Assembly: GCA_026417415.1 (NCBI GenBank)
Contig: JAOADG010000008.1
Coordinates: 705,612 to 769,611, forward strand
Length of the DNA: 64,000 nt
Direction of reading: 5' to 3'
DNA from: a bacterium
Lineage (GTDB): Bacteria; Electryoneota; JAOADG01
Under the pieces are notes generated by a model. The model saw only the letters and a list, made by a program, of their open reading frames with translations, had not been told where the DNA came from and did not search any database. Below are positions 1 to 64,000 of the stretch, one piece after another (position 1 is the first letter of the stretch; every line of letters starts with the position of its first letter). The position numbers and the translations under genes were made by a program.

Positions 1-1053
1 TGTAACATATTCTGTCAAACGTAATACATTGGTTTCTATTTCAACACCATCATCACGAATGACTTTTTTGTGTTTCTTTTTGAAACGTTTGGTACCTTCT
101 GAAATCGCTGCTATGGTCTGGCGTAATGTACTTTCAACAGCTTGTGCATCAACTTTTTTAGGTTTAGGTTTCTTACGAATTATTTCTGGAAGTGATGCAA
201 CTGCTACACGTTCTTTTATTGCTTTAGATTTAGTACGTACAATTTCTTCTTGTTCTTCTGGTGAAAGAGTTTTTCTTTTCCATTTTTTGGATTGTTCTTT
301 TTTAGTCGGGATTTCTTCAACAAACTGTTCTGATTGATTTTCTGCAGCAACTTCTTTACTAATTTTAGTTTCTGTCTTTTTCTTTGTCTTTTCTTTTACA
401 GTTTCTTTTGCAGGTTCTTTTTGTTCTGCAGATTTTGTTTTTGTTTCTTTTTTAACACCTTTTTCTTTAGGTGGGGTTTGAACAGTTCCTTTTGAAATGA
501 CATTTACACGGGGAATTTCAGGTAATGGAATGTGATTATCTACTTTTACTGGTGTGGGTTCAGTTGAACTATCCTCAGTATTTTCAACGGGTTCAACGAT
601 TGGTGGTATCGTGTCAGTCTCTTTTTCTGGAATATCTTCAACTGGCGCTACAATTTCAGTCTTTTGCTGGTTATCTTCAATTGGTTTAGATGGTAACTCT
701 TCAATTTTTACTTCAGTTTTAGTTTCTTCAACACTCTCTTTTTGAATGAATTGAGGATATAGATTTCTACTAATTTTTTCTAATTCTTCTTTTCTCAGAC
801 GTTCTTTTTCTTCACGTTGTTGGATTTCTAAAGCACGTTTTTTTTCTAATTCCAATTTAAACCATTTTTCAGGATCAAATTTTTTCACTAAAGCTAAATA
901 GATTTCTTCTTCAACTTTCCAATTACTAATTAAGAAAGTATTGGGTTTTTTTGGTACGTTCAAATCAGTGGTTTTGAGATATTCGATCAGAACTTCGGGC
1001 TTTTGATGAAGTTCAGTGGCAATATCAATTAGTTTTTTTACGGTATAACTCAA
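1..1053 (-). CDS. infB: Translation initiation factor IF-2, N-terminal part (cut by window edge)
   Basis: This is the first 351 codons of IF-2, the GTPase that brings initiator tRNA to the ribosome; the G domain and C-terminal domains lie beyond position 1. The start is a TTG at 1051-1053, six bases after the nusA stop, with AAGGG at 1063-1067 as ribosome binding site. The protein opens with the small helical IF2_N module (residues about 1-60, beginning SYTVKKLIDIA). A long charged Lys/Glu/Pro linker follows (about 60-270). Next comes a basic segment containing KRFKKKHKK, and the start of the second IF-2 N domain (LTEYV). The rimP-nusA-infB order is a classic bacterial operon and supports the call. 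The reading frame is open to the window edge. The only odd point is the TTG start. Confidence 0.87.
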   Translation of the reverse strand, partial: MSYTVKKLIDIATELHQKPEVLIEYLKTTDLNVPKKPNTFLISNWKVEEEIYLALVKKFDPEKWFKLELEKKRALEIQQREEKERLRKEELEKISRNLYPQFIQKESVEETKTEVKIEELPSKPIEDNQQKTEIVAPVEDIPEKETDTIPPIVEPVENTEDSSTEPTPVKVDNHIPLPEIPRVNVISKGTVQTPPKEKGVKKETKTKSAEQKEPAKETVKEKTKKKTETKISKEVAAENQSEQFVEEIPTKKEQSKKWKRKTLSPEEQEEIVRTKSKAIKERVAVASLPEIIRKKPKPKKVDAQAVESTLRQTIAAISEGTKRFKKKHKKVIRDDGVEIETNVLRLTEYVT

Positions 1054-1059
1054 TTTAGA

Positions 1060-2382
1060 TTACCCTTCACGTGAAGTTTGTTCAAAATACAAACTAAGTT
1101 CTCGGATAAATGCATTCATTTTTTCAATTGAAGTTAGCAGAATGTCTTGTAACTTTGAAGGATCTTCATCATACATATTTAACACTGCTTCTGCAGTAAA
1201 AATATTCTTTTCATTCAAACGCTTTAAGTACTCTTCTGGAATGTTAAAGATCTCACTTAATAATAATTCTTCAGAATAAAATGCAGATTGTTTGATTGGT
1301 CTTATCAGAAAATTCTTTCCTACAATTTGTGAAGCAAGAATGATGTTCTGTTGTCTTTTACCAATTGCTTGTGCCATTTGTTCATCTGGAATGACTGCGA
1401 CTGCACCTGTACCAGCAGGATCTATTAGAACTTCTACAGGTGTAACAGGATTAAGTGCTCTTCTAATTAATAATTCTCTGTCATTTGTCCATGGGATCAC
1501 ATCAATTTTTTCGCCATTTAATTCTCTTTGAATAGCTTGAATTCTGACACCTTTCATACCCACACAAGCACCGACTGGATCAATTCTTTTATCATTTGAA
1601 TCCACACAAATCTTAGTTCTCTCGCCCGCATCTCGACTTATCGCTTTAATTTCAATAATTCCATCTTGAATTTCAGGGACTTCATTTTCAAATAATCTAC
1701 GAACCAATAATTCTGATTTACGACTAACAATAATTTCAGGTTCTTTATTTGTTTTTCGAACGTCCACGATGACTGTTTTAATAGTTTCACCACGTCTGTA
1801 CTTCTCTGTACGAACTTGTTCGCTTTTAGGCAGTATCAATTCTTTATTATTGTCATGGAATAATCTAATCTCGCTACCTTGAATTTGTTTAATTTCGGCA
1901 ATGATGATCTCACCTTTTCTACGAATAAACTCTTGGTAAATATTTTCATAAAGTGTTCCACGAATTCGTTGCATTAACATCTGGCGTACAGATGAAACCA
2001 ATCTTCGTTTAAATTTTTCTTCAATATTGATTTGTTCAACAATAGTATCACCGATATTCCAGTCATTTTCATCAAAATCAAACCCTTCTTGTTCCGCAAG
2101 TTGTTTCTGTTCGGATCGTATCTTTGACACTTCAACTTCTAAATCTTTATTTTGAATTTTTCCATCTTCAACCAAAGTTTTTTCTACATAAATTTCAATA
2201 TCCCCTTTATCAAGATTAACCATGACTTGAAAGGGTTCTGCAGTTGATTGTCTATCAATTTTATGCAATTTTTTTAATGCTGATTTAAATACATCTTCCA
2301 AAATGGTTTGCAAGCGTTCTCTTTCTATACCACGTTCTTTTAGAAGCGTCATTAATGCCTCTACGATCTCAGAATTTTTCAT
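1060..2382 (-). CDS. nusA: Transcription elongation/termination factor NusA
   Basis: NusA binds RNA polymerase and nascent RNA and modulates pausing, termination and antitermination. The 440 residues show the N-terminal polymerase-binding domain (about 1-125), an S1 domain (about 135-200), and two KH domains. KH1 carries GACVGMKGVRI and KH2 carries QAIGKRQQNI, the GxxG-type RNA-binding loops. The C-terminal 75 residues are helical and helix-hairpin-helix-like, but the protein is shorter than the E. coli form (about 495 residues), so only one such unit is likely. The ATG at 2380-2382 overlaps the rimP stop in an ATGA arrangement, indicating translational coupling. infB follows after six bases. 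Confidence 0.97.
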   Translation of the reverse strand: MKNSEIVEALMTLLKERGIERERLQTILEDVFKSALKKLHKIDRQSTAEPFQVMVNLDKGDIEIYVEKTLVEDGKIQNKDLEVEVSKIRSEQKQLAEQEGFDFDENDWNIGDTIVEQINIEEKFKRRLVSSVRQMLMQRIRGTLYENIYQEFIRRKGEIIIAEIKQIQGSEIRLFHDNNKELILPKSEQVRTEKYRRGETIKTVIVDVRKTNKEPEIIVSRKSELLVRRLFENEVPEIQDGIIEIKAISRDAGERTKICVDSNDKRIDPVGACVGMKGVRIQAIQRELNGEKIDVIPWTNDRELLIRRALNPVTPVEVLIDPAGTGAVAVIPDEQMAQAIGKRQQNIILASQIVGKNFLIRPIKQSAFYSEELLLSEIFNIPEEYLKRLNEKNIFTAEAVLNMYDEDPSKLQDILLTSIEKMNAFIRELSLYFEQTSREG

Positions 2383-2864
2383 CTTGACTTACCCTTTGCC
2401 AATTTATTAGTGACATTTTGAAACATTATTTTTCCTTCTTTGATTGACTGAATTGAAAATTTTCTTAATTCTTTACCGTTTTTTAGAACGATGCTATCTT
2501 CATCTGCTGATACTATACAACCTGTATATTCCAATGTAATTCCATCTTGTTCATAAACAATTTGGATTAATCTGTTAATATTTTTTTGAAATTGCCATAA
2601 ATGATGTAAGGGCCTATCAATTCCTGGTGAAGAAACTTCTAATTGGAAATTCATTTCATCTGGCAATCTAACTGTAAACCAAGTAAGTAAATGTTTAGTT
2701 GCTACTGTAGCATCATCAATGGTGAAGCCAGCATCCTTTCTATCAATATATAATCGGATGGTCGGTCTTTTAGTTGAATTAGTATGGGTACAGTCAATCC
2801 ATTCAAACCCCAATTTTTCAATTTCGATTTTGCATTCTTCAAGAAGTGTATCCCAATCAATCAT
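2379..2864 (-). CDS. rimP: Ribosome maturation factor RimP
   Basis: RimP assists assembly of the 30S subunit. The 161-residue protein begins MIDWDTLLEECKIEIEKLG and contains the family segment around QLEVSSPGIDRPL, followed by a C-terminal SH3-like barrel that ends in a basic tail (KLAKGKSR). An upstream in-frame ATG at 2918 would add 18 residues, but that extension runs straight through a terminator-like hairpin (2885-2907). The ATG at 2864 has GAGGG four bases upstream and matches the usual family length, so it is preferred. It is the first gene of rimP-nusA-infB and overlaps nusA by four bases. Confidence 0.93.
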   Translation of the reverse strand: MIDWDTLLEECKIEIEKLGFEWIDCTHTNSTKRPTIRLYIDRKDAGFTIDDATVATKHLLTWFTVRLPDEMNFQLEVSSPGIDRPLHHLWQFQKNINRLIQIVYEQDGITLEYTGCIVSADEDSIVLKNGKELRKFSIQSIKEGKIMFQNVTNKLAKGKSR

Positions 2865-2884
2865 ATTACCCTCAAATAAAACAG

Positions 2885-2907
2885 AAGGTGGGCATTGGGC
2901 CCACCTT
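2885..2907 (-). terminator. Hairpin terminator after the membrane TPR gene
   Basis: A nine-base-pair stem (AAGGTGGGC / GCCCACCTT) with a five-base loop is followed on the minus strand by CTGTTTTATTTG, a T-rich run. It lies 33 bases after the stop of the TPR gene and just before the rimP start. It probably ends or attenuates read-through into rimP-nusA-infB. Confidence 0.6.
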
Positions 2908-2940
2908 TGAAAAGGCAATTCTTTTAAAACAAAATATAAC

Positions 2941-3615
2941 TTATTTACCAGTTCTTTGCAAGATCTCTTCAGCTTGTGCTTTTAATGAAGAATTTGGAAA
3001 CTGGTAAACCAACTTTAGTGCTGCATTTTTTGCCTTTTCAGGGTGGTTTGCAAGTAATGCAACACGTGCTGCATCATATAACGCTTGAGGTGCCATCACA
3101 CCCAAAGGCGACATTTGATACACTTGCATATATAAGTTATACGCTTCATCAAACATTTTTTTAGATTCTTTTGCCGTAGCTAAACCATTTGTTGCAGCAA
3201 TCGTCAATAAACTTTTTTTCGAATTATGTTGAATAAAATTTTGAAAAATAGTAGCTGCTGAATCAGGTAAACCTTGAATTAAATAAACTTTTCCTAAATA
3301 AAGTTGTGCTTCTTTAGCTGTGTTTGTACCGCGAAACTTTTTGATAAATTTATTAAGTTCTTCAATACTTTGTTCATAATTCGAAGCATTTAGTAATTGT
3401 TTTATTTTAGAAAGTTCGTAACCTGCATCATATTCTGCACTTTTCTTTGAATAAGAAATAAATAAAATAATTAAAACAATAGCAATTATTCCGCTTACAA
3501 CATAAACTCCATATCGCCAATACTGTTTAACCCATTCTTCTGCATTGGCTAAAAATGCTGCAAGTTCATCTTCTTTTATTTTCTTTTTTGAAGTGTGGAT
3601 TTTGATAGTTTTCAT
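2941..3615 (-). CDS. Membrane-anchored tetratricopeptide-repeat protein
   Basis: The 224-residue protein has a basic, cytoplasmic N-terminus, a single transmembrane helix at about residues 36-56 (GVYVVSGIIAIVLIILFISY), and a periplasmic domain of TPR-type helical repeats (about 75-220). A run NYEQSIEELNKFIKKF and a later HPEKAKNAALKLVYQFP fit TPR/Sel1-type helices. The layout resembles the YfgM family of inner-membrane TPR proteins, which help envelope protein folding in other bacteria. That role is only an inference here. The start ATG has AGGAAGG about six bases upstream. The gene begins 22 bases after the 3' end of tRNA-Arg, so it may share that transcript. Confidence 0.75.
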   Translation of the reverse strand: MKTIKIHTSKKKIKEDELAAFLANAEEWVKQYWRYGVYVVSGIIAIVLIILFISYSKKSAEYDAGYELSKIKQLLNASNYEQSIEELNKFIKKFRGTNTAKEAQLYLGKVYLIQGLPDSAATIFQNFIQHNSKKSLLTIAATNGLATAKESKKMFDEAYNLYMQVYQMSPLGVMAPQALYDAARVALLANHPEKAKNAALKLVYQFPNSSLKAQAEEILQRTGK

Positions 3616-3637
3616 TCTGTTCCTTCCTATTATTACG

Positions 3638-3712
3638 CGCCCCCGGCGCGATTCGAACGCGCGGCCTACGGATTAGGAATCCGTTGCTCTATCCTTACTG
3701 AGCTACGAGGGC
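3638..3712 (-). tRNA. tRNA-Arg (anticodon CCT)
   Basis: Read on the minus strand this folds into a full cloverleaf. The acceptor stem is GCCCTCG/CGGGGGC with one G-T pair. The anticodon stem ACGGA/TCCGT holds the loop TTCCTAA (anticodon CCT, reading AGG). The T stem is GCGCG/CGCGC with loop TTCGAAT. The discriminator is G and the CCA end is not encoded. The 5' end is only five bases after the acyP stop codon. Confidence 0.96.
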
Positions 3713-3717
3713 GTGCG

Positions 3718-3996
3718 TCAATGGACTATACGAAAATTGTTTAAAGTTTCTAATTTGGACCATTCAATCTGAAAATCAGTGATTTTAGTAAATGGATTAC
3801 CCTTCTTGATTTCATCTAAAAAAGAAATTAAAACGTTTTTATCACCTTGTACTAAAATTTCAACCGAACCATCCAGACAATTCTTGACCCAGCCACTTAA
3901 TCCATACTTTTCAGCATGTTTATAAACAAAATATCGGAATCCTACACCTTGGACTCTACCACGAACTTTTACAAAAGCAGTGTCTACAGTTTTCAA
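3718..3996 (-). CDS. acyP: Acylphosphatase
   Basis: Acylphosphatase hydrolyses acyl phosphates such as 1,3-bisphosphoglycerate and carbamoyl phosphate. The 92-residue length is typical. The signature GRVQGVGFRYF supplies the phosphate-binding loop and catalytic arginine, and GWVKN supplies the catalytic asparagine. The start is a TTG that overlaps the asnS stop (TTGA), so translation is probably coupled to asnS. tRNA-Arg begins five bases downstream of its stop. Confidence 0.95.
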   Translation of the reverse strand: MKTVDTAFVKVRGRVQGVGFRYFVYKHAEKYGLSGWVKNCLDGSVEILVQGDKNVLISFLDEIKKGNPFTKITDFQIEWSKLETLNNFRIVH

Positions 3997-5297
3997 GGGG
4001 TTAACCGATAAATAGTTCTTGGAAATGGAATAGTTTCACGTACGTGATGTATTCCACAAATCCATGCAGTAGTTCTCTCAACACCAATCCCAAAACCACT
4101 ATGTGGTACTGTTCCGTATTTGCGTAAATCAAGATACCATTGAAATGGTTCTATAGGTAACTGATGTTCTCGGATTCTGTTTAGTAATACATCATAATTG
4201 TCTTCTCGTTGCCCACCGCCAACAATCTCGCCATATCCTTCTGGTGCTAATAAATCTGCCCCCAATGCCCATCTTTCATCGTTTGGATCGCGTTTCATAT
4301 AAAAAGCTTTTACTTGGTGTGGAAAACGATGTACAAAAATAGGGCGATCAAATTGTTGCGTTAATATCGTTTCATCAGGACTGCCAAAGTCATTTCCTTC
4401 TTCAAAGTTTTGACCTAAAGAACGAAGTATTCCTATCGCCTCTGTATATTGAATTCGTGGAAACGGTTTTTTCACGTTTTCTAATTTCGATAGGTCTCTT
4501 CCCAGTTCTTGTAATTCGTTTTTTCTTTCCACTAAAACTTGAGCAACAATTTCTACAGTAAAATCTTCAATCAAATTCATTACACCATCAAAATCTAAAA
4601 ATGCCACTTCAGGTTCTACCATCCAAAATTCAGTTAGATGTCTTCTTGTTTTGGATTTTTCAGCACGAAAAGCAGGACCAAAACAATACACTTTGTTGAA
4701 TGCCATAGCCCCAGCTTCTTGGTACAATTGACCAGATTGTGACAAATAAGCTTGTGTATTGAAGTAATTCACTTCGAAAAGTGTAGATGTACCTTCGCAA
4801 GCATTTGATGTAAAAATAGGTGCATCAAAACATATGAAACCACGTGAATCAAGATAATTTCGTATTGCACGAATGATTGAATGACGCACTTTTAAAATAT
4901 TCACTTGATCCTGTCTTCTAATCCATAAATGTCTTCGATCTAAAAGGAAGTCCGGTTCATGATCTTTTTCATTAGGGTCCTTAGGGGTAATCGGATAATC
5001 CACCGATTGACCAACAATTTGTATATCATTGATTTGGATTTCAAATCCACCTGGTGCACGTGAGTCAGGATTTACTTTTCCGCTTATGATTACTGAAGTT
5101 TCTAAGGTTAATGAATTAAATAAACAAAATACTTCATCTGAAACTTCTGCTTTAGACATAACACATTGAATCCAACCTGTGCCATCTCTTATTAAAATAA
5201 ATTTTAATTTACCCGATGATCGGAGTTTAATAACCCATCCACCAATTTTAACAAATTCTCCTGAAAATTTTTTTACTTCTTGTATCGTTACTAACAA
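3993..5297 (-). CDS. asnS: Asparaginyl-tRNA synthetase
   Basis: This is a class IIb aminoacyl-tRNA synthetase that charges tRNA-Asn directly with asparagine. The 434 residues contain an N-terminal OB-fold anticodon-binding domain (about 1-105), motif 2 (FRAEKSKTRRHLTEFWM) and motif 3 (GFGIGVERTTAW). The tail RETIPFPRT is typical of the AsnS/archaeal-type AspS branch; overall length and the AEKSKTRRHLTE segment favour AsnS. The start is TTG at 5295-5297 with GAGG six bases upstream (5304-5307), two bases after the gpsA stop. It is third in purM-gpsA-asnS-acyP. Confidence 0.93.
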   Translation of the reverse strand: MLVTIQEVKKFSGEFVKIGGWVIKLRSSGKLKFILIRDGTGWIQCVMSKAEVSDEVFCLFNSLTLETSVIISGKVNPDSRAPGGFEIQINDIQIVGQSVDYPITPKDPNEKDHEPDFLLDRRHLWIRRQDQVNILKVRHSIIRAIRNYLDSRGFICFDAPIFTSNACEGTSTLFEVNYFNTQAYLSQSGQLYQEAGAMAFNKVYCFGPAFRAEKSKTRRHLTEFWMVEPEVAFLDFDGVMNLIEDFTVEIVAQVLVERKNELQELGRDLSKLENVKKPFPRIQYTEAIGILRSLGQNFEEGNDFGSPDETILTQQFDRPIFVHRFPHQVKAFYMKRDPNDERWALGADLLAPEGYGEIVGGGQREDNYDVLLNRIREHQLPIEPFQWYLDLRKYGTVPHSGFGIGVERTTAWICGIHHVRETIPFPRTIYRLTP

Positions 5298-5298
5298 T

Positions 5299-6300
5299 TT
5301 AATCCTCGTGTTTGAGTGTTCTTGTCATTAGTGCAATAGCAGCTTTTCTTGTATCTAAATCAGAAAACATAACATCATAGGTTGCTTTAGAAATAGGTAA
5401 ATCTACATTAAGTTTTTGTCCAATTTCAACTGCTGCTACAGTTGCATTAACCCCTTCTGCTACCATTTTCATTTCAGATAGTATTTTTTGAAGTGGTATT
5501 CCTTTGCCCAATTGTTCACCTACATAACGATTGCGACTAAATTTGGACATACAAGTGGTGATCAAATCTCCAATTCCAGAAAGTCCAGCAAATGTTCTTG
5601 GTAAACCGCCAAGTTGTACACCTAAACGACTCATTTCTGCAAGACCTCTGGTCATAAGCATTCCTTTTGTGTTGTCTCCATATCCTAAACCATCTGATAT
5701 TCCAGCGGCGATAGCAATGACATTTTTTAGTGCACCGCCTAATTCGACTCCAATAACATCAATTGAAGCATACAATCGAAATGTAGGTCCTGAGAGTAAA
5801 TGTTGAATATATTTAGCAAGTTCAAGATTGGTAGAAGCCAAAGTTACTGAGGTGGGAAAATCTTTAATCACTTCTTCTGCATGGGATGGGCCTGATAAAA
5901 CACAAAACTTTTGAGTCTCATCGTAAAGTTTTAAAACTTGACAAAGAATTTCTGACATTCTCAGGTTTGATTTAACTTCTAATCCTTTTGTAGCAATTAC
6001 AATTGGAGCACTTGTGCCGATCTCTGCAATTTGTTCACAGATGTTTCGGAAGGTATGACTGGGAATAGCAATGAGAATAACATCCGAATAACGAATGACT
6101 TCTTTTAACTCTGATGTGATTTGAATTTCTTTCGGGATTTCAAAATTAGGAAGTAAATCCGGCACTTCACGCGTTTTTACAATGCGTTCACATACATCGG
6201 GACGATATTCCCATAATTTCGTATGATAACCTTTCTTATTACAAAGGTAACCTAACGCTAATGCCCAGGATCCTGCGCCGATAATTCCAATTTTAATCAT
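5299..6300 (-). CDS. gpsA: NAD(P)H-dependent glycerol-3-phosphate dehydrogenase
   Basis: GpsA reduces dihydroxyacetone phosphate to sn-glycerol-3-phosphate, the backbone for membrane phospholipids, in the cytoplasm. The 333 residues have an N-terminal Rossmann fold (GAGSWALALGYL), the motif ATKGLE, and the catalytic lysine in GGALKNVIAIAAG at about residue 190. The C-terminal helical substrate domain contains GIGDLITTC and SRNRYVG. The start ATG lies inside the end of purM (8-base overlap) and the asnS start follows two bases after its stop, so it belongs to a compact operon. Confidence 0.97.
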   Translation of the reverse strand: MIKIGIIGAGSWALALGYLCNKKGYHTKLWEYRPDVCERIVKTREVPDLLPNFEIPKEIQITSELKEVIRYSDVILIAIPSHTFRNICEQIAEIGTSAPIVIATKGLEVKSNLRMSEILCQVLKLYDETQKFCVLSGPSHAEEVIKDFPTSVTLASTNLELAKYIQHLLSGPTFRLYASIDVIGVELGGALKNVIAIAAGISDGLGYGDNTKGMLMTRGLAEMSRLGVQLGGLPRTFAGLSGIGDLITTCMSKFSRNRYVGEQLGKGIPLQKILSEMKMVAEGVNATVAAVEIGQKLNVDLPISKATYDVMFSDLDTRKAAIALMTRTLKHED

Positions 6301-7288
6301 TTTTAATCACTATTTTTCCGACTGGATAGATTGGTTCATCAACTAGTTTTGTTAATTCTCCACCAAAACCTTTTTCACAGATAATTGTTAAACCGATACC
6401 TAAATTGAACGCTTCTTGCATGGATGTTTCGGGTACGTTACCGCGTATTCGTATTTCTTGAAAAATTGTCGGTTCTTTCCATTCACCCCAATTCACAACA
6501 AAATGCAGGTTTTTGTTTAACAATCGTTTTGTATTATTGTAAATCCCACCGCCGGTTATGTGTGCAAATCCATGAATTTGTGGAAGATCACGAAGTTTGC
6601 GAATAATCATAAGATAAGAACGATGAACTGCTAATAAGGCATCTCCAAAAGTTATTCCGTCCATCATTAAGTCGTTGGGAGAAAGATTGTCTTTATCAAT
6701 TAACACTCTCCGAGCAAGAGTATAACCATTAGTATGTAAACCTGTTGAAGCAAGCCCCCAAACTTCATCATCTTGACAAATACGACTTCCATCCAATTTT
6801 AACAAATTGTTGGGTAAATATCCAATAATTGTAGCACTTAAATCAAATTGATTAGGTAAAATGACGTCTTTTAACTCTGCAGTTTCGCCACCTAAAAGTG
6901 CGATGGAATGAATCTTACAGCTACGTATGATTCCTTTCATTAGATCTAAGTCACGTTCAGGTTTTAAAGTGTCCGTCATTAGTGAATCGAGTAAAAAAAG
7001 AGGTTCTGCACCCATTACAGCGATATCATTGACACAATGATTAACTAAGCATTCGCCTATAGTATCGTAACGATTTGCCCATTCAGCTATTTTTGTTTTT
7101 GTACCTACCCCATCAGTAGAAGCAACCAATTTTTTAGTTGCATTGGTTAGTGCTAAGTTAAAAACGCCGCAAAATAAACCTACACTATTTTCAACACCAG
7201 CAAAGTGGGTTTCTCGAACAAGTTCTTTAATTTTTTCAACAAACGTTTCACCTGCTAAAACGTTCACACCTGCTGTTTTGTAATCCAT
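6293..7288 (-). CDS. purM: Phosphoribosylformylglycinamidine cyclo-ligase
   Basis: PurM closes the imidazole ring to make AIR, step five of de novo purine synthesis. The 331 residues show the family start DYKTAGVNVLAGE, the ATP/substrate loop STDGVGTKTKIAEW, NDIAVMGAEPLFLLD, the glycine-rich LLGGETAEL, and FAHITGGG in the C-terminal AIRS domain. The ATG has GGAGGT close upstream. It is the first gene of purM-gpsA-asnS-acyP and follows a terminator hairpin after tRNA-Leu, so a promoter may sit in the short 7289-7329 interval or the operon may rely on read-through. No other purine gene is in the window. Confidence 0.97.
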   Translation of the reverse strand: MDYKTAGVNVLAGETFVEKIKELVRETHFAGVENSVGLFCGVFNLALTNATKKLVASTDGVGTKTKIAEWANRYDTIGECLVNHCVNDIAVMGAEPLFLLDSLMTDTLKPERDLDLMKGIIRSCKIHSIALLGGETAELKDVILPNQFDLSATIIGYLPNNLLKLDGSRICQDDEVWGLASTGLHTNGYTLARRVLIDKDNLSPNDLMMDGITFGDALLAVHRSYLMIIRKLRDLPQIHGFAHITGGGIYNNTKRLLNKNLHFVVNWGEWKEPTIFQEIRIRGNVPETSMQEAFNLGIGLTIICEKGFGGELTKLVDEPIYPVGKIVIKND

Positions 7289-7304
7289 ATACCTCCAAAT
7301 AAGA

Positions 7305-7327
7305 ACGACCGCTAAAGTAGCGGTCGT
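7305..7327 (-). terminator. Hairpin after tRNA-Leu
   Basis: A perfect stem of nine to ten base pairs (ACGACCGCT / AGCGGTCGT) sits three bases downstream of the tRNA-Leu 3' end. It is followed on the minus strand by TTCTTATTTG and then the purM ribosome binding site. It can act as terminator of the TonB/tRNA-Leu transcript and may also guide 3' processing of the tRNA. Confidence 0.65.
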
Positions 7328-7329
7328 AG

Positions 7330-7414
7330 TGCCGAGGGTCGGACTCGAACCGACATGGGATTAACTCCCGGTGGATTTTGAGTCCACTGCGTCTACCAAT
7401 TCCACCACCCCGGC
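7330..7414 (-). tRNA. tRNA-Leu (anticodon CAA)
   Basis: The minus strand gives an 85-base class II tRNA. The acceptor is GCCGGGG/CCTCGGC and the anticodon stem GTGGA/TCCAC holds the loop CTCAAAA (anticodon CAA, reading TTG). A long variable arm (CGGGAGTTAATCCCAT) and T stem GTCGG/CCGAC follow, with discriminator A. The CCA end is not encoded. The 5' end is seven bases after the tonB stop codon. Confidence 0.96.
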
Positions 7415-7421
7415 AAGTTGA

Positions 7422-8192
7422 TTATTGTAATTTAAAACGTATGGGTTGAGTTACCCAAATCGCAACGGGTTGTCCATTACTGATAGCCGGTTTCATCTTC
7501 CAAGTTTTTACGGCTTTTATTGCTGCTTCTTCAAAACCCAAATTAGGTGGTGTGGCTTTTAAAACCTTTACTTCCCCTATATCACCATTTTTCTTTACTA
7601 AAAATTGTACGATCACTGTACCTGTGATGCCAGCATTTCTAAGCATTTCAGGGTACTCTGGTGCTGGTGTTGAAATAGGAACTGGTTGCTTCTCTGTCGG
7701 AATAAATTCATCCGGTTTGGGAATATATTCTTCTTCTACTGGCGGTGCCACAACAACCTCTGTTCCTTCACCTGATCCTGCGCCAGCAACTGCAGTTCTA
7801 CCTTCGTCTATTTTTGAAGCTAATTCTTGTACAGTCATTACAACGACAGTATCAGGAACTTCTTCATCTTTTACAGCTTTGGGTTTGATCGCAACGACTG
7901 GTGCTACATTAGGTACAGCAATTTTTAATTGTTGAACAACTTGTTCAGATAAAGATGGTGGTAATGCAAGTTTTGTGGGATCGATATAAACTACGCGTGT
8001 AGTTTTTTCTTCTTGAACAAACAGTTTTTTTAATTCAAAATAACCATAATAACACCCGATTAAGCACCATGCAACAATGGAGGAAATAATTGCACCACGG
8101 ATTAAATTTCTTCCAACATAATCACGGAGTACTAAAGCACCATATTCACGGGATAGCAGTTCGTCAATAATGTTTAGCGTATGATTTGCCAT
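7422..8192 (-). CDS. tonB: Energy transducer TonB
   Basis: TonB spans the periplasm and passes energy from the ExbB-ExbD motor to outer-membrane transporters. The 256 residues have an approximately 30-residue cytoplasmic tail, one transmembrane helix (AIISSIVAWCLIGCYYG), and a proline/valine-rich periplasmic linker. The C-terminal TonB domain contains YPEMLRNAGITGTVIVQF and AIKAVKTWKMKPA. An in-frame ATG 21 bases upstream exists, but the ATG at 8192 has a perfect AAGGAGG five bases upstream, so it is chosen. It closes the ExbB-ExbD-ExbD-TonB cluster. Confidence 0.93.
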   Translation of the reverse strand: MANHTLNIIDELLSREYGALVLRDYVGRNLIRGAIISSIVAWCLIGCYYGYFELKKLFVQEEKTTRVVYIDPTKLALPPSLSEQVVQQLKIAVPNVAPVVAIKPKAVKDEEVPDTVVVMTVQELASKIDEGRTAVAGAGSGEGTEVVVAPPVEEEYIPKPDEFIPTEKQPVPISTPAPEYPEMLRNAGITGTVIVQFLVKKNGDIGEVKVLKATPPNLGFEEAAIKAVKTWKMKPAISNGQPVAIWVTQPIRFKLQ

Positions 8193-8197
8193 ATAAT

Positions 8198-8204
8198 CCT
8201 CCTT
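8198..8204 (-). promoter_or_regulatory. Ribosome binding site fixing the tonB start
   Basis: AAGGAGG lies five bases before ATG 8192 and overlaps the stop of the upstream exbD. The competing ATG at 8213 has no comparable site. Confidence 0.8.
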
Positions 8205-8724
8205 ATTGTCCACTTACAGCCAATGCCATTACTGAGTCATCAAATGCTTCCCATTTACCGATACTATAACGTGTTACGGAGTCAACTTGAAATTGGTCAA
8301 GTAAATTTACCATAGATGCAAATGGTGCTTGTGGTTGCAATTTCCCAACAATTACTAAATTGGTTCCAATTCCAGGTACATTTTTTCTTTCTATAATCTT
8401 TGCTGATAAAGAATCCCAACTTAACAATTTAGGCATTTCATTTCCTACATTATAAAACAACTCGTTGTTATTGGTAACTCGAAAGTTTAGGACTCTAGAT
8501 TCTTTCACATCAACGGTATTTTGTTCTAACTCTTCTGGTGGTAAATTAATTTCCATTGCTTGGGGTAATCTAAAAACTGTTGTTACCATGAAAAAAATTA
8601 ACAATAAAAACGCGACATCTACCATTGGTGTCATATCTATACGAATTGGTAAACGCGCACGTTTCCATGTTTTTTTCTTTCCTCGCCCAGTTGATTTTGG
8701 TCCTCCACCAATAATCTCAGCCAT
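8203..8724 (-). CDS. exbD: Biopolymer transport protein ExbD (second copy)
   Basis: ExbD is the proton-coupled partner of ExbB in the inner membrane. The 173 residues contain a basic glycine/lysine-rich cytoplasmic N-terminus (GRGKKKTWKRAR) and a single transmembrane segment with the key aspartate in DMTPMVDVAFLLLIFFM. A periplasmic domain follows. It is a paralogue of the adjacent exbD at 8741-9247, with the same transmembrane motif but a diverged periplasmic part. AGGAGT precedes the ATG. Two ExbD genes in a row next to ExbB and TonB are common in Bacteroidota-type bacteria. Confidence 0.92.
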   Translation of the reverse strand: MAEIIGGGPKSTGRGKKKTWKRARLPIRIDMTPMVDVAFLLLIFFMVTTVFRLPQAMEINLPPEELEQNTVDVKESRVLNFRVTNNNELFYNVGNEMPKLLSWDSLSAKIIERKNVPGIGTNLVIVGKLQPQAPFASMVNLLDQFQVDSVTRYSIGKWEAFDDSVMALAVSGQ

Positions 8725-8740
8725 ACAATCACTCCTAACG

Positions 8741-9247
8741 TTACTTTTCTAAATCGGTCACTAAATGAAATCGAAGTAGTTTGTCTTTTTGTAACATGTT
8801 CGTTATTGCTTCAATGGTACCATAATCAGCGTTCTCATCAGCTTTTATTACCAATCGGAAGTTTGGATTCGCCATTCTAGCACGAAGTATGTTTTGTGAT
8901 AATCCTTCTACAGTTTGTCGAACCAACCGATAGGTACCAAGTGAATCAACAAAAGCACTAAAACCTAATTCTTTATCCATTTTTGCTATTCCGGTAGATA
9001 GTAAAATTTTCGAACTGTTTGCTACCAGTTTTCCTTGGATTGTATCTGCTTTTGTAACTGTTAAAGTAAGAACATCAGATTCTGGTAATTTAATCGTGCT
9101 ATGGCTGTCAGGTAACAGAACAGGCGTATCTTCCGGTGGTTTGAACTGAGTTGTCGACATAAAGAATATTAAAAGTAAAAAAGCAACGTCCACCATTGGA
9201 GTCATATCGTTTGTGATGCCGATACGTTTTGCTTTAGGTGCAGACAT
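8741..9247 (-). CDS. exbD: Biopolymer transport protein ExbD (first copy)
   Basis: This 168-residue ExbD/TolR family protein has a short cytoplasmic start (MSAPKAKRIGITN), then the proton-carrying aspartate in the membrane helix NDMTPMVDVAFLLLIFFM. Its periplasmic domain ends in KADENADYGTIEAITNML, the usual ExbD C-terminal beta-alpha unit. GGAGGT lies just upstream of the ATG. It sits between exbB and the second exbD, with 16 to 30 base gaps, so the four genes are one transcript. Confidence 0.93.
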   Translation of the reverse strand: MSAPKAKRIGITNDMTPMVDVAFLLLIFFMSTTQFKPPEDTPVLLPDSHSTIKLPESDVLTLTVTKADTIQGKLVANSSKILLSTGIAKMDKELGFSAFVDSLGTYRLVRQTVEGLSQNILRARMANPNFRLVIKADENADYGTIEAITNMLQKDKLLRFHLVTDLEK

Positions 9248-9277
9248 TTCACCTCCAACTGTTAATCATGTGGAACG

Positions 9278-9997
9278 TTAAATTTCTTCTTTCAATAATT
9301 CTAAAGTCATGTAAACTGCTTCATCAATTGCGTAATTGAAGTTATCTACACGAGTTGAAAAGATGTTATAGGTCAATATTCCTACAATTCCACCTAATAT
9401 ACCAAGAGCAGTATTAATTAATGCTTCAGAAATACCAAGTGCTAATTGAGTAGCATCTGGAGCACCAGCACGTGACATAGCATGGAATGAGCGGATCATA
9501 CCGATAACTGTTCCAAATAGTCCAAACATCGTTGATGTAGATGCAATGGTTGACATACCAATTAAGTTTCTTTCAAGAAATGGAACTTCCAATAAACGTG
9601 CTTCATCCATAGCACGTTGCGTTTCAGAAAGTTTCTTTTCACCTGAAATCGTGTTATCTGACCTTACACGCATCCACTCTTGAATACCTGCACGTAACAC
9701 AGATGCAGCACTTCCTCTTTGTTTGTCACACAATTCTAATGCTTTCTCATAGTTTTTTTCGCGTACAGCTTTAAGATATTCACTAAAAAAAATGGGCATT
9801 TGACGCGAACCCTTTGCTTTTCCTAATGTAAAGATTCGTTCAATCACAAATACCCAAACTAGCAAATTGATGGCAATAAGTATTGCTACAACGGGACCAC
9901 CATCTTGGATGAATTTAGGTAAAACGAAGTAAATACCTATACCTGCTGCAATACAAATCAATGCTGCAACGATTACAAATGCACCTTGTTTTTTCAT
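9278..9997 (-). CDS. exbB: MotA/TolQ/ExbB proton channel family protein
   Basis: ExbB forms the inner-membrane ring that with ExbD converts proton flow into force for TonB. The 239 residues show hydrophobic segments near the N-terminus (FVIVAALICIAAGIGIYFV and VVAILIAINLLVWVFVIE). Two later helices lie in the MotA_ExbB domain, including IASTSTMFGLFGTVIGMI and ALGILGGIVGILTYNI. The first two helices suggest one extra N-terminal transmembrane span compared with E. coli ExbB (three spans). AGGAGA precedes the ATG by eight bases. Confidence 0.93.
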   Translation of the reverse strand: MKKQGAFVIVAALICIAAGIGIYFVLPKFIQDGGPVVAILIAINLLVWVFVIERIFTLGKAKGSRQMPIFFSEYLKAVREKNYEKALELCDKQRGSAASVLRAGIQEWMRVRSDNTISGEKKLSETQRAMDEARLLEVPFLERNLIGMSTIASTSTMFGLFGTVIGMIRSFHAMSRAGAPDATQLALGISEALINTALGILGGIVGILTYNIFSTRVDNFNYAIDEAVYMTLELLKEEI

Positions 9998-10023
9998 AAA
10001 GGAATCTCCTGTATTTAATGAAA

Positions 10024-11700
10024 CTAATTGCCAAGTTGATTTAAGTAATTTTTTGCGTCCCTATTTTCGGGATCAAACTCCAATGCTTTTCTAAAAGCTG
10101 CTTTAGCAGAATTTAATAAACCTGTTTTACTTGGTTCATTTGCATACAAAGAATATCTATTTATCCCAATCCATACCCAAATATCTGCTTGTGCTGGGAA
10201 TTTATTGTCAGCAGCTTCTAAAACCGCTATTGCTTTTGAAAATTGCTTTTTATTGTAATACAAATTAGCCAGAAGTAAGTACCATTGTTTGTCAAAATCA
10301 GATCGTTTTCTTAGGTTTTCTGCAAGTTCTATAGCAGCACTTTCATTTTTTTGTTTTTGAAGGATATCAATCATTATTTGATATGGTGCAATACTGCTGT
10401 CATTTTTTGCTAAACCTTGTTTTAATGCGGCCAGAGCATCATCGTACTTTTGTAAATTGTAAAGAGCATAACCATAATTGATTAGTGTAGCTGAATGTTG
10501 TGGATCGATCTCAAGACGTTTCTTAAACCAGACAACAGCTGAATCATAATACCCAATTCCATAATATAGCAATCCTATTTTCGTATACAAATTTTCATTG
10601 GTTTTGTTATTTGATGCTAATGTTTTCAACAAATCTACTTGTGTTAATAAAATGTTATGTTTTGTACTATCTCTTTCAAGAAATGCTTGGCTTACTTCTA
10701 CAAGTTTGAAAAATCTTGCAGAATCAAAGTCAGCAGATTGAATTAAAGGTTTCCAAAGATCGGTAGCCAAATCAAATTTTCTGTTTAACATATAGATATC
10801 TGCAAGTAGTTTTCTAACACTGGGATCTTCGCGTAATTTCAGGGAAGTTTTTAACTCATTTTCTGCTTGCTCAAATTTCCCTAACCTTGCATATGCTTCA
10901 CCTAAACTACGGTGGACTTCAGCATTGGGTTTTTCTTTAGAAGCACGAATTAAATAATCCAAAGCTTCTTTGATCTTGTTTGTATCACCTCGTGCATTGT
11001 AATAAAGGAGTTGGCCGATACGATAATTAACACCAGGGAAATTAGGTTCAGCTTTGTACACTTCTAAAAACGTCTCTAATGCTTCATTAATTTTTTTATT
11101 GTGTTGATAAGCCAATCCTAATTCAAATCGAATGTCGTTATCTTTTGGATCTAATTCTAATGCCTTTTTAAATGATTCAATAACGAAATCTACGACTCCC
11201 TCTTTTCTGGAAATTAATCCCTGTATCTTATAATATGTAGCATTTTGTTTTTCTTTACTTGTAACTGCCCATATCAAGTTTGAAGCTTCTGAAATAGAAT
11301 CAATATGTGCAAGAACAAGAGCTTTTGCGGCCATAACATCTAAATTGTTTTTTACATTTTTCATTCCATCGTTAACAAGTTGTTTAGCTTCAATTAAGTT
11401 TCCAATGTTGATATAAATTTGAGTTAGAGTTAAAATGGCTTTCCCGTCCTTTTTCGAAAGTTGTATAGCATTTTTTAACGATTGAATGGCTGCAGTAGTA
11501 TCACCTGTTGCTGCTTGTGCAATTCCTAAATAACGGTAAGCATCACTGCTTTTAGATTTCTGTAATTCTTCTTGTGCAAGTCGTTTGACCGTATCCCAAT
11601 CTCGGTTTTTGTAAGCCAACTCAATTGGATTGGCTGGAATTGAAGAAGCATATGAGAAAATGCTAATACTGACTGCAATAAAAAAAATTATCTTTTTCAT
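10024..11700 (-). CDS. Secreted tetratricopeptide-repeat protein
   Basis: The 558-residue protein has an N-terminal signal peptide (MKKIIFFIAVSISIFSYASS) and is then almost entirely TPR repeats, roughly a dozen. Clear units include SDAYRYLGIAQAATGDTTAA, NDIRFELGLAYQHNKKINEA and YTKIGLLYYGIGYYDSAVV. It should be periplasmic and act as a protein-interaction scaffold. It lies between the PstS-like lipoprotein and exbB, 26 bases upstream of the latter. A role linked to the TonB motor is inferred from context only. Confidence 0.85.
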   Translation of the reverse strand: MKKIIFFIAVSISIFSYASSIPANPIELAYKNRDWDTVKRLAQEELQKSKSSDAYRYLGIAQAATGDTTAAIQSLKNAIQLSKKDGKAILTLTQIYINIGNLIEAKQLVNDGMKNVKNNLDVMAAKALVLAHIDSISEASNLIWAVTSKEKQNATYYKIQGLISRKEGVVDFVIESFKKALELDPKDNDIRFELGLAYQHNKKINEALETFLEVYKAEPNFPGVNYRIGQLLYYNARGDTNKIKEALDYLIRASKEKPNAEVHRSLGEAYARLGKFEQAENELKTSLKLREDPSVRKLLADIYMLNRKFDLATDLWKPLIQSADFDSARFFKLVEVSQAFLERDSTKHNILLTQVDLLKTLASNNKTNENLYTKIGLLYYGIGYYDSAVVWFKKRLEIDPQHSATLINYGYALYNLQKYDDALAALKQGLAKNDSSIAPYQIMIDILQKQKNESAAIELAENLRKRSDFDKQWYLLLANLYYNKKQFSKAIAVLEAADNKFPAQADIWVWIGINRYSLYANEPSKTGLLNSAKAAFRKALEFDPENRDAKNYLNQLGN

Positions 11701-11727
11701 CTGAATACCTTTCCATTATTTTTAATC

Positions 11728-12582
11728 TTACCTTACTATTATGGGAATCATTGCCGGTAAAGTGTTCAATTCGCTTAGAAATTTTTGACCTTCACGGGAT
11801 GAGATGTGGTTTAAAAAACTAGTTGCTACATCAATTTCGTCTTTGGTCGTGATGTAAGTAATTGGAACAACCCACGGGTATCTAAGCTCATAAACAGCCC
11901 GTAAAGTAGGACGTTGTATTGCACCCTGAAAACGGATTCCAACAGGTTTTACTGATTCGCTTGCAATTCCAACGATAGCACCAAACCCATAACGGTCTTG
12001 ACTTACTCTTGTTTCTATTGAATCACTATCAACAATCTCTGCAACAATTTGTTCTGGAGTTTTAAAAAGTACTTGGATTAACTCCCAAACCCCTTCACCA
12101 GGTTGAGGTAAATAAATGCGGATTGGTTGATTTTCGTAATCTACAATTTCATTCCAATTTGTCTTCCTTCCTGTAAGTATCTCTGCGATTTGAAACGAAT
12201 CTAAATCTACTAAAGGATTATTTTTATTCACGATGAAAGACATGGGTGTTCTAGCAATACGAAAAACATACAATTTGCTTTTTTTAGTATTGAATGCTAA
12301 AGATTCTGCTTTGGTTAACGGTCTATCTAGAACTATTTGTTCAGTAACTCCATTTAAAAGTGAATCTACTGCAGCACGACAGTATTCACGATTCCCATTA
12401 ATTCTCGCTTTCGGATATTTGATTTCAAAATCGTCTATACAACGCATCATAATACGATACACAGATGGTGCAATTGGTAACGAAGCAGCTCCCTCAAAGG
12501 GAGATCGTCGTGGATAACATGATATTAAAAACAATAAAAAGGATAGGACACTAATTAAGGCGATTTTACTTTTTTGATTCAT
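11728..12582 (-). CDS. PstS-like substrate-binding lipoprotein
   Basis: The 284-residue protein has a lipoprotein signal peptide (ALISVLSFLLFLISC, cysteine at about residue 22) and a periplasmic-binding-protein domain of the phosphate/PstS class. Recognisable pieces are VLDRPLTKAE, where PstS has its ligand loop, and the stretch IAEILTGRKTNWNEI. No pstC, pstA or pstB is nearby. Similar stand-alone PstS-like proteins occur next to TPR-ExbB-ExbD-TonB clusters in FCB bacteria, so a role other than ABC import of phosphate is possible. The start overlaps the end of the small membrane gene upstream. Confidence 0.8.
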   Translation of the reverse strand: MNQKSKIALISVLSFLLFLISCYPRRSPFEGAASLPIAPSVYRIMMRCIDDFEIKYPKARINGNREYCRAAVDSLLNGVTEQIVLDRPLTKAESLAFNTKKSKLYVFRIARTPMSFIVNKNNPLVDLDSFQIAEILTGRKTNWNEIVDYENQPIRIYLPQPGEGVWELIQVLFKTPEQIVAEIVDSDSIETRVSQDRYGFGAIVGIASESVKPVGIRFQGAIQRPTLRAVYELRYPWVVPITYITTKDEIDVATSFLNHISSREGQKFLSELNTLPAMIPIIVR

Positions 12583-12844
12583 TGATCGATTCTAATTTCT
12601 CACGGAGCGATTTTCGTCTTTTCTTTAATAGATCGGGATAAAATTGAACCATTCGCAATAAACCAAGCAGAATAATAGTAATTCCCACAATCCAACGCAC
12701 TTTTTCTATTCCCCACCATCCTATTCGGATCAGTCCGCTTGTGAAAACAATACCAAGTATAACAAAAAACAATCCTATACAAAAACCTAAAAGTGGTGGC
12801 CATTGGAATTGGAAAGTTCTAGATGTCCTTGGTCGTACATTCAT
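12566..12844 (-). CDS. Small two-helix membrane protein
   Basis: A 92-residue protein with two transmembrane helices (about residues 15-40, LLGFCIGLFFVILGIVF, and 48-68, IVGITIILLGLLRMVQF) and a basic, charged C-terminal tail (KKRRKSLREKLESI). The family was not recognised. It overlaps the PstS-like gene by 17 bases and lies 50 bases after the nuoN stop, so it may be co-transcribed with either group. The start ATG has no strong ribosome binding site. Confidence 0.65.
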   Translation of the reverse strand: MNVRPRTSRTFQFQWPPLLGFCIGLFFVILGIVFTSGLIRIGWWGIEKVRWIVGITIILLGLLRMVQFYPDLLKKRRKSLREKLESINESKK

Positions 12845-12894
12845 TATGCTAATTTAATACGAAGTACGTAAAAAGAAGAGGTTCTGAAATTTCA

Positions 12895-14367
12895 CTAAAA
12901 TTGACTGGTCGTATTGAAAAACGACTGAACAGCCGTTTCAAGAAAATTTATTGCGGGATTGAATGCAATACCAAATACAATCGTAGGCAAAGTACAAACA
13001 ATGAGAAACCATTTCAAAGACAACTCGGTTTTTTCTTCTTCAATTTCTTGATGTGGTTCTTCAGTTAAAAACATTTCACGAATAATTTTCACATAATAAA
13101 CTAAGCTGATGACAGTGTTTATTACACTGATTACAGCTAATACCAATTGATTGCCATCCAGTAAAGCTTTGAAAATTAAGAACTTACCAATAAAACCGGC
13201 TAACGGTGGAAGTCCGGCTAAGCTAAATAAAAATATAGAAAATAATACGGCTACAAATGGATTCTTTTTTCCATAACCTTTGTACTGTTCTAAAGTTACC
13301 TTACCAGTTTGTCTCTCAATCCAATCTACTACCGCAAAGGCACCCAAATTCATAAACAAATATGCGATTAAATAGAAAGATAAAGCAGTGTATGATTCTT
13401 GTGTGTTAACAGTAAACACAGTAAAAATATAACCTGCTTGTGCAATTGAAGAGTAGGCTAATAGTCGTTTAAGATTGGTTTGAGGTAATGCTGCTAAATT
13501 CCCCAGCGTCATTGTGGCTACTGAAATCCACCAAAATAGCTCTTGCCAATTGTAAGTAATCCAATCATTTTCAGGGACAGCATCAATTAAAAAACGTGAT
13601 AATGCGATAAATCCAGCAGCTTTAGGTGCGACAGAAAAAAAGGCAGTCATAGGCGTAGGTGCACCTTCATAAACATCAGGACACCAGAAATGAAAAGGTA
13701 CTGAAGCAATTTTATAACCAAATCCAGCCATCATTAAAATCATTGAAACGAGCATTAACAAGTGATTTTCTTTGCTTAAATTAGTTAAAGATTGTTTTAT
13801 TGCAGTAAAAGTTGTTTCACCTGTTAAACCGTAAATCAAAGAGAATCCAAATAGCATTATTCCAACAGAGACAGCACCATAAAGGACATATTTTAAAGCG
13901 GCTTCTCCTGACTTTCGATCTGTTCTAAAATATCCTGCAAGCACATAGGAAGGAATAGAGACAGTTTCTAGGCCTAAAATTAAAACGATAAAATCGGCTG
14001 AACTTGCAACGATAAATATTCCAAAAATCACAGAAGCTAAAAGAATATAGTATTCACCATGGTATTGAAATCTTGGAAGGGATAACCATATAGCTAAAAT
14101 ACCCACTACTGCAGAAAAAAGTTTGATAAAATCAGAAACTCCGTCAACCTTGAAAGTGTTAGAAAAGTAGTGTCCTACATCACTATTGAGAATAGAAACT
14201 GCTGCAGATAGAAAAATGAGTAATCCAGTTACAACTGCGAAAGTCAATCTATTTTTGGTTTTTGAAAAAATATCCCAAAGAATAAGAAAAACAATACTGA
14301 ATGCTAAAGTCAATTCACCAGATACTGCTAAAAAGTCGTTTGTGGTAAAAGATATTTCAGAAACCAT
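12895..14367 (-). CDS. nuoN: NADH-quinone oxidoreductase subunit N
   Basis: NuoN is one of three antiporter-like proton-pumping subunits of the complex I membrane arm. The 490 residues form about 14 transmembrane helices. The Proton_antipo_M core contains FILVLGLETVSIPSYVLAG-like residues (IVLILGLETVSIPSYVLAG) with the conserved glutamate, followed by FHFWCPDVYEGAPTPMTAFF and LLAYSSIAQAGYI. The start overlaps the nuoM end by 11 bases. It is the last gene of the operon. Confidence 0.96.
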   Translation of the reverse strand: MVSEISFTTNDFLAVSGELTLAFSIVFLILWDIFSKTKNRLTFAVVTGLLIFLSAAVSILNSDVGHYFSNTFKVDGVSDFIKLFSAVVGILAIWLSLPRFQYHGEYYILLASVIFGIFIVASSADFIVLILGLETVSIPSYVLAGYFRTDRKSGEAALKYVLYGAVSVGIMLFGFSLIYGLTGETTFTAIKQSLTNLSKENHLLMLVSMILMMAGFGYKIASVPFHFWCPDVYEGAPTPMTAFFSVAPKAAGFIALSRFLIDAVPENDWITYNWQELFWWISVATMTLGNLAALPQTNLKRLLAYSSIAQAGYIFTVFTVNTQESYTALSFYLIAYLFMNLGAFAVVDWIERQTGKVTLEQYKGYGKKNPFVAVLFSIFLFSLAGLPPLAGFIGKFLIFKALLDGNQLVLAVISVINTVISLVYYVKIIREMFLTEEPHQEIEEEKTELSLKWFLIVCTLPTIVFGIAFNPAINFLETAVQSFFNTTSQF

Positions 14368-15913
14368 AGGTAGCTACGCTAATTAATGGATTTTTAACAA
14401 CTTCAATTAGATGATTAAGAGAACCTGAAATGATGTTCAATACTGGATGTGGATAGACACCAACTAGGATAGTAATTGCTGCTAAAGGAATGAGGGTGAA
14501 TAATTCACGGCCATTGATTTCAGGAAGATCTTTATACTTTTCGTTGAGAGGGCCAAAGAATATTCTTTGTATGGTCCACAATAAATAAGCAGCTGTGATA
14601 ATAATACCAAAAACAGCAATCATCGTGTAAACGGGCCACGTTTGGTAACTTCCAAGGAAAACTAACACCTCAGCAATGAAACCGCTCATTCCGGGTAATC
14701 CTAATGAAGCAAAGAATGCGATCGCTGTCATTCCCATATAAATCGGGACAACCGCGCCAATCCCTCCAAAACCTTGAATTTCTCTATGATGCGCTCGATC
14801 GTACACAACACCAACCAATAAAAACAACATCGCCGTAATTACACCATGACTAAACATTTGAAGAACACCACCATTTATTCCTGCAACGGTAAGTGAACTC
14901 ATACCTAATAAAACATAACCCATATGTGAGATAGAACTGTACGCAACCAATTTTTTTAAATCTTTTTGTGCCATCGCGCAAAAAGCACCATATAAAATGT
15001 TAATCACCCCAAGGATTGCTAAAAATTGACAGAAATAATTGCTAGTGTCAGGAAAAATTGCGTAATTAATCCGTAATAATCCATAAGTACCCATTTTCAG
15101 AAGAATTCCTGCTAGTATTACAGAAATAGCCGTGGGTGCTTCCACGTGTGCGTCAGGTAACCAAGTATGGAATGGGAAGATAGGAACCTTTATCGCAAAA
15201 CCAATGAACAAGGCAAACCATAAAACATAACGTATTCCATAGCCCCAAAAAGTACCACTTTTTACCAACCATTCACTGTGATTTGCCTGATTCATCATTA
15301 AAACCATATCAAAAGTATGTTTTCCAGTTTTTGGATCAATTACATTTTGATACAACACAATCATCACTAACAGCATCAATACAGAACCAGCTAGAGTGTA
15401 AAGGAAAAATTTGATTGCAGCGTAAATTCTTCTTGGTCCTCCCCATATTCCTATTAAAAAGTACATGGGTAGTAACATGATTTCCCAAAACACGTAGAAT
15501 AAAAAGAAATCTAAAGCAATAAATGTTCCAACCATTCCTGTTTCTAATAAAAGAAACAGCATCATATACCCTTTAACAGATTTTTCAATATTCCATGAAG
15601 CAAAAATGCACAAGAAGGATAACAAAGTAGTCAACCATAACATAGGAAAAGAAATACCGTCAACACCCACGTAATACTGAATGTTAAAAGCATTAATCCA
15701 ATTGTAACGTTCTACAAATTGGAACGAATTTGGATCGTTGACCCCTATCTTTGTTCCGTCGTATTGAAAAATTAACCAAGTTGCTAAAAGGAAAGGAATA
15801 AATGTAGTAGCAGCTGTAAGCCACCGAATGAAATTCTTTTGTTCTTTTGGGATAAATAAGAGTACGAGGGCACCAACAAGTGGGAAAAACGTGATAATGG
15901 TTAATACACCCAT
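14357..15913 (-). CDS. nuoM: NADH-quinone oxidoreductase subunit M
   Basis: NuoM is the middle antiporter-like subunit of the membrane arm. The 518 residues show the multi-helix Proton_antipo_M fold with FYVFWEIMLLPMYFLIGIWG (functional glutamate), FHTWLPDAHVEAPTAISVIL and KKLVAYSSISHMGYVLLG. AGGAGGT lies about 11 bases before the ATG, slightly farther than usual. It sits between nuoL (15-base gap) and nuoN (11-base overlap). Confidence 0.97.
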   Translation of the reverse strand: MGVLTIITFFPLVGALVLLFIPKEQKNFIRWLTAATTFIPFLLATWLIFQYDGTKIGVNDPNSFQFVERYNWINAFNIQYYVGVDGISFPMLWLTTLLSFLCIFASWNIEKSVKGYMMLFLLLETGMVGTFIALDFFLFYVFWEIMLLPMYFLIGIWGGPRRIYAAIKFFLYTLAGSVLMLLVMIVLYQNVIDPKTGKHTFDMVLMMNQANHSEWLVKSGTFWGYGIRYVLWFALFIGFAIKVPIFPFHTWLPDAHVEAPTAISVILAGILLKMGTYGLLRINYAIFPDTSNYFCQFLAILGVINILYGAFCAMAQKDLKKLVAYSSISHMGYVLLGMSSLTVAGINGGVLQMFSHGVITAMLFLLVGVVYDRAHHREIQGFGGIGAVVPIYMGMTAIAFFASLGLPGMSGFIAEVLVFLGSYQTWPVYTMIAVFGIIITAAYLLWTIQRIFFGPLNEKYKDLPEINGRELFTLIPLAAITILVGVYPHPVLNIISGSLNHLIEVVKNPLISVATYGF

Positions 15914-15928
15914 TTTAGGAAATACCTC

Positions 15929-18079
15929 CTAATAAAAAATAGTTCGCACAACGATGATAAGAAGTACAACTCCGAGTACTACTGAAGAAGAAAGTAAATA
16001 TCTTTGGATATTTCCAGTTTGAATTTTTCTTATACTTTTTCCGAACCAACCTATAGTATTAGCCAATCCATTGACTAAACCATCAATGATTCGATTATCA
16101 AATATACCTGTACCATCGCTAAAAACACGCGTGATTGCAGCTGTTCCGTTGACAATTCCATCAATGATATAAGTATCAAACCAAGCAGAAATTTTAGTCA
16201 TTAGCATAGTGAACTGAATGACTGTTCCTTCGTAAATTTCGTCAATCCACCATTTGTTGTACATTCCCTGATAAAAGGCACCTAAAGAAGATTTCACTTT
16301 ATCAGAAGAAATTGTTTGTTTGTAAAAGGTAAGCCAACTAATCAGTATTCCTAAGCCTGCGACAATAAGCGATGAAATCATCGCTAGAATGTGTGCTGAG
16401 TGATGAACTGAATGCTGTTGATTTGAATGGGTAGAATTGAAAGTTTCAGAATGTTGCTTTTCGTCCTTAGCTTTTAATTGATGTTGATTTTCAAAGGTAT
16501 TAGATAGATTGATATTAGATTGATTATGAATAATTATTGTTTTTTCATAAGCTTTTTCAGGAGTTATTGTATAACTTTCGTACCAACCGTGAGTTGAAAA
16601 TGGATTAACATTGGGCAAAGTAAACCATAAATAAAATGATAGAACAGCTAGTAGGATTAGTGGAATAGTCATGGTTTTTGGGGATTCATGCAATACTTCT
16701 TCTGCTTTAGGACCGGAACGAAATTCACCATAAAAAGTTTTAAAAAGAATTCTAAACATATAAAATGCTGTCATCCCAGCAGTTACGAAACCGAAGAATA
16801 CCAATATCCAACTAATTCCACCGTGTTCCATTGCATAAGCGAGAGTACCCCCTAAAATAGCATCTTTTGATAAAAAACCACTAGTAAAAGGTACACCCGA
16901 AATTGCAATTGTTGCGATAAACATTGTCCAAAATGTGATAGGCATTTTCTTTTTCATCCCACCCATATTTCGCATATCTTGTGGATCAGCGTGACTGTGG
17001 ATGTGATGGAGTGAATGATGCATTGCGTGGATTACTGAACCTGAACATAAAAACAGACAAGCTTTAAAAAAGGCGTGGGTAGTTAAATGAAACAATCCTG
17101 CCGTATAAGAACCAACCCCCAGAGCCATAATCATATACCCCAATTGGGATACTGTAGAATAAGCTAAAACTTTTTTAATATCGTATTGTGCAATAGCAAT
17201 AGTTGCTGCAAAAAATGCAGTAAAACCGCCTACAAAGGCAATGATTAACCCGGCTTCTGGAGTTAATAAAGGAAAGATTCTTGCAACTAAATAAACTCCC
17301 GCGGCAACCATTGTGGCTGCATGGATTAATGCACTCACTGGTGTTGGTCCTTCCATAGCATCTGGAAGCCAAACGTGTAAAGGGAATTGTGCTGATTTAC
17401 CAACAGCGCCACAGAATAGTAACAGACCAATTAGTGTTAACGTACTTTGGGAAACTTTGCCAGCAGCGACCTTTTCTCCAATGGAATGGATGTTCAAATC
17501 ACCTAGAATAGCGAATGTAATTAAAATCCCAAGTAACATCCCTACATCCCCTACACGATTGGTGATAAAAGCTTTTTTAGATGCTTCAGCAGGAGGATGT
17601 CTTTCATGCCAAAAACCGATTAACAAGTAGCTGGATAATCCAACAAGTTCCCAAAAAATGTAAAGACCAATTAAACTCCCAGATAAAACCAGTCCAAGCA
17701 TTGAAAAACTAAAAATGGATAGATAAGCAAAAAATCTTCCATACTTAGGATCACCTTTCATGTAACCCACAGAGTACAAATGTACCAAACTACTGACTAT
17801 CGTAACTACAAGAAACATTACAGCAGTCACAATATCAAAGTGTAAATCAAATTGAATTGAATATTTCCCCAAAGGAATCCAAGTAAAGGACCAATTTTCT
17901 GAATACTGTGCACCATTTAACAATGCTTCAGTAAAAAGTTTGACTGATAAAAAGAGACCAATAAAAATGGTTCCTAATGAAAAGTAATCCCCACCACGAG
18001 GCAATTTTTTGTTAAAAATTAAAACAAAAAAGAAACTCAGGAGTGGTAATATCCAGACAATGACAGCCCATTTGATCAT
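15929..18079 (-). CDS. nuoL: NADH-quinone oxidoreductase subunit L
   Basis: NuoL is the distal proton-pumping subunit, with the long lateral helix. The 716 residues contain the N-terminal Proton_antipo domain, IYIFWELVGLSSYLLIGFW-type residues in LYIFWELVGLSSYLLIGFW, FPLHVWLPDAMEGPTPVSA and IKKVLAYSTVSQLGYM. The C-terminal extension carries a final membrane helix. Between about residues 515 and 565 there is a hydrophilic insertion rich in His, Asn, Gln and Ser (for example STHSNQQHSVHHSAHI) before the next helix. The start shares ATGA with the nuoK stop. Confidence 0.97.
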   Translation of the reverse strand: MIKWAVIVWILPLLSFFFVLIFNKKLPRGGDYFSLGTIFIGLFLSVKLFTEALLNGAQYSENWSFTWIPLGKYSIQFDLHFDIVTAVMFLVVTIVSSLVHLYSVGYMKGDPKYGRFFAYLSIFSFSMLGLVLSGSLIGLYIFWELVGLSSYLLIGFWHERHPPAEASKKAFITNRVGDVGMLLGILITFAILGDLNIHSIGEKVAAGKVSQSTLTLIGLLLFCGAVGKSAQFPLHVWLPDAMEGPTPVSALIHAATMVAAGVYLVARIFPLLTPEAGLIIAFVGGFTAFFAATIAIAQYDIKKVLAYSTVSQLGYMIMALGVGSYTAGLFHLTTHAFFKACLFLCSGSVIHAMHHSLHHIHSHADPQDMRNMGGMKKKMPITFWTMFIATIAISGVPFTSGFLSKDAILGGTLAYAMEHGGISWILVFFGFVTAGMTAFYMFRILFKTFYGEFRSGPKAEEVLHESPKTMTIPLILLAVLSFYLWFTLPNVNPFSTHGWYESYTITPEKAYEKTIIIHNQSNINLSNTFENQHQLKAKDEKQHSETFNSTHSNQQHSVHHSAHILAMISSLIVAGLGILISWLTFYKQTISSDKVKSSLGAFYQGMYNKWWIDEIYEGTVIQFTMLMTKISAWFDTYIIDGIVNGTAAITRVFSDGTGIFDNRIIDGLVNGLANTIGWFGKSIRKIQTGNIQRYLLSSSVVLGVVLLIIVVRTIFY

Positions 18080-18384
18080 TGTTTCAATTCCGATGCTTGA
18101 TCAACAAAAACAGTTTTTCTTTGTCTATACAATCCGAGGAAAATAGCGAGTGCTACTGCTGCTTCAGCTGCGGCAAGTAAAATGATAAATAGTGCGAAAA
18201 TTTGGCCGTTTAAGTTACCTGAAGAAAATTTAGAAAATGCCACAAAATTAAGCCCAGCACTGTTAAGAATTAACTCAATACCCATCAAAATGGATATTGC
18301 GTTTTTCCTCGTTAGAATGGCTAAAATTCCCAAAATAAAGAGAATGGTAGAAATGATAAGGAAAACTTGTAAATTATTGAACAT
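18076..18384 (-). CDS. nuoK: NADH-quinone oxidoreductase subunit K
   Basis: NuoK is a small three-helix membrane subunit. The ATG at 18384 gives 102 residues, the usual length, starting MFNNLQVFLIISTILFILG. A longer reading from 18420 adds 12 non-hydrophobic residues and is not favoured. Conserved glutamates sit in MGIELILNS and AAAEAAVALAIF. The start lies inside the end of nuoJ (11-base overlap) and the stop overlaps the nuoL ATG. Confidence 0.95.
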   Translation of the reverse strand: MFNNLQVFLIISTILFILGILAILTRKNAISILMGIELILNSAGLNFVAFSKFSSGNLNGQIFALFIILLAAAEAAVALAIFLGLYRQRKTVFVDQASELKQ

Positions 18385-18880
18385 TTTCGTCGTTCCGTTC
18401 CCTTCCCAATCTAACAGCACCTATTAGTGCAGCAATCAATAAAACCGATGATGCTTCAAATGCAATCACATAAGTTAATATCAGTTTTTTTCCAATAGTG
18501 GCAGTTGTTGGTTCATTGGGAAGTAAATTGATAGGCCAATTTGTAAATAAAATTAATAAAATTAACCCCAATCCGATTGAACCAATAGGTAATAGGGCAA
18601 TAAATCTCTGTTGGGTCTGTTCTAAGATTTCCAAATTTGTAATGCGTGCAGTTAACAAAACACCAAAAATAATCAGAATTAATATTCCACCTACATAGAC
18701 AATAACTTGAGTCGCAGCTAAAAAGTCAGCAGAAAGAATTAAGTAAAGTGCAGCAACTCCAAAAAAAGTAAAGAGTAAAGAAAAAGCAGAATATAAAATT
18801 TTGGGTGAAAACGTTACAAAAGTTGCGGACAAAATGGTTAATAATCCAAAAAAGAGAATGGCAATGTCTTGAAAGTTCAT
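18374..18880 (-). CDS. nuoJ: NADH-quinone oxidoreductase subunit J
   Basis: NuoJ is a membrane subunit that links the quinone site to the proton channels. The 168 residues show five hydrophobic helices, with the family pattern FLAATQVIVYVGGILILIIF (helix 3 with its pi-bulge region). The ATG overlaps the nuoI stop (ATGA). Confidence 0.96.
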   Translation of the reverse strand: MNFQDIAILFFGLLTILSATFVTFSPKILYSAFSLLFTFFGVAALYLILSADFLAATQVIVYVGGILILIIFGVLLTARITNLEILEQTQQRFIALLPIGSIGLGLILLILFTNWPINLLPNEPTTATIGKKLILTYVIAFEASSVLLIAALIGAVRLGRERNDENVQ

Positions 18881-19563
18881 TTGAATTCTCCATCAGGTCC
18901 AGGGCACTTTTCATTAAATACATCTGAATCTACACTAGGTGAAGGTATGTTCGGTTGTGGGTCTGAAACTTTTGTTTGTGGAACAGCAGGTTTGCTTGCT
19001 TGTTTTGCAGCTTTTTCTGCAGCAGCTGCCGCTACTACACGATCTCTTTCTTCTGGTGAATATCGTGAATAATTGACAACCAACTGTTCTAATGAACGTG
19101 TAGTGTATTGAAAATCGGGTATCATATAAATAGCATCATCATTACATACCGTTTCACAAAGTCCACAATAAAGACATTTTGAATGATCAATTGTAAATTC
19201 TGCAATATGGAGAGCACGCCGTTTTCCATTCGGTCGAACACCTAAATCTTCACCTGCAACAGGTTTTGCAGTAACGATTTTGATAATTCCAGCAGGGCAA
19301 ATTTTATCGCACTGTAAACATCCACCACACAAATCAATATCTACATGTACCCTTTGCCTTGCTTGTTTAGGTATGTTTAGTTTTTCATGTGGATATTGTA
19401 CAGTAAAGGGTTTTCTGAAAAAGTGTCGCCAAGTAACCCCCATCCCAACTAACACTGTATAAAAACCTTCCCATACATCTAATATCCATTGGATGATAGG
19501 ATTTTTTGAAGTTTTCGTTTGATGCGTAATAGGCATCCCTAATGCAGTTCTCATTTCTGCCAT
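18877..19563 (-). CDS. nuoI: NADH-quinone oxidoreductase subunit I
   Basis: NuoI carries clusters N6a and N6b, which pass electrons towards NuoB. Two 4Fe-4S motifs are present: [12 protein letters not shown] and [11 protein letters not shown]. The ATG at 19563 gives 228 residues (MAEMRTALG), with GGTGG four bases upstream and a 13-base overlap with nuoH. A start at 19626 would add an atypical Cys-rich leader and is rejected. The C-terminus carries an about 50-residue low-complexity extension rich in Ala, Lys, Pro and Ser after the ferredoxin fold, which is longer than in E. coli NuoI. Confidence 0.95.
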
Positions 19564-20597
19564 AAGACCACCAGTGTCGCAATTACAATAAAATTCACCA
19601 ATGCAAGAGGTAAAAAAATCTTCCAACAGATGTGCATCAATTGATCAACACGAACCCTTGGTAAAGTCCAACGTAACCACATTTGAATAAAAACCAGAAC
19701 TAGTGATTTAAGTAGCATCCAAATAGGACCTGGTATCCAATTTAGCCAAGGCGCAGGAGCTAATGGACCACCTAAAAAGACAACAGATGCTATCGCTGCT
19801 ACAATAAACATATTTGCATATTCAGCAAGAAAAAACATTGCAAAACGAATACCTGTGTATTCTGTATGATATCCTGAAACTAATTCAGATTCAGCTTCAG
19901 GTATATCAAAGGGTGTACGGTTTGTTTCCGCAAGGGATGCCCAGAAATAAAGAATAAATGCAATTAAGGTAAAGGGAGGTACTCGAAAGATATACCAATT
20001 CCAAAAATATCCATCCGCTAATATTCCACTCTTTTGTGCGTTTGTAATATCAATCATAGAAAGTGAACCAGTCAGCAACACAGGAAGCATTAAAGACAAT
20101 CCAATAGGAATTTCATAACTAACCATTTGTGCAGCTGAACGCATTGCACCATATAAAGCCCATTTGTTATTACTTGCCCAACCAGCCATTAAAATGCCAA
20201 TAACAACAGTACTGGAAAGAGCCAAAATAAAATACAATCCAATATTTAAATCAGTTCCGATTAAATTTACACCAAATGGAATAACCGCCATTACCCCTAA
20301 TGAACCGGCAAAAACAATGTATGGTGCCAATTTAAACAATCTTCGATCCGCAAGTTCTGGGATGATATCTTCCTTTAGTAGTAGTTTCAACGCATCAGCG
20401 ATAGTTTGAGCCCAACCTTGCCAACCTCCTGTTTCCATCGGACCCATTCGATCTTGTGCATAGGCGCTGATTTTTCTTTCTAAATAAACGGCAAACAATG
20501 CAAATACGGTCACAAACGCAACAATAATGCCAGCCCAAATTATTTGCCAATAAACAATTGGCAGATTGAAAGCTTCTAAAGGATTAAATTGGCTCAC
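19551..20597 (-). CDS. nuoH: NADH-quinone oxidoreductase subunit H
   Basis: NuoH anchors the peripheral arm and forms much of the quinone chamber. The 348 residues contain [37 protein letters not shown], the [19 protein letters not shown] loop and [13 protein letters not shown], all landmark segments of NuoH. It begins with GTG, which overlaps the nuoD stop (GTGA). This is the fifth gene of the operon, directly after nuoD because nuoE, nuoF and nuoG are absent. Confidence 0.97.
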
Positions 20598-21763
20598 CGA
20601 TCCACTTCTCCCAATACAATGTCAATGGATCCAACAATTGCTACCAAATCTGCAATTAATTGATCACGCGCTAAAACAGGCAAAACAGATAGGTTACAAA
20701 AAGCAGGACTTCGTACTTTAATACGGTAGGGTGTCTTAGTACCATCACTCATAATGTAGAAACCAATTTCACCTCTGGGTGTTTCTGTACGAAAGTAAAC
20801 ATCACCAACAGGCATTTTATTGAAGTTTTTCGGGATTTTAGCAGAAATATCTTCTTGTGGGATGTTATCAAGAGCTTGGCGAACAATTTTTACAGATTCA
20901 ACCATTTCAAGAACTCTTACCCAATACCTATCCCAGCAATCTCCTATTGTACCTTTTTCCCCTTCACCTACGCAAATGTTAAAATCATACTTTTCATATC
21001 CAGAATAAGGTTCATCTTTTCTTAAATCCCATTTGACACCACTCGCTCTTAATGTAGGTCCGGTGCAACCATATGCTATTGCTACTTCAGGAGGTAAAAC
21101 CCCGATATTAGCAGTTCGTTCAATAAAAATTTTATTAAATGAAAGTAAATCATTGTATTCTTTAATTTTAGGTTCAAAATAATCTAAAAACTCAATACAT
21201 TCGTTAATCCAATTTTCATCCACATCCCGTGCCAAACCACCTATCCAAATGTAATTGTATAACAATCTTGCCCCACAGGCCTTTTCAAACAAATCTAAAA
21301 TTTTTTCACGATCACGAAAACAATATAAAAAAGGTGTAGTTGCACCTATATCTAAACCAAATGTTCCTAATGCAACTAAATGGGAAGCAATACGGTTTAG
21401 CTCCGCCATTACAACTCTTAATCTCTGTACTCGTTCGCCCACTTCTATGTTCATTAATTTTTCAACCGCAAGTACATACCCTAAATTCATATTCATTGAA
21501 GCCAAATAATCCAAACGATCTGTATAAGGAACTATTTGATTGTAAGGTAGTCCTTCACAAATTTTTTCAAAACAACGATGTAAATACCCAAGATGTGGTA
21601 TTGCTTCAAAAACGACTTCACCATCTGTATGCAATTCTATTCGTAAAACACCATGCGTAGAAGGATGTTGGGGACCCATGTTTAATACCATTGCTTCGCC
21701 AACAATTCCATCGGTATTTGGCGTTCTAATTCCTAATGGGATTTCAATTTCTTGTAACGGCAT
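20594..21763 (-). CDS. nuoD: NADH-quinone oxidoreductase subunit D
   Basis: NuoD forms the quinone pocket with NuoB in the connecting module. The 389 residues carry [53 protein letters not shown] and the C-terminal end in GEVDR. It is separate from nuoC rather than fused. The ATG shares one base with the nuoC stop (TAATG). Confidence 0.97.
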
Positions 21764-22272
21764 TAGTTTGTAGGCCTCTTAATACGATCTTTTAAATTTG
21801 CTGGAACTGGAAATTCACCATAATAATCTGGTGGAACATAATCCTTTCTTAATGGATGTCCTTCCCAATCGTCAGGAAGTAAAATTCTTCTAAGATCTGG
21901 ATGATTGTGAAATAAAATCCCCACCAAGTCAAATGCTTCTCTTTCATGCCAATCTGCAGATGGCCACAAATGTGCAACAGAATCAATCATTGGGTGATCT
22001 TTCGGGATTTTTACTTTCAGGATAATGCGTTCATTTCTTGATATTGCATAGATGTGGTAAACCGCTAACAAATCGCTTTTTAAATCTATTCCTGTTATTG
22101 AATGTAGAAAATCAAACTTCGCTTCAGGATCAGTTCGTAAAATTGTAGCCACACGTAATAGATCAGTTGGTTGAATAAAAATGGCTTTTTCTGATGAAAG
22201 GACACTGTCTTCAAGATGTATAGATACATCTTCCAATTTCTGTTTCAACCAATCTACCCAATTTTTTTGCAT
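21763..22272 (-). CDS. nuoC: NADH-quinone oxidoreductase subunit C
   Basis: NuoC is a scaffold subunit of the connecting module. The 169 residues contain the 30-kDa-subunit signature HEREAFDLVGILFHNHPDLR followed by ILLPDDWEGHPLRKDY. The start is one base into the nuoB stop (TAATG), so the NuoB-C-D genes are translationally coupled. Confidence 0.96.
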   Translation of the reverse strand: MQKNWVDWLKQKLEDVSIHLEDSVLSSEKAIFIQPTDLLRVATILRTDPEAKFDFLHSITGIDLKSDLLAVYHIYAISRNERIILKVKIPKDHPMIDSVAHLWPSADWHEREAFDLVGILFHNHPDLRRILLPDDWEGHPLRKDYVPPDYYGEFPVPANLKDRIKRPTN

Positions 22273-22760
22273 TAGATTGCTCGGTTATGTTCTGTTTCTT
22301 TAATAATTCTTTGTAATTCAAGGATACCATCAATCAATGCTTCTGGTCGAGGTGGGCATCCTGGGATATAAACATCTACCGGAATGATGAGGTCAACCCC
22401 CTTTAGTACATGATAACCACCCTCCCAATAAGGCCCACCACTATTTGCACAGGAACCCATAGAGATTACCCATTTAGGATCAGGCATTTGTTCGTAAAGA
22501 CGACGCACTCTTGAAGCCATTTTTAGTGTAACTGTACCTGAGATAATCATCGCATCGGATTGTCGTGGACTTGGACGCATAAATACCCCAAACCGATCTA
22601 AATCAAATCTTGAAGCAGCAGCTGCCATCATTTCAATCGCGCAGCAAGCCAACCCAAAGGTTTGTGGCCAAATTGAAGAGGCACGTGCCCAACGAAACAA
22701 TTTATCTACATTCGTAATCAAAATATTTCGACCATAAAGTCCTTCTTTAGGTGGGGTCAC
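22272..22760 (-). CDS. nuoB: NADH-quinone oxidoreductase subunit B
   Basis: NuoB holds cluster N2, the last iron-sulfur cluster before quinone. The 162 residues include [13 protein letters not shown] (adjacent cysteines), [13 protein letters not shown] and [17 protein letters not shown], the four cysteine ligands. The start is GTG overlapping the nuoA stop (GTGA). Confidence 0.97.
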
Positions 22761-23191
22761 ACTTGCTCCGCAGGTTTATTGGTAACTGTTTTCGCATGGG
22801 GGGCTCTCAACATTTCTTCAGCTGACTTAGGCGCTAGAGGTCTAATCCATTCTAAATCTCCCCGTTTCCATACATAAGCCAAACCGGGAATGAGAATAAA
22901 TAGAAAAAGAATTGCTTCAACCCATCCAATCCAACCAATTTCTTTTGCAATAACTGCGTATGGTAAAAGCATTACTACTTCAATGTCAAAAATGAGAAAT
23001 ATCAAACCGATTACATAAAATCTACTGTTAAATCGTACCCAACTTTGACCTTTAATTTCTTCGCCACACTCATAGGTTGTGTATTTTAATGGAGAAGGAA
23101 TTTTTGGTGCTAAAAAACGATTCAGTGTTACTGAAACACCGACAACGAGAATTGCTGCTACCAAAAAAATTAAAACGGGAATGAAATCCAT
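22757..23191 (-). CDS. nuoA: NADH-quinone oxidoreductase subunit A
   Basis: NuoA is a three-helix membrane subunit. The 144 residues contain the family stretch [20 protein letters not shown] and [16 protein letters not shown]. It is the first gene of nuoABCDHIJKLMN. A promoter and a CRP-like palindrome lie upstream (23258-23308). The ATG lacks a strong ribosome binding site. Confidence 0.96.
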
Positions 23192-23257
23192 TGAAAAAAC
23201 TCAAATGTGAGGTTAAATTAAAAGATTAGTAAAAAAGAAGAAACCTTAGTTGAAAGA

Positions 23258-23286
23258 AATATACAGATAAAAATATCTTCAAACAA
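23258..23286 (-). promoter_or_regulatory. Candidate promoter of the nuo operon
   Basis: On the minus strand TTGTTT (23286-23281) and TATATT (23263-23258) are separated by 17 bases, a sigma-70-like arrangement. It lies 67 bases before the nuoA start in the only sizeable untranslated gap in this part of the window. The match is inferred by eye. Confidence 0.4.
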
Positions 23287-23290
23287 CCCT

Positions 23291-23308
23291 ATGTGAACAC
23301 TGTCACAT
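23291..23308. promoter_or_regulatory. CRP/FNR-type palindromic operator upstream of nuoA
   Basis: ATGTGA-ACACTG-TCACAT is a perfect 6+6 palindrome with a six-base spacer, identical in form to the CRP consensus TGTGA-N6-TCACA. It lies four bases upstream of the candidate -35 element of the nuo promoter and seven bases after the priA stop. The flanks also form an interlaced repeat AACACT/AGTGTT. It has no T-tract on the minus strand, so a terminator role is less likely. Confidence 0.45.
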
Positions 23309-23315
23309 TAGTGTT

Positions 23316-25520
23316 TTAACTGAAATCTATCGGATCTACATCTATTGTTCTCTTTACGGTTTTTGGTAATTTTAAATTGACTAAACCAAGAACTTGATTT
23401 TTTTCTTTCATTTTGCGAACTCTAATTAGAAAAGAGAATCTAAACCAATTTTCTTTTTTTGAAATTAATGCAGGCGCAATTTCTGAACAATCTAAATGTT
23501 GATTTATAATTTGTTTATGTAATTGTGTGATTGCTTCAATTGCATCACTTTTGTTCTGTGATGAACAAACAACACGAATTAGACGGCTAAAAGGTGGAAA
23601 CTTTAGTTGTTTTCTGATTTTTAAACAGTACTTTACATAAGCTTCCCAATTGTGATCGAGTAAGAAATTAAAGATAGGGTGTTCGGGTTGCCAAGTTTGA
23701 ATGATCACTTTTCCTTTTTTAAATCTTCCAGATCTGCCTGCTGTTTGAAGAAAGAGTGTCAATGCTCTTTCTTCGCTTCTAAAATCTGGAATGATCCATT
23801 CTGAATCTGCAGCAAGTATAGCTGAAAGAGTTACATTCGGAAAATCTAAACCTCGCGCCACCATTTTCGTTCCAACTAATATATCTGCTTCCCAATTTGC
23901 GAACTTTGATAAGATATCTTTGTGTGCTCCTTTCTGTTTGACACTATCCGCATCAAATCTAAGTACTCTTGCATTTGGAAAATCATTTTTTAAAACTTCG
24001 AAAACTCTTTCGGTGCCGAATCCCCTTGGTGTAATTTGAGCAGAACCACAGTTTTTGCATTGAAGTAATTTTTCGTGGGTGTAACCACACAAATGGCATA
24101 TCATAGAGTTTAATGAAAGGTGATATGTTAAAGTTACAGAACAGTTGGGGCATCCAAATACCCAAGAACATTTTCCGCATCGTAAGTGAGTTCCATATCC
24201 TCTTCGATTCCTTAGTATAATCATTTGTTCATGTTTATCCAGACAGTTCTGAATTTCTTGTCTAAGTACAGATGATAACACTTCCACTCTACCAATTTCT
24301 CTTTGTGGTTCAATATTCATATCAACAATCTGAATGTCAGGTAAAGGCGTATTGAAAACACGATTAGATAACCGATGCAGTTTGTACTTTTGATTAATAC
24401 TATTGTAGAATGATTCTATAGAAGGAGTCGCACTTCCTAAAATGATAGGACAATTTGATAACTGAGCACGTATAATCGCACAGTCACGAGCATGATACCT
24501 TGGTTCTGGATCATGTTGTTTTAAAGACGCTTCATGTTCTTCATCAACTATAATTAATCCCAAATTTTGAAATGGCGCAAAAACTGCTGATCGTGCGCCA
24601 ATTACAATAGCATTCACCCCATTTCTAAGTTCAGCATACGTACCAGCTCGCAGTTGGTCACTCACTTGACTATGAAGCACCCGTACGCTTTTTTGAAAAT
24701 TGATTTGAAATTGACCAATTAATTGCGGAGTCATAGCAATTTCAGGAACAATCATCAACACAGATTTTTTTTGACTTAATATCATTTTAGACAGTTCAAT
24801 GTAGATTTGCGTTTTACCTGATCCAGTTACACCAAAAATTAAATGTGTTTGAAATTGATTAGGGAAGGTACTGTCTATTATTTCGTGAAGCACATCCGTC
24901 TGATCCTTGGTTAGTTCAATAGATACATTATGTTGAGGAATTACACTCAGTTGTTCTATTTCTTTATACCAAAATGGATGTTCTTGTACTTCAATAAGAT
25001 CTAGTTCTAACGCTTTTTTAGTGATTTTATTCGTACACTTTGATCGTTTCAATCGTTCTGATTGATAACAAAATTCAGGATGCTCCAAAAGATCCTTAAT
25101 AAAGTTAGACAAGCTCTTTTGTTTTAAGGAAATTTGTAAAGAATTAATTTTGTCTAATTTAGGACGTGTTCTTAAAATTATTTTTTCTTTAATAGTACCA
25201 GTTAAATCCAAAGCGGGCAAAGCTGCATTACACACAACACCTGGTTTTACTGCATAGTATTCACTTAACCAATGAAGAAATTTTAGAAGTTCATTCGGAA
25301 AAACCTTTTTTATTGAAAGGATAGATTGTATCGTTTTAACTTTTTCTAATGTGGTTGTATCACGACAATTCCAAATCCATCCAAGGGTCTTTCTCTTATT
25401 CCCTATAGGAACTTGAACTGCATATCCCAAGTAGGTTTCAGGGTTATTTACTTGGTAAGTGTAGGTGAATGCTTCATAAGGTGGAATTGAAAGTGCTACA
25501 TCAAAAAAAAACGTGGTCAT
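23316..25520 (-). CDS. priA: Primosomal replication-restart helicase PriA
   Basis: PriA recognises stalled forks and reloads the replisome. The 734 residues show an N-terminal DNA-binding domain (about 1-105) and a helicase core with Walker A GVTGSGKTQIY (about 230) and the DEAH-like box DEEHEASLKQHD. Motif III is LGSATPS and a zinc region follows with CGKCSWVFGCPNC and CHLCGYTHEKLLQCKNC. A C-terminal helicase lobe contains GTKMVARGLDFPNV. Its ATG overlaps the der stop (ATGA). It is the last gene of DUF512-der-priA. Confidence 0.97.
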   Translation of the reverse strand: MTTFFFDVALSIPPYEAFTYTYQVNNPETYLGYAVQVPIGNKRKTLGWIWNCRDTTTLEKVKTIQSILSIKKVFPNELLKFLHWLSEYYAVKPGVVCNAALPALDLTGTIKEKIILRTRPKLDKINSLQISLKQKSLSNFIKDLLEHPEFCYQSERLKRSKCTNKITKKALELDLIEVQEHPFWYKEIEQLSVIPQHNVSIELTKDQTDVLHEIIDSTFPNQFQTHLIFGVTGSGKTQIYIELSKMILSQKKSVLMIVPEIAMTPQLIGQFQINFQKSVRVLHSQVSDQLRAGTYAELRNGVNAIVIGARSAVFAPFQNLGLIIVDEEHEASLKQHDPEPRYHARDCAIIRAQLSNCPIILGSATPSIESFYNSINQKYKLHRLSNRVFNTPLPDIQIVDMNIEPQREIGRVEVLSSVLRQEIQNCLDKHEQMIILRNRRGYGTHLRCGKCSWVFGCPNCSVTLTYHLSLNSMICHLCGYTHEKLLQCKNCGSAQITPRGFGTERVFEVLKNDFPNARVLRFDADSVKQKGAHKDILSKFANWEADILVGTKMVARGLDFPNVTLSAILAADSEWIIPDFRSEERALTLFLQTAGRSGRFKKGKVIIQTWQPEHPIFNFLLDHNWEAYVKYCLKIRKQLKFPPFSRLIRVVCSSQNKSDAIEAITQLHKQIINQHLDCSEIAPALISKKENWFRFSFLIRVRKMKEKNQVLGLVNLKLPKTVKRTIDVDPIDFS

Positions 25521-26827
25521 TTTTTTCGGAACTCTAATAAAATAGGGACACCAAAAAAATTAAAATTATTTCTTAATTGTTTTTCGATGAATTTGATGTA
25601 TGACTCTGGTAATAAATCAGAATGTTTACAAGTTATTGTAAATTTGGGTGGCGCTGTTTTTTGCTGAACTGCAAATTGAAATTTTATGTACTTTCCTTTT
25701 ATTGCTGGAGGTGGACGGTGTTCCCATAAATTCTGGAGCCATTTGTTTAATTCAGATGTTTGGATATGTTTATTACGAATTTCTGCTACCGTTAATACAT
25801 CTTCAATGACTTTTAGTACGCGCTGTTTTTTATGAACGGAAATTGTACGAAATGGAACACCTTCAAGATATGGATATCTACGGAAAAATCTTTCTTTCAA
25901 TTCATTTATGGTCTGATGTTTTTTCTGGATAGCATCCCACTTGTTCATTGCAACTACTATTCCAACTCCATTCTCCCATGCAAATTGAAAAATAGTATCT
26001 TCATTGTTACCAAAATCTGTTGTAGCATCCAATAGTACTAAACCAACGTCCGAATTACTTAAAGCTCGAAAAGCACGTATCATGGAATATTGCTCGATGT
26101 TGTGTTTTACCTTTGCTTTTCTTCTTAATCCTGCAGTATCAGTTAGTAAAATGATCTTCTTTTTATATTTAAAAAGAGAATCCACTGTGTCACGCGTAGT
26201 TCCAGCTTTATCCGATACAAGCATTCTTTCTTCGTTCAGCAATAAATTGACTAATGATGATTTTCCTACATTTGGTCTTCCTACAATTGCTACACGATAA
26301 TCATATTTAGGTTTGATCTCATCGCGAACAAGGGGAATTTTTGAAATGATAGTATCCATTAATTCATACAGATTGTTCCCATGAAGTGCAGATATTGGAA
26401 CTAAATCGCTGACTCCTAAACGATAAAACTCAGCGCTACTAAGTTCAAATGATGGGTTATCTGCTTTGTTAACTACTAATACTATATTTTCTTTTTTCTT
26501 GAATAAAAGTTTAAATATGAACTCATCATCTTGAGTTAAACCTGTTTGAGCATCTACTACAAGTAAAATCAAATTGGATTGTTCAGCTGCAATGAATGAT
26601 TGCTCTCTTATGCTTTTCACAATAGGTTCTTTTGAATCGAAATGTATTCCACCAGTATCTACGATGTCAAAAACGTATCCTTTCCAATCTACAGAACTAT
26701 AAATTCTGTCTCTGGTTACACCTGGTTCGTTGTCCACAATTGCAGTAGAACTTTTTGTTAAACGATTAAATAATGTAGATTTTCCTACATTTGGACGTCC
26801 TACGATAGAAACTAAGGGGCGAGGCAT
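25517..26827 (-). CDS. der: Ribosome-associated GTPase Der (EngA)
   Basis: Der is a tandem-domain GTPase for 50S subunit assembly. The 436 residues contain two G domains: GRPNVGKSTLFNRL with DTGG and NKAD (domain 1, from residue 9) and GRPNVGKSSLVNLL with DTAG and NKWD (domain 2, from about residue 182). A C-terminal KH-like domain contains KGKYIKFQFAVQQKTAPP. The start is one base after the stop of the DUF512 gene. Confidence 0.97.
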   Translation of the reverse strand: MPRPLVSIVGRPNVGKSTLFNRLTKSSTAIVDNEPGVTRDRIYSSVDWKGYVFDIVDTGGIHFDSKEPIVKSIREQSFIAAEQSNLILLVVDAQTGLTQDDEFIFKLLFKKKENIVLVVNKADNPSFELSSAEFYRLGVSDLVPISALHGNNLYELMDTIISKIPLVRDEIKPKYDYRVAIVGRPNVGKSSLVNLLLNEERMLVSDKAGTTRDTVDSLFKYKKKIILLTDTAGLRRKAKVKHNIEQYSMIRAFRALSNSDVGLVLLDATTDFGNNEDTIFQFAWENGVGIVVAMNKWDAIQKKHQTINELKERFFRRYPYLEGVPFRTISVHKKQRVLKVIEDVLTVAEIRNKHIQTSELNKWLQNLWEHRPPPAIKGKYIKFQFAVQQKTAPPKFTITCKHSDLLPESYIKFIEKQLRNNFNFFGVPILLEFRKK

Positions 26828-26828
26828 G

Positions 26829-28184
26829 TTATTTGATAGTTAACGTTTTTCTAATTAACGGTGCAAATTGATTTGGAAATGGGATAACTTGTGGTTTGAC
26901 AACTGCACTCTGTAAATCTTCTAATGACCAATCATCTAAAAACAATCCATCACCATTGACTACATCAGGCGGTAAAATAATCAAATCAGCATTCGTTTTT
27001 ATTTTTTCAATCGCCTGCCAAATATCCTGACCAGTTAATAGATTTGCAACAGTTACAGTAGAACCCCAAAAAGTGTTTTCTACCTCTAAAACTTCAATGG
27101 TTAATGGTGAAATTTCTTGTGTTAATAAGGGAACGATTTTTTCTTTTAACCAATAACTTGCAGATTTACCGGTGATCCACAGCCAATGATAAGGTCTAGG
27201 TAACCTTTTAATCCATTTCCAACGCTCTTGCATGGTATTGACTTCTAATTTTCTAAGCATTCCTACACCATTTTCATACTGAACATAATCCTCATAATAC
27301 GAATGTTCAGGTACTTCGAACCCTGCAAGATGAAACCATTCATCTGCACAATAAATAATTGGTTTTCCTATTTTGTTTTTAGAGATTTCACGCCAATGAA
27401 AATGTAATGAAATAACTTCTTGCGCTTCTTGTGGTGTAGGAATTCTCAGTGGTGTTAAACCATTCCGGTATTTTGTAAGTCCAACTGGTACTATTGCGAT
27501 TGAACAATCGTCACGTAAAACATCAAGCAAATCAAGTACGCTACGTTCTAATACTTCTTTATCATTCCATTCAGGAACTACGACGATTTGAGTGTGAAGT
27601 TGGATATTTCCTTTGATTAACTTTTCTAATTTAGGGACAATTGGGTCAATTTTGGGTAATCCTAACAATTTTTGATGAATATACGGATCGGTAACTTGCA
27701 CAGAAATGTATTGAGGAGATAAATGTTCTTCTATGATACGGTTTAATTCAATATCAGCTACATTTGTTAAAGTGATAAAATTTCCGTGTAAAAAACTGTA
27801 ACGATAATCATCATCTTTTACTCGTAACGTCTTTCTCATCGTAATCGGTTGCTGATCTACGAAACAAAAAACACATTTGTTTCGACATTGTCGAATTGAA
27901 ATTGGTGGCAAAGTGATGCCGAGTGATTCTTCAGCTCCTTTTTGGATGATAACAATTTGCTCTTTTCCATCTCTTAAAATTTTTATTCTAAGATCTGATT
28001 CAAGTTCATAAAATTTAAAATCAAGTTCATCACGGATTTTTTTATCATTGATTTCTAAAATTCTATCACCAGGAATGATCCCTTCTTTATCGGCAGGACT
28101 GTTAGGTTGAACTTGATAAATGGTTAATCCACGAGTTTGAGGTGATGATTGATCAGAAAAATGAAAAGAGTTTTCAATGGACAT
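26829..28184 (-). CDS. DUF512 protein with PDZ domain and radical-SAM-like cysteine motif
   Basis: The ATG at 28184 gives 451 residues. A PDZ domain comes first (about 15-85: VQPNSPADKEGIIPGDRILEIN). Then CRNKCVFCFVDQ forms a CX3CX2C radical-SAM-type cluster site, and the rest is the DUF512 domain (HAGF-like FHLAGFEVPEHSYY, and the nucleotide-like end PPDVVNGDG). The function is not established; such proteins are often found beside der in bacteria, as here. A longer reading from 28247 would run into tRNA-Gly and is rejected. The start follows the tRNA 3' end by 33 bases and lacks a strong ribosome binding site. Confidence 0.85.
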   Translation of the reverse strand: MSIENSFHFSDQSSPQTRGLTIYQVQPNSPADKEGIIPGDRILEINDKKIRDELDFKFYELESDLRIKILRDGKEQIVIIQKGAEESLGITLPPISIRQCRNKCVFCFVDQQPITMRKTLRVKDDDYRYSFLHGNFITLTNVADIELNRIIEEHLSPQYISVQVTDPYIHQKLLGLPKIDPIVPKLEKLIKGNIQLHTQIVVVPEWNDKEVLERSVLDLLDVLRDDCSIAIVPVGLTKYRNGLTPLRIPTPQEAQEVISLHFHWREISKNKIGKPIIYCADEWFHLAGFEVPEHSYYEDYVQYENGVGMLRKLEVNTMQERWKWIKRLPRPYHWLWITGKSASYWLKEKIVPLLTQEISPLTIEVLEVENTFWGSTVTVANLLTGQDIWQAIEKIKTNADLIILPPDVVNGDGLFLDDWSLEDLQSAVVKPQVIPFPNQFAPLIRKTLTIK

Positions 28185-28217
28185 ATTAAATGAAGGTACA
28201 GTTTTATTCACTCTGAG

Positions 28218-28290
28218 AGCGGCTGACGGGACTCGAACCCGCAACACCCAGCTTGGGAAGCTGATACGCTACCAATTGCGTCACAGCCGC
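28218..28290 (-). tRNA. tRNA-Gly (anticodon CCC)
   Basis: A full cloverleaf on the minus strand: acceptor GCGGCTG/CAGCCGC, anticodon stem TCAGC/GCTGG (one T-G pair) with loop TTCCCAA (anticodon CCC, reading GGG). The T stem is GCGGG/CCCGT with loop TTCGAGT, and the discriminator is T. CCA is not encoded. The 5' end is ten bases after the stop of the epimerase gene. Confidence 0.96.
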
Positions 28291-28300
28291 TTAATTTGAT

Positions 28301-28768
28301 TTATCCCATTTTAATGCCCCAATCGTAAGGGATTGATGGATCATCATAAGGTCTACGATATTCATCCGGATTATCGTAGTTGTAAACTTCAGTTACCGTA
28401 TTCACAGTAATGGACGGATAGGTTGATATTCCTTTCCAACCATGATACACACCCGCAGGAATTAACACTGCAATAGGGTTATGCTCGCCTAAAAAAAACT
28501 CATTTATCATTCCAAAGGTTGGTGATTGTTCACGGGCATCATATAGTGCCATTTTTATCATTCCATGCACGCAAGCTGCAAAATCTATTTGTCTTTTATG
28601 ATAATGCCACCCTTTAATCACACCTGGATTATTCGTTGTGATGTACACTTGCCCGAATTTAATGAAGTGTGGATCATCAGAACGTAAAATTTCCATTAAA
28701 TGTCCACGTTCATCAACAATTTTTCTTAAATGTACAACTTTTACACCTTCAATTAGTTTTTGAGGCAT
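28301..28768 (-). CDS. rfbC: dTDP-4-dehydrorhamnose 3,5-epimerase-like cupin
   Basis: The 155-residue protein has the RmlC cupin fold: DERGHLMEILRSDD near the start, then GVIKGWHYHKRQIDF with the active-site histidine, IPAGVYHGWKGIS, and the tail TEVYNYDNPDEYRRPYDDP. The enzyme would act in dTDP-L-rhamnose or a related deoxysugar pathway for surface polysaccharide. It is shorter than classical RmlC (about 180 residues). The dTDP-rhamnose reductase homologue is far away at 50624, so the pathway is split. Confidence 0.85.
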   Translation of the reverse strand: MPQKLIEGVKVVHLRKIVDERGHLMEILRSDDPHFIKFGQVYITTNNPGVIKGWHYHKRQIDFAACVHGMIKMALYDAREQSPTFGMINEFFLGEHNPIAVLIPAGVYHGWKGISTYPSITVNTVTEVYNYDNPDEYRRPYDDPSIPYDWGIKMG

Positions 28769-28825
28769 AAACTAATATACCTTTACGATAATAAAAAGTT
28801 AACTGTTATTGAAAGGAAATAATTT

Positions 28826-29266
28826 ATGAATTTCAGAAGTAAAATTCTACTCAGTGCAGGTAAAATTCTTTTAAATGTCGGTCTAATTGGCATCCTTTCA
28901 ACTTTAGTTGGTTACTTTTGGTTGAAATCCCTAACAAAAGAAGTTACGATGATTGTGTTACATGATCCAATTGTGATTGAGACCAATCGATCATTGTACA
29001 ACCCAGATGATCAAGTAATTGAAATTTATGGCAATCCAATGAAGAATAAAGTTAAAGTAGTCGTATTTAATCAATCAAAAATCATTCATCCAAAAGAAGA
29101 TAGTTCTCTTGCACTTTATCCAGTTGATAAACAAAAAGGTGATAATCCTTTACAATGGCAAACAGTAAAGTTAGTGTTTGTTTCTGTAATACTTCTATTT
29201 ATTATTGATTCAGTCATCGGGTTTTATTTAATGCGTTTTGCTAAAAGTTCAATTCGCATCTCTTAA
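28826..29266 (+). CDS. Two-helix membrane protein of unknown function (only plus-strand gene)
   Basis: This 146-residue protein is the only gene on the plus strand. It has a transmembrane helix near each end (about 14-34, LLNVGLIGILSTLVGYFWL, and 114-138, VKLVFVSVILLFIIDSVIGF) flanking a central hydrophilic domain of about 80 residues, likely periplasmic. The start ATG has AAAGGAA about eight bases upstream. It is divergent from the epimerase gene (57-base gap) and its stop overlaps the end of fbp by 18 bases in convergent orientation. The family was not recognised. Confidence 0.65.
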   Translation: MNFRSKILLSAGKILLNVGLIGILSTLVGYFWLKSLTKEVTMIVLHDPIVIETNRSLYNPDDQVIEIYGNPMKNKVKVVVFNQSKIIHPKEDSSLALYPVDKQKGDNPLQWQTVKLVFVSVILLFIIDSVIGFYLMRFAKSSIRIS

Positions 29267-30265
29267 GAAATTTAAATATACTTCAACATCTTCTTTACTT
29301 CCTGCAATAATAGGAGTTCGTTGATGGAGCGAAGTAGGTACGATTTCTAAAGGATCGTTACCTTTTCCGTCAACTGCTAAACCTCCAGCTTGTTGAATTA
29401 AAAAACTGATTGGTGAAACTTCGTAAAGTAACCGAAGTTTTCCATCTGGTTTTTTCGGATCTAATGTATCAGCAGGATAAAGAAAAATTCCACCATATAG
29501 TAAAGTTCGATGGATATCTGCTACCATACTTCCGATATATCTTAATGAGTATGGACGATTTGTTGTAACATCATTTTCTTTTAAGTAATTAATAAATGAT
29601 TGCGTACTTTTATCCCAATAGGGATAGTAAGCTTCGTTACAAGAATAATACTTTCCCTTTTTAGGTATTTGAATGTATGGATGAGAAAGTAAAAATTCAC
29701 CTACTGAAGGATCTAAGGTAAATCCATGGACACCATTTCCAGTTGTATAAACCATCATTGTTGATGAACCGTAAATGATGTAACCTGAAGCAACTTGATA
29801 CTTTCCCGCCTGCAAACAATCTTCAATAGTTCCACGAGAACCTTTGCTGCGTTTTCTATGAATGGAAAAAATCGTTCCAACCGATACATTGGCATCAATG
29901 TTAGAACTTCCATCTAATGGATCAAAATTGATTACATAATTCCCTAAATTTGCATCATCGGCTAAATGGATAACTTCTTCAGATTCTTCTGATGCCATCA
30001 CAGCTAAATGCCCCCCATGTTCAAGCATCTTGATGAAAGTATGGTGAGCAAATACGTCTAATTTTTGTTGTACTTCGCCGTGAACATTATGATTTCCATA
30101 AATTCCAAGAATACCGAGTAAACCGGCTTTATTGACTTGATGGGATATGACTTTTGCAGCGATAGCAATGTCTTCTAATAGATCGCTAAACTCACCAGTA
30201 GCATTTGGATATTTTCGTTGCTCTTCATAAATAAATCTGCTAATCGTCATTAGTTTGGTTTGCAT
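29249..30265 (-). CDS. fbp: Fructose-1,6-bisphosphatase class I
   Basis: FBPase dephosphorylates fructose 1,6-bisphosphate in gluconeogenesis. The 338 residues contain the metal- and phosphate-binding signature FDPLDGSSNIDANVSVGTIF, ASEESEE (metal-binding), and the C-terminal KLRLLYEVSPISFLIQQAGG with the catalytic region. The gene overlaps the HAD phosphatase gene by 26 bases, so the two are co-transcribed. The presence indicates a capacity for gluconeogenesis. Confidence 0.97.
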   Translation of the reverse strand: MQTKLMTISRFIYEEQRKYPNATGEFSDLLEDIAIAAKVISHQVNKAGLLGILGIYGNHNVHGEVQQKLDVFAHHTFIKMLEHGGHLAVMASEESEEVIHLADDANLGNYVINFDPLDGSSNIDANVSVGTIFSIHRKRSKGSRGTIEDCLQAGKYQVASGYIIYGSSTMMVYTTGNGVHGFTLDPSVGEFLLSHPYIQIPKKGKYYSCNEAYYPYWDKSTQSFINYLKENDVTTNRPYSLRYIGSMVADIHRTLLYGGIFLYPADTLDPKKPDGKLRLLYEVSPISFLIQQAGGLAVDGKGNDPLEIVPTSLHQRTPIIAGSKEDVEVYLNFLRDAN

Positions 30266-30929
30266 AATTCAGTTCCCAATTGGTAATTATTTTTAAGATC
30301 TCATTGTAGTCGTGGACAATATAATCAGCATTTTTTAAGTATGTTTCGTTTAAAGTGGTTGTAATTCCAATAACCTTCATTTTAGCAAGTTTAGCAGCTT
30401 GAATTCCTAAAGGTGCATTTTCTATGACATAGCAATTGTTAGGTGGAATGGATAGTTGCTCAGAAGCAAATAAAAATGGATCTGGATATGGTTTCCCACG
30501 TATTTCAATGTCGCCTGAAACACAGACATCAAAAAAAGAGATTAAATCATCAGATAGAGATAATTGAATATTCTCAAAAGTCGAACCCGAGACCAAACCA
30601 AGTTTGTAATTTGACTGTTTCAATTGTTTGAGTACAATAACTGCCTCTTTTTTCACTTTTGGGTGGGGTAAACTCTTATAGATTAATCTTTTTTCTTGAA
30701 CCAATTCCGAAATCTCATTTGGTTTTAAGTAGAGTGATTTTTTTTCGCGAAGAAATCTTTTCATAGATTCTTCTGCTTTTTCACCTTCATTTACCGCAAT
30801 TTCTTCCAAAGTGAGATTTATTCCAAATTTAAATAAAACTTTACACCAAGCAGTAAAGTGGTTTTGTAATGAATCGACTAAAACACCGTCAAAGTCAAAT
30901 AATACAGCTTTTGAATGATTGTTACTCAT
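30240..30929 (-). CDS. HAD-family phosphatase / beta-phosphoglucomutase-like
   Basis: The 229 residues begin with the HAD nucleophile motif LFDFDGVLVDS, have a helical cap, motif II SGST and the acidic motif region IENAPLGIQAA, which is characteristic of the beta-phosphoglucomutase/phosphoglycolate phosphatase branch. The substrate cannot be told from sequence. Overlap with fbp suggests a sugar-phosphate role. Confidence 0.85.
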   Translation of the reverse strand: MSNNHSKAVLFDFDGVLVDSLQNHFTAWCKVLFKFGINLTLEEIAVNEGEKAEESMKRFLREKKSLYLKPNEISELVQEKRLIYKSLPHPKVKKEAVIVLKQLKQSNYKLGLVSGSTFENIQLSLSDDLISFFDVCVSGDIEIRGKPYPDPFLFASEQLSIPPNNCYVIENAPLGIQAAKLAKMKVIGITTTLNETYLKNADYIVHDYNEILKIITNWELNYANQTNDD

Positions 30930-30958
30930 TGAAGAATAATATGAATTTTCAATGAAAA

Positions 30959-31891
30959 TTAAGGACCATAATTAACTTGGACACGAAACATTAAATTTCC
31001 AACAGGTGTATGTAACCATGTATTCGTTGAGGGTATAAAGTACCAATCTCGACCTACAGAAGGAGAATTATCTACCACAAGTATCACTCGTTGCGATGAA
31101 GTAGCAGCAACACTGAAGAAGAAAGATTCGTTAGCTTGCCAATACCTTATAGGAAGTGTAATGATAGTATGATTCAAATTGGGTTGTATAGATGTCGAAG
31201 GAATATCAAGTGAATCTAATCGAATGTGCGGACGATTATTCGATTTACTGTAAATGTACAACTTCAAATCTGGAAATGTTGCTTGGCCCATTGGTAATGC
31301 TGCAATAAAAGAAAAAGCCATCAATGAGCAAGATCGTGCTGTAGAAAACTCTACAGCATATTCTGTAGTACCATCGTCATCTGGCAGGTTATATCCTTGA
31401 TTACTTGAAGTGCCGGTATAATTTTGTAACCATTGGATACCCGACAATAGGTAATTTGAATGAACAAAAATGGTAGGTGTTCTACCGATATTCCCTGATA
31501 AATCATAAGCAAATGCCTCTAAAGTATATGTTCCTAAAGCCAAATATTGGGTGTTCCAAGGTAACCGAAAAAGTGAAGTTTGATTGGAAGTGGTACGAAT
31601 TGAAAGTGGAACATTTCTGAAATTTCTGATTCCATTGATAAAAAAAACGATGCTATCAATACCTGAATTATCAAATGCAGTTACTTCAAGTGTATCATTC
31701 GATCTAAGCGTATCACCACCTACTGGGTGTATCCAATAGATTTGTGGTGGTATTACATCTGGTAAATTAGCATCTTTTCCTGCTGGGCCTTGAGGTCCTT
31801 CGCAGCTGTAAATTAGTACAATAATACTACTTAGAAGGAGAATGACATTTAAAAAATATCTAATAGAAACTTTATTTTTTTTGTTAGTCAT
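30959..31891 (-). CDS. Lipoprotein with collagen-like motif and Ig-like domain
   Basis: The 310-residue protein has a lipoprotein signal (LLLSSIIVLIYSC) and directly after the lipidated cysteine a short collagen-like run (GPQGPAGKD). A bacterial Ig-like domain follows (about 45-155: IYWIHPVGGDTLRSNDTLEV). The C-terminal about 150 residues look like a beta-sandwich. It is probably exposed in the cell envelope. It is the last gene of the 42382-30959 surface block. Function unknown. Confidence 0.7.
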   Translation of the reverse strand: MTNKKNKVSIRYFLNVILLLSSIIVLIYSCEGPQGPAGKDANLPDVIPPQIYWIHPVGGDTLRSNDTLEVTAFDNSGIDSIVFFINGIRNFRNVPLSIRTTSNQTSLFRLPWNTQYLALGTYTLEAFAYDLSGNIGRTPTIFVHSNYLLSGIQWLQNYTGTSSNQGYNLPDDDGTTEYAVEFSTARSCSLMAFSFIAALPMGQATFPDLKLYIYSKSNNRPHIRLDSLDIPSTSIQPNLNHTIITLPIRYWQANESFFFSVAATSSQRVILVVDNSPSVGRDWYFIPSTNTWLHTPVGNLMFRVQVNYGP

Positions 31892-31909
31892 CGAAACCTC
31901 AATAAAAAA

Positions 31910-32410
31910 TTAAACATCATCACGCCAAGTTTGTATTCTAAATTTGCCATCAGATTCTTTAAGTACTTCAAAATAGGCATATCCAAAAATAGGTAAAAAT
32001 TCACCTATTTCAAGATTAAAAAAAACTTGAAATGATAGAAGCGAATCTGGATAACTAAAATTTCTGATCGTATCAGGAATGCTACCAAAAGTCAAACGAA
32101 TTTGTGAGTAAGTACGAAATAAAGCGCCCGTTGCTTCAAGGTCTGTTCTACGATACCATTGATTAAACCGACCATCATCAGCATCAAAGTACAGAAATAC
32201 AAAGTTCTCTGAAATGCAATCTGCATATCTTAAACTATCCCGATAGATATAACTGTTGGTAAAATTAGTTAGCAATTCTCCTACTGTAGTTTGCGGTGTC
32301 CAAACAGATGAAACATAATCAGTTAAACGTGGAAAAAATGGGTTTCTATTGCAAGATGTAACAAAAGGAATCGTAAGCAATAAAATTAAAGTACCTAGTA
32401 AAAATTTCAT
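31910..32410 (-). CDS. Lipoprotein, NTF2-like fold suspected (copy 2)
   Basis: The ATG at 32410 shares ATGA with the stop of the upstream lipoprotein and gives 166 residues. It has a lipoprotein signal (FLLGTLILLLTIPFVTSC). The mature part looks like an NTF2/SnoaL-type alpha+beta cone: a helical start (VGELLTNFTNSYIYRD), YADCISENFVF, and a final strand RIQTWRDD. The protein next to it (32407-32988) has the same architecture, so the two are likely paralogues. The fold is inferred from patterns only. Confidence 0.65.
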   Translation of the reverse strand: MKFLLGTLILLLTIPFVTSCNRNPFFPRLTDYVSSVWTPQTTVGELLTNFTNSYIYRDSLRYADCISENFVFLYFDADDGRFNQWYRRTDLEATGALFRTYSQIRLTFGSIPDTIRNFSYPDSLLSFQVFFNLEIGEFLPIFGYAYFEVLKESDGKFRIQTWRDDV

Positions 32411-32988
32411 AAAGTAGCTTTCCATTCTGAAATGGTTGGCAATGAACCTATTTTAAAATCTTTCCATTCTTTTGCAACATAACCACCATCATTATCACGA
32501 ACTAAACGAAATATACTTCTTCCACTGACAGAAGTTGGTTGAAAATTGAGAAAATCTATTTGCATCGAGTAAGAAATTTCTACTTCAGTAAAATATTGAG
32601 TTAGCTGTTCAGATTGTATAATAAAAACTACATTGATTAAACTATCGGCTGGAATATCACTTCTTGAAAGTAACGAATGAATAAATCTTTCTTCTTTGCT
32701 ATAGTTAAAATTTTCAAAAATGTGACTATATCGCATTGCTGTTTCTGGATCTGGACAAAAACGAAAATCCTCATCTTTACTAAAAAAAGAAATATATTGA
32801 TTTGGATTTCTATTTTTAATAGAATTTTTAAGGCCTTCAAAGAATTCACGCGCGGTCTTTGGTGGAATACGATTGTTATATTGTTGCAGGGGGTTTTCCG
32901 GATTTCTTTCAGAAAGAAGTAGACATCCACTCATTAAGAGTATGCAAACGAAAGTTAGACCAAGTTCAAACCACTTTCCGATGATCAA
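32407..32988 (-). CDS. Lipoprotein, NTF2-like fold suspected (copy 1)
   Basis: A TTG at 32986-32988 overlaps the TGA of the preceding gene and gives a 193-residue lipoprotein: n-region LIIGKWFEL, hydrophobic LTFVCILLMS, lipobox cysteine in SGC. The mature part has AREFFEGLKNSIKNRNPNQY and ends in VAKEWKDFKI, mirroring the neighbour at 31910-32410. A longer reading starting at 33078 exists but lies within the upstream gene and has no signal peptide at its start, so it is rejected. Confidence 0.6.
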   Translation of the reverse strand: MIIGKWFELGLTFVCILLMSGCLLLSERNPENPLQQYNNRIPPKTAREFFEGLKNSIKNRNPNQYISFFSKDEDFRFCPDPETAMRYSHIFENFNYSKEERFIHSLLSRSDIPADSLINVVFIIQSEQLTQYFTEVEISYSMQIDFLNFQPTSVSGRSIFRLVRDNDGGYVAKEWKDFKIGSLPTISEWKATL

Positions 32989-33860
32989 GGCAGTTGCATC
33001 ATTAATGAAACAATGGTAGATGTCCCTAAATTGTTTTCGTATGGTGTAAAAGACCAATCGAAAGAATACTTCTTCCATTTTACGCCTATACCATAACTAA
33101 AGGATTTAGAATCATTTCCAATATAGTAGCCAGTACGAACAGATAAAAGATGTAACAGTTGCAAATCTGTACCAATACTTGAATAAACTTTTTGAAGACG
33201 ATAATTCACTTTTGCTGATGGTGTAAAGATTAATCCTAATCCTAATGGTAACTCTGTTTGTGTAGCAAATTCTGAATTGATTGTAGATTTCTGATTTCTA
33301 CTGGATGGAGCACCAATTTCTTGAATTGAAAATCCCAATTTCCAATTATGGACTTTACTGAATAATCCAGTACCAAAAGTTGTTGACTTTTGTTCATCAT
33401 CTAAAATTCTATCCACCGTATGTCTAATATTCACGCCTATTGAAAGATTGTCGTTGATTAAGTATCCAATTGCACTTCCAAACCTATACTCTCGTGCGTT
33501 AAAAATTCCCATAGGTAGTGTAGTTGGAAACTCTCTTCTTTCTAATCCATCAATTGTAGCGTTGCTAATAAGGGCACCACATGCGATTTTGCCAAATCGA
33601 TATGAAAACGCGATGCTAGTAAATTTCAAATCGCCTGCTTTTTTACCAAAATCAAAGTTACATTGAAATGTACTGTCAAAAGAAATAACCGAGGGATTGG
33701 ATAAAATAGTAGATGGTGATTGTAAGAGTATGCCATTGGCTTCAGCGACAGCAGCAGATGCTGCATTTGTTTCTTTTGATAACAATAAGGATGCTTGAGA
33801 AACTACTGAAAGTAAACATTGATTAAAGAGAATGATAAAACCAAAAAACAAAATTTTCAT
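32985..33860 (-). CDS. PorV/PorQ-like outer-membrane beta-barrel protein
   Basis: The ATG at 33860 shares ATGA with the preceding stop and gives 291 residues. A signal peptide (MKILFFGFIILFNQCLLSVVSQ) precedes a beta-barrel pattern of alternating hydrophobic strands, such as FTSIAFSYRFGKIACGAL and YYIGNDSKSFSYGIGVKW. The N-terminal LLQSPSTILSNPS resembles the A-x-NPA region of PorV-type proteins. It is a tandem relative of 33857-34837. PorV-family proteins in type IX systems act as shuttles for cargo; here it is a divergent homologue, so function is inferred. Confidence 0.7.
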   Translation of the reverse strand: MKILFFGFIILFNQCLLSVVSQASLLLSKETNAASAAVAEANGILLQSPSTILSNPSVISFDSTFQCNFDFGKKAGDLKFTSIAFSYRFGKIACGALISNATIDGLERREFPTTLPMGIFNAREYRFGSAIGYLINDNLSIGVNIRHTVDRILDDEQKSTTFGTGLFSKVHNWKLGFSIQEIGAPSSRNQKSTINSEFATQTELPLGLGLIFTPSAKVNYRLQKVYSSIGTDLQLLHLLSVRTGYYIGNDSKSFSYGIGVKWKKYSFDWSFTPYENNLGTSTIVSLMMQLP

Positions 33861-34837
33861 TGAATATATACCGTCCAAGTAAGAATGTGAGTATTTTCTG
33901 GAGCGATTCTCTCTATGATATATCCGTAATCTAAACTTGTTTCAAAATCACGCACCATGCTCCACCGAAAACCACAACCAAAGGTTGGTGAAAGTCCATC
34001 TAATCCTGTTCGTAAAGCCATCGTCAACCATTGATCGTTCCAAACAACGTATTCACCACCTAAACGTATTATACGCCTTTGTTTTGTTATTTGTCCATCA
34101 ATAGTTAATGTAGTTTGTTTATTCGTAAAAGATATTCCTAACGAAGTTTGGAGTGGAATTTTATCTACTTTTGTGCTTCCTTGACTCCAATATCCGTCTG
34201 TATTCCAAGTGTATTTACTTGCTATATCTTTCAACATAACTCCAATAGTCACTTGTTTGATAAATTGGTAACGTACGCCTATATCAAAACCAATTCCTGT
34301 GGATTTTATTGATTGATTATTTTCTTTTAATTTTGGGAACAAAGCATAGAACACTTTAAAATTTATTCCTAACGACATTTTTTTTGGTACAGGTGATATC
34401 CCAAATCCAAGCGCAAAAGCATTATCAAAGTAACTCAGAAACTCAATATGTTTTCCATCTACATCACGACTATCAATTTCTTCTACTCCTGCATTCATCC
34501 AAGATAAACTCAATCCAGCTTCACCTTTTAATGGCGTCATCCAAGCTAGGTGTGAAAATTTTCTATCTAACGCTAACTTATGCATTGTAATGCCCAATTG
34601 CATCGAGCTTTGTATAGGCAGAAATGCAGGGTTATCAAAAGCCGTACTGTACCCCTGTGCAATAGCAGTTCCAGCATTGCCCATTGCCTTTGTTCGACCA
34701 CTCAAACCTATTCTTTGAAAAGCTCCAGCACTTCCACCTATATTGGGTTGTGTCAGGCCGTTGTCTATAAAAATCAACACCAATCCAATAATCACAAAGA
34801 AAATTGCATTTAATCTAAGATGATAAGTTTTCCCCAC
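33857..34837 (-). CDS. PorV/PorQ-like outer-membrane protein
   Basis: The 326-residue protein has a signal peptide (IFFVIIGLVLIFIDNGLTQ) then the PorV/UPF0164-type opening GLSGRTKAMGNAGTAIAQ, FDNPAFLPIQ, and a series of beta strands typical of a FadL/PorV barrel. The start is a GTG 28 bases inside the end of the upstream type IX cargo gene. No closer ATG is available. The gene is followed by a second PorV-like gene with a four-base overlap. It may serve as a dedicated partner for the cargo proteins encoded upstream. Confidence 0.8.
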   Translation of the reverse strand: MGKTYHLRLNAIFFVIIGLVLIFIDNGLTQPNIGGSAGAFQRIGLSGRTKAMGNAGTAIAQGYSTAFDNPAFLPIQSSMQLGITMHKLALDRKFSHLAWMTPLKGEAGLSLSWMNAGVEEIDSRDVDGKHIEFLSYFDNAFALGFGISPVPKKMSLGINFKVFYALFPKLKENNQSIKSTGIGFDIGVRYQFIKQVTIGVMLKDIASKYTWNTDGYWSQGSTKVDKIPLQTSLGISFTNKQTTLTIDGQITKQRRIIRLGGEYVVWNDQWLTMALRTGLDGLSPTFGCGFRWSMVRDFETSLDYGYIIERIAPENTHILTWTVYIQ

Positions 34838-36309
34838 GTTTCCTTTTTGCCCTTTTCCAAACGATAAAAATAAACCCCATTGGCAATGGCTTGCTGGTTA
34901 ATTTGTCCATTCCAAACTTCTTGATTATCGCCAGCAGGTCGATAAACTCGAGAAACTATAGTGCCCACCTTTTCTAATGCAAAAGAATACAATGTAATTG
35001 TAATATGCTCAGGAGCGTCTAAATGATATTGAAAACGCACATAAGAAAATCTCTGTGGGCTGAAAGGATTAGGATATGCATATACCTGCGGTTGACCTAC
35101 CTGACGTGTTGATTCAAAAGCACGACCAATGGACCAACTATTGCCCGAATTGGATGATACTGCCCAACCGTCGGGACCACCAACCAACAAACGATTAAAA
35201 CCAGTTGCCACGGAATACAATTCTTGTTCACCTATTACCAAATTTTGATGGGATGATGTAATTGGTGGAAATTGCCACCAACTCACTCCAAAATCAATGG
35301 ACTTAAACAATCCGTCAGGACCAACTGCATAAACAATACTGTCAATTGAGGTAATGTTATGAATTTTTTCACCTTTTAAGGTTCTACGCCAAGTGATTCC
35401 ATTATCTTCAGTTACAGATATACCATATTCTTCAGTTGCACCTTCAGCTTTCCAGGTAGATGCCCATAAAAATTTACGATTGTTATATTTTTGTAAGTGG
35501 ATAGCGACAACAAAATTTCCTGTAATTGTTAAGGTATCTGCAGGTGAATGTCGAAAATTTTGCCATTCATTACCACCGTTTGTGGAACGATTTATCCCTG
35601 CAGCAGTTCCTACCCATATAATTGAATCATTTTCGGCAAATACGCTAAAAGCACGATGATTTAAATAGTTCAATGCAGAAAACGGGTTGGCATCGGGAGG
35701 ACGAACACGCCATATTGAATCTGAAAAAGAAAATTTTCTAAGTCCACCACCAAATGATGCAGCCCAAACCGCAGTAGAAGTGATTGCTAAATCGTAAGTA
35801 AGATTCTGAACATTAGTCGTTGTAGGTCTATATTCAGTGATGTCACGAGAGTCAACAGGTTGTGGAAACCACCTCCAGTTTATCCCATTGTCAGTTGAAT
35901 ATCCAATTCCTCCACCTGCTGGATACCGAACACCTGAAATTATGGTATCATATGCAGTTGCAGCCCAAATTGCACTAGTATTTGTTTGAATCGCGCTCAC
36001 TCCTCCACGTCCGAAGTGATTATTACTTGTGATTGATAGCCAACTGCTATCCAATACATTCCAAAAGTTTAATCCTTCACCTGTAGCGATCCAAAAGCCA
36101 TTACGAAGAGAGTCCACTTTTTGATCAATAATTGAATTTGATAGTAATCTTCCTTGTCTATTAGGTTCTATGTCTTCAATAAATTGAATTTTTGATAAAT
36201 TGAAATCATCGTTTACTGTATGAATGTTAAAATCTGATGGGATCATAGCATTGGTTTGCATTTGAATAATCAAAGAAGCGACTACGAAAAAGTATTGTTT
36301 TAGTTTCAT
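34810..36309 (-). CDS. Secreted BNR-type beta-propeller with type IX sorting domain
   Basis: The 499 residues have a signal peptide and then repeating segments with the Asp-box pattern (for example STDNGINWRW, STNGGNEWQNF, TEDNGITWRR, SIDFGVSWWQF), as in BNR/sialidase-like or HCF136-like propellers. The C-terminal about 90 residues begin YAYPNPFSP and end GVYFYRLEKGKKETWGKLIIL, a type IX secretion (Por) sorting or FlgD-like domain. It should be exported and attached to the cell surface. The gene follows a lipoprotein after a four-base gap and overlaps a PorV-like gene. Confidence 0.85.
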   Translation of the reverse strand: MKLKQYFFVVASLIIQMQTNAMIPSDFNIHTVNDDFNLSKIQFIEDIEPNRQGRLLSNSIIDQKVDSLRNGFWIATGEGLNFWNVLDSSWLSITSNNHFGRGGVSAIQTNTSAIWAATAYDTIISGVRYPAGGGIGYSTDNGINWRWFPQPVDSRDITEYRPTTTNVQNLTYDLAITSTAVWAASFGGGLRKFSFSDSIWRVRPPDANPFSALNYLNHRAFSVFAENDSIIWVGTAAGINRSTNGGNEWQNFRHSPADTLTITGNFVVAIHLQKYNNRKFLWASTWKAEGATEEYGISVTEDNGITWRRTLKGEKIHNITSIDSIVYAVGPDGLFKSIDFGVSWWQFPPITSSHQNLVIGEQELYSVATGFNRLLVGGPDGWAVSSNSGNSWSIGRAFESTRQVGQPQVYAYPNPFSPQRFSYVRFQYHLDAPEHITITLYSFALEKVGTIVSRVYRPAGDNQEVWNGQINQQAIANGVYFYRLEKGKKETWGKLIILD

Positions 36310-36313
36310 TTAA

Positions 36314-37600
36314 TTAATAGGGATTCAAACGGTTGAAAAATTTTTGATGATATTCTGTTGTATTATTGAGTGTATTTTGCCTATTCGTTAACAAAGGTGG
36401 TTGAACGATGTAAAAATGAAATGTAGTGTCATTGCTTATGTTATTCCCTCCATCCATTGCATAAAATTTTATACGATAGTGATCAAAAGGTGGTCTACGA
36501 TAATTGGGATGAGTAGGCCGATTACGATTATCTAACTGAAATGGTACGATAAATTTCCCATCTAATGCAACACTATCAAATCCTGTACCCTCCACCAAGA
36601 GTGTATCCCAAAAAGATGAATCTCCTAAAAGATCTCTAAACAATTCTACATTCATAGAACGAATGTCTGATGCCGATTGTGGGTCATACCAACTCACATC
36701 AAATTGAAAAACAACCGTATCTGTTGCGTTAGAATCAAATAATACAAGCGTCTGTCCAACTACAGTGTTTCCGATTAAAGAAATTGTATCACATATTGGT
36801 GGTCTATTTTCGATCCATACCACAAATGAATCACTTACCGAAGAACGTAATAAATCTGTTGAAGTAACGATAAAACGGTAATCTCCAGTTTGTTTTCCTG
36901 ATGCAAAAGAATAGGGAAGAATTAATCTCCAAGTTTGGTTACTGCCGAATGTTTGGAATTCGCGAATACCTCTTTGAATTCGATTGGGTAATTGATAAAT
37001 GTACGTTACCACAGAACGGATTCCAGATTCTATAAGAGTATCTGGATCAAAAGTGGAAATAATGATAGCAGTATCTGTGCCACTGTATATTGAATCCGGA
37101 TATGTCATTGAAAGTATCACAGGTGATAGATTTTGTACAATTAGCCATCTTTTTTGCAAGATTGAACTTTGGTTTTCAAGGTGAACCTCTATTTTAAGAT
37201 CCACAGTTTGTAAAGGAATTAAACCTACTGCAATTCTTAAACTCCAAATGTTATCGTTCGGAATGACATCGCCAGAAGAATTCAATAACCAAGGTAAACC
37301 AGCATTTTCTATTTGTTCAATTCCACCATCATCTTTAAAATAAATTTGAATAGGATTGGGTAAATTCATCAGCGTAAGAATCACTGAATCAGCATGTGCA
37401 TTAGCATCTACTCGAACCATTATTTGTTGAAACGTACTATCATTGGCTACCCAAACGCTATCGGAAGAAAATAGTGTGAAACCATACAATTGAACTTGAT
37501 GGGTTGAAGAATCAACTAAATCCTTTTCGTAAACACAAGAAGTCAACAATAAAGCTGTTTTCAAAGTCAATAAGAGTATTATTAAACGGTTTATCAACAA
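36314..37600 (-). CDS. Large lipoprotein with beta-sandwich repeats
   Basis: A TTG at 37600 with AGGA eight bases upstream gives 428 residues. The lipoprotein signal is IILLLTLKTALLLTSC. The body has several beta-rich modules with the pattern seen in bacterial Ig-like or FN3-like domains (for example NLSPVILSMTYPDSIYSGTD). No catalytic motif was seen. It lies 27 bases downstream of the giant type IX cargo protein and four bases upstream of the BNR protein, so it is likely their co-expressed surface partner. Confidence 0.7.
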   Translation of the reverse strand: MLINRLIILLLTLKTALLLTSCVYEKDLVDSSTHQVQLYGFTLFSSDSVWVANDSTFQQIMVRVDANAHADSVILTLMNLPNPIQIYFKDDGGIEQIENAGLPWLLNSSGDVIPNDNIWSLRIAVGLIPLQTVDLKIEVHLENQSSILQKRWLIVQNLSPVILSMTYPDSIYSGTDTAIIISTFDPDTLIESGIRSVVTYIYQLPNRIQRGIREFQTFGSNQTWRLILPYSFASGKQTGDYRFIVTSTDLLRSSVSDSFVVWIENRPPICDTISLIGNTVVGQTLVLFDSNATDTVVFQFDVSWYDPQSASDIRSMNVELFRDLLGDSSFWDTLLVEGTGFDSVALDGKFIVPFQLDNRNRPTHPNYRRPPFDHYRIKFYAMDGGNNISNDTTFHFYIVQPPLLTNRQNTLNNTTEYHQKFFNRLNPY

Positions 37601-37627
37601 TTCTTTTTTCCTATTTACTAAAGAAGA

Positions 37628-40600
37628 CTAACGTAATACGACTATTTTTTGTATCTCAGAATATGAGTCAGCATTCAATTCTAAAAAATACATTCCTGAA
37701 GGTAGTTGTTCATTTTTCCACCGTATGAAGTGGCTACCCGCCTCAATAGGTCCTGAATATATTTCAGAAACTACTCTTCCCAAAATATTAACAACTTGAA
37801 GTCGAATTTTGCATGAATGTGGAATATCAATACAAATCGTAGTTCCTGAATTAAATGGATTAGGATAAACTGGATGTAATCTCCAACAATTAGGAATGTT
37901 GTTATTTATCAAATGCGTGTAATTGGTTTGCAAATCAATTGTGACATGACTGGTTGCATTTGCACAAGTATTTGTAAAAATATAAATGTTTGCAGAAAGC
38001 TGATTAGGACGGATAATTGTTGTATCAAAAGTAAATCGTACAAGTGCAGTTTGTATTTGATTGGGTTGTAAAACACCTTGTGTTGGCTGTAAAGATATCC
38101 AATTCTGAAAAGCGCCACTTGTGGGATGTATAAATGCAATGCCATAATTGTCCATCTGTGTAGGTATGCCGATCCCCGTTGAGGAGCTGAAGTAATTTTG
38201 TAGATAGTAAGCATTTGTTCCAGTACCACCCTGAATGCCGATAGTAGGTGATAGTGAATTTTCACGTATGGTTCTGTAAAGAATCAGAATTGCACTTTGA
38301 CTACAATGTAGTTGTACTTGAAAATGGACTGTATCTTGCTGATTTGGATATCGATTCCCATACCATTCAATAAAATAGATACTATCCTGTGTTTCAAAAT
38401 AGGTATAGACCTCTGTTTCTAAATCGTCCCACAAGGGAAGGATTGAATTTATTGCATTAACTGTTGGTAAAGAATAATTGTAACGAACACCATATGAATT
38501 GTTATCTGAAACGAATTGAATCATCCCGTTTGTATTAATCCGTATGGAATCATAAACATTTCCATAAAAACGAAAACTACATCCATTCATAGATAATTTT
38601 AAAGCAACATCATCACCACGTAACTTTAAATTAGTGGACTCACGTATGTTACGATACTGTATCCATCTTGGGAAACGAAAATCGTCACGATCAAAAGAAA
38701 TGTATCCATATCCATCTGGCCCCCAAAATTGATCAATAGTTTGAGAAGGAGTTTCAATAAAGGTTTCTGAGTGGTCTTTCGGCGGGTCAACTATAGAATG
38801 AAACTCTGACGGGAGCTCTGAAGGTGGTAGATAGAGTAATGTATCCATCGGTAAATATCTTATGGCACTTCTCCATTCTAATGGTACCTCACCGATATTA
38901 CTGATTTGCATCGAGATAACTAGAGTATCAGAACCGACTGTTTGTGTTATTGAAGTTGGGTTTACAGAAATGGCAGGAGTATAGAGTGTATCTAGAAATG
39001 AAATGGTTTGATTAGGTAGCACCTGAGAACGAAGATGTCTTAAAGGAGATGGATATAAGCAATTTGAAACAATTTCTATATTCCAAATTCCAGAAGGTAC
39101 AGTTAAAGACCAATTTCCAGTTTGATTAGACGTTGTACTCCAGTTATTATTACAAGAAATGACTGCGTTAGAAATAGGTGTCCCATCCCTTCTTCTTAAA
39201 ATGCCCACAAAATTACCGTTGGTCCGAGCTAATCCCCATATTCTCACAGCTGAACTATCCGAAGGAATGAAATTGCCATTTCCATTGATATAAAGTTCAA
39301 CACCATTTATTCCTAAATGGTCTTCCACACCGATTCCATACGCAACTTCAGATGGTGCATCCAAATAACTAAAATAAATTTCACCATTAGGATACAACCA
39401 TACTTGAAAAGAACCCGCAATTTGATTTGATGCTTGGTACCGAACATTTTCATAGGATACAACAAACAAATCCTCAAAACTTCCAATTTTTACACTTCCA
39501 TTAGTACAATTCAAATCATCCCACATTGGTGCTATTATTGCTTGTGGCATTTGGATGGATGGAAATGAAATTGGTTCTGTAGGATAGGGTAAGTTGCTTG
39601 TAAAAGTTAAGAAACCATTTGAAGTTATTGAAACCGAATCGTACCAAACACCATAAAAAGGAAAGCGAAAACCAATTGGTACGCGAACAACATTATCTTG
39701 AAACAACGGCAAAGAAGGAGCAGAATTTAGTGAAAACCAATAAAAATTATCCACTCGCCAATCGCCTAAAATATTTACTCGAACTGCATTAGATGCATAA
39801 GAGCGATTGGGTTGTGTTGCTGCATCATCAAATGCAATAACTTTGTATTCATAAAAATACGTCGTATCGGATACTGGATCAATAAAATTGGTTACGGTTG
39901 CTGGTAATGTTGCAATTAAAGTAGTATCGCGATATACGAAAAACCCTTGCAAATCAGTAAGAGGAGTTTGATCAACATTTTTATTTGGAGCAACCCAAGT
40001 TAAATAGTTAGATACTGCACCTGTAGTTACACGTAATGATTCAGGAGGTGCAGGTTTCATATTAAAACGTATAGAAACCGGTGATGATAAAATTGATTCA
40101 GTCGGTGGAGTTGAATAGAGTGCACTTATTTGGTAAGAGAAGTAAATGTTTTCGAATTGACTCCCTATTGAATCTGTATAAACAAACTGATGTGACGGAA
40201 CCGTAGCAACTAATGTGTTATTACGATAAATGTTAAACCCTACTCTTGTATCTACTTCGTCTATATTTGAAAAACTCCATCGCAAAGATACACGATCATC
40301 AAAGAGTGTATCTACGGAAACTATCATAGGTGATAGATTTCCTAAAGATGTAAGCTGAAAATTAAGAATTAATGTACTGTCAGGTAATATATTCACAACT
40401 TGAGTAACCGATTGGTAACCTTCGGAACGAGCAATAATCTGATATTGACCTGTAGGAATATTACGAATTGAATACTGATTAGAGTTAAATGGAATATCAA
40501 ATACTCCAAAGTTGACCAATTCAACTTGGCCTCCAATTATTTCTCCTAAACTCGATGTAAAAGTTCCTTGAATGGATCCGTTATAAAAAGTCGGAATTAG

Positions 40601-42382
40601 TTGAAATGAAAACTGATTTGTATTTGGTATATCGATAGGTAAAAGAAATGATCTTCTACTACCATCTAAATTTTCTACACCTAAAGCAAATTGTGGTGGA
40701 TTGTTTACATTTCTGTAATTGAGTTGAATTACACCATTTTCATTAAGAATATATTGAAAAGAAATCCAGCGATTTGGATTGTCTCTTTCTACTGCCTTGT
40801 TAAAGGTGATGATAAAACGTTGGTTGATACTATCATAATAATATTTCACACTGTCTCTTGGAATAGTCCAGTCATGCCATGCTGCAGCCAATATATTGTT
40901 CGGTTGAGATGGTGTTAATAACGACTGATAACCGATTTGTGAATACTGAATAGGACTAAAAGAAATATAGCCACTTGTTGTCACTTGAAAGAAAGAGTAG
41001 TTAGATTGAAAAAAAGGAAAATTGAAATACAGATTTTCAGAAACCATGTTGTTTCCAAATAAGTTTAATGTAGTTCCAACTTGTGAAATTTCATTCCAAG
41101 TAAATGGTGCTAAACTGATTTGGTAATTTTGAATTGTATATGGTGTTGTTGAGATTGTAGAAGAATAAGAGGAATATCCGTCATGTGTGATCACTCGAAC
41201 GTTGTAAAGATATCTGTAACCGTTTACTAAATTAATATCCGAAGCAACCGTATCTAATCGATTTACACGAATTTGTATAAGAGAAGTATCATTCATTTCA
41301 TTAATTCTGTAAATTGCATATCCTAAAAAATTGGTCGGAGTGGTGTGACGTTGCCAAGCAAGTTTACAATTGCCGTTTACAGCATATTGTATTTGAACAT
41401 TTTGTGGTGCTGATGGTACAATAATTTGTGGTTGTAAAGTAATGATTGTATCAAGTTGATTGTTAACAGGAACAGTAAGTGTACCGTACATCGCTTGATA
41501 ATTATCAGCAACTATGAAAAAAGGATAATTCCCTGATACTAAAGAAAATTGTGCAATCCCATTGCTATTCGTTAACTGGAATTGAACAGTAGGGGATTGA
41601 AATACAACCAATCCATTTGAAACGGGCTGAGATAGATGATTTTGTATAGTGATTTGTGCAGATCCAAAATTTCTATAAAAACGAATCGCTAGCTGTGAAG
41701 TTGGTACAGAAGGATTACCATTGAAAGTATATGTAAGATATTGATTATTACTTCCGCCATTGGGCCCTTGTATTCCTATTGTTGTAGAGTTTGCTGGATT
41801 TTGAACAGTATGATAGACAAATAGAATTTCGCCATTTGAATATAGTTGAATTTGAAATGTAAATCTATTAAGACGCGCGACTTGATGGGCAACTTGATAC
41901 CATTCAACAATCATTCTTGAATTGTTTACATCATAGTAGTACCAAACCGAACCGCTTTCAGGAAGGTACAAGTCGTCCCAAAAAGCAAAAATCATAGGGT
42001 TTGAAAAAATCGATGCTGGTAGATTACTATTGGAAAAAGTATTCGAAATTGTTCCAAAACCAATAAAACCATTCGAACAGATAGAAATTGTGTTAGCGTA
42101 GGTGTTTCCATAAAATGGAAACATGAAACCTTGCAGAGGAATAGATACTACTTCATCATCTAAGGTTAAACCAGTATTTATTCCGGGACCACCAGCTATA
42201 CCTGAAATTTCTATCCAATTGTATGTTGGACCATTAGGTTCATTCACATTATCAATAAAACGATAACCGTAGGCATCTGGACCACCTTGACGTTGGATTT
42301 CGTGAAATTTGACTGTAGGATAAGTAGAAGAAATTGCTGCATTCAAAAAGAAAAGCAATAGAAATAAAACCGTATAAACCAT
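37628..42382 (-). CDS. Giant multidomain type IX-secreted surface protein
   Basis: The 1584-residue protein has a signal peptide (VYTVLFLLLFFLNAAISST) and a C-terminal type IX sorting domain (YPNPFNSGTTICIDI ... GMYFLELNA). Between them are four related beta-domains of about 180 residues (from about 30, 420, 880 and 1200), each with a SNGF/TNGM or TSGY motif and a FPFYG-like strand. The first and last also carry GPDxYGY. Fibronectin type III domains (for example PSAPQNVQIQYAVNGNCKL) and carboxypeptidase-regulatory-like domains (QGTFTSSLGEIIGG and SNAVISCNN) lie between them. The protein is probably an adhesin or surface scaffold. GAGG lies six bases before the ATG. Confidence 0.88.
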   Translation of the reverse strand: MVYTVLFLLLFFLNAAISSTYPTVKFHEIQRQGGPDAYGYRFIDNVNEPNGPTYNWIEISGIAGGPGINTGLTLDDEVVSIPLQGFMFPFYGNTYANTISICSNGFIGFGTISNTFSNSNLPASIFSNPMIFAFWDDLYLPESGSVWYYYDVNNSRMIVEWYQVAHQVARLNRFTFQIQLYSNGEILFVYHTVQNPANSTTIGIQGPNGGSNNQYLTYTFNGNPSVPTSQLAIRFYRNFGSAQITIQNHLSQPVSNGLVVFQSPTVQFQLTNSNGIAQFSLVSGNYPFFIVADNYQAMYGTLTVPVNNQLDTIITLQPQIIVPSAPQNVQIQYAVNGNCKLAWQRHTTPTNFLGYAIYRINEMNDTSLIQIRVNRLDTVASDINLVNGYRYLYNVRVITHDGYSSYSSTISTTPYTIQNYQISLAPFTWNEISQVGTTLNLFGNNMVSENLYFNFPFFQSNYSFFQVTTSGYISFSPIQYSQIGYQSLLTPSQPNNILAAAWHDWTIPRDSVKYYYDSINQRFIITFNKAVERDNPNRWISFQYILNENGVIQLNYRNVNNPPQFALGVENLDGSRRSFLLPIDIPNTNQFSFQLIPTFYNGSIQGTFTSSLGEIIGGQVELVNFGVFDIPFNSNQYSIRNIPTGQYQIIARSEGYQSVTQVVNILPDSTLILNFQLTSLGNLSPMIVSVDTLFDDRVSLRWSFSNIDEVDTRVGFNIYRNNTLVATVPSHQFVYTDSIGSQFENIYFSYQISALYSTPPTESILSSPVSIRFNMKPAPPESLRVTTGAVSNYLTWVAPNKNVDQTPLTDLQGFFVYRDTTLIATLPATVTNFIDPVSDTTYFYEYKVIAFDDAATQPNRSYASNAVRVNILGDWRVDNFYWFSLNSAPSLPLFQDNVVRVPIGFRFPFYGVWYDSVSITSNGFLTFTSNLPYPTEPISFPSIQMPQAIIAPMWDDLNCTNGSVKIGSFEDLFVVSYENVRYQASNQIAGSFQVWLYPNGEIYFSYLDAPSEVAYGIGVEDHLGINGVELYINGNGNFIPSDSSAVRIWGLARTNGNFVGILRRRDGTPISNAVISCNNNWSTTSNQTGNWSLTVPSGIWNIEIVSNCLYPSPLRHLRSQVLPNQTISFLDTLYTPAISVNPTSITQTVGSDTLVISMQISNIGEVPLEWRSAIRYLPMDTLLYLPPSELPSEFHSIVDPPKDHSETFIETPSQTIDQFWGPDGYGYISFDRDDFRFPRWIQYRNIRESTNLKLRGDDVALKLSMNGCSFRFYGNVYDSIRINTNGMIQFVSDNNSYGVRYNYSLPTVNAINSILPLWDDLETEVYTYFETQDSIYFIEWYGNRYPNQQDTVHFQVQLHCSQSAILILYRTIRENSLSPTIGIQGGTGTNAYYLQNYFSSSTGIGIPTQMDNYGIAFIHPTSGAFQNWISLQPTQGVLQPNQIQTALVRFTFDTTIIRPNQLSANIYIFTNTCANATSHVTIDLQTNYTHLINNNIPNCWRLHPVYPNPFNSGTTICIDIPHSCKIRLQVVNILGRVVSEIYSGPIEAGSHFIRWKNEQLPSGMYFLELNADSYSEIQKIVVLR

Positions 42383-42431
42383 TTTACCTCAATCTTCACA
42401 AAGTTAAGCACTTGACACTATTTCAAATCAA

Positions 42432-42457
42432 AAAGGGGACGTAAATACGTCCCCTTT
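42432..42457. terminator. Strong hairpin terminator after mdh
   Basis: An 11-base-pair stem (AAAGGGGACGT / ACGTCCCCTTT) with an AAAT loop sits between the mdh stop and the start of the giant surface gene. On the minus strand TTTGATTTG follows, a T-rich tract; the stem can act in both directions. It separates the metabolic genes from the surface block. Confidence 0.85.
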
Positions 42458-42473
42458 ATCATCAAATTCAAAA

Positions 42474-43400
42474 TTAAATTCCTGTAACTTTCGCTATCTC
42501 AGTTTGAACGTGTTTCACTGATGTTGCAAATAGTTGTTTTTCTTCTTCATTAAGCGGGAATTCAAGAACTTTTTCAACACCATCCTTACCAAGGATACAA
42601 GGAACTCCCATATAAACATCTTTGTAACCATACTCACCATTCAACCATGCACACACGGGTAACAATCTTTTTCTATCTTTAACAATTGCTGCAACCATTT
42701 CTACAGTGGCGGCTGCAGGTGCGTAATATGCTGATCCTGTTTTTAAATAAGCGACAATTTCAGCACCGCCATTCTGTGTTCTTTTTACAATTGCATCAAT
42801 TTGTTCTTTTGACATTAGATGTTCTAACGGAATTCCTCCAACGGAAGTAAATCTTGGTAATGGTACCATCGTGTCACCGTGACCCCCTAAAACCATTCCG
42901 TGTATATCTCGTACAGAAATACCTAGTGCTTCTGATATGAACATCTTGTAACGTGCCGTATCAAGAATTCCAGCCATTCCGAATACACGATTTGTTGGGA
43001 ATTTTGATACTTTCAAGGCAACATATGTCATTACATCTAATGGATTAGAAACCACGATTAGGATTGCATTCGGGGATTTGGGTGCAGCTTTAGAAATCGC
43101 ATCTTTCACAATTTCCGTATTGGCATCACGTAAATCGTCTCGTGACATTCCCGGTTTTCGTGCTAAACCTGCTGTCATAATGATAATATCGCTATTCACG
43201 GTATCATCATAAGTGTTTGTTCCTTTAACTTTTGTATCATACAACTGTACGGGACCTGATTGCCAAATATCTAAGCCCTTTCCTTGTGGTATTCCTTCTA
43301 ATATATCTAATAGAATGATTTCATTTGCTAATTCTTGGTCTGCAATACGTAAGGCAGTTGTAGCACCGACATTGCCAGCTCCAATCACTGTAATTTTCAT
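42474..43400 (-). CDS. mdh: Malate dehydrogenase
   Basis: MDH interconverts malate and oxaloacetate. The ATG at 43400 gives 308 residues starting MKITVIGAGNVGATTALR, with AGGAGA five bases upstream; an ATG 33 bases earlier adds an unrelated leader and is rejected. The Rossmann loop is followed by TAGLARKPGMSRDDL, with the substrate arginines typical of MDH rather than LDH, and the catalytic histidine in GGHGDTMVPLPR. It is of the LDH-like MDH type found in Chlorobi and Chloroflexi. A terminator follows. Confidence 0.96.
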   Translation of the reverse strand: MKITVIGAGNVGATTALRIADQELANEIILLDILEGIPQGKGLDIWQSGPVQLYDTKVKGTNTYDDTVNSDIIIMTAGLARKPGMSRDDLRDANTEIVKDAISKAAPKSPNAILIVVSNPLDVMTYVALKVSKFPTNRVFGMAGILDTARYKMFISEALGISVRDIHGMVLGGHGDTMVPLPRFTSVGGIPLEHLMSKEQIDAIVKRTQNGGAEIVAYLKTGSAYYAPAAATVEMVAAIVKDRKRLLPVCAWLNGEYGYKDVYMGVPCILGKDGVEKVLEFPLNEEEKQLFATSVKHVQTEIAKVTGI

Positions 43401-43405
43401 GGGTA

Positions 43406-43411
43406 TCTCCT
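43406..43411 (-). promoter_or_regulatory. Ribosome binding site fixing the mdh start
   Basis: AGGAGA lies five bases before ATG 43400 and decides against the longer upstream reading. Confidence 0.75.
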
Positions 43412-43462
43412 GCGGTTGATTGTGGTAATACATTTCAAAAATAAGGAACTATTTCTAAAATC

Positions 43463-44485
43463 TCAATCATTTTTGTGTTTATTGTAAAATTCCATAAAAA
43501 GTAACCAGTTCGTTTCATTGATTTTTGTACGTGTTGATTCCATCCATTCTAGTATCCAATTCATAGGTACACCAGTATTTTTACATCCGTACAAATGAGA
43601 TTCAAATTGTCGAACAAAAGTAGTTTGGCTAAGCATAGCGACAATTAGAAATTCGCGGTCAGACAGTTTTAAGTAAGGACGGCTGAGGACTTTGCCGTAA
43701 CCTTCTATTAACATCCAACTGGTCAACTCTGGTGATAGTTTTCTAAAGTGTTCAATTAAACGCGGATAATGATCAGTATAAACTTTTTGACAAACGATTT
43801 TTCCTTTTTCTAACCAATCGTCACATAAGCATTCAATAGGATATGTAGTTTGATAATTAGTATTGGAAACAATTTCAGTAAAAAGCCGCATTCCTTCAAT
43901 TGCTGACGGAAATCCATAAAAAAGGTAAGTTTGTAGAATAGCTTCGTAGAGACAGTTTGGTTGAATATTCTTATCAAATGCATTTATCAATAAATGCTTT
44001 GAAAAATTGTAATCGTGTTCTTTTAAAGAGACAATGAAATCTGATAAAGCAAACAATTGTGTTTTAGTAAGTTCAAATTGTTCCTTGATAGAAGAATGAC
44101 ATTTTTTTTCATAACGCAACTCCACCTTGATGCGATCAGGATCCTCAAGAAATAAAACATTGTCCTCTAGCGATTGATTTTGGTACAGTTGAGGTATTTC
44201 CTTGATTTTACATTCATGTTTAATTTGCTCAAGTAAAGAGATCTCATTCACATAAAAAGCAATATGATTTAATCCGACTCTTTTTCTATGAAAAGGTGGT
44301 TGGAGGTAATGTGGATCAACTTGAACAAATACAATGTATGTACCTTGTAATAGATAACTGAATCCAGATTTCCACTCTTGGTAAAGAGTATAATTGAATT
44401 TTTTGAGTAACCATTCCCAAAACACCCTGGATCTATTTAAATCAGTTACATTGATTTCAATGTGGTGGAGTGAACCATTCTTCAT
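43463..44485 (-). CDS. VOC-domain / carboxymuconolactone-decarboxylase-like fusion protein
   Basis: The 340 residues contain two parts. Residues about 1-125 form a VOC (glyoxalase/dioxygenase) domain: LHHIEINVTDLNRSRVFW, GLNHIAFYV and a FLEDPDRIKVELRY end. Residues about 145-335 resemble carboxymuconolactone decarboxylase/AhpD-like helical domains: NCLYEAILQTYLFYGFPSAI and LKLSDREFLIVAMLSQT then QFESHLYGCKN. No CxxC peroxidase motif is present. Metal ligands of the VOC part are plausible (His in HHIEI and NHIAF, Glu in VELRY). The substrate is unknown. The gene ends 62 bases before mdh. Confidence 0.7.
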   Translation of the reverse strand: MKNGSLHHIEINVTDLNRSRVFWEWLLKKFNYTLYQEWKSGFSYLLQGTYIVFVQVDPHYLQPPFHRKRVGLNHIAFYVNEISLLEQIKHECKIKEIPQLYQNQSLEDNVLFLEDPDRIKVELRYEKKCHSSIKEQFELTKTQLFALSDFIVSLKEHDYNFSKHLLINAFDKNIQPNCLYEAILQTYLFYGFPSAIEGMRLFTEIVSNTNYQTTYPIECLCDDWLEKGKIVCQKVYTDHYPRLIEHFRKLSPELTSWMLIEGYGKVLSRPYLKLSDREFLIVAMLSQTTFVRQFESHLYGCKNTGVPMNWILEWMESTRTKINETNWLLFMEFYNKHKND

Positions 44486-44488
44486 ACA

Positions 44489-45901
44489 TCACTGGATAGA
44501 AATCGGAAGTAATAAAGTTCTAACAAAATCTTTGTTAGAAGAATATGTAGCTCGTGCTTGAATTCGAAGTGTGTAGTTTCCGCGTTTAACAGGCGAAATG
44601 ATGTCTCCTTTTTCTACACTGATATTTTGAATATCGGTGATTCCTAATGAGAGATTTTTTTTCACCATTCCATCCCAATCTAATTCAAATTTTCCAGCAT
44701 CCAAACGACGATATGCAATAGTAGTTAGATCTTTTTGTTTGTTATCTAAGAGAGTAACTTCAACTATAGAAGGTTCTGTTAAGTGTCCTTTTATGTTTAA
44801 TTGACGTATTTTATCGTTCCATTGCCAAGTTAAATTTAATACATCTGCACCGATCCAATAGTATTGTGCTCCTTCTTTTTCTGCTATAAAAATTTGGCCA
44901 AATCTTCTATACAATGCTATCCCTCGTGGTTCAATAAACTCACCATCATTTATGCCATAACTTCCAAATTTAGCTAAAAGATTTAAGTTTCTATCAAATT
45001 TCCAAATACAATGATTGATTCGATCAGTTACGTGAATTTGTGAGTAATAATCAATAGCTGCAAATTCCCATTGTACCTTTTCTAATTGAATTTCATAAGC
45101 GTTTAATCTTTTAAGTAATTTACCTAATAATGTAAACTTACTTATTCTTGATTCGTTTGAATCCAGAACAACCAGAAACTCTTCACGCTCATGCGCATAA
45201 ACATAACTCCAAGGTTCGTTTTTATCAATTACAGCAATTCCAACTGGTCCATAAACGTCATAAATTGAATATTGGTATTCATTTTTCTGATTAAATACTT
45301 GAATTCTATTGTTTGCATAATCACAAACGTAAAAATTTCCAGAATTATCTAACGCTATTCCTCGTGGATAATTAAACTCTCCAGTATGATATCCTTTTGA
45401 ACCAATTGATTGATAAAATCTTAAATCAGCTTTGGGATTTTTTAAATGTACTACACGATGATTTCCTTCGTCAGTTACATATACATCCCCTTTTCTATTT
45501 GCTGCAATCCCCCACGGCCGGTTTAATTTTGCATCACCTACTTCTTGATCACCGTATACGCCTAATTCGTACATTGATTTATTATAAATGATTACATTTT
45601 GACCTGAATTGACACCATATACAGTTACTTCATCATCGTCTGCAGTAATTTGTGGATTCTCCCAAGTATCTAAACGTACACAAGCTAATCCTAGCGGGTT
45701 GGAAAATTTTACGCGATTACCTAACAACATGTAAAGTTTTGCTGGTGTTGCGCGAACTATTCCCCATGTATGCTTAAAGGGTGGATATACATAAGTAGAA
45801 GAGGAATTCAGATTGGATGATACGATTGAAACTAATCCTAATAAAAAAAATAAGATAATAATTTTCCTATTCTTTGTTCTCATCATAATTCTTACTTTCA
45901 T
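44489..45901 (-). CDS. Secreted NHL-repeat beta-propeller protein
   Basis: The protein has an N-terminal signal segment (IIILFFLLGLVSIVSS) and at least four NHL-type blades, for example GIAANRKGDVYVTDEGNHRV, GIALDNSGNFYVCDYANNRI and GIALYRRFGQIFIAEK. The C-terminal about 100 residues form another beta domain. NHL propellers bind proteins or ligands. The gene starts about eight bases after the uvrC stop. The first codons offer TTG 45907, ATG 45901 and ATG 45886; the choice of 45901 is uncertain. Confidence 0.82.
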   Translation of the reverse strand: MKVRIMMRTKNRKIIILFFLLGLVSIVSSNLNSSSTYVYPPFKHTWGIVRATPAKLYMLLGNRVKFSNPLGLACVRLDTWENPQITADDDEVTVYGVNSGQNVIIYNKSMYELGVYGDQEVGDAKLNRPWGIAANRKGDVYVTDEGNHRVVHLKNPKADLRFYQSIGSKGYHTGEFNYPRGIALDNSGNFYVCDYANNRIQVFNQKNEYQYSIYDVYGPVGIAVIDKNEPWSYVYAHEREEFLVVLDSNESRISKFTLLGKLLKRLNAYEIQLEKVQWEFAAIDYYSQIHVTDRINHCIWKFDRNLNLLAKFGSYGINDGEFIEPRGIALYRRFGQIFIAEKEGAQYYWIGADVLNLTWQWNDKIRQLNIKGHLTEPSIVEVTLLDNKQKDLTTIAYRRLDAGKFELDWDGMVKKNLSLGITDIQNISVEKGDIISPVKRGNYTLRIQARATYSSNKDFVRTLLLPISIQ

Positions 45902-45908
45902 TTCCAAT

Positions 45909-47816
45909 TTATTGCTTATTTATCAACTCATGTAACTTGCGCAACATGATTTCTGCTTGGTTTTTTGACACTCGGATTGTTTGTGCAAATTCTAACACAT
46001 CAGCATTTTTTATGTTTGCAATGTTTTTAAATTTTTTTAAAAGTGCATTCTTTCGCATTGGTCCTATTCCTTCTACTTCATCTAAAATAGAATGTAAACT
46101 ATTTTTCCTTTTTCCGCGTTGATGTTTTAAGGCAAAGCGATGTGCTTCATCACGAATATGTTGTAACAGTCGCAAAACACTTGATGTTTTTGGTAAAAGA
46201 ATAGGATCGTTTTCATTCGGTAAATAGATTTCTTCAAGACGTTTTGCTAAGCCAATTACAGGAATTTTTTCGATTTGAAAATGTTGTAAGGTTTCAGTAG
46301 CAATTCTCAGTTGTCCTTTACCACCATCAATGATAATTAAATCAGGTAAAGTTTTATTTTCTTGTAAAAGACGTCTATATCTGCGTGTAAGTGCTTCCTT
46401 TAATGCTGCTAAATCATCGACTTTCTTATCTATATGGATATTAAAATGCCTATATTGACTTTTTAGAGGTTTACCTTTGTAAAATACCACCAAAGAAGCT
46501 ACCGTATTTTCTCCAGATAAATGTGAGACATCAAAACACTCGATTGTATTTGGTGGAAATGAAAGCTTTAATAGGGATTGTAGCGATTGAATCGTTCGGG
46601 GAATAAGCTCTCTTTTCACTTTAGCTATTTGTTTTTCTTGAAACAGCAATTTAGCATTAGAATAAGCCAACTTACACTGTTGGTACTTTTCATTTCTCAA
46701 TGGTGATACAATTTTCACTTTTACATTTTTAATTTTCATTAACGCGTCAGAAACTATTTTCCAATCTTTTTTATTGGAATAAACAAGAATCTCTTCAGGT
46801 ACCTCTACGTTTTCATAAAATCTTAAAATGAAATGTGATAATATTTCGTTCTCTGTATATTCAGGATTAATGCCCATTAAGAAGTAATGTAACCTGCCAA
46901 TCATTTTACCATACCTTATTTTCAGTACTACTACACAACACTCATCATCTTCACGGTAACAAGCTAAAACATCCCGATTGTATTCTTCAACCGACAGAAC
47001 CCTTTGTCGATGAATAATTTGTTGAATAACTTTTAATTGATCGCGAATTTTAGCTGCTTCTTCAAATCTTTTTTGATCTGCAAGTTCGATCATTTTTTGT
47101 TTCCAACGTTCTTCAACAAACGTTGTTCTACCATTTAAGATATCAATGATTGATCGAACTTTTTCTTGATATTCAACTTCAGAAATAAGTCCTTCGCAAG
47201 GACCTTCACATTGTTTAATGTGATATTGGAGACACACTTTATGCTTTTTTTTAGTAATTGTATCATGAGTAATGGAATAGTCACAATTTCGTATTTTAAA
47301 AATTCGTTTTAATTCTCGCACAAACAATCTCATGTTTTTCACATCCATAAAGGGTCCAAGGTACTTTGCCTTTTCATTATCACGTTTTCTACTCAAAAAT
47401 ACTTTAGGAAAAAGCTCATTTGTGATACATAGAAAGGGATATATTTTATCATCCTTTAAATCAATGTTAAACTTCGGTTTATATTGTTTGATTAGGTTAT
47501 TCTCCAGTATTAATGCTTCAATTTCATTATCAACAACTATTACTTCTACATCATGAATAGATTGAACCAATTTTTCAAATAAATTCCTACCATCATCACG
47601 GTTTGTAAAATAACTCTTTACCCGTGTACGTAAATTTTTAGCTTTACCGATGTAAATTATTTTTCCTTTTTTATCTTTGAAAAGATAGCAGCCGGGGACA
47701 TTAGGTAAACAATCAAGTTTCTCGTGAAGTGATAAATTGTCGTTCTTTTGAATATGCAAACGGGCAGGATCATTCCCGCCCGTAGAAGAAACTATATTAG
47801 AATTATTAGTTACCAC
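45909..47816 (-). CDS. uvrC: Excinuclease ABC subunit C
   Basis: UvrC makes the dual incisions in nucleotide excision repair. The 635 residues contain a GIY-YIG domain (GCYLFKDKKGKIIYIGKAKN, from about 42), a UVR motif with Cys-rich region, the RNase H-like 5' endonuclease domain (IIIDGGKGQLRIA) and C-terminal helix-hairpin-helix repeats (ILDEVEGIGPMRKNALL). The start is a GTG that overlaps the end of the cyclic-nucleotide-binding gene. A strong hairpin lies within codons 12-19. A TTG at 47759 is an alternative start that would put the hairpin upstream. Confidence 0.95.
   Translation of the reverse strand: MVTNNSNIVSSTGGNDPARLHIQKNDNLSLHEKLDCLPNVPGCYLFKDKKGKIIYIGKAKNLRTRVKSYFTNRDDGRNLFEKLVQSIHDVEVIVVDNEIEALILENNLIKQYKPKFNIDLKDDKIYPFLCITNELFPKVFLSRKRDNEKAKYLGPFMDVKNMRLFVRELKRIFKIRNCDYSITHDTITKKKHKVCLQYHIKQCEGPCEGLISEVEYQEKVRSIIDILNGRTTFVEERWKQKMIELADQKRFEEAAKIRDQLKVIQQIIHRQRVLSVEEYNRDVLACYREDDECCVVVLKIRYGKMIGRLHYFLMGINPEYTENEILSHFILRFYENVEVPEEILVYSNKKDWKIVSDALMKIKNVKVKIVSPLRNEKYQQCKLAYSNAKLLFQEKQIAKVKRELIPRTIQSLQSLLKLSFPPNTIECFDVSHLSGENTVASLVVFYKGKPLKSQYRHFNIHIDKKVDDLAALKEALTRRYRRLLQENKTLPDLIIIDGGKGQLRIATETLQHFQIEKIPVIGLAKRLEEIYLPNENDPILLPKTSSVLRLLQHIRDEAHRFALKHQRGKRKNSLHSILDEVEGIGPMRKNALLKKFKNIANIKNADVLEFAQTIRVSKNQAEIMLRKLHELINKQ
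47760..47783 (-). other. Strong hairpin near the uvrC start
   Basis: A ten-base-pair stem (ACGGGCGGGA / TCCTGCCCGT with one G-T pair) and four-base loop. On the minus strand it is followed by TTGCATATTC, a weak T-tract. It could terminate the upstream gene or be a regulatory structure in the uvrC leader. Confidence 0.5.
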
Positions 47817-48268
47817 AATAATGTATTTCTCATTAACAATGTTGTTTCTCGAATTCTTGCTGTAAGTAAAATTGCAATATTTTTCATAAGAAGAAAACCA
47901 AGTTGAGTATCTTTTTTACATAATTCTAAAAATTCTTCGGCATCAAATTTGTAAACTATTACATCGGTTTCAGCGCGAACTGTAGCAGATCTTGGTGCAT
48001 TATCAAGTAAAGCAAATTCACCAAACATTTGTCCTACACGTAGTGTTATAATCGCTTCCATTTTATCTACGGATCCTGGTAATAACAAATTAATAGAAAC
48101 CTTGCCTTCAGCAATAATGTATAAATCTCGATCTCGTCCGCCCTCTGCGATTATTACATCACCTTTGTTAAACTTTAGTTTTTTAGGTAATGCTTCTACT
48201 TGAAGTTTTTGTTCTTCAGATAAATCTAAAATCAAACCGCAATGTTCAAGTATGTTTCGTAGTTCCAT
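47810..48268 (-). CDS. Stand-alone cyclic-nucleotide-binding domain protein
   Basis: The 152 residues are a single cNMP-binding domain of the CRP/PKA type: FNKGDVIIAEGGRDRDLYII, then the phosphate-binding cassette GEFALLDNAPRSATVRAE with the Glu and Arg that bind cyclic nucleotide. Then comes a helix. The C-terminal helix-turn-helix of CRP/FNR regulators is absent, so it is not itself a DNA-binding regulator. It may bind a partner. GAGG lies six bases before the ATG. Confidence 0.88.
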   Translation of the reverse strand: MELRNILEHCGLILDLSEEQKLQVEALPKKLKFNKGDVIIAEGGRDRDLYIIAEGKVSINLLLPGSVDKMEAIITLRVGQMFGEFALLDNAPRSATVRAETDVIVYKFDAEEFLELCKKDTQLGFLLMKNIAILLTARIRETTLLMRNTLLW

Positions 48269-48288
48269 TGATGCCTCAATAGGATGTT

Positions 48289-49479
48289 TTAAATCTTATG
48301 AAATGCTTGGGCAAAATCATCAATAATGTCATGATAATCTTCAATTCCTACCGATACTCTTACTAAACCAGGATCCATTCCCATTTCAAATAATTCTTGC
48401 TCCGTGTAACTACTGTGTGTTGTTGAAGCTGGGTGGACAATAAGTGTATCACAATCTCCTAAAGATACAGCATTTGTAGCCAATTGGAGGTTGTCTAAAA
48501 AAATCTTTCCTTCCTCTCTTCCCCCTTTCAATACAAAAGCGACCATCCCACCGAAATCATGCATTTGTCTTTTCGCTAACTCATGTTCTGGATGACAAGT
48601 CAATCCCGGATACCATACTTCTTTTACTTTAGGATGGTAAGATAAAAACTGTGCCACTTTCATCGCATTAAAACAGTGTCGTTCCATTCGTACTGCTAAT
48701 GTTTTCAGACCACGTAGTAAAAGATAAGCACTAAAAGGAGACATCGCACCACCAACTTCATGTAAAATTAATTTTAATTCATCAATCAGTTCTTTTCTTC
48801 CAACTACTAATCCAGCAACTACGTCACCGTGACCTCCAATGTATTTTGTAGCAGAATGTACAACTAAATCAGCTCCCAATTCCAAAGGATTTTGTAAAAA
48901 TGGTGTAGCAAATGTATTGTCCACAACGGTTAATATTGAATAGCGTTTTGCCATTTCAACTAAGGCAGAGATGTCAGCTAAACGAACAGTAGGATTTGCA
49001 GGGGTTTCAATTAAAATAAATTTCGTTTTTTCGTCAATTGCATTTTCTATAGCAGATAAATCATAACATGGCCTTTCGCGATGTTCAATATTAAATCTTG
49101 GAATTACTTTTAATCCTAGAGCATGCGTGCCACCATAAACTGGACTTGTCACAACATAATTATCCCCTGATTTGCAAAAAGCAAAAATTACTGCACTTAT
49201 TGCAGCCATTCCGCTGGAAAAAGCAAGTCCCATTTCACCTTTTTCTAAAAAGGCAATTTCTTTTTCTAACGCTGCCACAGTAGGATTGCCTAACCTGCTA
49301 TAGATATATCCACTGACTTCTCCAGCAAATAACGCAGCACCATGTTCAGTATTTTTAAAAGCAAAGGTAGAGGTCTGATAAATTGGTTGTACAAGAGCAC
49401 CTGTTGTAGGATCACAGCCACCTGAACCGTGGCAAGTTAAAGTTGCAAAACGCCAATTGGGATTAACTTTTGTTGACAT
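48289..49479 (-). CDS. PLP-dependent trans-sulfuration enzyme
   Basis: The 396 residues belong to the Cys/Met metabolism family (cystathionine gamma-synthase, gamma-lyase, methionine gamma-lyase). The PLP lysine is in SATKYIGGHGDVVAG, with SSGMAAIS and YGGTHAL around the cofactor phosphate. The cysteine found after YG in classical methionine gamma-lyase is replaced by glycine (YGGTHA), so a strict methionine gamma-lyase assignment is not supported. The gene lies between the cNMP protein and methylmalonyl-CoA epimerase. Confidence 0.92.
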   Translation of the reverse strand: MSTKVNPNWRFATLTCHGSGGCDPTTGALVQPIYQTSTFAFKNTEHGAALFAGEVSGYIYSRLGNPTVAALEKEIAFLEKGEMGLAFSSGMAAISAVIFAFCKSGDNYVVTSPVYGGTHALGLKVIPRFNIEHRERPCYDLSAIENAIDEKTKFILIETPANPTVRLADISALVEMAKRYSILTVVDNTFATPFLQNPLELGADLVVHSATKYIGGHGDVVAGLVVGRKELIDELKLILHEVGGAMSPFSAYLLLRGLKTLAVRMERHCFNAMKVAQFLSYHPKVKEVWYPGLTCHPEHELAKRQMHDFGGMVAFVLKGGREEGKIFLDNLQLATNAVSLGDCDTLIVHPASTTHSSYTEQELFEMGMDPGLVRVSVGIEDYHDIIDDFAQAFHKI

Positions 49480-49487
49480 AATGTATC

Positions 49488-49910
49488 CTATAATTCGTGT
49501 ATTTCTTGTGATAATTCAACTAAAATACCACCTGTTGATTTGGGATGAATAAATGCAATGCGTTTGTTTCCTGCTCCCTTTCTTGGTTGTTGATCGATCA
49601 TTTGAATACCACTCTCTATTAATTCTTGAATTGCATTTTCTAAATGATCAACACGTAAAGCGATATGATGTATTCCGTCGCCTTTTTTGAGTAAAAATTT
49701 AGAAATAGGAGAATCTTCGTGAGTAGCATTTAGAAGCTCCAGGTGAACCGAATGGACATCAAACATTGATGTACATACTTTTTGTTCACTAACTTCTTCT
49801 ACACCAAGAAAAGGCAAACCGATCAGATGAAAGAAAGATGCTATTTTATCAGGCTGGTTTACAGCGATTCCGATGTGATCTACTTGTAGTATTCGAAATG
49901 AAGAGGGCAT
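49488..49910 (-). CDS. mce: Methylmalonyl-CoA epimerase
   Basis: MCE interconverts (R)- and (S)-methylmalonyl-CoA in propionate metabolism. The ATG at 49910 has TGAGG five bases upstream and gives 140 residues, the family length. An earlier reading from 49940 lacks such a site. The VOC fold shows metal ligands His in VDHIGIAV and IHHIALRV and Glu in GILVELSQ. The mutase genes are not in the window. Confidence 0.92.
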   Translation of the reverse strand: MPSSFRILQVDHIGIAVNQPDKIASFFHLIGLPFLGVEEVSEQKVCTSMFDVHSVHLELLNATHEDSPISKFLLKKGDGIHHIALRVDHLENAIQELIESGIQMIDQQPRKGAGNKRIAFIHPKSTGGILVELSQEIHEL

Positions 49911-49915
49911 AAATT

Positions 49916-49920
49916 CCTCA
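49916..49920 (-). promoter_or_regulatory. Ribosome binding site fixing the mce start
   Basis: TGAGG five bases before ATG 49910 supports the shorter protein over the reading from 49940. Confidence 0.6.
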
Positions 49921-49968
49921 ATCAATAAAATTGGAGACAATAAAAGTTAAATTGAAAACGACATTTGT

Positions 49969-50619
49969 TCAAGTATCAAGAAGAGATAATTGGGTACTAG
50001 TCTTTAATTGTTGAATGATAAATTCACATAATTTAGGAAGTTTATCGTCTTCGTAACCTACAGTATCAATGGGAATAAAAGTAGAAATCAAATGCGCAGT
50101 TTTGGACCACTCTTCATAGGCTTGATGAAGTTCGTCCAAATAGTCAATGCTAATCGATTTTTCTGATTCTCTACCGCGTTTTTGAATCCTTTGGTAAACC
50201 ACTTCTACAGGCGCTCGCAAATAGATAATAGCATCCGGTGGACGTAAATAATCAATCATACAAGAGAATAATGAAGAATAGTTTTCAAATTCTCGATCTG
50301 TCATAAAACCTTTTCTGTGAAGTGTTTTAGCAAAAATGAAAACATCTTCATAAATCGTACGATCCTGAATACTAGGTTTTGGATTAGACAAAATTTTTCG
50401 TTGTGCTTCAAACCGTTTTGATAAAAAATAAATTTGCAGATGGAATGACCAACGATGCATGTCAGCATAAAAATCGTCTAAATACGGATTATTGATTACA
50501 GGTTCATACCAAGGAGTCCAGTTTAAACGTTCTGCTAGTAACGTAGTCATAGTCGTTTTTCCTACTCCTATATTACCTGCAAGCGCTAAATATGGCATAA
50601 ATTGTTCATTGTTAGGCAT
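49969..50619 (-). CDS. Deoxynucleoside kinase
   Basis: The enzyme phosphorylates deoxynucleosides for nucleotide salvage. The ATG at 50619 gives 216 residues. The P-loop is GNIGVGKTT, DRTIYED corresponds to the DRS-like catalytic motif, and KRGRESEK is the LID arginine region, matching the dCK/dGK/dAK-type family. The exact substrate (dA or dG most common in this family) is not determined. An in-frame TTG at 50637 is less likely. It follows the rhamnose reductase gene by four bases. Confidence 0.9.
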   Translation of the reverse strand: MPNNEQFMPYLALAGNIGVGKTTMTTLLAERLNWTPWYEPVINNPYLDDFYADMHRWSFHLQIYFLSKRFEAQRKILSNPKPSIQDRTIYEDVFIFAKTLHRKGFMTDREFENYSSLFSCMIDYLRPPDAIIYLRAPVEVVYQRIQKRGRESEKSISIDYLDELHQAYEEWSKTAHLISTFIPIDTVGYEDDKLPKLCEFIIQQLKTSTQLSLLDT

Positions 50620-50623
50620 TTTA

Positions 50624-51502
50624 CTAATACCACTCAAGTTGAAATCCTTCTTCTAATGTTAAAGAGGGATTTGACAGTATTTTATCTGCTTTTTCCACTG
50701 ATAAGGTTACATTCCTTGGACGTTTCGCAACCAATTGATTACGATAGGACACCTTTTCAAGAAGGGTGGAATTTAAATTCAAATAAGAGGTTAACTTTTC
50801 TGCAAAATCTGCTCGACTTACACTTTCTCTTCCTGCGAGATGTAATATTCCTGTAACATTTAATTCTAAAACTTCTATAACGCTATTAGCCAACCATTGA
50901 ATAGAAACAGGTGAACGAAATTGATCAATAAAAACAGGTACTCTCTTACCGTTTTGTAGCATTGAAATCATTTGAAGCGCAAAATTAGTTCCATAAAAAT
51001 GTTCTGCTCCATAAAAGACAGATGGCCTAATGACCAAATTGTCTGAATGGTGGTCAAGTATATATTTTTCCGCTTCTAATTTTGTTTTACCATAAACTTG
51101 GATTGGTACTGGTTTATCGGACTCTGAATAAGGTGGGGTTTCGCCATCAAATACGATATCCGTTGATACATAAATACATTTTGCTTGAACTTCTTTAGAT
51201 AAAAGAGCAATTTTTTTCGATGCCAATGAATTCACCTGATAAGCTGTTTCAGGATTTATTTCACAAAAATCTACATTTGAGATAGCAGCACAATGGATTA
51301 CATAGTTGGGTTTGATTTCATAAAATACTTTGGATAATGTGCTGAAGTCAGTAATATTGCACTTTATCCAATGAAATTGATCTTTAGATCGAATTATTGA
51401 ACCATTGTACAATGCAAATACTTCGTATTTTTTAAGTGCTTTAACACAAATTACATACCCTAAATAGCCACTTGCTCCTGTAACAAGAATTCTAGTTCTC
51501 AT
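50624..51502 (-). CDS. rfbD: dTDP-4-dehydrorhamnose reductase family protein
   Basis: The enzyme carries out the final reduction in dTDP-rhamnose synthesis or a related sugar reduction. The 292-residue protein from ATG 51502 starts RTRILVTGASGYLGY (Rossmann loop), has YVSTDIVFDG, the SDR catalytic YGKTKLEAEKY (Tyr and Lys) and IRPSVFYG. The ATG lies one base after the stop of the upstream membrane protein gene. An ATG 39 bases earlier would overlap that gene and is rejected. Confidence 0.87.
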   Translation of the reverse strand: MRTRILVTGASGYLGYVICVKALKKYEVFALYNGSIIRSKDQFHWIKCNITDFSTLSKVFYEIKPNYVIHCAAISNVDFCEINPETAYQVNSLASKKIALLSKEVQAKCIYVSTDIVFDGETPPYSESDKPVPIQVYGKTKLEAEKYILDHHSDNLVIRPSVFYGAEHFYGTNFALQMISMLQNGKRVPVFIDQFRSPVSIQWLANSVIEVLELNVTGILHLAGRESVSRADFAEKLTSYLNLNSTLLEKVSYRNQLVAKRPRNVTLSVEKADKILSNPSLTLEEGFQLEWY

Positions 51503-51503
51503 A

Positions 51504-52127
51504 TTACCATCTGATTTGTAATTTAAGTTTTGAAAATCCATTTTCTTGATCGTAGAGCAATGTCGCGTTGGTAGGTCGCTTTAGATTAGGATGAATTGAG
51601 GCATCAAATGCAGAAATGATGTGATTAAGAATAACTCCACCAACTGCAAACTTTACACTTTCTAAGAATTTATCCGATTGTATTCTTAACTTCTTAAACC
51701 GAATTCTTTTTGATTCATCTATCCAGTGCCACTGATCATTAGGGGATAGATACATTCTATCAAAAGCTCGTTCACGTGCACGTGCTTGATTATAATCATC
51801 GGAAGTATTCCAATTGCCTAAATCTACATAGAACGAATGAGAACGCGGGGTTAGATCTCGTAAACCGCTATACAAATTAGCATAGGTTTGGTAATCCTTT
51901 TTTAGTGAAGTACCGTATTGATGCAATCCTACAGCACTGGCAATAAATACAATTTCATTCACTATAAAAATGTAACTTTTTTCTTTTCTACCTTGTTCGT
52001 ATTGTGCCCAACCGGGAATAAGTAACGATTGAAAAAAGTCGTTGCTATTTTTGTTTTTAACAGTTGTACTGTAGGATATATTTGAACAAATTAAAAAAAT
52101 GAATAAAAAGATATTGGAGCGAATCAT
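51504..52127 (-). CDS. DUF5683-like membrane protein (copy 2)
   Basis: The 207-residue protein has a signal-like N-terminus (NIFLFIFLICSNISYS), the segment SLLIPGWAQYEQGRKEKSYI, a transmembrane helix and a C-terminal LNHIISAFDASI. The same landmarks, GAGQIY and LNHALSAAHAAI, occur in the neighbour at 52138-53046, so they are tandem paralogues. This family is common in FCB bacteria; function is unknown. Confidence 0.78.
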   Translation of the reverse strand: MIRSNIFLFIFLICSNISYSTTVKNKNSNDFFQSLLIPGWAQYEQGRKEKSYIFIVNEIVFIASAVGLHQYGTSLKKDYQTYANLYSGLRDLTPRSHSFYVDLGNWNTSDDYNQARARERAFDRMYLSPNDQWHWIDESKRIRFKKLRIQSDKFLESVKFAVGGVILNHIISAFDASIHPNLKRPTNATLLYDQENGFSKLKLQIRW

Positions 52128-52137
52128 GATACTATCT

Positions 52138-53046
52138 TTAAAACTTCCATTTAATGGTAGGCATTGGGACTATAGTATTTTGAACATCTCTTGCTTCTAT
52201 CCCTAAACTTGCTTCAATAGTACGTTGATTTTTCAATTGGACAGAAATTGCAGCATGAGCAGCTGATAATGCATGATTTAACATCACCACCATAAACATA
52301 TTGTTACTTAATTCTAACATACGATTGGAATCATATCTCATGTCTGCATATCTCCTTGCATAATTACTTTGTCCATCCCACACACCAATGGTAGAAGCAT
52401 TGTCATTCGATTGATCCAACCAACCAAAACCAAATTGAGTTAGATATTTCCCGATCATTTCATAGAATTGTTGATTTCGAACATTCGGTAATTCATGTGT
52501 AAAATTGTTAGGTAAATATTTTGATTTATACTCACCAGCATTTGCAGACCATGGTAAATTGTTCCAATTCTCTCGTGTACCTGAATAAGGTACTGCGGAT
52601 TGTCTATTAATAGTTGGATCGGGATTAGTAGCCAATTCAAATTCTTTATTGCGATACGTTTCTTCACTCCAATAAAGATCTGCAAATCGTTTGAACTCTT
52701 TATCTTTATCTTTCCCTTTGATATTGTAGGAAATGGCCATTGCCCAAGCAGCCGCCTCAATTCCCATAAAAACAATACCTTGCCAAGTATCACCACTATA
52801 AATTTGCCCTGCGCCCGGAAGCATTGCAGAAAGCAATAGTGCTTTCCCCATGTTTAGTTTAAGTTGTGGTGATTCAAGTTCACCAGTATTAACTTGGTTG
52901 CTTGAATTAACTTGTAATTGTGTTATTAGCTGTTCTTGTGAATGATACTTAAACTGTGTCATTGATTGTGGAAATTGCAGATGATTTTGTGCAATTGAAA
53001 GTGTGGTAATAAAACACAAAAAAACAAGTGATAATAAAAAATGCAT
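52138..53046 (-). CDS. DUF5683-like membrane protein (copy 1)
   Basis: The ATG at 53046 has GGAGGG four bases upstream and gives 302 residues with a clear signal peptide (MHFLLSLVFLCFITTLSIAQ). A reading from 53070 would add eight residues. The core SAMLPGAGQIYSGDTWQGIV and a following membrane helix (IEAAAWAMAISYN) match DUF5683. A divergent, hydrophilic middle and LNHALSAAHAAISV complete it. Function unknown. It overlaps nothing and precedes its paralogue by ten bases. Confidence 0.8.
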   Translation of the reverse strand: MHFLLSLVFLCFITTLSIAQNHLQFPQSMTQFKYHSQEQLITQLQVNSSNQVNTGELESPQLKLNMGKALLLSAMLPGAGQIYSGDTWQGIVFMGIEAAAWAMAISYNIKGKDKDKEFKRFADLYWSEETYRNKEFELATNPDPTINRQSAVPYSGTRENWNNLPWSANAGEYKSKYLPNNFTHELPNVRNQQFYEMIGKYLTQFGFGWLDQSNDNASTIGVWDGQSNYARRYADMRYDSNRMLELSNNMFMVVMLNHALSAAHAAISVQLKNQRTIEASLGIEARDVQNTIVPMPTIKWKF

Positions 53047-53050
53047 TCTT

Positions 53051-53056
53051 CCCTCC
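53051..53056 (-). promoter_or_regulatory. Ribosome binding site fixing the DUF5683 start
   Basis: GGAGGG four bases before ATG 53046 favours this start over the one at 53070. Confidence 0.7.
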
Positions 53057-53060
53057 AAAA

Positions 53061-56000
53061 CTATTTCCACCTTTTTTCAAAGAATCGTATTCCTGTCGGT
53101 GGTTGTGTAAAACCAAACAAAATTGTGAAATAGTATCTCCATTGTGGTGAATAAGTATTCAAAACATTGTTTTCTAATACATTTACACGATCTAATCCTC
53201 GTGCAACACTAAATGATAAAGCAGTAGGATAACTATAAAATGAAATAGCAGAAAAACGAATTTCTGTGCCAATGTCACGAACCCATTTGGATTTTGATAG
53301 TTTATTTTTGGACCATACCGTTCCAATATCCGCAAAAGCGTTTACATAAAGATCAGTTGGTGAAATCCAACTTAAAATTGAATAATTACCTTTAGAATTC
53401 CATAAAGGAAACTGGTTAACGATTTGTCCTAAACAAATTTTTTCACCACCTAAACTATAGTAAGAAAATCCTCTCATTCCATAAAGTCCACCACCATATA
53501 GGTAAAAAAATGGGTCAACTGTTTTATTAATCATTCCTAATTTTATTGTAGGTGATATAGTCCACATCTTCCAGATTTTTTGAAACAATTGCGCTACCAA
53601 TTCAGTTTGCCAATAATTGTATGGTGTGTACACTTCTTGTAAAGTAAGTTTATCAGAATTGATTTTAAAACCTGAAATAAAATTATGATAGTTTCGCTTT
53701 ACTTTTAATCCAAATTGATAACCACTCGTTGGATGAATATCAGAAGTAATTGAAGGGGTTATCTGAGAATGTACTAATGATACAACACCACTTTTGCCTT
53801 TAAAATAAGTATAACCAAATGTTGGTGAACCATCACTAAACTTTAAAGCTGTTTCATATCTTGATAAAATTCCATAGAACGCAATAGTGGTATTTTCATC
53901 TAAATTGTACTTTGTTCCTAATTCTGTTTCAAGTAAATTAAATTTATACTCAATTTTGTAAGTATCATAAATTGGAATTGCGTTTTCTCCACTACCAATT
54001 TGCCCTATGATTTTGTAAGGATCAGAAAACATTTTGGCATCACGACGCACAATGTTGTATACGTTAAGAAATAAAGTAGAAGGAAGCATACGATAATCAG
54101 TGGATAAATACAGATCATATTCTTTTTGAAAATTAAATGCGAAGCCACCTAACATATTCAGCTTTTCTAAAATATCACTAGTATATAGATAAAATCCAGG
54201 TTTAAAAGTGCCGTAATCCCAAGCAATACGAGGTAAAAAAAATGTCTTTTCAAAAATGGGAAAATATGCCCTCGGTACAAATGATGAAGAATCTTTATTT
54301 GTTATTGTATAAGTAGAATTTGGAAAGAGCGGATATTTGTTGCTCGTTTGAGTTTTTACTGTTCCGAAAGAATCCATTAATGCGATTTTGTACCCATCAA
54401 ATTCATAATGACAATAGACCAACTTTTTGCCATCAGGTGAAATTTCACCATATAGCGCTCCACCTAATACATTCGTAATCTGTTCACGAACTTGTGATTT
54501 TGTATTGTAACGATAAATGTTCCATATGCCTGTAGAATCACTAGAGTAGTAAATCCAATCCTCATAAACAGAAACATCTCGTTCATCCCAAATGCATTCA
54601 CGTAGCGGCTTAGCGATTTTCTCACTCAAATCATAAACGTAAATATCTTTGTTATTATCTTTTGAATAAGAAAAATAAATTAGTTTACTATCACTTGAAA
54701 AACGCGGCCTAGAAAGTTGTTCCCCGTTTTGGAAATTAGTTAATTGTATTTTTTTTAAAGCGTTTTTTAGAGTTCTTTTCACATTCAACTGTTCCGGAAG
54801 TTCATATAACACAAGGTTCATGGTTCCATCACTTTGATCAATAGCTACCATCCACTTTCCATCTAAAGAAATATCTGGTTGTTTTGAACGACTTTGATAG
54901 GTTAACCGATACGATTTTTTCTTGTTCAAGTCATAGAAAAATAAATCATCCAACCTTCTTTGACCTTTTTGTAAGGGTTGAGCAGAATAAACTATTCCAT
55001 TAAGTGTTGGATGAACTGCAAATGGAGCACTCGTCTTTAAAATTTTCTTTTTCTCTTTTGTTAGGATGTTGTAAGATATTAACGAGCTGCCGCTAAAGTA
55101 ATCTTTATCTTTATTTGAAATATAGTAAATGTGTTTTCCATCTCGGGACCATTTTGGATATAAATTTCCAAAGCCATCAGATTCAATTAGTTCGCCTTTT
55201 CGTAGATCCTTTTTCAAAGGTTCTACTTGTGATTGATAGTGTTCCAAAAGATATTTTTTCCAATCTTGGTACAGTTCATCAGCAGTAATGCCTAATGCTT
55301 GTTTGCATTGTGAATTAAAAGACCAATTCCAATTGGATGATATTTCCTTACTTATCTTTTGTAATGCATCTTCACCAAATCTTTGAATAGTATATTGTGT
55401 TAGAGAAAATCCTTGATTGTAAACCAATTCGTTTTCAAGAGAATTCTTGTGAAACACACTCATTTCATTGAGTGTCAACAATTTATTTTCTAATACTCGC
55501 ATTCGTAGCATCATCTCACGATGACTATCGCGATAATCGTAATTCATATCTTTACGCATGGATTGGGCTGTACCCTCTGCAAACCAATGAGGGACTACTG
55601 TATTTGGAATTGGGTAACTGATGATTTGATTCGGAAAACCGTAAAGAACATCTTGTCTTGTTTCATCTTCATACTGTATAGATTGAAAGTAAATTGCTGG
55701 TATCCTCCTTGTCCATTTTCTCGAAGCACCCAGTTGAATGAGATGTGTAAACTCGTGTGTTACCACATTTCTTAACCAATGATGGGTTCCACGAAATTCA
55801 AAATCCAATGCAGGCGCCCAAATTACAATTTTATTGTTTAAGTAATAGGTTGCACCATTTGCATAATCATCTGTATCATAAACTACCCAATGTACTTTTG
55901 TATCAGGATGATATTGATACAACTCTACAATAGGTTGATAAATTTCTTCAGCTATTTTTAAAATCTCATTCGCTGTTCTTGCAGCTCCTTCGTGATAGTG

Positions 56001-56126
56001 CACGATATGATGTTCACCTTCTATGGTTCTCCAGACAAGGGAGGCATGGTTAAATGGTGTCACTTGTGCTGTTACAACACTAACACTAAGAAAAAAGAAA
56101 AACATAAAAATAATTAATCGTAACAT
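53061..56126 (-). CDS. Metallopeptidase / PD40 propeller / outer-membrane barrel protein
   Basis: The 1021 residues combine three parts. After a signal peptide (LIIFMFFFFLSVSVVTAQ), residues about 30-300 form a gluzincin-type peptidase domain with VVTHEFTHLIQL (HExxH) and a downstream HWFAEGTAQS that supplies the third ligand glutamate. Residues about 310-620 are a TolB/PD40 beta-propeller with repeats such as PKWSRDGKHIYY and GEISPDGKKLVYC. The rest (about 640-1021) is beta-strand-rich and resembles a BamA/D15-like outer-membrane barrel. The start ATG shares one base with the upstream stop (TGATG). Substrate unknown. Confidence 0.85.
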   Translation of the reverse strand: MLRLIIFMFFFFLSVSVVTAQVTPFNHASLVWRTIEGEHHIVHYHEGAARTANEILKIAEEIYQPIVELYQYHPDTKVHWVVYDTDDYANGATYYLNNKIVIWAPALDFEFRGTHHWLRNVVTHEFTHLIQLGASRKWTRRIPAIYFQSIQYEDETRQDVLYGFPNQIISYPIPNTVVPHWFAEGTAQSMRKDMNYDYRDSHREMMLRMRVLENKLLTLNEMSVFHKNSLENELVYNQGFSLTQYTIQRFGEDALQKISKEISSNWNWSFNSQCKQALGITADELYQDWKKYLLEHYQSQVEPLKKDLRKGELIESDGFGNLYPKWSRDGKHIYYISNKDKDYFSGSSLISYNILTKEKKKILKTSAPFAVHPTLNGIVYSAQPLQKGQRRLDDLFFYDLNKKKSYRLTYQSRSKQPDISLDGKWMVAIDQSDGTMNLVLYELPEQLNVKRTLKNALKKIQLTNFQNGEQLSRPRFSSDSKLIYFSYSKDNNKDIYVYDLSEKIAKPLRECIWDERDVSVYEDWIYYSSDSTGIWNIYRYNTKSQVREQITNVLGGALYGEISPDGKKLVYCHYEFDGYKIALMDSFGTVKTQTSNKYPLFPNSTYTITNKDSSSFVPRAYFPIFEKTFFLPRIAWDYGTFKPGFYLYTSDILEKLNMLGGFAFNFQKEYDLYLSTDYRMLPSTLFLNVYNIVRRDAKMFSDPYKIIGQIGSGENAIPIYDTYKIEYKFNLLETELGTKYNLDENTTIAFYGILSRYETALKFSDGSPTFGYTYFKGKSGVVSLVHSQITPSITSDIHPTSGYQFGLKVKRNYHNFISGFKINSDKLTLQEVYTPYNYWQTELVAQLFQKIWKMWTISPTIKLGMINKTVDPFFYLYGGGLYGMRGFSYYSLGGEKICLGQIVNQFPLWNSKGNYSILSWISPTDLYVNAFADIGTVWSKNKLSKSKWVRDIGTEIRFSAISFYSYPTALSFSVARGLDRVNVLENNVLNTYSPQWRYYFTILFGFTQPPTGIRFFEKRWK

Positions 56127-59100
56127 CACAAAACTGCAGCTTTAACGATTTGTACTGGATAACTGCCACATTGGATACGGATCAAGTAAATTCCACGATT
56201 AATTTTTTGTACATTCCATTCAAATTCAAATCCTCCACCTTCTACAAGATATGGCTCACTAAGTGATGCAATTTTTTCACCTTCTAAATCGTAAATATCC
56301 ACTTTAGTTGAGTAAATTAAATGGTTACTTGTTAATACTCTTAAATAGGCCTTTTCTTTACGAATTGGATTAGGCCATATCAATGCTTGGAAACCATTAG
56401 AAAATTGAATTTGATTTGACCAATCTTTGGGAGGAATGGGAAGTGGTTTTCCAAACGCAGATCCGTAAACGCAATTAGAAGTTATTGCAGTTACCTCAAC
56501 AAGTGGCCGTGTAGTTAAATATATTCCCCCATCATCTGAAACAGCAGCGATTCTAAACTCATTTTGAGATATAGAAGAATCAACCAAAATGCTTATTGAC
56601 GAAACATTTCTAAGACCAACTCCAATGGGATAACGAAAATCATTTGTTGAAACATTTAGTTTATACAACTCGCCATCTCTAGTTCCAATCCAAAGAACAG
56701 GTTCATTCAAGTTGGAAATCGCAGACACTGCAGATGTAGGAATAGAAGTAATGTTTAATCTTTTAGGAAAATCTTGTCGTATGGAATTATTTCCCCATAA
56801 CCACCAATAGTTTTGTGATACAATTCCTACATTCTCACTTGTATTTACAAAATGAATGATAGATTCATTAGAAGGAAAAAACGTTTGTAGTATCCATTGG
56901 CTACCATTTGAGAATGAAAGTTGATTGTTTAGATAAATAAAATCTCCTAATGCAGTTCCAATGCCAAGTACTTGATCAATATTTTTTGTCTCAAACAAAC
57001 GATAGGTTCCATTTGAACGAACGATAGGATAATAGCTTGGAGTTAAAATCAATGAGTTTTTTAATTCAAGGCGATAGGTGATCTCAAGAGGTTCATAGTT
57101 TTCTATAAAAACAATCCAACTAGAAAGGTTATTTGTAAATGCAGAAATAAGACGATTGGCTAAGAATAATGTGTAAATGGAATCTACAATAAAATAATCT
57201 TGGTTCCAGTTTAACTTTAATGAATAGATAGTAGTTTGTTTTTGCGAAGAGTCAAATGAAGAAAGAAACAAAAATGATGCTTGATTAACATCCTTTCCAA
57301 AAATTGCGAAATGTATCGGACCTGATGGTATTTGAAAAACTTTATACGATAGAATGCTATCCAATAATACCTTTGAAAAAGGATCACGATGGATATGAAC
57401 ATCAACTTGACGCCCCAACCATTGACCAGAATCATTTAGACAATAAATGCGAGTGCTATCTATTATCCATAGTTCATCTTGTTGATCATTATTTGCATCA
57501 AATGGAAGTGAAATTTTTTTTGTTGAGGTAGGTGGTATTCTTAATCGAATTTCACCTTCATGCTGGTAGGTTTTACGGATGAAAAAGTGCATTACACGTG
57601 AAGGTAAAGAAAAATTTCTTAATTCAAATGGAGCAGGAGATCCATTGCTCATTACTGCTGGAGGTATTACATACGGTGTAAAACGGATAGCATTATCTCC
57701 ATTATTTGCATAACGCCAATCGGGGTTGTTTTGATAATATGCATCGTGTGGTGATCCGGTTTCAGTCCCACTACCAGGATGGAAAAAACCATAATTTTGT
57801 CCGATATCATTGGCACCATCTGCTTCTATTAAAGTGACTACATAAGGCTGACTTCCACTTTGATAAGGATAGTTATTTCTATTTCTATATTGTTCTTCCT
57901 CTACATTTATTCTCCAGATTAAAATTCCACTTCCGGGAATATCAAATTCATAATTGTCAACACGCGTGATCACTCCAAATGAATCTACCACTGAAGGATC
58001 TAATTCAATCTCATAGCGATTGGTAAGCTTTGCACGATGCCCTGAAGCATCATACACATAGGTGTAATTAAGTGAATCAGGATCCCGATTTCTTGCTTCA
58101 ACTAAAAAATATTCTGTTCCTGAACTATTAATTCGATAAATTTCCGGCAATGGAATGGTATCTGCATTGGGTATTCGTATACTTAAATACCCAGTATCTG
58201 GTGCTATGGTATATTGTGACCAACCCATTTTAATTCTTAGATAAGCAGACGGATAAGCAGGTAGTATTCCAAAAAAAGTACCAAACCCCCTATCCATAAA
58301 ATCCCAACGACCCAATCGGGACTGTCCGTTAAAAACATCATACATAAAAGGCAATCCAATACTTCTTCCGATTAAAAATGCATAGAGTCCACCAACTCCG
58401 ATATCAATCCACTGATTACCAACTTTTTGTGAAGACATTTCGGGTAGAATTGGACCTTCGGTCATAAAGAATTCACCATTTCTTAAAGACAAGCCACGTG
58501 GATCAGAAATATTTAAATAATAATGCAAATCATGTTTTGTAATGTACCCAGACGGAATATCAAAGGGTGTCTCATCAAAACCTACATCATATTCATTACC
58601 AGCGCCAGCATGAATAATGACAAACACATCATAGATTTCTGTACCATTTCTAATAAACTGGATTGTTGTGTCAGAAGCGGCAAGTTCCCACCCTTCTTTC
58701 CACAATTCAGTTATTCTACGATTTGTGAGTGCAGTATCGGAAGGATTTGGATGATAGTACCAAATAGGTTGATGGGCACGATAAGCATTTCTCAAACCGA
58801 TTGGATAAACGTCCGCCTTAATAGAAACTTTTCCGTTTGATACTTTATGAAAATAGTTATGTACAAATTGAAATTGATGCTGAAAGTAAATACTGTCGTG
58901 TGGGGGAGGATCAATTTTTCTATTCTCTCTTGCACCATAATCAAAACTACCGTCACCTGTAGTCGTTGAAAGTGTATCTCTAGGAAAATCTATTCTTATG
59001 GCTAATACACGAATAGTATCAGGCAAATTTCTGTTTAGTATTCTTGAATAATCTAATGAAGTTGTTCGAAATTTAGATACTATTGACGAGAAACCAACAT

Positions 59101-59158
59101 TCCAAGAAATAGTTATGGACAAAAGTAAAAGAAAAGATATCCTCAAATGTAACTTCAT
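56126..59158 (-). CDS. M6-like secreted protein with inactivated metal site and type IX sorting domain
   Basis: The 1010-residue protein has a signal peptide, an M6 (immune inhibitor A-like) metallopeptidase domain and a type IX C-terminal sorting domain (WPNPIRKEKAYL ... GIYLIRIQ). The M6 fold is recognised by FVIIHAGAGNEYD and by GLPFMYD and GRWDFMDRG, which follow the zinc motif in active homologues. The HEFGH sequence that should stand before LGLP is FLIGR here, so both histidines and the catalytic glutamate are missing. It is probably a non-catalytic surface protein. The start TTG 59164 or ATG 59158 cannot be separated with certainty. Confidence 0.82.
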   Translation of the reverse strand: MKLHLRISFLLLLSITISWNVGFSSIVSKFRTTSLDYSRILNRNLPDTIRVLAIRIDFPRDTLSTTTGDGSFDYGARENRKIDPPPHDSIYFQHQFQFVHNYFHKVSNGKVSIKADVYPIGLRNAYRAHQPIWYYHPNPSDTALTNRRITELWKEGWELAASDTTIQFIRNGTEIYDVFVIIHAGAGNEYDVGFDETPFDIPSGYITKHDLHYYLNISDPRGLSLRNGEFFMTEGPILPEMSSQKVGNQWIDIGVGGLYAFLIGRSIGLPFMYDVFNGQSRLGRWDFMDRGFGTFFGILPAYPSAYLRIKMGWSQYTIAPDTGYLSIRIPNADTIPLPEIYRINSSGTEYFLVEARNRDPDSLNYTYVYDASGHRAKLTNRYEIELDPSVVDSFGVITRVDNYEFDIPGSGILIWRINVEEEQYRNRNNYPYQSGSQPYVVTLIEADGANDIGQNYGFFHPGSGTETGSPHDAYYQNNPDWRYANNGDNAIRFTPYVIPPAVMSNGSPAPFELRNFSLPSRVMHFFIRKTYQHEGEIRLRIPPTSTKKISLPFDANNDQQDELWIIDSTRIYCLNDSGQWLGRQVDVHIHRDPFSKVLLDSILSYKVFQIPSGPIHFAIFGKDVNQASFLFLSSFDSSQKQTTIYSLKLNWNQDYFIVDSIYTLFLANRLISAFTNNLSSWIVFIENYEPLEITYRLELKNSLILTPSYYPIVRSNGTYRLFETKNIDQVLGIGTALGDFIYLNNQLSFSNGSQWILQTFFPSNESIIHFVNTSENVGIVSQNYWWLWGNNSIRQDFPKRLNITSIPTSAVSAISNLNEPVLWIGTRDGELYKLNVSTNDFRYPIGVGLRNVSSISILVDSSISQNEFRIAAVSDDGGIYLTTRPLVEVTAITSNCVYGSAFGKPLPIPPKDWSNQIQFSNGFQALIWPNPIRKEKAYLRVLTSNHLIYSTKVDIYDLEGEKIASLSEPYLVEGGGFEFEWNVQKINRGIYLIRIQCGSYPVQIVKAAVL

Positions 59159-59171
59159 TACCAATTCTTAT

Positions 59172-60218
59172 TTATAATCCTAAAGTCAAAGAAAATCGCA
59201 TAGTGTCTGTTAGTGGATGTCCTTCACCAGCAGATACATAACTAAAGTCAAAACGATAAACAGCGTACTGTAAAGAAGCACCAAACGTTAATGGTTTAAC
59301 TTTTCCTTGTTGATCATTCCAATAACCGACTCTTAAGCCCACTAAATTTGTGTACCAATATTCTACTCCTACATGATAGATCATTTCCTGTAATAAAGGT
59401 TCATCTAACCAACTTGTAACCAAAGCCACATAAAATGGATCTGAAGTACCATCTGGATACTTTCTAACCAGTTCTTTATCTATATCACCAACTACAGTTA
59501 GTTTGTTAAATTCTGTATCAATTACATGATAAGCAGCACCCACTTTTAAATTTGTAGGAATAGGGTCTGCTTGGGCTGCATCTATGTAAGCTATTTTCGG
59601 TCCTAAATTGGACAAATTAGCACCTAGTTGTAGTCCGGGCATCCATTTGGGTTTATGCATCACACCAATATCTACACCAATTCCCGTTGCTATCCCAGAA
59701 CCTTTTTCTGCGCCAGCTCCTCTATCTGCTAAATGCGAATAAATAAATCTCGCACTCATTCCTAAAGCAGTATACCTTGTCATAAGGGTACCATAAGAAA
59801 GTCCTAATGCACCCTCATAGGTTGAAAATGTACCTTCTTCTTGTCCTTGCTCATTGGTTCTAGTAGAAGTTCCCAAGTTTAAAAATATTAAATGAGCGCC
59901 AAATGTACCCATTTCGTGAACAGGATGAACATAGCCAATAAAATCATAATACAGATCAGGTAAATGAAATTGTGGCAGCCAGTTTGCATGCATCATGGTA
60001 ATCTGTTTTTGATATTGATATGCTAATCCAGCAGGATTCCACCATGTTGCATTTGCATCGTCCGTCAATGCAACTCCTGCTTCACCCATCCCACCGTATC
60101 TACCACCGGGTGAGATTTTTAAAAATAAAACAGCAGACTCAGAAACTCCTGCAAGAGCGAGTTGTGTACTTAATGAAAAAAATAAAAAGAATGACATAAT
60201 CAATATGAATAATTTCAT
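59172..60218 (-). CDS. porV: Type IX secretion system outer-membrane protein PorV
   Basis: PorV is a FadL-like barrel that carries cargo to the PorU sortase on the cell surface. The ATG at 60218 has GGAGG four bases upstream and gives 348 residues. After the signal peptide come the conserved FLKISPGGRYGGMGEAGVA and NATWWNPAGLA, hallmarks of the PorV family. The barrel ends in FSLTLGL. It lies directly after porU. Confidence 0.93.
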   Translation of the reverse strand: MKLFILIMSFFLFFSLSTQLALAGVSESAVLFLKISPGGRYGGMGEAGVALTDDANATWWNPAGLAYQYQKQITMMHANWLPQFHLPDLYYDFIGYVHPVHEMGTFGAHLIFLNLGTSTRTNEQGQEEGTFSTYEGALGLSYGTLMTRYTALGMSARFIYSHLADRGAGAEKGSGIATGIGVDIGVMHKPKWMPGLQLGANLSNLGPKIAYIDAAQADPIPTNLKVGAAYHVIDTEFNKLTVVGDIDKELVRKYPDGTSDPFYVALVTSWLDEPLLQEMIYHVGVEYWYTNLVGLRVGYWNDQQGKVKPLTFGASLQYAVYRFDFSYVSAGEGHPLTDTMRFSLTLGL

Positions 60219-60222
60219 TATT

Positions 60223-60227
60223 CCTCC
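60223..60227 (-). promoter_or_regulatory. Ribosome binding site fixing the porV start
   Basis: GGAGG four bases before ATG 60218 decides against the in-frame reading from 60236. Confidence 0.75.
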
Positions 60228-60235
60228 GATGAACA

Positions 60236-63200
60236 CTACTTTAAAACGACTGCACGACCGATGGATTCAACCTGTCTGCCTATTTCGTCTTTTATTTCTA
60301 ATCGCCACAAATATACGCCATTTGCAACATCTTTTCCGTGTTGATCACGCCCATCCCAAAATGCCAATTGTGGAACATTATAACCGATATGGACTGGGAA
60401 AAAATCCGTAGAATAAATTTTCGTACCGTTAATCGTGTAAATATGTATTTTTCCAACACCTGATGAAGAACATTCAAATGTAAAAGAAGTATTATTTTTT
60501 ATTGGATTAGGATAGTTTAACAAATTCCTTATTATAAGTTTATCTGAATGGGTACGTACATGAAAGGTGGTTTTAGCAATAGACGGATTATTTGCTCCAT
60601 CAAAAACTTGTAATACAAGCGTGTAACTACCATCGTTTAGAAACCCTAAAGGTGCTTCAATTGTTCCTTGAATGGTTTGGTTAGGAGCATAAGAAAAATA
60701 ATCTGTTACATCAATCTCTTTTTCATTTAAGCGAACGATTATTCGGTGACCAACATCACCAGTTAGGTTGACACCACTGGAATCCTCAATATCAGCAATT
60801 AACAGCGGAGAATTGGAAACAAAATCTCCATCAATAAATTTTCTGTGGTCTATGTACAATGTTACTTTTGGACCTAATGTGTCTATAATATTTGCAGATT
60901 GAAAAGCAATCCTAATTGTATTCAAATTCCCTGCAGCACGTCCCCATTCGCTTTCAGTAAATATTGAAGCACTCCCACTTGTATCCCCATATGATACGTC
61001 TAAAGGAAGTAATACTGGTATTGAAAAAGTACCTGTTTGAATAGTTCCTGATCCACGATAAAGTAATCTTCCAGGCATTCTATAGGAATAGGGATAATTA
61101 CGATTTTTATTCCAATAATACATTTTTTGTATTTGTGAACTTCGAATAGTTATGGTTGCTAAACCGCTACCATTAGGATCATGTTGAAGCATTCTTTCAC
61201 CAATTTTTCCTAAAGTATTTGAAATGGCTAATGGTACAATTGGATAAGGAATGATCGTATCAATCCATGCAAACTTATTTGGTGCTGCTAATCGCAAAAG
61301 TGGATCGCCTAATACATGATAATAACTTGAATTCGTTCTATTAAACAATGTACGTAATTTACCAAATTGAAGAGCTTCTGCAATAGACATTCTTGGTGTA
61401 TAAGCTGTATCAAAAATTGCTTGATAAAAGTTTTGTGCCAATAATTCGTTGGATTCTGGACCAGTTAAACGAGTAGCAGCTACTATTGCAATAGCACCAT
61501 TTTGAGGCATTTCAAGAAGTTTTTCTGGAAAGCTTTGTTGAGCAGGATCGTCCCAATAAGCCCAATCACAAGTAAATGCACACCATAAAGGCAATTTCAT
61601 TCCTGTACGAATAGAATTGATATCTCTACTTTCTCTTAATAACTGTTCATGCGCCCATATTCTGGGATTACCATGTCCAATCCAATTGACAACCAATGCT
61701 CCACGTTCCAATTCCGTTAGTAAACGTCTTGTTGCTTCAGGTTTAACAACAGCGACCTGAACAGGGTCATAGATCCCTTGATATTCAATTAAATGAATTT
61801 TAATTCGTTCAAAAAAGGGAGGTAAAATTCGGTAATCCATTGTATCCGAAGCCATCGTATGGGTTGTTTCCCACATCGCAAATTGTCCACCTTCTCCATT
61901 TTCATCATCTGCACAAAGAATTATTCTATTTTTCCATAACCCTTGAACCGGATTGGTCTCATATTGTATTAATTTGTCTATCCATTGATTAGCTGCAGAC
62001 ACTGATTGCACGGTTAATCTCGCTGTAACCAATTCCGGTGGGTTGATATCATTCCCGAAACGGACAAAAAAGTCATCCGTACAGATAGTTCCATTCTGAT
62101 ACGTGACTATAGGTCTTGGCGCATTTGGATAGGAAATCCCTCTATAATCATAATCTCCATCCCCTAAAAACATTACATATTTTGGTGCAGGTCTCTGCCA
62201 ATAACGAAATGCATAACGTAAAAAATTTCTTAAAGCGGTTGGATCTAAATTTCCGCATGAAAATTGGTCAAAGATATCAGCAATTCGCACATTGAGGACT
62301 CGAACGCGATTATTGGTCTCTCTAAATTGTTTCAATCGATTTGCAGGTTGTTCAAAAGCATCGTCGTAAATAATGATGTAATCTGCTTGTAAAGATGAAG
62401 CACGCAGATCAGTATAATCGCTAGTTCCCCAAACGACTGGAGTAATTGAAGCAATTGGGGAGATGCCCGTTTCATCGGCTACATGATATTGTTTATTTAT
62501 TGTAGTTGAACCACTATCTGAAAACGTATTGGATTTTATCCAACGAACTTGATAAGGATTGGATGTTTCAAAAACGTAAGGAATTGTGTTGCTGATTAAA
62601 TTCACTCGATATCTTGAGCCAATAGATGTGAAAGCAACCAATTTTCCATCCCTAAGTACCCAATCTCTTGTGTAAGTCGCTTCAACCCAATCAAAATAGT
62701 AACTTGCATTTCCAATTTTTCGTAATGTTAATTGATTGTTCCCTTCACGAATTAGATTTGATGGAATTGTACTTCTAATGGATAAGGTGGCGGGTAAAGT
62801 GTCAAATGGTACCTGATTTAAAGAGAATACAAAAGAGTTGGGTTGTGTTCCATAATTCATCTCCACTAATCGGATGGTGAGTAAAACATCAACAGTAGAT
62901 AATGCACCAGTAAGTAATAAGGGAAAACTTCTTTCCATAGTACCTGTAAATAATGGACCTACCCATCTTAAACCTGAACCAATAAAACTATTATTTGCAA
63001 AAATAGATAGTTCTGGTTCATAATAATATCTCCCAATAGCATTTGGTAGAATCATACTTCCATCCGCTGGATCTAAAGTTTGCATCCTCAAACCATCGTT
63101 ACCGCCAAAATTCAAGTCCAAAAAAAATGTCACATCTTTCAAGTAAGGTGAGATCCAATGAACGTATTCACCAGAACCTGTTCTTCTCCAAAAACTGGGC

Positions 63201-64000
63201 GATCGGCCAAAAAATAAAATTCTATCAGTTACATCAAAGCGATTATCATTCCCATCTTCGACCAAAATCGGAATTTCTTGCCAGTTGAATGGCTCATTTG
63301 CACTGACGGGTACAGGTAGAGAATCTGGTCCTAAACTGAGTAAGCGTATTTTCCGAACATCAATACTAGATAATTGAATGCCTACTGATAGCAAATTTTC
63401 AGCTGTTAGTTTTGTTATACCTTCTTGCGTGGTTTTGATACGATATAAAGGGCCTAAAGGGAATTGATCAACTGAATGGAGAATTGGATTAGGCAATTGA
63501 GACACCATTCTCCAATTTTTTCCTGCATGATAATTTAACACAAATTCTGGTAATTCTGTCGGAACAATACCAACTTCAGGAATTACAGGTTGATTCGTGT
63601 TTAAAAATATCAATTTTACATCAATTTCTTCTGCAAGTTGTATTGTATTAAACTGTTCTCTTGCAAAATATACTGCTATTGGAACTAAAGGGTGTCCTTG
63701 ATACTCTCGTGGTTTTCCAATTTCAATCCAAGGATGTTGAATTATTAACGGATTTATTGAAACGGTGTCTTTCGATTGTGGAAATCTTCCATCAATCATT
63801 TTTCTCACTTTTGGTGAAATTGATTGTAAATGAATAGTTTTATTGGGGGGCAATGCTACCCAATGGATGCAAGCTGGACGAAAGCGTCCTTCATGATCAT
63901 ACTGCACCGTACCATTAGAAGGGGTTATGTAGAAGCCATCTTCGGCTAAATTTTGAACACTAAGTGTATCCGTAAGTATGTAAAACAATTCGTGTTCTGT
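60236..64000 (-). CDS. porU: Type IX secretion system sortase PorU (N-terminus cut by window edge)
   Basis: PorU is the C25 (gingipain-type) cysteine protease that cleaves type IX sorting domains and attaches cargo at the surface. The frame is open to position 64000, giving 1255 codons; the signal peptide and true start are outside the window. The catalytic domain shows GDGDYDYRG, the histidine in VVNWIGHGNPRIW and the cysteine region LWCAFTCDWAYWDD then LTGPESNEL. A FlgD/type IX-like C-terminal domain follows (YPNPIKNNTSFTF ... GVYLWRLEIKD). It is followed by porV after 17 bases. Confidence 0.92.
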   Translation of the reverse strand, partial: TEHELFYILTDTLSVQNLAEDGFYITPSNGTVQYDHEGRFRPACIHWVALPPNKTIHLQSISPKVRKMIDGRFPQSKDTVSINPLIIQHPWIEIGKPREYQGHPLVPIAVYFAREQFNTIQLAEEIDVKLIFLNTNQPVIPEVGIVPTELPEFVLNYHAGKNWRMVSQLPNPILHSVDQFPLGPLYRIKTTQEGITKLTAENLLSVGIQLSSIDVRKIRLLSLGPDSLPVPVSANEPFNWQEIPILVEDGNDNRFDVTDRILFFGRSPSFWRRTGSGEYVHWISPYLKDVTFFLDLNFGGNDGLRMQTLDPADGSMILPNAIGRYYYEPELSIFANNSFIGSGLRWVGPLFTGTMERSFPLLLTGALSTVDVLLTIRLVEMNYGTQPNSFVFSLNQVPFDTLPATLSIRSTIPSNLIREGNNQLTLRKIGNASYYFDWVEATYTRDWVLRDGKLVAFTSIGSRYRVNLISNTIPYVFETSNPYQVRWIKSNTFSDSGSTTINKQYHVADETGISPIASITPVVWGTSDYTDLRASSLQADYIIIYDDAFEQPANRLKQFRETNNRVRVLNVRIADIFDQFSCGNLDPTALRNFLRYAFRYWQRPAPKYVMFLGDGDYDYRGISYPNAPRPIVTYQNGTICTDDFFVRFGNDINPPELVTARLTVQSVSAANQWIDKLIQYETNPVQGLWKNRIILCADDENGEGGQFAMWETTHTMASDTMDYRILPPFFERIKIHLIEYQGIYDPVQVAVVKPEATRRLLTELERGALVVNWIGHGNPRIWAHEQLLRESRDINSIRTGMKLPLWCAFTCDWAYWDDPAQQSFPEKLLEMPQNGAIAIVAATRLTGPESNELLAQNFYQAIFDTAYTPRMSIAEALQFGKLRTLFNRTNSSYYHVLGDPLLRLAAPNKFAWIDTIIPYPIVPLAISNTLGKIGERMLQHDPNGSGLATITIRSSQIQKMYYWNKNRNYPYSYRMPGRLLYRGSGTIQTGTFSIPVLLPLDVSYGDTSGSASIFTESEWGRAAGNLNTIRIAFQSANIIDTLGPKVTLYIDHRKFIDGDFVSNSPLLIADIEDSSGVNLTGDVGHRIIVRLNEKEIDVTDYFSYAPNQTIQGTIEAPLGFLNDGSYTLVLQVFDGANNPSIAKTTFHVRTHSDKLIIRNLLNYPNPIKNNTSFTFECSSSGVGKIHIYTINGTKIYSTDFFPVHIGYNVPQLAFWDGRDQHGKDVANGVYLWRLEIKDEIGRQVESIGRAVVLK

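Follow-up and report, generated by a model that had tools for sequence, protein, structure and literature searches.

The window analysed here, a stretch of 64 000 nucleotides from a Candidatus Electryoneota genome, encodes a secreted M6-family metallopeptidase that appears to have lost its catalytic site, which raises the question of why a degenerate protease should be kept at full length and whether it belongs to the cargo of the type IX secretion system (T9SS) or to the sorting machinery itself. The reading frame (56126-59164, minus strand, 1012 amino acids) begins with a predicted signal peptide, which is followed by an M6 (InhA-like) domain, then by a probable beta-propeller and lastly by a type IX sorting domain; since the ATG chosen in the first-pass annotation is codon 3 of this frame, the likely start is 59158 (Table 1). 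The M6 landmarks recognised in that annotation are in place (HAGAG, residues 185-189; GLPFMYD, 270-276; GRWDFMDRG, 285-293), and alignment confirmed its central claim that HEFGH has been replaced by FLIGR, with the loss of both histidines and the catalytic glutamate. The third zinc ligand, the aspartate of GLPDLYD, is also gone, and neither the protein nor any other frame of the gene contains HExxH, the single 'HE' of the protein lying at residue 535. An active M6 peptidase has both HExxH and the third zinc ligand, and the window protein has neither. The signal peptide and type IX sorting domain that had been reported are present, the latter as a real but weak sequence match: Por_Secre_tail scores 26.5 bits (E 7.8e-6), just below its cut-off of 27, and the domain is conserved across orthologues. 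The propeller region is fast evolving and was modelled with low confidence.

Table 1. Coordinates in the window of the M6-like gene, its encoded features and the neighbouring operon genes.
Feature	Coordinates	Strand	Evidence or remarks
207-aa protein, conserved operon member	51504..52127	-	
DUF5683 protein, conserved operon member	52138..53070	-	
Peptidase_MA gluzincin with TolB-like propeller and probable outer-membrane barrel	53061..56129	-	HEFTH at residues 125-129, WFAEG at 182-186
M6-like inactivated metalloprotease (pseudopeptidase) gene	56126..59158	-	NF052323, E 1.9e-93; possible TTG start at 59164
Type IX C-terminal sorting domain, residues 925-1012	56129..56392	-	PF18962/TIGR04183; profile matches to PorU and PorZ CTD structures
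Probable beta-propeller region, residues 541-924	56393..57544	-	Profile and fold matches to propeller structures
M6 (InhA-like, metzincin-type) domain, residues 46-540	57545..59029	-	AlphaFold, Foldseek, TIGR03296
F273, third zinc ligand position (Asp in active orthologues)	58346..58348	-	Alignment
FLIGR at the place of HExxH, residues 263-267	58364..58378	-	Alignments; secondary structure of the model
Predicted signal peptide, about residues 3-30	59075..59158	-	Hydrophobic N-terminus LRISFLLLLSITISWNVGFSS; helix in the model
PorV, T9SS outer-membrane shuttle protein	59172..60236	-	NF033709 269 bits, above cut-off; NF033710 208 bits, cut-off 250
PorU, T9SS sortase (C25)	60236..63988	-	NF033707 618 bits, cut-off 420; His772/Cys807 apparently intact

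We sought the two findings that would make this loss illusory, a spurious M6 similarity or a second HExxH in the protein, and both were ruled out by profile, fold match and motif scan. The TIGR03296 M6 domain model matched the window protein at 52.9 bits (E 4.9e-14), below its curated cut-off of 110.8, whilst Pfam Peptidase_M6 gave no match to it; a profile of the family found InhA2 in the PDB (E 3.6e-5). A fold search using the full-length model, whose middle part is of low confidence, returned mainly unrelated propellers and was rerun with the M6 domain alone. The AlphaFold model of residues 46-540 (pLDDT 91.9, pTM 0.92) had InhA2 (4yu6) as its sole significant Foldseek match (E 4e-12), followed by weak, mostly metzincin matches. 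As judged from sequence and predicted structure, M6 homology is thus sound though remote. Within this model the M6 fold is kept and so is the helix that bears HExxH in active enzymes (residues 258-268), with the metal ligands lost. InhA and InhA2 (MEROPS M6, PDB 4yu5/4yu6) share with the window protein the M6 fold, the active-site helix and a G-W-x-x-M turn; InhA has HExxH and zinc, however, whereas the window protein lacks the ligands and the glutamate and has gained a propeller and a T9SS sorting domain. As a control we used the one secreted M6 protein that the same genome encodes elsewhere, which has HEMGH.

The gene had been placed among type IX cargo, and here the genomic context speaks against this. 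It is third in an operon ordered PorU - PorV - M6 - Peptidase_MA/propeller/barrel - DUF5683, lying after PorU-PorV and before the Peptidase_MA (MA) gene, in an arrangement kept across phyla, so that 'cargo' is probably the wrong label. The operon genes are tightly packed with short overlaps, that of the MA and M6 genes being 4 bases. The gluzincin, TolB-like propeller and barrel architecture of the MA protein is kept in about 110 loci; its HExxH...AEG site is intact in nearly all copies (about 110). No NCBIfam family matches this architecture above cut-off, and among Pfam families the PD40 repeat alone does so.

An orthologue of the M6 protein was found in 38 of the 39 Candidatus Electryoneota genomes, always as one copy per genome, the exception being a draft that is 88% complete. 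Throughout the phylum PorV directly precedes the M6 gene in all loci on a long enough contig, PorU stands ahead of PorV in nearly every locus whose contig extends that far, and the MA protein, DUF5683 and the small protein follow downstream. A scan of named genomes with a single protein as query gave no match, but an alignment-based profile scan succeeded and returned 80 loci, including KSB1, Calditrichota, Marinimicrobia and Delongbacteria, in which the order is PorV-M6-MA-DUF5683, mostly without an adjoining PorU. HExxH was absent from all readable M6 proteins of this profile scan, which was seeded with dead proteins and so is biased towards the dead state. No relatives were found on plasmids. 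The decay of one gene in one genome is ruled out, as the loss is common to the whole clade and the frames are open; it is spread far more widely than had been supposed, a full-length inactivated M6 protein defining a pseudoenzyme clade in this phylum and several others.

A second sample, not selected by state, covered 291 genomes, mostly of other phyla, and added about 40 further M6 relatives. In this sample the slot behind PorV is occupied in two states: either the zinc site is lost and MA lies downstream, or the M6 protein has HExxH, typically as HE[FVM]GHxLGLPDLYD, there is no MA, and DUF5683 and/or the small protein comes next. The intact state was seen in 10/10 further loci examined from the phylum of G247. 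Among loci with PorV upstream, 87 had a lost site with MA, none an intact site with MA, 21 an intact site without MA and four a lost site without MA (the rest being contig ends), a table that is descriptive and does not amount to 112 independent cases because a single main event on the tree underlies both zinc-site loss and MA presence. As for the four loci with a lost site and no adjoining MA, in L110 an MA gene lies further downstream, L108 is at a short contig end, L166 belongs to a genome with a full-length MA elsewhere, and L183 is a true exception. The genome of the latter (G142) holds, besides this dead slot M6 (AIFAR, no MA), a second copy with HEFGH adjoining another PorV-like gene (L188), and the pair is a possible case of duplication before loss. 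Genome-wide, no full-length MA orthologue was found in the intact-M6 genomes tested; several active-M6 genomes have partial MA/propeller relatives elsewhere.

A tree was built with the motif columns removed and with eight other secreted M6 proteins for comparison. The slot M6 proteins formed one clade against these eight (support 100/100), and the main dead clade (98/98) was nested among paraphyletic active lineages. Four state changes are needed on the whole tree, and a topology in which L194 and L186 fall with the dead clade was not rejected (p-AU 0.38). Within the dead clade L169 and L170 read HQFxH, with the glutamate changed and both histidines kept, which by sequence is a half-way state. 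Given this half-way state and the nesting of the dead clade in active lineages, the direction of change is from active to dead, in one main event. Five proteins from other phyla (L173, L179, L185, L190 and L193) make up a separate slot-related M6 group in which HExxH is lost or altered (HMxGR, HQLGH, FETAH); some of these genes lie upstream of a very divergent PorV-like gene, without MA, and the group perhaps represents an independent inactivation.

The earlier interpretation stood in part: the pseudoenzyme clade that it proposed is real, but it is not unnamed, as the NCBIfam family NF052323, 'T9SS-dependent M6-like inactivated metalloprotease', describes it. The NF052323 model scores 314 bits against the window protein and its cut-off of 600 is not reached; the alignment is nevertheless full-length (protein residues 12-999 to model positions 7-1026 of 1043) with the same domain order, and the window protein has the features by which the family is described, namely an inactivated M6 site, a T9SS sorting domain and membership of the same gene clade. 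On sequence it is a divergent relative of the NF052323 kind. Above-cut-off members occur in six genomes outside the phylum (L159, L164, L165, L166, L169 and L170), where they lie behind PorV and fall inside the same dead clade. Many NF052323 relatives sampled outside the phylum, in contrast, keep an intact HExxH, all of them scoring below the cut-off, and the gene clade is therefore wider than 'inactivated'. The two accessions directly after NF052323 are the PorU2 and PorV2 models, and from this numbering we surmise that the curators had noticed a connection with sorting proteins. A search of the open-access literature, which does not prove absence, turned up no publication that deals with inactive M6 proteins of T9SS, and the terms 'M6 family', 'family M6' and 'immune inhibitor' are absent from one review of metallopeptidase pseudoenzymes. 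The family name is already known, whilst the tie to the operon and the switch of the slot protein from active to dead appear to be new.

The dead site has not been left to drift. In all 26 active slot orthologues H263, E264, H267 and D273 are invariant, whilst among 104 dead proteins Glu264 is found in none, His263 in four, His267 in 35 and Asp273 in 15. Mean pairwise identity amongst the dead proteins is nonetheless highest at residues 251-300 (51%), compared with 40-42% in the rest of the M6 domain, 39% in the sorting domain and 19% in the propeller. The window protein and its nearest relative (L059) share 72% of residues at the site and 36% in the propeller, whereas the four-fold degenerate sites of their M6 domains agree at 28%, which is near random; this combination points to strong purifying selection by which the dead cleft is held. 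Synonymous divergence (dS) between the two is saturated and the dN/dS ratio was omitted. The HAG strand, which if metzincins are a guide may border the substrate cleft, does not vary within the dead clade, and this would fit a protein still able to bind polypeptide.

Across the clade, then, the alignments show that the catalytic glutamate is gone and the zinc ligands are gone or broken, with the M6 fold and the dead-site region conserved. The reading that we prefer, at a probability of roughly 0.5, is that a former M6 metallopeptidase of the T9SS sorting operon has been turned into a non-catalytic surface subunit. The protein would be exported via Sec and then through T9SS by its own sorting domain, and, like PorU and PorZ of Porphyromonas, would stay at the outer membrane, attached to PorV or to another barrel of the PorV family. 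There its inactive cleft and propeller would bind, position or gate secreted substrates for PorU without cutting them, and the adjoining Peptidase_MA protein may have taken over proteolysis where it is still needed. In Porphyromonas, PorU and PorZ are themselves exported by T9SS and are kept at the outer membrane through PorV and PorQ, within an attachment complex of 440 kDa to which PorV shuttles cargo (PMC5562754). Two features of such attachment proteins, conserved linkage with PorU/PorV and a sorting domain of its own, are found in the M6 protein; gene order alone is no proof of a physical complex, and the subunit role is likely on sequence and context. PorU resembles it in being the product of a neighbouring gene, a surface protein with a sorting domain and a peptidase fold within the sorting machinery, but PorU is a C25 cysteine peptidase with apparently intact His and Cys, whereas the M6 protein is without catalytic residues. 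A bolder version, which we put forward only tentatively and hold to be doubtful, is that the M6 protein is a core component, so far undescribed, of the T9SS sorting complex in bacteria other than the best-studied Bacteroidota; having started as an active protease within that complex, it would have become a pseudoenzyme once the membrane-bound MA protein took the cutting over. Such a hand-over is attractive, but the case for it comes from one main event in evolution.

What is known of T9SS sorting comes almost entirely from Porphyromonas and Flavobacterium. If the M6 protein does belong to the sorting complex, that complex has in many other phyla a peptidase-derived subunit that is missing from current models. 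The orthologues of this one slot, whose zinc sites range from intact through partly lost (HQxxH) to erased, form a rare record of an enzyme becoming a pseudoenzyme inside a machine. This set also offers a direct test of whether loss of cutting by one subunit is paired with the gain of a second protease.

Alternatively, the protein could be ordinary T9SS cargo after all, a degenerate secreted protease serving as an adhesin or surface binder whose place in the por operon is merely old gene order. We consider this possible but rather unlikely: its signal peptide and sorting domain are of the cargo type, the genome holds dozens of cargo-like sorting domains and pseudopeptidases often serve as binding proteins (PMC11266112), but cargo would hardly be expected as one copy in 38/39 genomes, behind PorV wherever this can be read and across phyla, nor with an M6 domain that is conserved next to a fast-evolving propeller. 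A partnership with Peptidase_MA rather than with PorU-PorV, the M6 protein acting as a regulatory pseudoenzyme (an inhibitor, a prodomain-like partner or a substrate presenter), would account for the 4-base overlap, for the proximity of the two genes in nearly all dead-M6 loci and for the way in which zinc-site loss goes with MA presence. The M6 slot, however, seems to predate MA, since active M6 proteins follow PorV in loci that lack it, so the older link of M6 is to PorV, and in L166 the M6 and MA genes are apart, which together make such a partnership improbable. That the clade has acquired a changed chemistry, with H89, H185, D202, S205, E242, D291 and E447 as a new active or metal site, we regard as very improbable, for although these seven polar residues vary little or not at all among the dead proteins, H89, H185, D202 and E242 are common to active orthologues and belong to the inherited M6 scaffold.

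Returning to the preferred reading of a non-catalytic surface subunit, the remaining T9SS components of the genome are of interest, as it also encodes SprA, PorU, PorV, further PorV-family proteins and a PorZ-like protein. PorZ, part of the PorU/PorV/PorQ/PorZ complex of Porphyromonas, resembles the M6 protein in being a surface protein that is exported through T9SS and in carrying propellers and a sorting domain, but it has no M6 domain. The idea that the M6 protein fills in for an absent PorZ was rejected, given that a PorZ-like protein is present in the same genome (G000:C38:624192-626348; 124 bits, below cut-off) and similar ones in most genomes of the phylum; the PorZ type thus seems to reach beyond Bacteroidota. 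The GldM/PorM motor model gave no match in this genome (G000), nor did it in control genomes, so that absence is not shown; the T9SS of Candidatus Electryoneota may use another motor. The SprA/Sov translocon protein (775 bits) lies at G000:C38:420709-426987. Within the window two tandem PorV-family proteins are encoded at 32985-34837 (G000:C38:738605-740337); a gene for a T9SS cargo of 1584 aa (37628-42382) lies about 3 kb away, and the two proteins are possibly a second, dedicated shuttle set.
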